Positions 1 to 15,485 of a DNA stretch of 15,485 nucleotides are shown in pieces. The stretch's first letter is position 1. Each line of letters opens with the position of its first letter. The position numbers and the translations under genes were made by a program. The notes beneath the pieces were generated by a model, which was given only the letters and a program-made list of their open reading frames with translations, did no database searches and was not told where the DNA came from. The DNA is from Acidovorax sp. (GTDB taxonomy: Bacteria > Pseudomonadota > Gammaproteobacteria > Burkholderiales > Burkholderiaceae_C). The stretch lies in the NCBI GenBank assembly GCA_011620245.1, contig WOZN01000054.1, positions 1-15,485 of the forward strand, written 5' to 3'.

Positions 1-33
1 ATTTCATGCGGCCTGGCAAGGGACGCAAAGCGG

Positions 34-183
34 TCAACTGCCGTTTCTAGGTTCAGTGACCACAGTGGGGGTCATCGCCGGCAAGGTCAACACGGCCATC
101 GACGCCATGGACTGGATGGCCATGGTCATGGTCATAGCCTGCACCGCCCAAGTGGAACTGCGCGGAGGCGGTTCAGCCACCAC
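34..183 (-). pseudogene. 5' fragment of a probable membrane transporter (MFS-like first helix)
   Basis: A 49-50 codon frame starts at tandem GTG codons (183 or 180) and ends at TGA 34-36. It begins 38 bases after the stop of the Bug receptor gene, in the same direction. After a short polar start, it encodes one Met- and Ala-rich hydrophobic stretch (AVQAMTMTMAIQSMASMAVL, followed by TLPAMTPTVVTE). This resembles the first transmembrane helix of major facilitator transporters, but the assignment is a pattern impression only. The frame then runs into the 19-bp repeat at 35-53 and stops after PRNGS. I read it as a transporter gene truncated by the repeat or by an element carrying it. It could also be chance, since it is short and no good ribosome-binding site precedes it. 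Confidence 0.35.
35..53 (-). repeat. Left copy of a 19-bp inverted repeat
   Basis: Read on the minus strand this is AACCTAGAAACGGCAGTTG. It matches AACCTAAAAACGGCAGTTG at 15403-15421 on the plus strand in 18 of 19 positions, so the two copies lie in inverted orientation near the window ends. The transporter-like frame at 34-183 stops inside it. On the plus strand a frame entering from the left edge ends with TAG at 48-50 inside the repeat (last residues NCRF), and the right copy read inward from the right edge ends in the same four residues. That is what one would see if a transposase ended in the terminal repeat of an insertion element. The element itself would lie outside the window, so this reading is inference. 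Confidence 0.6.
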
Positions 184-221
184 CAAGTTGCCGCTCGGCG
201 GCCTGCGTCATGATGGCGCGA

Positions 222-1187
222 TCAGTCGATCTGGGCACCGGAGGCCTTCACCACCTTGCCCCACTTGTCAATATCGGCCTTGAGCAAAGCTGCAAACTCC
301 TGCGGCGTCGTCAGGTAGGGCTCGGCACCCTGGGCGGCGAACTTATCGTGCACGTCCCTGGACTTCACCACGTCGTTCACGTCGGCATTGATCTTCTGGA
401 CGATGTGGGCGGGCACCTTGGCGGGCGCGAAAAGACCGAACCAGGGGTTGACGTCGAAGTCTTTGTAGCCGGCTTCGGCGATGGTCGGGATGTTGCTGAA
501 CGAGGCGGCCCGCTTCGCACTGGTCATGGCGACAGGGCGCAGCATTCCGTTTTTGATCGCGCCTGAGACCGACGGCAGGCTGGTGAACACCAGGTCGATC
601 TGCCCACCCATCAGATCTTGCAGCGCGGGTGCTGCGCCGCGGTAAGGGATGTGGGCCAGCTTGACGTTCGCAGCAGCATTAAACATCTCGCCGACCAGGT
701 GGTTGACGGAGCCGTTGCCGGCCGAACCGAAAGTGATGCGTCCTTTTTTGGCGGCATCTATGATTTCGGGCACAGTCTTGAATGGCGAATCGACCTTGAC
801 CACCATGACGAAGGGCAGCGTGGCGAGGGTGGCCACCGGTGCGAAATCCCGCTCCGGGTCGAACGGAAGTTTCTTGTACAGCGTGCCGTTGATGGCATGT
901 GTGCCCACATAGCTCATGAGCAAGGTGTAGCCATCCGCCGGTGCGTTCGCCACCACTTCCATGCCCACGTTACCGCCGGCTCCGGCGCGGTTCTCCACTA
1001 CCACAGGCTGGCCCCATTTTTCACTGAGCTTCTGCGCGACGATGCGGGCAAGCGCATCCGACGCACCACCCGGCGTCTGCGGCACGACGATCTTCACGGG
1101 ACGGCTGGGGAAGTCCTGGGCGAGCACGCCGCTGGCCGCGATCATCAGTGCCGCAAGGGCGAGCCACTTTCGAGGGTTTTTGAACAT
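222..1187 (-). CDS. Bug/TctC-family periplasmic solute receptor (tripartite tricarboxylate transport type)
   Basis: This 321-residue protein has the usual length for the Bug/TctC receptors that abound in Burkholderiales and bind carboxylates or amides in the periplasm. Residues 1-23 are a signal peptide: a Lys/Arg start, then a hydrophobic core LALAALMIAASGVLA, with likely cleavage before QDFPSRP. The family hallmarks follow: PVKIVVPQTPGGASD, VVVENRAGAGGNVG and the late motif PYRGAAPALQDLMGGQIDLV. The ATG at 1187 is chosen because AGGAGA lies at the right distance upstream and the signal peptide starts there; an upstream extension of the frame is junk composition. It is the last intact gene of the catabolic operon, 26 bases after meaB, and probably delivers that pathway's carboxylate substrate. 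No intact membrane component (TctA/TctB) is in the window, and many Bug receptors are orphans. The ligand is unknown. Confidence 0.93.
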   Translation of the reverse strand: MFKNPRKWLALAALMIAASGVLAQDFPSRPVKIVVPQTPGGASDALARIVAQKLSEKWGQPVVVENRAGAGGNVGMEVVANAPADGYTLLMSYVGTHAINGTLYKKLPFDPERDFAPVATLATLPFVMVVKVDSPFKTVPEIIDAAKKGRITFGSAGNGSVNHLVGEMFNAAANVKLAHIPYRGAAPALQDLMGGQIDLVFTSLPSVSGAIKNGMLRPVAMTSAKRAASFSNIPTIAEAGYKDFDVNPWFGLFAPAKVPAHIVQKINADVNDVVKSRDVHDKFAAQGAEPYLTTPQEFAALLKADIDKWGKVVKASGAQID

Positions 1188-1213
1188 GCTGCGTCTCCTG
1201 TTGAGATGAAAGC

Positions 1214-2110
1214 TCAGCCCGTCTGGCTGATCTGCCTGAGCACCCAATCCAGTTGCTCGGCCATCGGCGCCTCGAAAAAAGCCGGCGCCTGGGCCGCCAC
1301 CAGTTCTGCCGCGCGGCGTTCGATCAGCCGTCGCAACCGGTAGCGCGCACGCTGCTGCTGCAGCACCGCGCGTCGCTCGCCCAGCCCCAACCAGACCTGA
1401 TGCCGGTCGATCTCGTCCGACAGCGCGGCGATGGATTCGGGACTGGACGACGACACCAGCAGCACCGAAGGCCGCCATGCGCCCTCCTCATGTCGGGCCA
1501 GCGAAGCGATGCGCTGGATGTCAGTCGCCATCTTCCGCGCGCCGGGCAGGTCGGCCTTGTTGATGACAAAGATATCGGCCATCTCCATGATGCCGGCCTT
1601 CATCGCCTGTACCACGTCGCCGCTTTCGGGCAGCAGCACCAGCACCAGCGTGTCCACCTGGACCCGCGCGGCGTATTCCGCCTGCCCCACGCCGACCGTC
1701 TCCAGCAACACTTCGTCGAAACCGAACGCGTCCATCAGGTCCAGCATCTCGGGCAGGTTGTCCGAGAGCCCGTCCGACGTCGAGCGCGAGCCGATGGAGC
1801 GGATGTACAGCTCCGACATGCCCTGCAGTTCATCCATGCGGATGCGGTCGCCCAGGATGGCGCCGCCCGAGCGCGGGCTGCTCGGGTCGATCGCCAGGAT
1901 GCCCAGGCGCCGGCCCGGTGCGCGTTGCAACGCCAGATGGCCCGCCAGCGTGCTCTTGCCGGCACCCGGCGCACCAGTCAGCCCGATGCGCCGGGCCGCA
2001 GCTGAAGAGAGGGTTCTTTGCGGGCTGCGCATCAAGTCTGATGCGCTGGCATTGGCCAGGTGCGTCAGGGCCAGCCCGAGGGCGCGGCGGTTCAGCGGCT
2101 CAGGGTTCAC
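1214..2110 (-). CDS. meaB: MeaB/ArgK-type GTPase chaperone of a B12-dependent acyl-CoA mutase
   Basis: This 298-residue G3E-family GTPase protects and reloads the adenosylcobalamin of acyl-CoA mutases in the cytoplasm. Visible motifs are the P-loop GAPGAGKST (46-54), DPSSPRSGGAILGDRIRMD (75-93, the family signature with Mg2+ and switch residues), ETVGVGQ (137-143, Walker B/switch II region) and NKAD (184-187, guanine specificity). The C-terminal helical part after about residue 235 is the dimerisation region in the family. The start is GTG at 2110, overlapping the stop of the CoA-transferase gene by four bases (GTGA), so translation is probably coupled. The N-terminus is somewhat shorter than in typical MeaB of about 310-330 residues. 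Its place in the operon shows that the chaperone is dedicated to the mutase encoded at 3231-5263. Confidence 0.95.
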   Translation of the reverse strand: MNPEPLNRRALGLALTHLANASASDLMRSPQRTLSSAAARRIGLTGAPGAGKSTLAGHLALQRAPGRRLGILAIDPSSPRSGGAILGDRIRMDELQGMSELYIRSIGSRSTSDGLSDNLPEMLDLMDAFGFDEVLLETVGVGQAEYAARVQVDTLVLVLLPESGDVVQAMKAGIMEMADIFVINKADLPGARKMATDIQRIASLARHEEGAWRPSVLLVSSSSPESIAALSDEIDRHQVWLGLGERRAVLQQQRARYRLRRLIERRAAELVAAQAPAFFEAPMAEQLDWVLRQISQTG

Positions 2111-3234
2111 GCGGGCACCTTTCCACAGACTTCGTCGCGATGCTCGTCGAGCAAGGGCGGCAGGCCGTAATGCGGCGTGTAGCCGTCGAACTTCAGCGGA
2201 CTGGCCACTGCGCGCAGCGGCTGCGAGCCGTCACCCAGCGTCACCACCAAGTCGCGCGAACGGGTCAGGTCACTCTCCAGCGCCTGCTTCAGGCTACCCA
2301 CTTCCGCAGCGACCACGCCCAGCGGCATCAGGCGGCGCACCCAGTCCCCGGCGGTGGCCGTCATCAGCACCTCGCCGATGGCGGCGAGCACGGTTTCGCG
2401 GTTCTCGCGCCGGCTGGCCATGGTGGCGAACTGCGGGTCGTCCATCCATTGCGGCCGGCCAGCTTCCTGGCAGAACTTCTGCCAGAACTTGTCGTGCGTG
2501 ATGAAGAGCGTCAGCCAGCCATCGGCGGTGGGAAATATCTGCGCCGGCACCATGTAGGGGTGCGCAGAATTGGCCAGACGACCGACCACTTCGCCGGTGT
2601 TGAGCGCCGCGCCGGCCAGGTAGTTCAACTGCGACAGCATCACGTCGTACATGGCGACATCCACCTGCCCGCCCTTGCCCTCGACGATCTTCGCCAGCAG
2701 GCCCATCGCGGCGACCAGGCCGGCCGAGTTGTCGACGGCGGAGTAGCCCGCCTTGGTTGGCGGCGCCGACGGGTCGCCGGTCAGCGCCATCACACCGGTC
2801 AGTGCCTGAATCACATAGTCGTAGGCAGGGTTTTCCGCATACGGGCCTTCGAGGCCATACCCCGTCAACGCGACGCAGACGATGCGTTGATTGCATTCAC
2901 GCAAGCTGTCGTAGGTCAGCCCGAGCTTCTTGATCGCGGACGGCCGCAGGTTCGTGATGAGCGCATGCGAGCGGCCCACAAGCTCCGCCAGCCTCGCCCG
3001 CCCCTGGTCGCTGGCAAGGTTGATCACCACGCTTTTCTTGTTGCGGTTGAGACTGGCGAAATACGCGTTGTGCGGGCCGATGAAATGCGGGCTGACGGTA
3101 CGACCGATGTCCCCCTCGGGTGGCTCGATCTTGATGACCTCGGCACCCATGTCGGCGAGCAGCATGCCGCAATACGGCCCGGCCAGCATGTGGCCGACCT
3201 CGATGATTCGCAAGCCGGACAGCGGACCACTCAT
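2107..3234 (-). CDS. Family III (CaiB/BaiF/Frc) acyl-CoA transferase
   Basis: This 375-residue protein covers a complete family III CoA-transferase, an enzyme that moves CoA between two carboxylic acids through a covalent aspartyl intermediate. The N-terminus GLRIIEVGHMLAGPYCGMLLADMGAEVIKIEPP (from residue 7) is the family's Rossmann-fold start, with the G-D motif following at 41-42. Asp168 in YSAVDNSAG aligns with the catalytic Asp of formyl-CoA transferase and CaiB (Asp169). GQVDVAMYDVML at 189-200 is the usual segment after the nucleophile. The ATG at 3234 overlaps the stop of the mutase small-subunit gene (ATGA). In this operon it most likely activates the imported acid by taking CoA from succinyl-CoA or from the pathway's own acyl-CoA product. 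Racemases share the fold, but a transferase fits the context better. The substrate cannot be read from the sequence. Confidence 0.9.
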   Translation of the reverse strand: MSGPLSGLRIIEVGHMLAGPYCGMLLADMGAEVIKIEPPEGDIGRTVSPHFIGPHNAYFASLNRNKKSVVINLASDQGRARLAELVGRSHALITNLRPSAIKKLGLTYDSLRECNQRIVCVALTGYGLEGPYAENPAYDYVIQALTGVMALTGDPSAPPTKAGYSAVDNSAGLVAAMGLLAKIVEGKGGQVDVAMYDVMLSQLNYLAGAALNTGEVVGRLANSAHPYMVPAQIFPTADGWLTLFITHDKFWQKFCQEAGRPQWMDDPQFATMASRRENRETVLAAIGEVLMTATAGDWVRRLMPLGVVAAEVGSLKQALESDLTRSRDLVVTLGDGSQPLRAVASPLKFDGYTPHYGLPPLLDEHRDEVCGKVPA

Positions 3235-3647
3235 GACAGTTGCTGCGCCAGTTCGGCGACGACATCGTCCAGCGGCATGTCGGCCGTAAACACCGCCGCG
3301 ACCCCCATCGCGCGCAGCACGTCCTGGTCGGCGCGGGGGATGGTGCCGCCGACGAAGACTTTGATATTGCCCGCCTTCAGTGCGCGCAGCTGCGCCAGCA
3401 CGTCGGCGACCAGCTCCTTGTGACTGCCGGACAGAATGCTTAAACCCACCGCGTCCACGCCCTCATCGACTGCCACCTGGGCGATCTGCAGCGGGGTGCG
3501 GCGCAGACCGGTGTAGATCACCTCGGCGCCCGCGTCACGCAGCGTCAGCGCCACGATCTTGGCGCCGATGTCATGGCCGTCCAGACCGGGCTTGCCGACC
3601 AAGATTCGCTTTGCAGCCAGTGGCCGCTGGGTCTTCAATTCGTTCAT
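3231..3647 (-). CDS. Acyl-CoA mutase small subunit, cobalamin-binding domain
   Basis: This 138-residue protein is a stand-alone B12-binding domain (methylmalonyl-CoA mutase C-terminal type). It carries the whole base-off/His-on signature: Lys19 and D23-G-H25-D-I-G28 (the DxHxxG loop, His25 being the lower cobalt ligand), S70-I-L72 (SxL) and G100-G101. Spacing from Lys19 to Asp23 and His25 equals that of Lys604, Asp608 and His610 in Propionibacterium methylmalonyl-CoA mutase. The ATG at 3647 is chosen because it overlaps the large-subunit stop in an ATGA; a start 30 bases further up is possible but lies inside the preceding gene and is less economical. It must pair with the chain encoded at 3644-5263 to form the active mutase. 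Separate large and small chains are also the arrangement of isobutyryl-CoA and 2-hydroxyisobutyryl-CoA mutases. Confidence 0.95.
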   Translation of the reverse strand: MNELKTQRPLAAKRILVGKPGLDGHDIGAKIVALTLRDAGAEVIYTGLRRTPLQIAQVAVDEGVDAVGLSILSGSHKELVADVLAQLRALKAGNIKVFVGGTIPRADQDVLRAMGVAAVFTADMPLDDVVAELAQQLS

Positions 3648-5263
3648 AGATTCACCGGCTCCTTGAATTCGCCCCATTGATTCTTCAGGCAGCTGACCAT
3701 TTCGCCCACCGTGGCATAGGCGTGGCAGCAGTCGACCAGATACGGCATGACGTTCTCACGGTCGTTGGCGGCCGCGGCGGACAGCTTTGCCAATGTGGCA
3801 TCCACCGTCGACTGCTGGCGCATGTCGAGGACGCGCTGGAACTTCTCCAGCGCCCGTTGCGCGACCGTCGGATCGAGCGTAAACAACTCGCGCACGCCGA
3901 CATCCTCGTTCTCTTTCTTGAAGAAATTCTGGCCCACGATGACGTTCTTGCCGGCGTCGGTGTCGAGCTTGCGCTCCAACCCACGCTCGGCGAGGCGAAG
4001 TTGCATCCAGCCGTCCTCGATGGCGGGGATCACGCCACCGTAGGCATCGATCTCTGACATCACCTTGGTGATCATTTCCTCCATGCGATCGGTGTGCTGC
4101 TCCAGGAAATAACTGCCGCCCAGGGGATCCACCGTGCGACCGATGCCGCTCTCAAAAGCCAGAATCTGTTGCGTGCGGACCGCAAGCTCGGCCGAGAATT
4201 CGGTGGGGATCTGGAAGGCCTCGTCCAGCGCGCAGGTAAAGATCGACTGCGCACCACCAAAGACTGCTGCCATCGTTTCCACCGCGACCCGCACGACGTT
4301 GTTATAGGGCTGAGGCGCCACCAGCGACGAACCACCGCACACCACGCCAAAGCGGAAATGCTGCGCTTTCGGGTCCTTCACACCGTAGCGCTCCTTCATG
4401 AAGCGTGCCCACAGGCGCCGACCGGCCCGAAATTTCGCGATTTCGTCGAAGAAATCCATGTGCACGTAAAAGAAAAACGACAGGCGCTTGGCGAACTTCT
4501 CGACGTCGCCGCCGCGACTGCGCAGTTCTTCCACGTACGCCAGACCATTGGCCAGGGTGTACGCCATCTCCTCGGCCGCCGTGGCGCCCGCGTCACGTAC
4601 GTGGGCACCGGCGATGCTGATGGCGTTGAAACGCGGCGAAACGTCGTTCGAATACAGGATCGAATCCGCGATCAACCGCATCGATGGGCGCACCGGGAAG
4701 ATCCAGGTGCCGCGCGCGACGTACTCCTTCAGGATGTCGTTCTGGATGGTGCCGGTAAGCTTCTCTCGCGGTACGCCCTGCTTGTCGGCCACCGCAAGAT
4801 ACATCGCGTAGATGATCGCGGCCGTGCCGTTGATGGTGAACGAGGTTGATATCTTCGACAGATCCAGCCCTTGGAACAGGATCTCGGCCTCGCTCAGATT
4901 CGACAGCGACACACCGACCTTGCCGATTTCCGGCCGGGCCATCGGATGGGTGGGGTCGTAACCGCACTGCGTCGGCAGGTCCAGCGCGACGGACAACCCC
5001 GTCTGGCCCTGGGCCAGCAGGAACTTGTAACGCTCGTTTGATTCCTCGGCTGTGCCGAAGCCCGAATACTGGCGGATGGTCCACAGCCGACCGTTGTAAC
5101 CGTCGGGGAAGATGCCGCGCGTGAACGGGTACTCACCAGGCTGACCGATGTTCTCGGGATGCACGGCGCTGGCATCCACGCTGGCGGGCACGGGAATGCC
5201 GCTGCGGCTGACCGACGTCATCACGGGCTCGCGCGCGGCGGCCAATTCCTCTTTCATGCTCAT
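3644..5263 (-). CDS. B12-dependent acyl-CoA mutase large subunit, divergent dicarboxylyl-CoA type
   Basis: This 539-residue substrate-binding TIM-barrel chain belongs to the methylmalonyl-CoA mutase family and lacks the cobalamin domain, which the next gene supplies. Motifs include TIRQYSGFGTAEESN (62-76), LTGTIQNDILKEY (169-181), GAHVRDAGAT (219-228) and AQSIFTCALDEAF (338-350). Compared with Propionibacterium numbering recalled from memory, it keeps Tyr89 (Tyr66), Gln197 (Gln174), Arg207 (Arg184), His244 (His221) and Glu370 (Glu348). It replaces Phe117 by Leu94, Tyr243 by Ala220, His328 by Gly306, Gln330 by Val308 and Asn366 by Cys344. Retained Tyr and Arg argue for a substrate with a free carboxylate; isobutyryl- and hydroxyisobutyryl-CoA mutases have Phe or Ile, and Gln, there. 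The smaller residues suggest a roomier pocket. The start at 5263 gives a one-base TGATG overlap with the crotonase stop and has AAGGG upstream. Mutase function is near certain, the substrate is not. Confidence 0.93.
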   Translation of the reverse strand: MSMKEELAAAREPVMTSVSRSGIPVPASVDASAVHPENIGQPGEYPFTRGIFPDGYNGRLWTIRQYSGFGTAEESNERYKFLLAQGQTGLSVALDLPTQCGYDPTHPMARPEIGKVGVSLSNLSEAEILFQGLDLSKISTSFTINGTAAIIYAMYLAVADKQGVPREKLTGTIQNDILKEYVARGTWIFPVRPSMRLIADSILYSNDVSPRFNAISIAGAHVRDAGATAAEEMAYTLANGLAYVEELRSRGGDVEKFAKRLSFFFYVHMDFFDEIAKFRAGRRLWARFMKERYGVKDPKAQHFRFGVVCGGSSLVAPQPYNNVVRVAVETMAAVFGGAQSIFTCALDEAFQIPTEFSAELAVRTQQILAFESGIGRTVDPLGGSYFLEQHTDRMEEMITKVMSEIDAYGGVIPAIEDGWMQLRLAERGLERKLDTDAGKNVIVGQNFFKKENEDVGVRELFTLDPTVAQRALEKFQRVLDMRQQSTVDATLAKLSAAAANDRENVMPYLVDCCHAYATVGEMVSCLKNQWGEFKEPVNL

Positions 5264-6057
5264 CAGGACCCTTTGGACAAAAGTTTTTCGGAGGCGGCCC
5301 AGTGGTCGTCGTGCAACCAGGTCTGGACCAGGTGTTTCTGTTCGATGGCGCGATGCGCCTGCCACCCCAGGCCCTGGCGTGCGGCGATGGCCTGGGCCTT
5401 GATGCCGCGCAGCACCTGCGGCGGACAGTGGTTCAGCGGCTTGGTGAAAGCAGCCAGGTCCTGGCCCTGCGGCCCGTCGGAGATCACCGCATCGGCCAGC
5501 CCCCAGGCCAGCGCCTGCTCGGCACTCACCAGTTCGCAGCGGCTCATCATGCGCATGGCGCGCGCCGGACCCATCAGCCGGAACAGGTCCGGCCCGCCAC
5601 CCCAGGCCGACGTGATGCCGAGTTTGGCCTGGATGTAGCCGATGCGGGCGTGCGAGGACTGCAGCCGCATGTCGCAGGCCAGCGCCAGCTCGGCGCCACC
5701 GCCGATGGCGTCGCCATTGAGCAAGGCAATCACCGGCACCGGGCAGCTGCGGATGGCCTCCAGCGCGGCACCGGCTTCTTCCATCATGACCATCACCGCG
5801 GCTTCATCGCGCACATTCGCCAGTTCGCGCAGGTCGCCACCCGCAGCGAAATAGCGCTCTCCAGAGCCGGTCACGACCAGATAGCGCACATCGTCGCGTG
5901 CGCCGGCGGTGCGAACTGCGGTGGCGAGTTCGGCCAGCACGGGACGGGCCAGTGCATTGTGTTTCTGAGCACGGTTCAAAGTGATCCAGACCGCGCCGGG
6001 ATGCGGCTCGTGGACCAGGACCGTGGCGACGGGGGTGTCGGGGTTTGTTGTTTGCAT
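5263..6057 (-). CDS. Crotonase-fold acyl-CoA enzyme (enoyl-CoA hydratase/decarboxylase family)
   Basis: This is a 264-residue crotonase with both oxyanion-hole elements: FAAGGDL (70-76) and NGDAIGGGAELALACD (114-129). Glu123 in the second corresponds to Glu144 of rat enoyl-CoA hydratase. The second hydratase glutamate (Glu164, normally in a FGxPE motif) is Gln143 here, in IGYIQAKLG, followed by ITSAWGGGPDL. Loss of that residue is usual in crotonases that do other chemistry, such as methylmalonyl-CoA decarboxylase (E. coli ScpB). Together with the mutase, MeaB and CoA-transferase downstream, this makes decarboxylation of a substituted malonyl-CoA an attractive role, but that is inference; the Tyr used by ScpB is not at the same position. 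It is the first gene of the operon, transcribed from the region shared with the IclR regulator. No clear Shine-Dalgarno sequence precedes the ATG at 6057. Confidence 0.88.
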   Translation of the reverse strand: MQTTNPDTPVATVLVHEPHPGAVWITLNRAQKHNALARPVLAELATAVRTAGARDDVRYLVVTGSGERYFAAGGDLRELANVRDEAAVMVMMEEAGAALEAIRSCPVPVIALLNGDAIGGGAELALACDMRLQSSHARIGYIQAKLGITSAWGGGPDLFRLMGPARAMRMMSRCELVSAEQALAWGLADAVISDGPQGQDLAAFTKPLNHCPPQVLRGIKAQAIAARQGLGWQAHRAIEQKHLVQTWLHDDHWAASEKLLSKGS

Positions 6058-6091
6058 AGAGGGATGTTAGATTTGCCACCATTCATTCACA

Positions 6092-6116
6092 AGAATGTTT
6101 ATTCTGTATTTAGAAC
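6092..6116. promoter_or_regulatory. Probable IclR-type operator in the divergent promoter region
   Basis: The 86 bases between the crotonase and regulator genes (6058-6143) are AT-rich compared with their surroundings. They hold three alternating half-sites: AGAAT (6092-6096), ATTCT (6101-6105) and TTAGAAC (6110-6116). The first two form an inverted repeat around GTTT, and TTCT with AGAA forms a second one around GTATTT. Overlapping half-sites like this are typical of IclR-family operators such as those of PobR and PcaU. The location over both likely promoters would let one regulator control itself and the operon. No single -35/-10 pair stands out, so promoter positions are not given. Confidence 0.5.
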
Positions 6117-6143
6117 AATCAGCAACTTGGAAGGCCACACGAC

Positions 6144-6965
6144 ATGAATACAGAACCCGACGTTCAGAATGCCGAACAAATCTCGTTGTCCGCCCCTGCC
6201 GCCGACCGGCCAGCGGGCGGCGTCGCCGTCACAGCCGTGGAACGCGTGCTCGACATCTTCGAGACCTTCCAAAAAGTGCAAAAACCGCTCTCGCTGACCG
6301 ACCTGGCCGAGCTCGCCGGCATCCCGAAGAGCAGTTGCCACGCCATCGTCGGAACACTCACGGCACGCGGCTATCTGTATTCGCTCACCCGGCCGCGCGC
6401 GCTCTACCCCACGCGGCGCTTCCTGGACATCGCGCGCGATATCCACGAGAAAGACCCGTTCGTGGAACGCGTGATGCCCCTGCTGGAACGCCTGCGCGAC
6501 GCCTCGCGTGAAACGGTGATCCTGGGCAAGCGGCAGGGTGATGCCGTGATCTACCTACAGGTGGTGGAGAGCCCACATCCGATCCGCTATTCGGCCCGGC
6601 CGGGCGACTTCAAACCGCTGCATTCCAGCTCAATCGGCAAAGCCCTGCTCGGCAGCCTGAAGGAGCCCGAGATGCGCGCGCAGATCGCGCGCCGCCCCCT
6701 GCCTGCGGTCACGGACAGCACGCTGACTGAGCCGGAAGCCCTCGCCCACGACATCCTGGAAGGCCGCCGGCGCGGCTATTTCGTCACGCGCGGAGAGAAC
6801 GTGCCGGACGTGTGGGCGGTGTCCGCCTTCCTGTCGGTGAACTCCGAAACGCTGGCCGTGGCCATTGCCGGACCGCAGCACCGGATGGAGAACAACGTCA
6901 TCGAATGCGCGCAGTTGCTGCTGGCCACATGCAGCTTCATTTCGCGGCAATGGAGCCGGTCGTGA
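6144..6965 (+). CDS. IclR-family transcriptional regulator
   Basis: This 273-residue protein has an unstructured first 25 residues, a winged helix-turn-helix at about 28-90 (AVERVLDIFETFQ, then LSLTDLAELAGIPKSSCHAI) and a C-terminal effector-binding domain from about 105. The latter shows the family marker SSSIGKALLGSL (161-172). GGAAGG-like purines (GGAAGG at 6129-6134) lie nine bases before the ATG. It is divergent from the catabolic operon with an 86-base gap, the usual layout for a pathway-specific IclR regulator. The family commonly binds aromatic acids, small organic acids or their CoA esters, so the effector is probably the pathway's substrate or an intermediate. Activator and repressor modes both exist in the family and the sequence does not decide between them. 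Its stop overlaps the start of the broken hydrolase gene (GTGA). Confidence 0.93.
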   Translation: MNTEPDVQNAEQISLSAPAADRPAGGVAVTAVERVLDIFETFQKVQKPLSLTDLAELAGIPKSSCHAIVGTLTARGYLYSLTRPRALYPTRRFLDIARDIHEKDPFVERVMPLLERLRDASRETVILGKRQGDAVIYLQVVESPHPIRYSARPGDFKPLHSSSIGKALLGSLKEPEMRAQIARRPLPAVTDSTLTEPEALAHDILEGRRRGYFVTRGENVPDVWAVSAFLSVNSETLAVAIAGPQHRMENNVIECAQLLLATCSFISRQWSRS

Positions 6966-7235
6966 GCGAAACTACGGCGCCGTACGCGACGATGCTTCCC
7001 GCCGCTGCACAGACCTTGTAGGAGCAGTCTCGCCGCCCAGCGACCCCTTGCGGCGATGGCGCGTCATGGTTTGGCAATTTTGGGGGAAAGTGAGCCTGTG
7101 GTTCTGCTATACGGTGGAAGCGGTAGCTGGACCCGTTGGATTCGCAACATCCCAACGCTTCTGGCTTGCGGCCGCCAGGCCTGGGCTCCGGACCTGCCCG
7201 GCTTTGAGGACTCCGCCTTGCCGCTCGACGGAGCA
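6962..7235 (+). pseudogene. Decayed 5' part of an alpha/beta-hydrolase gene
   Basis: The pieces of an alpha/beta-hydrolase N-terminus can be followed through three frames. From GTG 6962 (GTGA overlap with the regulator stop) the first frame reads VSETTAPYATMLPAAAQTL, then a TAG at 7019-7021. The same frame continues as EQSRRPATPCGDG. After a shift near 7061-7066 a second frame reads MVWQFWGK. After another shift in the G5 run at 7082-7086 a third reads ESEPVVLLYGGSGSW, then TRWIRNIPTLLACGRQAWA and PDLPGFEDSALPLDGA. LLYGGSGSW is the oxyanion-loop motif, normally LLHGGSGSW, and DLPGFxDS is the next conserved strand. Similarity ends at about 7235, before the nucleophile elbow, so most of the gene is missing. 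The stop, two frame shifts and truncation show it is dead. The family match is by eye. Confidence 0.65.
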
Positions 7236-7305
7236 GTGCCACCGCGGAACTGGCATTGCCAGGCCCTTGGCGGCTGCACCGAGACGCGAAGCGGCTCAGG
7301 GGGCC
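7236..7305. other. Junction between the accessory island and the sugar-metabolism block
   Basis: These 70 bases lie between the last recognisable hydrolase codon and the hexR stop. They contain the perfect 13-base hairpin CTGGCATTGCCAG (7250-7262) but no T-run on either strand, so it is not a convincing terminator. I see no gene. The change from a truncated accessory gene to core metabolism makes this the likeliest breakpoint of an insertion or deletion. Confidence 0.4.
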
Positions 7306-8151
7306 TCATGTATACCGCTTGGCGCGCAGGTTGTCCTTCATCTGCTGCAGCACTGGTTGCAGCGATGGCCCGATGCGCAGCGCCACGCAGGTGGCCAGCA
7401 CGTCTATCACCAGCAGGTGCAGCAGGCGCGACACCATGGGGCTGTAGCGGTCGTAGCCCTCGGGGTGGTCGGCGGCCAGGTGGATGGCGCAGGCGGCCGC
7501 CAGGGGCGAGCCGCTGGCGGTGATGGCTATTGTTGTGGCGCCATTCTTGCGCGCGATGTCTGCGGCGTCCATCAGGTCGCGCGTGCGGCCCGAGTTGGAG
7601 ATGATCACCGCGCAATCGCCCGGGCCGAGCAGGGTGGCGCTCATCACCTGGATATGGCCGTCGCTGGTGGCGATGGACGTGACGCCCAGGCGAAAGAACT
7701 TGTGCTGCGCATCCTGCGCCACGAAGCCGGAGTTGCCCGCGCCGTAAAACTCGATGCGCTTGCCCGCTTTCCAGGTGCTGGTGATGGCCTCGGCGGCGCG
7801 CTCGATGGCTACGGTGCTGGCAGCGTTGCGGTATTGCAAAAAGGCCGCCACCGCGTTGTCCACCACCTTCACCAGCACATCGCCGGTCTTGTCGTCGGCG
7901 TCCACGCTGCGGTGGATGAAGGGCACGCCTTCGCTCACGCTGCCGGCCAGCTTGAGCTTGAAATCGGCCAGGCCGTCATAGCCCATGCTGCGGCAAAAGC
8001 GCACCACGGTGGGTTTGCTGACATGGGCGCGTTCGGCCAGTTCGCGCACGGGCAGGCGGGCAAACGCGCGGGCGTCGGCCAGCACCAGCCGGCCCACGCG
8101 TTGCTCGGCGGGGGCCAGGGAGGGCAGGGAGGCGGTGATGCGGTCCAGCAT
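7306..8151 (-). CDS. hexR: RpiR-family regulator of glucose metabolism, HexR
   Basis: This 281-residue protein has an N-terminal RpiR-type helix-turn-helix (about 1-75; LPVRELAERAHVSKPTVVRF at 33-52) and a C-terminal SIS sugar-phosphate domain. The SIS domain shows FYGAGNSGFVAQDAQHKFF (135-153) and VIISNSGRTRD (182-192), the two serine-containing loops that bind the ligand. In proteobacteria HexR represses zwf, edd, eda and related genes and is released by the Entner-Doudoroff intermediate KDPG. The neighbours here (tal, zwf, pgi, edd) make HexR by far the best assignment among RpiR regulators. The ATG at 8151 is preceded by a weak GGAA. It diverges from tal with a 255-base region that holds a HexR-like box. 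Confidence 0.93.
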   Translation of the reverse strand: MLDRITASLPSLAPAEQRVGRLVLADARAFARLPVRELAERAHVSKPTVVRFCRSMGYDGLADFKLKLAGSVSEGVPFIHRSVDADDKTGDVLVKVVDNAVAAFLQYRNAASTVAIERAAEAITSTWKAGKRIEFYGAGNSGFVAQDAQHKFFRLGVTSIATSDGHIQVMSATLLGPGDCAVIISNSGRTRDLMDAADIARKNGATTIAITASGSPLAAACAIHLAADHPEGYDRYSPMVSRLLHLLVIDVLATCVALRIGPSLQPVLQQMKDNLRAKRYT

Positions 8152-8406
8152 GTCATTCCATTTCTAAATCATCCGTGTCGTTGTTGCTTCGCCTTGTCGT
8201 GCTAGTGCACTGCCTGCGGCAGACACGAATGATTTGGAAACGGAATCAGTTCCACGGAAAACAGCAACGAGGCAACGCCAATGTAACTCGGTTTCATGCC
8301 GAGGGTTGCCTCAGTAACGAGCCGTCTACACTTGCGGGTTGCCGTCGCCCTCGCAAAAATGCTGCGGGGCCTGCTTGTCCACTGTTCACCCCATGAGACT
8401 TTCGCC
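8152..8406. promoter_or_regulatory. Divergent hexR/tal regulatory region
   Basis: This 255-base non-coding stretch separates the hexR and tal starts. It holds the hairpins CTGCCTGCGGCAG (8210-8222) and GGAATCAGTTCC (8242-8253), the palindrome GTGCTAGTGCAC (8199-8210), and an inverted repeat CTCGG/CCGAG (8287-8291 and 8299-8303) overlapping the HexR-like box. None is followed by a T-run, so they are not terminators. Promoters for both genes must lie here, but no clear -35/-10 pair could be picked. Confidence 0.55.
8282..8296 (+). promoter_or_regulatory. HexR-like operator between hexR and tal
   Basis: TGTAACTCGGTTTCA agrees with the gamma-proteobacterial HexR consensus TGTAATTAAATTACA at 10 of 15 positions. 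It shares the core GTAAyTnGGnTT with the boxes upstream of pgi and edd in this window. It lies about 110 bases before tal and 130 before hexR, which would allow autoregulation. The identification rests on visual comparison of a few sites. Confidence 0.4.
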
Positions 8407-9354
8407 ATGAATCAGCTTGACGCCCTCAAACAGTTCACCACCGTGGTCGCCGACACCGGCGATTTCAGGCAGCTGGCGCAATTCCAGCCCCAGGATGCGA
8501 CCACCAACCCGTCTTTGATTCTCAAGGCGGTGCAAAAGCCCGAATACGCGCCGCTGCTGCAGTCCACCGTCGCCCAATGGAAAGAACGCCCCATGGACGA
8601 AGTGATCGACCGCCTGCTGGTGCGCTTTGGCTGCGAGATTCTGGCCATCATTCCGGGGCGGGTGTCCACCGAGGTGGATGCGCGCCTGAGCTTTGACACC
8701 AGCGCCACCGTGACGCGGGCAGAGCGGATCATCGAGCTGTACCAGGCGCAGGGCATTCACATCGACCGGGTTCTCATCAAGGTGGCCGCCACCTGGGAGG
8801 GCATCAAGGCCGCTGAAAAGCTGGAGCAGCGCGGCATCCACACCAACCTCACGCTGCTGTTCTCGTTCTGCCAGGCGGTGGCCTGCGGGCAGGCCAGGGT
8901 GCAGCTGATTTCGCCGTTTGTGGGCCGTATCTACGACTGGTACAAGAAACAGGCCGGCGCCAACTGGGACGAGGCTGCCCACGGCGGTGCCAACGACCCC
9001 GGCGTGCAGTCGGTCACGCAGATCTACAACCATTACAAGCATTTCGGCATTGCCACCGAGGTGATGGGTGCGAGCTTTCGCAACATCGGCCAGATCACGG
9101 CGCTGGCGGGCTGCGATCTGCTCACCATCGCCCCCGAGCTGCTGGCCCAGCTGGCGGCTTCCGAGGCGCCACTGCAACCCGCTCTGAATGCCGAGGCCGC
9201 CCGCGCCATGCAGCTGCCCGCAGTCCAGTTCGACGAGGCCGGTTTCCGTTATGCGCTGAATGAAGATGCCATGGCCACCGAAAAGCTGGCCGAGGGCATC
9301 CGCAGCTTTGCGGCAGACGCTGTGAAGCTGGAAAAGCTCATCCAGGCGGTTTGA
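8407..9354 (+). CDS. tal: Transaldolase
   Basis: This 315-residue enzyme has the size and motifs of TalB-type transaldolases, which exchange a dihydroxyacetone unit between sedoheptulose-7-phosphate and glyceraldehyde-3-phosphate in the non-oxidative pentose phosphate pathway. Asp16 in VADTGDF and Lys125 in [16 protein letters not shown] correspond to the acid/base Asp17 and Schiff-base Lys132 of E. coli Tal[10 protein letters not shown] (30-38) and [11 protein letters not shown] are also diagnostic. The start [10 protein letters not shown] at 8407 matches the usual N-terminus; the frame is open further upstream, but that part has no family similarity. The Shine-Dalgarno sequence is weak. It converges on zwf with only 15 bases between the stops and no visible terminator. 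Confidence 0.96.
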
Positions 9355-9369
9355 TCCTGCGCGCACAGT

Positions 9370-10824
9370 TCACATCTCTTCGCTCCAGCAAAAGCCGTCG
9401 CGCGCAATCATGGCGCTGGCGGCGCTGGGCCCCCAGCTGCCAGCCGCATAGGGCCGCGGGCCATGTGGGTCGGTGCGCCAGTGCGCCAAAATGGGCTCCA
9501 CCCAGCGCCAGGCTTCTTCCTGTTCGTCACTGCGCACAAACAGGTTCAGCCGGCCAGCAATCACGTCCAGCAGCAGGCGCTCGTAGGCACCCACGCGTTC
9601 GGTGCCAAAGCGCTGGTCAAAGTCCAGGTTGAGGTGCACCGGTACCAGGGCGGGCTCGGTCTGGTGCTGCGCAGCGCCCTGCGCCAGCAGATGCAGCTCC
9701 AGCCCATCGCGGGGTTGCAGGTTGATCACCAGGCGGTTGGCTGCCCCTGCAGGGGTCTTGAAAATCGGGTGGGGTACGGGCCGGAAATTCACCACGATGT
9801 GGGCGTTGCGGCCGGCCAGGCGTTTGCCTGTGCGGATGAAAAAGGGCACGCCCGCCCAGCGCCAGTTGGAGATCTCGGTGCGCAGGGCAACGAAGGTCTC
9901 GGTGGTGCTGCCAGGGGCAACGCCGCTTTCCTGCAAATACCCCGCAACGGCGTGGCCCTGGCTGGTGCCGGCCGCATATTGCCCCCGGATCACATGCTGG
10001 CCGATGGTGTCGGGGCTCCAGGGCTTGAGCGATTGCAGCACCTTGAGCTTTTCGTCGCGAATGGCATTGGCACTGGCGTTGATGGGCGGCTCCATGCCGA
10101 TGGCGCACAGCAATTGCAGGGCATGGTTTTGCACCATGTCGCGCAGGGCACCGGTCTGGTCGTAGAAGGCGCCGCGGGTTTCCACACCCAGCTCTTCGGC
10201 AATGGTGATCTGGATGTTGGCAATGGTTTCGCGCCGCCACAGGGGCTCGAACAGCGCATTGCCAAAGCGCATCGCAAAGAGGTTCTGTACCGACGGCTTG
10301 CCCAGGTAATGGTCGATGCGAAACACCTGGTCTTCCCGCAGCACATGGCGCAGCGCCTCGTTGATGGCCCGGTTCGATGGCAGGTCATGCCCCAGGGGCT
10401 TTTCGAGCACCACGCGGGTGGTGGGGCCGTTCAGGCCCACGGCGGCGATCTGCTCGCAGACGGTGGTGAAAAGGCTGGGCGCCGTGGCGACATACATCAC
10501 CAGCGAATCGGCATTGCGGGCTTTGAGCATGTCGGCCAGCCGCACATAATCCTGCGGTTGCGACAGGTCCATGCGCAGGTGGTGCAGCAATGCAGCAAAG
10601 CGCGAAAACTCGTCTGGTGCCGGGCGCTTGGCCAGTTCCACGTTGTCAAAGCAAGACTGGATCCGGTTGCGATATTGTTCGTCGGTCAAGTCATCGCGCG
10701 CCACGCTGATAATGCGGCCACCCCCGGGCAGCGTACCGTGGCGAAAGGCCTGGAACAGGGCGGGCAAAATCTTGCGCCAGGCGAGGTCGCCCGTGCCGCC
10801 GAACAGGACGAGGTCAAAACTCAT
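9370..10824 (-). CDS. zwf: Glucose-6-phosphate 1-dehydrogenase
   Basis: This 484-residue enzyme oxidises glucose-6-phosphate to 6-phosphogluconolactone with NADP+ or NAD+, the entry to both the Entner-Doudoroff and oxidative pentose phosphate routes. The Rossmann loop FGGTGDLAWRKILPAL lies at 8-23 and the EKPLG motif at 141-145. The signature RIDHYLGK (169-176) holds the substrate-binding Asp171-His172, and His234 in DMVQNHALQ is the catalytic base position. Length is normal. The ATG at 10824 has GGAGA a few bases upstream. It diverges from pgi across 163 bases containing two HexR-like boxes. No devB-type 6-phosphogluconolactonase (pgl) gene accompanies it in this window. Confidence 0.97.
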   Translation of the reverse strand: MSFDLVLFGGTGDLAWRKILPALFQAFRHGTLPGGGRIISVARDDLTDEQYRNRIQSCFDNVELAKRPAPDEFSRFAALLHHLRMDLSQPQDYVRLADMLKARNADSLVMYVATAPSLFTTVCEQIAAVGLNGPTTRVVLEKPLGHDLPSNRAINEALRHVLREDQVFRIDHYLGKPSVQNLFAMRFGNALFEPLWRRETIANIQITIAEELGVETRGAFYDQTGALRDMVQNHALQLLCAIGMEPPINASANAIRDEKLKVLQSLKPWSPDTIGQHVIRGQYAAGTSQGHAVAGYLQESGVAPGSTTETFVALRTEISNWRWAGVPFFIRTGKRLAGRNAHIVVNFRPVPHPIFKTPAGAANRLVINLQPRDGLELHLLAQGAAQHQTEPALVPVHLNLDFDQRFGTERVGAYERLLLDVIAGRLNLFVRSDEQEEAWRWVEPILAHWRTDPHGPRPYAAGSWGPSAASAMIARDGFCWSEEM

Positions 10825-10865
10825 GGGGTCTCCGTGGATGGGGCGATGCTGCGAAGGGCATCCAT

Positions 10866-10880
10866 TGTGATCTTGTTACA
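10866..10880 (-). promoter_or_regulatory. HexR-like operator close to zwf
   Basis: On the minus strand this reads TGTAACAAGATCACA, which agrees with the gamma-proteobacterial HexR consensus TGTAATTAAATTACA at 11 of 15 positions and has near-palindromic arms (TGTAA/TCACA). It lies about 42 bases before the zwf start, downstream of the proposed zwf promoter, where a bound repressor would block elongation. Confidence 0.4.
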
Positions 10881-10900
10881 TTGATGCAGGAGTATCGCCA

Positions 10901-10928
10901 GTTTTACGGGCCTGATTTCGAGTTGCAA
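10901..10928 (-). promoter_or_regulatory. Possible sigma-70 promoter of zwf
   Basis: On the minus strand TTGCAA (-35, 10923-10928) and TAAAAC (-10, 10901-10906) are separated by 16 bases. Each matches its consensus at four of six positions. It lies between the two HexR-like boxes. The match is modest, so the call is tentative. Confidence 0.25.
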
Positions 10929-10950
10929 GCGTCGCAATTCTTGAAGTTTC

Positions 10951-10965
10951 AGTAATTTGGTTACT
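10951..10965 (+). promoter_or_regulatory. HexR-like operator close to pgi
   Basis: AGTAATTTGGTTACT has perfect five-base arms (AGTAA/TTACT) and sits 22 bases before the pgi start. It shares the GTAAyTnGG core with the boxes at 8282 and 13590 and agrees with the gamma-proteobacterial HexR consensus at 10 of 15 positions. It is the most symmetrical of the four candidates. Confidence 0.5.
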
Positions 10966-10987
10966 TTTTTAATCGCGTGCCATCGAT

Positions 10988-12550
10988 ATGTCCATGTTTC
11001 TTCGTTGCGATCAGACACCCGAGTGGCCGTCCCTGAAGGCCCATTTCTCTGCGGAGGGTGCATGTCTTGATCTGCGGCAGGCATTTGCCGACGACGCGCA
11101 ACGGTTTGAACATTTCAGCCAGGCGGCCCCCCACCTGTTTGCTGATCTGTCGAAAAACCTCTGGGATCGGGCCACCGAATCGCTGCTGCTGGACATGGCG
11201 CGCTCCTGCGGCCTGGCGCAGCACCGTGATGCCATGCTGCATGGCGAGCCCGTCAACAACACCGAAGGCCGTGCAGTTTTGCACACCCTGCTGCGCCGGC
11301 CGGCCGGGCAGGCATTGCCGGGCGACCTGCCCGGCGTGGCGCCCGCTCTGGTCGAAGTGCACGCCACGCTGGAGGCGATGCTGGCCTACGCCGGCCGCAT
11401 GCGCGCTGACGATGGCATCACCGATGTGGTGAACATCGGCATTGGCGGCTCCGACCTGGGGCCGCACATGACCGTGCTGGCGCTGGATGCCTTGCGCGCG
11501 CCGGGCAAGCGCTTTCACTTCGTCTCGAACGTCGACGGCCATGAACTGGCGGGCGTGCTGCGGCTGCTGCGGCCGCAAAGCACCTTGTTTCTGGTGGCGT
11601 CCAAGACCTTCACCACGGCAGAAACCATGACCAATGCGCGCTCTTGCCTGGCGTGGTTTGCGCAGCAAGGGGGGACGGATGTGGCGCGCCATTTTGTGGC
11701 GCTCACCACGCAGGTCGATGCGGCGAAAGCCCTGGGCATCACCACCACGTTTGGCTTCTGGGACTGGGTGGGTGGGCGCTATTCGCTGTGGTCTGCCATC
11801 GGCCTGCCGCTGGCCATCTCGATTGGCGCTGCCGGTTTTCGGGCTCTGCTGGCGGGTGGGCATGCCATGGACGAGCATTTTCGCACGGCGCCGCTGGAGG
11901 CCAACCTGCCCGTGCGGCTGGGCATTCTGGATGTCTGGTACCGCAATTTCCATGGCTTCACGAGCCGCTGTATCGCGCCCTACCATGCCGGGCTGCGGCG
12001 CTGGCCGGCCTATCTGCAGCAACTGGAAATGGAGAGCAATGGCAAGCGCGTGGCCGCCAGCGGCGAGGCCCTGGCCTATGCCACGTCGCCCGTGTTGTGG
12101 GGCGAGCCGGGAACGAATGGGCAGCATGCTTTTTTTCAGATGCTGCACCAGGGCTCGGATGTGCTGCCGCTGGAAATCGTGGCAGTGCGCAAGCCTTCGC
12201 ATCCGCTTGCCGGCCACCATGAGCAGGTGCTGGCCAACGCCCTGGCGCAGGCGCAGGCGCTGATGGTGGGAAAGGCCAGCGATGATGGGCACCGGCATTT
12301 CCCGGGCAACCGGCCCAGCACTTTTCTACTGCTGGAGTCGCTCACGCCCGAGTCGCTGGGGGCGCTCATCGCCTTGCAGGAGCATCGGGTGTTTGTCAGC
12401 GGCGCCCTGTGGGGCATCAACAGTTTTGACCAGTGGGGGGTGGAACTGGGCAAGGTGCTGGCGCGCGACCTGCAGCAGCGCCTGGCCAATGGGGATGCCT
12501 CGGGGCTCGATGCCTCTACGGCAGGCTTGCTGCACCGCATGCGCGGCTGA
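10988..12550 (+). CDS. pgi: Glucose-6-phosphate isomerase
   Basis: This 520-residue phosphoglucose isomerase interconverts glucose-6-phosphate and fructose-6-phosphate. Motifs in order are GIGGSDLGP (151-159), FVSNVDG (178-184), SKTFTTAETMTNA (205-217, phosphate binding), FWDWVGGRYS (257-266), GEPGTNGQHAFFQMLHQG (372-389) and FDQWGVELGK (480-489). Glu373, His387 and Lys489 match the catalytic Glu, His and Lys of the family. It is a little shorter than the 549-residue E. coli enzyme, with a shorter N-terminus. The ATG at 10988 has no obvious Shine-Dalgarno sequence, and a second in-frame ATG at 10994 is an alternative. It converges on the lactonase gene with 13 bases between stops. Confidence 0.97.
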   Translation: MSMFLRCDQTPEWPSLKAHFSAEGACLDLRQAFADDAQRFEHFSQAAPHLFADLSKNLWDRATESLLLDMARSCGLAQHRDAMLHGEPVNNTEGRAVLHTLLRRPAGQALPGDLPGVAPALVEVHATLEAMLAYAGRMRADDGITDVVNIGIGGSDLGPHMTVLALDALRAPGKRFHFVSNVDGHELAGVLRLLRPQSTLFLVASKTFTTAETMTNARSCLAWFAQQGGTDVARHFVALTTQVDAAKALGITTTFGFWDWVGGRYSLWSAIGLPLAISIGAAGFRALLAGGHAMDEHFRTAPLEANLPVRLGILDVWYRNFHGFTSRCIAPYHAGLRRWPAYLQQLEMESNGKRVAASGEALAYATSPVLWGEPGTNGQHAFFQMLHQGSDVLPLEIVAVRKPSHPLAGHHEQVLANALAQAQALMVGKASDDGHRHFPGNRPSTFLLLESLTPESLGALIALQEHRVFVSGALWGINSFDQWGVELGKVLARDLQQRLANGDASGLDASTAGLLHRMRG

Positions 12551-12563
12551 CGCCAAGAGCGTT

Positions 12564-13499
12564 TCAGCAGGGCCGGAAAAAGTTCACCGGCAGCCCCGGA
12601 ATGTCCACCCGCATGCGCAGCAGGGAGCCCGCAGGTACGGCAGCCTCGCATTCGCTGACGGGCCGGCCAGTGCGCGCCGAGGTGATGTAGAGCGTGCGCA
12701 GATCGTCATCGCCAAAGCACACCATGGTGGGGCATTGCACCGGCATGGGGATGCGTTGCAGCACCGCGCCCGCTGGCGACAGCTGCACAATGCTGGCCCC
12801 TTCATACATGGCCACCCAGTAATTCCCTTGTGCATCCACGCTGGCGCCGTCGGGGCGGCCGCCATAGGCTTCGCCCGGAGTCTTGGGAGCGAAGCGAACC
12901 CAGGGCTGCCGATCACTGATGCGGCCCGTGGCGACATCGAACGCAAAGCGGTCAATGCGGTGTTCGGGGGTGTTGGACCAATACATCCAGCGGTTGTCGG
13001 GGCTGAAGGCCAGGCCATTGGCCGTGAAGTTGCCGCCCGCCATGTGGTCGACGGCGCAGCGGCCCGTGGTGCAGTCCAGGCGCCACAGGGCGGCACCCGC
13101 ATGCGTGCGCGGGGTGATCATGGAGCCGGCCCAGAACCGGCCAGCGGTGTCGCATTTGCCATCGTTCAGGCGCAGCAGCCGGGTGTCGTGTGCATCGGCC
13201 GGCAGGGTCGCCAGGCAAGCCAGCGCGCCTGTCGTGCAGTCCAGGTGATAAAACCCGTCGCGTAACCCGATTACTATTTTTCCATCCGCCGATGGTGCGC
13301 AGCATCCGGGCTCGGACGGCATCTTCCACTGCCAGCGGTGGCCGGTGCCGGGCGCCCATGCGTTCACTGCAAAGCCTGCGATGTCGCACCAATAAAGGCG
13401 CTTCTCCAGCGGGTGCCAGAACGGTGATTCGCCCAGTTCCGAGGGCGGCAGAGGAAGGGCTTGCAAGGGCATTGCTTGATCGGAATTTGTTATCCACAT
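12564..13499 (-). CDS. SMP-30/gluconolactonase family sugar lactonase
   Basis: This six-bladed beta-propeller of about 311 residues belongs to the SMP-30/gluconolactonase/LRE family, which hydrolyses aldonolactones with a divalent metal. All four metal-site positions are visible: Glu24 in LGESPFW, Asn112 in LNDGKCD, Asn161 in TANGLAFSPD and Asp217 in GGRPDGASVD. The start is uncertain. ATG 13499 gives the numbering used here, while ATG 13472 would give a protein nine residues shorter; neither has a strong ribosome-binding site, and the open frame reaches 13559. Being divergent from edd and next to pgi and zwf, it probably acts on gluconolactone or 6-phosphogluconolactone and could stand in for the missing pgl. 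Other aldonolactones, such as those of arabinose or galactose, cannot be excluded. Confidence 0.88.
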   Translation of the reverse strand: MWITNSDQAMPLQALPLPPSELGESPFWHPLEKRLYWCDIAGFAVNAWAPGTGHRWQWKMPSEPGCCAPSADGKIVIGLRDGFYHLDCTTGALACLATLPADAHDTRLLRLNDGKCDTAGRFWAGSMITPRTHAGAALWRLDCTTGRCAVDHMAGGNFTANGLAFSPDNRWMYWSNTPEHRIDRFAFDVATGRISDRQPWVRFAPKTPGEAYGGRPDGASVDAQGNYWVAMYEGASIVQLSPAGAVLQRIPMPVQCPTMVCFGDDDLRTLYITSARTGRPVSECEAAVPAGSLLRMRVDIPGLPVNFFRPC

Positions 13500-13511
13500 G
13501 AATCCACATGA
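13492..13511. repeat. Tandem 10-bp direct repeat
   Basis: ATCCACATGA occurs twice without a gap (13492-13501 and 13502-13511). It straddles the proposed lactonase start at 13499, so one copy supplies the start codon on the minus strand and the other an upstream ATG in another frame. It may be a small duplication that affects start choice. Confidence 0.6.
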
Positions 13512-13512
13512 T

Positions 13513-13587
13513 TTACGCAAAACAGGCCCAGACAAGCTGCCTGCCACAAAGAGGCACATACCGTTGTGGCATCCTTATTTTGCGTAA
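13513..13587. repeat. Perfect 10-bp inverted repeat in the lactonase/edd intergenic region
   Basis: TTACGCAAAA (13513-13522) and TTTTGCGTAA (13578-13587) are exact reverse complements with 55 bases between them. The distance is about five helical turns between centres plus some, so they could be paired protein-binding sites joined by a loop. They differ from the HexR-like box next to them and may belong to a second regulator. A long-stem RNA hairpin is less likely with such a loop. Confidence 0.5.
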
Positions 13588-13589
13588 GT

Positions 13590-13604
13590 CCTAATCCAAT
13601 TACA
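13590..13604 (-). promoter_or_regulatory. HexR-like operator upstream of edd
   Basis: On the minus strand this reads TGTAATTGGATTAGG, agreeing at 11 of 15 positions with the gamma-proteobacterial HexR consensus TGTAATTAAATTACA. It lies 30 bases before the chosen edd start, a position where binding would block the edd promoter, and abuts the inverted repeat arm ending at 13587. Confidence 0.45.
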
Positions 13605-13634
13605 TTCTAGGACGATACCCGGATGGAGCATCCC

Positions 13635-15402
<1,768 letters not shown>

Positions 15403-15404
<2 letters not shown>

Positions 15405-15421
15405 CCTAAAAACGGCAGTTG
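15403..15421 (+). repeat. Right copy of the 19-bp inverted repeat
   Basis: AACCTAAAAACGGCAGTTG starts inside the edd stop codon and is the inverted partner of the copy at 35-53 (one mismatch, the seventh base). Beyond it, the sequences next to the two copies differ apart from scattered matches. Confidence 0.6.
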
Positions 15422-15434
15422 GATGCGCCTGCCG
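15407..15434 (-). terminator. Possible intrinsic terminator for a minus-strand gene entering from the right
   Basis: On the minus strand a six-base GC-rich stem CGGCAG/CTGCCG (15429-15434 and 15413-15418, ten-base loop) is followed directly by five T (15408-15412). This is terminator-like for transcription coming from beyond the right edge. Part of it is the 19-bp repeat. Minus-strand frames open from the right edge end at 15401 (residues ending RRIQLPFLG) and 15406 (ending NCRF), so a convergent gene or transposase end is possible. Its identity cannot be told from about 27 codons. Confidence 0.4.
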
Positions 15435-15485
15435 GTGCCGTGATCGGGGTACCAGGCAAGGCGGGACGACGCGGCGGGCTCATGC
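15422..15485. other. Right-edge sequence of unknown nature
   Basis: These 64 bases beyond the repeat show no start of eda or any other plus-strand gene I recognise. The best-composed frame is on the minus strand (LAWYPDHGTGRRIQLPFLG, ending at 15401), with mostly G or C in third positions. It may be the 3' end of a convergent gene cut by the window. Confidence 0.3.

Follow-up and report, generated by a model that had tools for sequence, protein, structure and literature searches.

To our knowledge, few natural reactions of AdoCbl-dependent acyl-CoA mutases are known. In the Sbm operon of Escherichia coli (scpA-argK-scpB-scpC), a mutase, a G-protein chaperone, a crotonase-fold decarboxylase and a CoA-transferase are encoded together; ScpA is a single chain with the pocket of methylmalonyl-CoA mutase (MCM), ScpC belongs to a transferase family other than family III, and the Sbm stretch shown has no receptor. 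Mutases of two chains include HcmAB and IaaGH. According to PMC8360864, IaaGH works alongside the CoA-transferase IaaL and takes a substrate of the phenylsuccinyl-CoA type, in a system whose decarboxylase, IaaF, is an oxidising acyl-CoA dehydrogenase. Outside such operons, ECHDC1 is described in PMC8473548 as a metabolite-repair enzyme of mammals that decarboxylates ethylmalonyl-CoA, and methylmalonyl-CoA about 20-fold less efficiently. A rearrangement between alkylmalonyl- and alkylsuccinyl-CoA has also been proposed, in PMC5719088, for the MatB and ActD mutases of matlystatin and actinonin.

The locus described here lies in a window (the whole 15,485-nucleotide stretch of Acidovorax sp. DNA that was analysed). 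Judging from its sequence, it probably serves the catabolism of a 2-substituted succinate, which would be imported and converted via an alkyl-malonyl-CoA to a straight acyl-CoA.

Gene order and conservation

Six genes lie on the minus strand, beginning with a crotonase (5263..6057, 264 aa, PF00378, 1e-40), which overlaps the large subunit of an AdoCbl mutase (3644..5263, start corrected to 5263, 539 aa, PF01642, 1.2e-186) at a TGATG junction. The small, B12-binding subunit (3231..3647, start corrected to 3647, 138 aa, PF02310, 5.1e-22) follows through an ATGA overlap, and a family III CoA-transferase (2107..3234, 375 aa, PF02515, 1.6e-110) and a MeaB-type G-protein chaperone of the mutase with the P-loop GAPGAGKST (1214..2110, 298 aa, PF03308, 5.7e-70) are joined on by ATGA and GTGA, such that the first four junctions are all overlaps of 1-4 bases. 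The gene for a TctC/Bug periplasmic carboxylate receptor (222..1187, start corrected to 1187, 321 aa, PF03401, 2.2e-74) begins 26 bases after that for MeaB, with an AGGAGA ribosome-binding site, and its product carries, in addition to the family domain, a leader that by eye resembles a signal peptide. Pfam thus bears out the preliminary description, which had placed a crotonase, split mutase, transferase, MeaB and receptor here and had assigned the transferase to family III. An IclR-family regulator (6144..6965, plus strand, PF01614 and PF09339) diverges from the operon across 86 bases (6058..6143) that were read as sequence. Sugar-catabolism genes neighbour the operon.

Conservation was followed in 16 proteobacterial genomes, including the window's own, with several loci of one genome counted once (L003/L152, L004/L153, L154/L196 and L155/L156 were each merged as one genome). 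In 14 of the 15 genomes that could be assessed (contig L032 starts at the mutase), the gene immediately upstream of the mutase encodes the crotonase; the exception, G776, retains the crotonase on another contig, and its mutase sits among FMO-, luciferase- and FAD_binding_2-type genes. MeaB adjoins in 13 of the 16, with G396, G562 and the short contig L032 yielding none; in 11, the small-subunit gene is followed by one for a CoA-transferase, and in 8 an IclR gene is near the operon. Because the adjacency of crotonase, CoA-transferase and MeaB is conserved across these genomes, the gene set is not a chance grouping. Operon neighbours differ from genome to genome, as do the uptake genes. Three of the 16 genomes (the window's own, G131 and G018) carry the Bug receptor, and some of the others have a different importer nearby: the TRAP components DctP and DctM (L194), TAXI with DctM (L035) or a liv-type ABC system (L193). 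Given the five genomes without an adjacent CoA-transferase and the context in G776, import of the substrate may not be universal among carriers. As an explanation of the operon, the neighbouring sugar-catabolism genes were rejected: a HexR-type regulator, the only sugar gene probed, gave no hit in the relatives' stretches probed.

Linkage of mutase and crotonase extends to gene content. Among 299 genomes of the window's family, taken as Burkholderiaceae after its named relatives, three encode the mutase, and the same three, no others, encode the crotonase, with crotonase scoring covering the best nine candidates per genome. A window-type crotonase (at least 290 bits) was present in 11/11 mutase-positive and 0/12 mutase-negative proteobacterial genomes, the latter being our own choice from genomes already sampled. 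A crotonase form with the same residues accompanies the mutase in five of six actinobacterial carriers, the sixth showing none at the threshold.

Crotonase and CoA-transferase

The crotonase keeps E123 and has Gln143 where hydratases carry their second Glu, followed by A-W152-G-G; we take these two positions to be equivalent to Glu144 and Glu164 in rat hydratase numbering, and the earlier claim that the Glu164 equivalent is missing is upheld. The second Glu is absent from all 10 window-type crotonases aligned, and a Gln stands at its position before X-W-G-G in all 120 of the nearest database proteins listed. Animal ECHDC1 likewise keeps the first Glu and replaces the second, by His (once Gln), before X-W-G-G; of the 120 proteins listed for ECHDC1, a separate set, 111 match this motif, the other nine comprising one with an insertion and eight that are cut or altered there.

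Of the eleven other crotonases of the window's genome, all but the fragment L190 were aligned. In a tree, the window crotonase and ECHDC1 form one clade (100/99). A tree uniting the window and actinobacterial types with hydratases to the exclusion of ECHDC1 was not rejected at 5% (AU p 0.064). Several PDB hydratases outscore ECHDC1 by plain profile score, 6lvp reaching 157 bits against 135 bits for ECHDC1 (with a similar, not identical, profile), and the names of near crotonases, where given among the matches listed, are enoyl-CoA hydratase, 3-hydroxybutyryl-CoA dehydratase or similar. An ordinary enoyl-CoA hydratase, the reading that the preliminary description had set against its own, is nevertheless rejected by the missing second catalytic Glu and the tree, and the enzyme is predicted to be an ECHDC1-type alkylmalonyl-CoA decarboxylase. 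Among the literature matches listed, from a search that lay outside subscription journals, there was no bacterial module in which a mutase is paired with a decarboxylase of the ECHDC1 type or with alkylmalonyl-CoA.

The CoA-transferase carries the predicted catalytic Asp168, which is invariant in the 12 transferases aligned. It reached no NCBIfam cut-off, and its nearest solved structures are 10uh (a formyl-CoA transferase), YfdE, a CaiB/BaiF protein and SUGCT. The possibility that it is instead a racemase with this fold was weighed and rejected: a formyl-CoA transferase scores 281.2 bits, against at most 88.6 for PDB racemases and 96.0 for a methylfumaryl-CoA isomerase, so the transferase identity is kept.

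The mutase clade and its pocket

As in other AdoCbl-dependent acyl-CoA mutases, the large subunit has a PF01642 domain and is paired with a B12-binding domain containing DxHxxG, here DGHDIG together with GLSIL/GG in the small subunit. Q197 and H244, presumably the equivalents of the catalytic residues in acyl-CoA mutases, and Y89 and R207, which we take to bind the free carboxylate as in MCM, are retained in all 29 clade members compared (a set that excludes G018 and the split gene of G562). If pocket roles are assigned to positions 89, 207, 243, 328 and 330 from MCM structures, as is assumed here, the substrate site has changed: Y243, H328, Q330 and N366 of the MCM pocket are A, G, V and C in the window. 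Moreover, W210, A241, A243, G328 and V330 are fixed in 29/29 clade members, and among 100 distinct other mutases (104 rows, including four duplicates) A243 occurs in none, A241 and V330 in one each, G328 in one (ECM, L217) and W210 in 17. The altered pocket of a two-chain mutase, proposed earlier, is thus confirmed by alignment; among the literature matches listed, no paper on the MCM pocket residues was found.

The tree agrees, the window clade (21 rows, 100/95) lying apart from MCM (6 rows, 100/100), IaaG-type, HCM and IcmF mutases, and outside ECM. The alternative foreseen in the preliminary description, that the large subunit would nest inside MCM, found no support with the MCM rows used. 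The HCM-labelled group in this tree includes L005, which is no HCM, and shows two changes because L005 is wrongly placed under that label. Four motif strings recur exactly in 118 of the 120 proteins closest to the mutase and in looser form in the remaining two; where names are given among the matches listed, they are methylmalonyl-CoA mutase. The large subunit belongs to a distinct clade and appears to be a hitherto uncharacterised type of B12 enzyme. Handling of methylmalonyl-CoA does not require the operon, since elsewhere the genome encodes an ordinary MCM as a single 753-aa frame. With its acid-binding Tyr/Arg pair kept and smaller residues around that pair, the mutase is predicted to act on a substituted succinyl- or malonyl-CoA bulkier than methylmalonyl-CoA.

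Proposed pathway and competing substrates

In the proposed pathway, the receptor would capture a dicarboxylate and the CoA-transferase would form its succinyl-type CoA ester, succinyl-CoA as donor being a guess. Fold, catalytic residues and pocket suggest that the mutase, kept loaded by MeaB, shifts the thioester group, yielding an alkyl-malonyl-CoA, and the ECHDC1 grouping and residues suggest that the crotonase then removes CO2 to leave a straight acyl-CoA that would enter beta-oxidation: R-CH(CO-CoA)-CH2-COOH -> R-CH2-CH(COOH)-CO-CoA -> R-CH2-CH2-CO-CoA + CO2, where R would exceed H in size and probably methyl as well. This logic of import, CoA transfer, rearrangement and decarboxylation, first put forward in the preliminary description, gains support from the mutase clade, the ECHDC1 grouping, the shared occurrence in three of 299 genomes and the exchange of uptake genes. 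More tentatively, and with somewhat less than even confidence, the mutase may have a new activity on a succinyl-CoA whose branch exceeds methyl in size and is possibly gem-dialkyl (for example 2,2-dimethylsuccinyl-CoA -> isopropylmalonyl-CoA -> isovaleryl-CoA), paired with a bacterial ECHDC1-type decarboxylase. Facial selectivity is perhaps reversed, because A243 removes the residue that, we assume, fixes 2R selectivity in MCM. The rearrangement proposed for MatB/ActD is similar by description and runs in the biosynthetic direction, whereas that proposed here is catabolic (PMC5719088).

Among competing substrates, methylsuccinate survives best, although it seems unlikely. A module specific to it would convert methylsuccinyl-CoA to ethylmalonyl-CoA and on to butyryl-CoA, reversing ECM chemistry and adding that of ECHDC1, which favours ethylmalonyl-CoA (PMC8473548); PMC12290011 proposes methylsuccinate as important in soils and reports growth of Cupriavidus necator on it, but also contains another methylsuccinate route without a mutase. 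ECM (L217, a 739-aa frame beside ccr) resembles the window mutase in keeping Y89/R207 and in replacing H328 with Gly, which it alone shares with the clade among the 100 mutases. It retains, however, Y243, Q330 and F117, where the window has A243, V330 and L117 and the clade has smaller residues (29/29 for the first two, 28/29 for the third), a change that seems more than one extra methyl needs. The clade neither shares the ECM pocket nor groups with ECM in a tree that contains one ECM on a long branch.

An aryl-succinate pathway like that of IaaGH, with phenyl-, benzyl- or aminophenylsuccinate as substrate, is very improbable. That system likewise has a split mutase for a substituted succinyl-CoA, a family III CoA-transferase, a binding protein and malonyl-CoA decarboxylation, and W210 and C366 are common to both mutase types. 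IaaG-type mutases nevertheless fall into a clade of their own (100/100), in which Y243 is retained alongside N114, C241, N287, I328 and G or A330; the transferases are only 24-29% identical; and IaaF, as described in PMC8360864, is an oxidising decarboxylase, unlike the crotonase of the window. Hydantoinase and IaaF-type neighbours are missing from the window operon, and no aromatic-degradation gene lies directly beside the operons among the neighbours scanned by Pfam. The phenylsuccinate-like substrate suggested earlier is thus not favoured.

Equally improbable is an Sbm-type cycle from succinate through methylmalonyl-CoA to propionate. The parallel drawn with Sbm holds for the set of activities, and the carboxylate-binding pair is retained, but it does not extend to homology: the mutase is split and unlike MCM, including ScpA, in pocket and clade, ScpB reaches just 38 bits when scored against the crotonase of the window, and a tree that joins these two to the exclusion of ECHDC1 is rejected (AU p 0.013). 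The presence of an ordinary MCM and the less efficient handling of methylmalonyl-CoA by ECHDC1 (PMC8473548) also stand against it. The MCM/Sbm reading is rejected on pocket residues and trees, and the operon is, by these comparisons, analogous and not homologous to Sbm. A 2-hydroxyisobutyryl-CoA mutase is rejected by the tree and the substrate site, HcmA having Ile and Gln in place of Tyr89 and Arg207. HcmAB shares the two-chain architecture and supplies the best PDB match of the large subunit (4r3u, 1.2e-146).

The preferred catabolic module for a 2-substituted succinate adds a well-defined AdoCbl mutase clade, with a fixed and distinct pocket, in two phyla, and would place a decarboxylase of a type known from mammalian metabolite repair in a bacterial operon with a mutase. 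From the pair it is predicted that the enzymes use alkylmalonyl-CoA compounds and that growth is supported by a branched dicarboxylate. If the more tentative reading of a new mutase activity is true, the module would be a general bacterial route that straightens branched dicarboxylates, common to Proteobacteria and Actinomycetota. The proposal is testable, since the named isolate Billgrantia pellis carries the operon and listed crotonases of Ramlibacter tataouinensis and R. henchirensis share 80-81% identity with that of the window.

The operon and the mutase pocket

The six minus-strand genes at 222-6057, encoding a crotonase, a mutase large subunit, a B12-binding small subunit, a family III CoA-transferase, MeaB and a TctC receptor, form an operon, and the gene calls of the preliminary description hold for all six, each of which has a strong Pfam match. 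Reading of the junctions corrected the start sites of the large subunit, small subunit and receptor to 5263, 3647 and 1187, respectively; the genes overlap at TGATG, ATGA, ATGA and GTGA junctions, and the receptor gene starts after a 26-base gap with its own AGGAGA site. A divergent IclR regulator gene begins 86 bases from the operon. The window corresponds to contig C103 of a MAG that is 72% complete and whose family is assigned as Burkholderiaceae through named relatives; elsewhere this MAG encodes an ordinary methylmalonyl-CoA mutase, its frame 753 aa long (L172, C423, 2091-3587). Sugar-catabolism genes adjoin the operon at 7306-15404, and nothing seen ties them to it. Among them, transaldolase, zwf, pgi and edd each score above their own cut-off, a HexR-like regulator scores below its NCBIfam cut-off, and an SMP-30/gluconolactonase-like protein was named by eye only.

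In an alignment to methylmalonyl-CoA mutase (MCM), with columns placed on the human enzyme, the window mutase retains Y89, R207, Q197 and H244, in the residue numbering of P. shermanii MCM. The same alignment bears out the altered pocket described earlier. Among relatives of the window large subunit, hereafter the mutase clade, W210, A241, A243, G328 and V330 are each found in 29/29 members, as against 17, 1, 0, 1 and 1, respectively, of 100 distinct other mutases, and L117 is found in 28/29 as against 3/100. At position 366 the clade has Ala (18) or Cys (11), and 80 of 104 other rows have Asn. The single G328 among the 100 other mutases belongs to L217, which is called an ethylmalonyl-CoA mutase (ECM) because a crotonyl-CoA carboxylase/reductase adjoins it (616.7 bits, cut-off 378.55). 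Judging by MCM structures, the changed positions would line the substrate cavity. The clade thus keeps the free-carboxylate site and has smaller residues surrounding the rest.

Relationships and distribution of the mutase clade

A tree of the large subunit, as proposed in the preliminary description, places it in a clade of its own: in 66 rows, 14 proteobacterial and 7 actinobacterial members group together (100/95), outside MCM (6 rows, with ScpA), the IaaG type (5) and IcmF (2), each recovered at 100/100, in a tree whose bootstrap is not fully settled and where some other branches, ECM included, are long. Because its pocket residues are fixed and its tree clade is separate, the mutase clade constitutes a separate subfamily. 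The IaaG-type mutases were identified by the gene content of the L167 operon, which holds hydantoinase A and B, acyl-CoA dehydrogenase, a B12 subunit, a molybdopterin-binding protein, a family III CoA-transferase and a periplasmic binding protein; hydantoinase genes are likewise a part of the iaa cluster. According to PMC8360864, that cluster holds an acyl-CoA dehydrogenase, the mutase pair, a CoA-transferase and a binding protein, as in L167. IaaG-type mutases have W210 and C366 in common with the window enzyme, but keep Y243 and are changed at other positions.

Other split mutases with unusual pockets occur in the window's order (L157, L158, L159, L160/L161 and L162/L164), with Val, Cys, Asn or Gly at position 243 in L157, L158, L159 and L162/L164; several lie close to Bug-like, ligase or CoA-transferase genes, and they look like further uncharacterised mutase types. 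Two very divergent mutases, L211 (G018:C2:432006-433598) and L206 (G897:C65), are without an R207 equivalent in this alignment, the L211 copy lying about 10 kb from the operon of its genome.

Searches found the clade in 16 proteobacterial genomes, the window's included, and in Actinomycetota at 53-57% identity. It is rare, occurring in 3/299 family genomes, 3/369 genomes at class level and 4/398 at phylum level, the window's own genome counted each time; among 399 genomes at order level it occurs in the window's own, in G396 and in G562, where the gene is split across two contigs. In the family search, three further genomes from the window's genus were without it. Among the 16 proteobacterial genomes, the crotonase is immediately upstream of the mutase in 14 of 15 assessable ones, MeaB adjoins the mutase genes in 13/16, the transferase is immediately 3' of the small subunit in 11/16, and the Bug receptor is at the operon in 3/16. 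An IclR gene is close by in 8/16. Other loci carry DctP and DctM TRAP importer genes (L194), a TAXI receptor and DctM upstream (L035) or liv-type ABC genes near the operon (L193); that the kind of importer differs from one copy of the operon to another supports import of the substrate.

The crotonase and its association with the mutase

Window-type crotonases retain the first hydratase glutamate (E123) and, as had been noted for the window enzyme, have lost the second, which is Gln in all except L154, where it is His; Trp152 is invariant ahead of G-G. None of the 10 other aligned crotonases of the window's genome has the E123/Gln/Trp152 combination. The animal ethylmalonyl-CoA decarboxylase ECHDC1 has the same residue pattern, with His at the second position in 110 and Gln in 1 of 111 matching proteins among those listed. 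According to PMC8473548, ECHDC1 decarboxylates ethylmalonyl-CoA, and methylmalonyl-CoA about 20-fold less efficiently, and mice lacking the enzyme also show raised levels of a compound whose tentative identity is 2,2-dimethylmalonyl-CoA.

A single clade (100/99) of a 41-row tree contains the window type (12), an actinobacterial type (5), L230 and ECHDC1 (5); PaaF, PaaG, CaiD and ScpB fall outside it, as do the other crotonases of the window's genome. The AU test does not reject an arrangement that unites the window and actinobacterial types with hydratases and leaves ECHDC1 out of the group (p 0.064). It rejects a union of the window type with hydratases to the exclusion of ECHDC1 and the actinobacterial type (p 0.018), and one of the window and actinobacterial types with ScpB to the exclusion of ECHDC1 (p 0.013). 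Because the PDB entries closest to the window crotonase by plain profile score are hydratases, assignment to the ECHDC1 type rests on residues, tree and partner.

Across the 299 genomes of the family, the mutase clade is present in G000 (the window's own), G018 and G131; a crotonase of the window type (E 1e-75 or better, with scoring of the best 9 candidates in each genome) is present in exactly those three (Fisher p 2e-7, not corrected for kinship). Among selected genomes, a crotonase at 290 bits or more is found in 11/11 proteobacterial mutase carriers as against 0/12 non-carriers, the crotonase of non-carrier G644 reaching 240 bits and lacking the Trp. In G776 the crotonase is absent from the mutase operon and present on another contig. 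Of six actinobacterial carriers, G1404 has no crotonase at threshold, and the other five have one that scores 165-177 bits and carries the same Glu/Gln/W-G-G residues.

A candidate pathway

The operon pairs a mutase from a separate clade with a putative ECHDC1-type decarboxylase. The logic proposed in the preliminary description is sound, and comparative evidence now underlies it. A succinyl-CoA bearing R beside the thioester would be rearranged by the mutase to (R-CH2)malonyl-CoA, whose decarboxylation would yield R-CH2-CH2-CO-CoA. With R as methyl, this pair of reactions equals ECM plus ECHDC1 chemistry; with R as phenyl, the first step equals that of IaaGH. The residues argue for a pocket roomier than that of ECM, and at positions other than in IaaG.

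The transferase belongs to family III; its Asp168 is invariant in 12/12 aligned sequences, of which the four actinobacterial ones are 56-61% identical to the window's. The highest scores of its profile are to formyl-CoA transferase (10uh), YfdE, a CaiB/BaiF protein and succinate-hydroxymethylglutarate CoA-transferase, and it reaches no NCBIfam cut-off. In five proteobacterial genomes no transferase adjoins the mutase, and genes of the FMO, luciferase, P450, ligase or acyl-CoA-dehydrogenase types lie among the neighbours in G776, in G1304 and in several Actinomycetota; in all these genomes, therefore, the CoA ester may form inside a ring- or chain-degradation pathway. Branched dicarboxylates from terpenoid-like compounds would be consistent with such an origin. 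At L191 (G776:C21), in a genome of another family, a mutase 88% identical to the window's lies with its small subunit and MeaB amid two FMO-like, one luciferase-like, FAD_binding_2, acyl-CoA dehydrogenase and thiolase-like genes, and horizontal transfer could account for it.

A variant operon without transferase, consisting of crotonase, mutase, small subunit and MeaB followed by a LysR-type gene, is found in L192, L034 and L036; an alpha/beta-hydrolase gene lies upstream in L192 and L034, and L036 begins at the crotonase. In the actinobacterial locus L051, a luciferase-like monooxygenase gene (9892-10848, 318 aa) separates the small-subunit gene from that of the CoA-transferase; absent from L044, it has equivalents in L039, L040, L047, L050 and L102.
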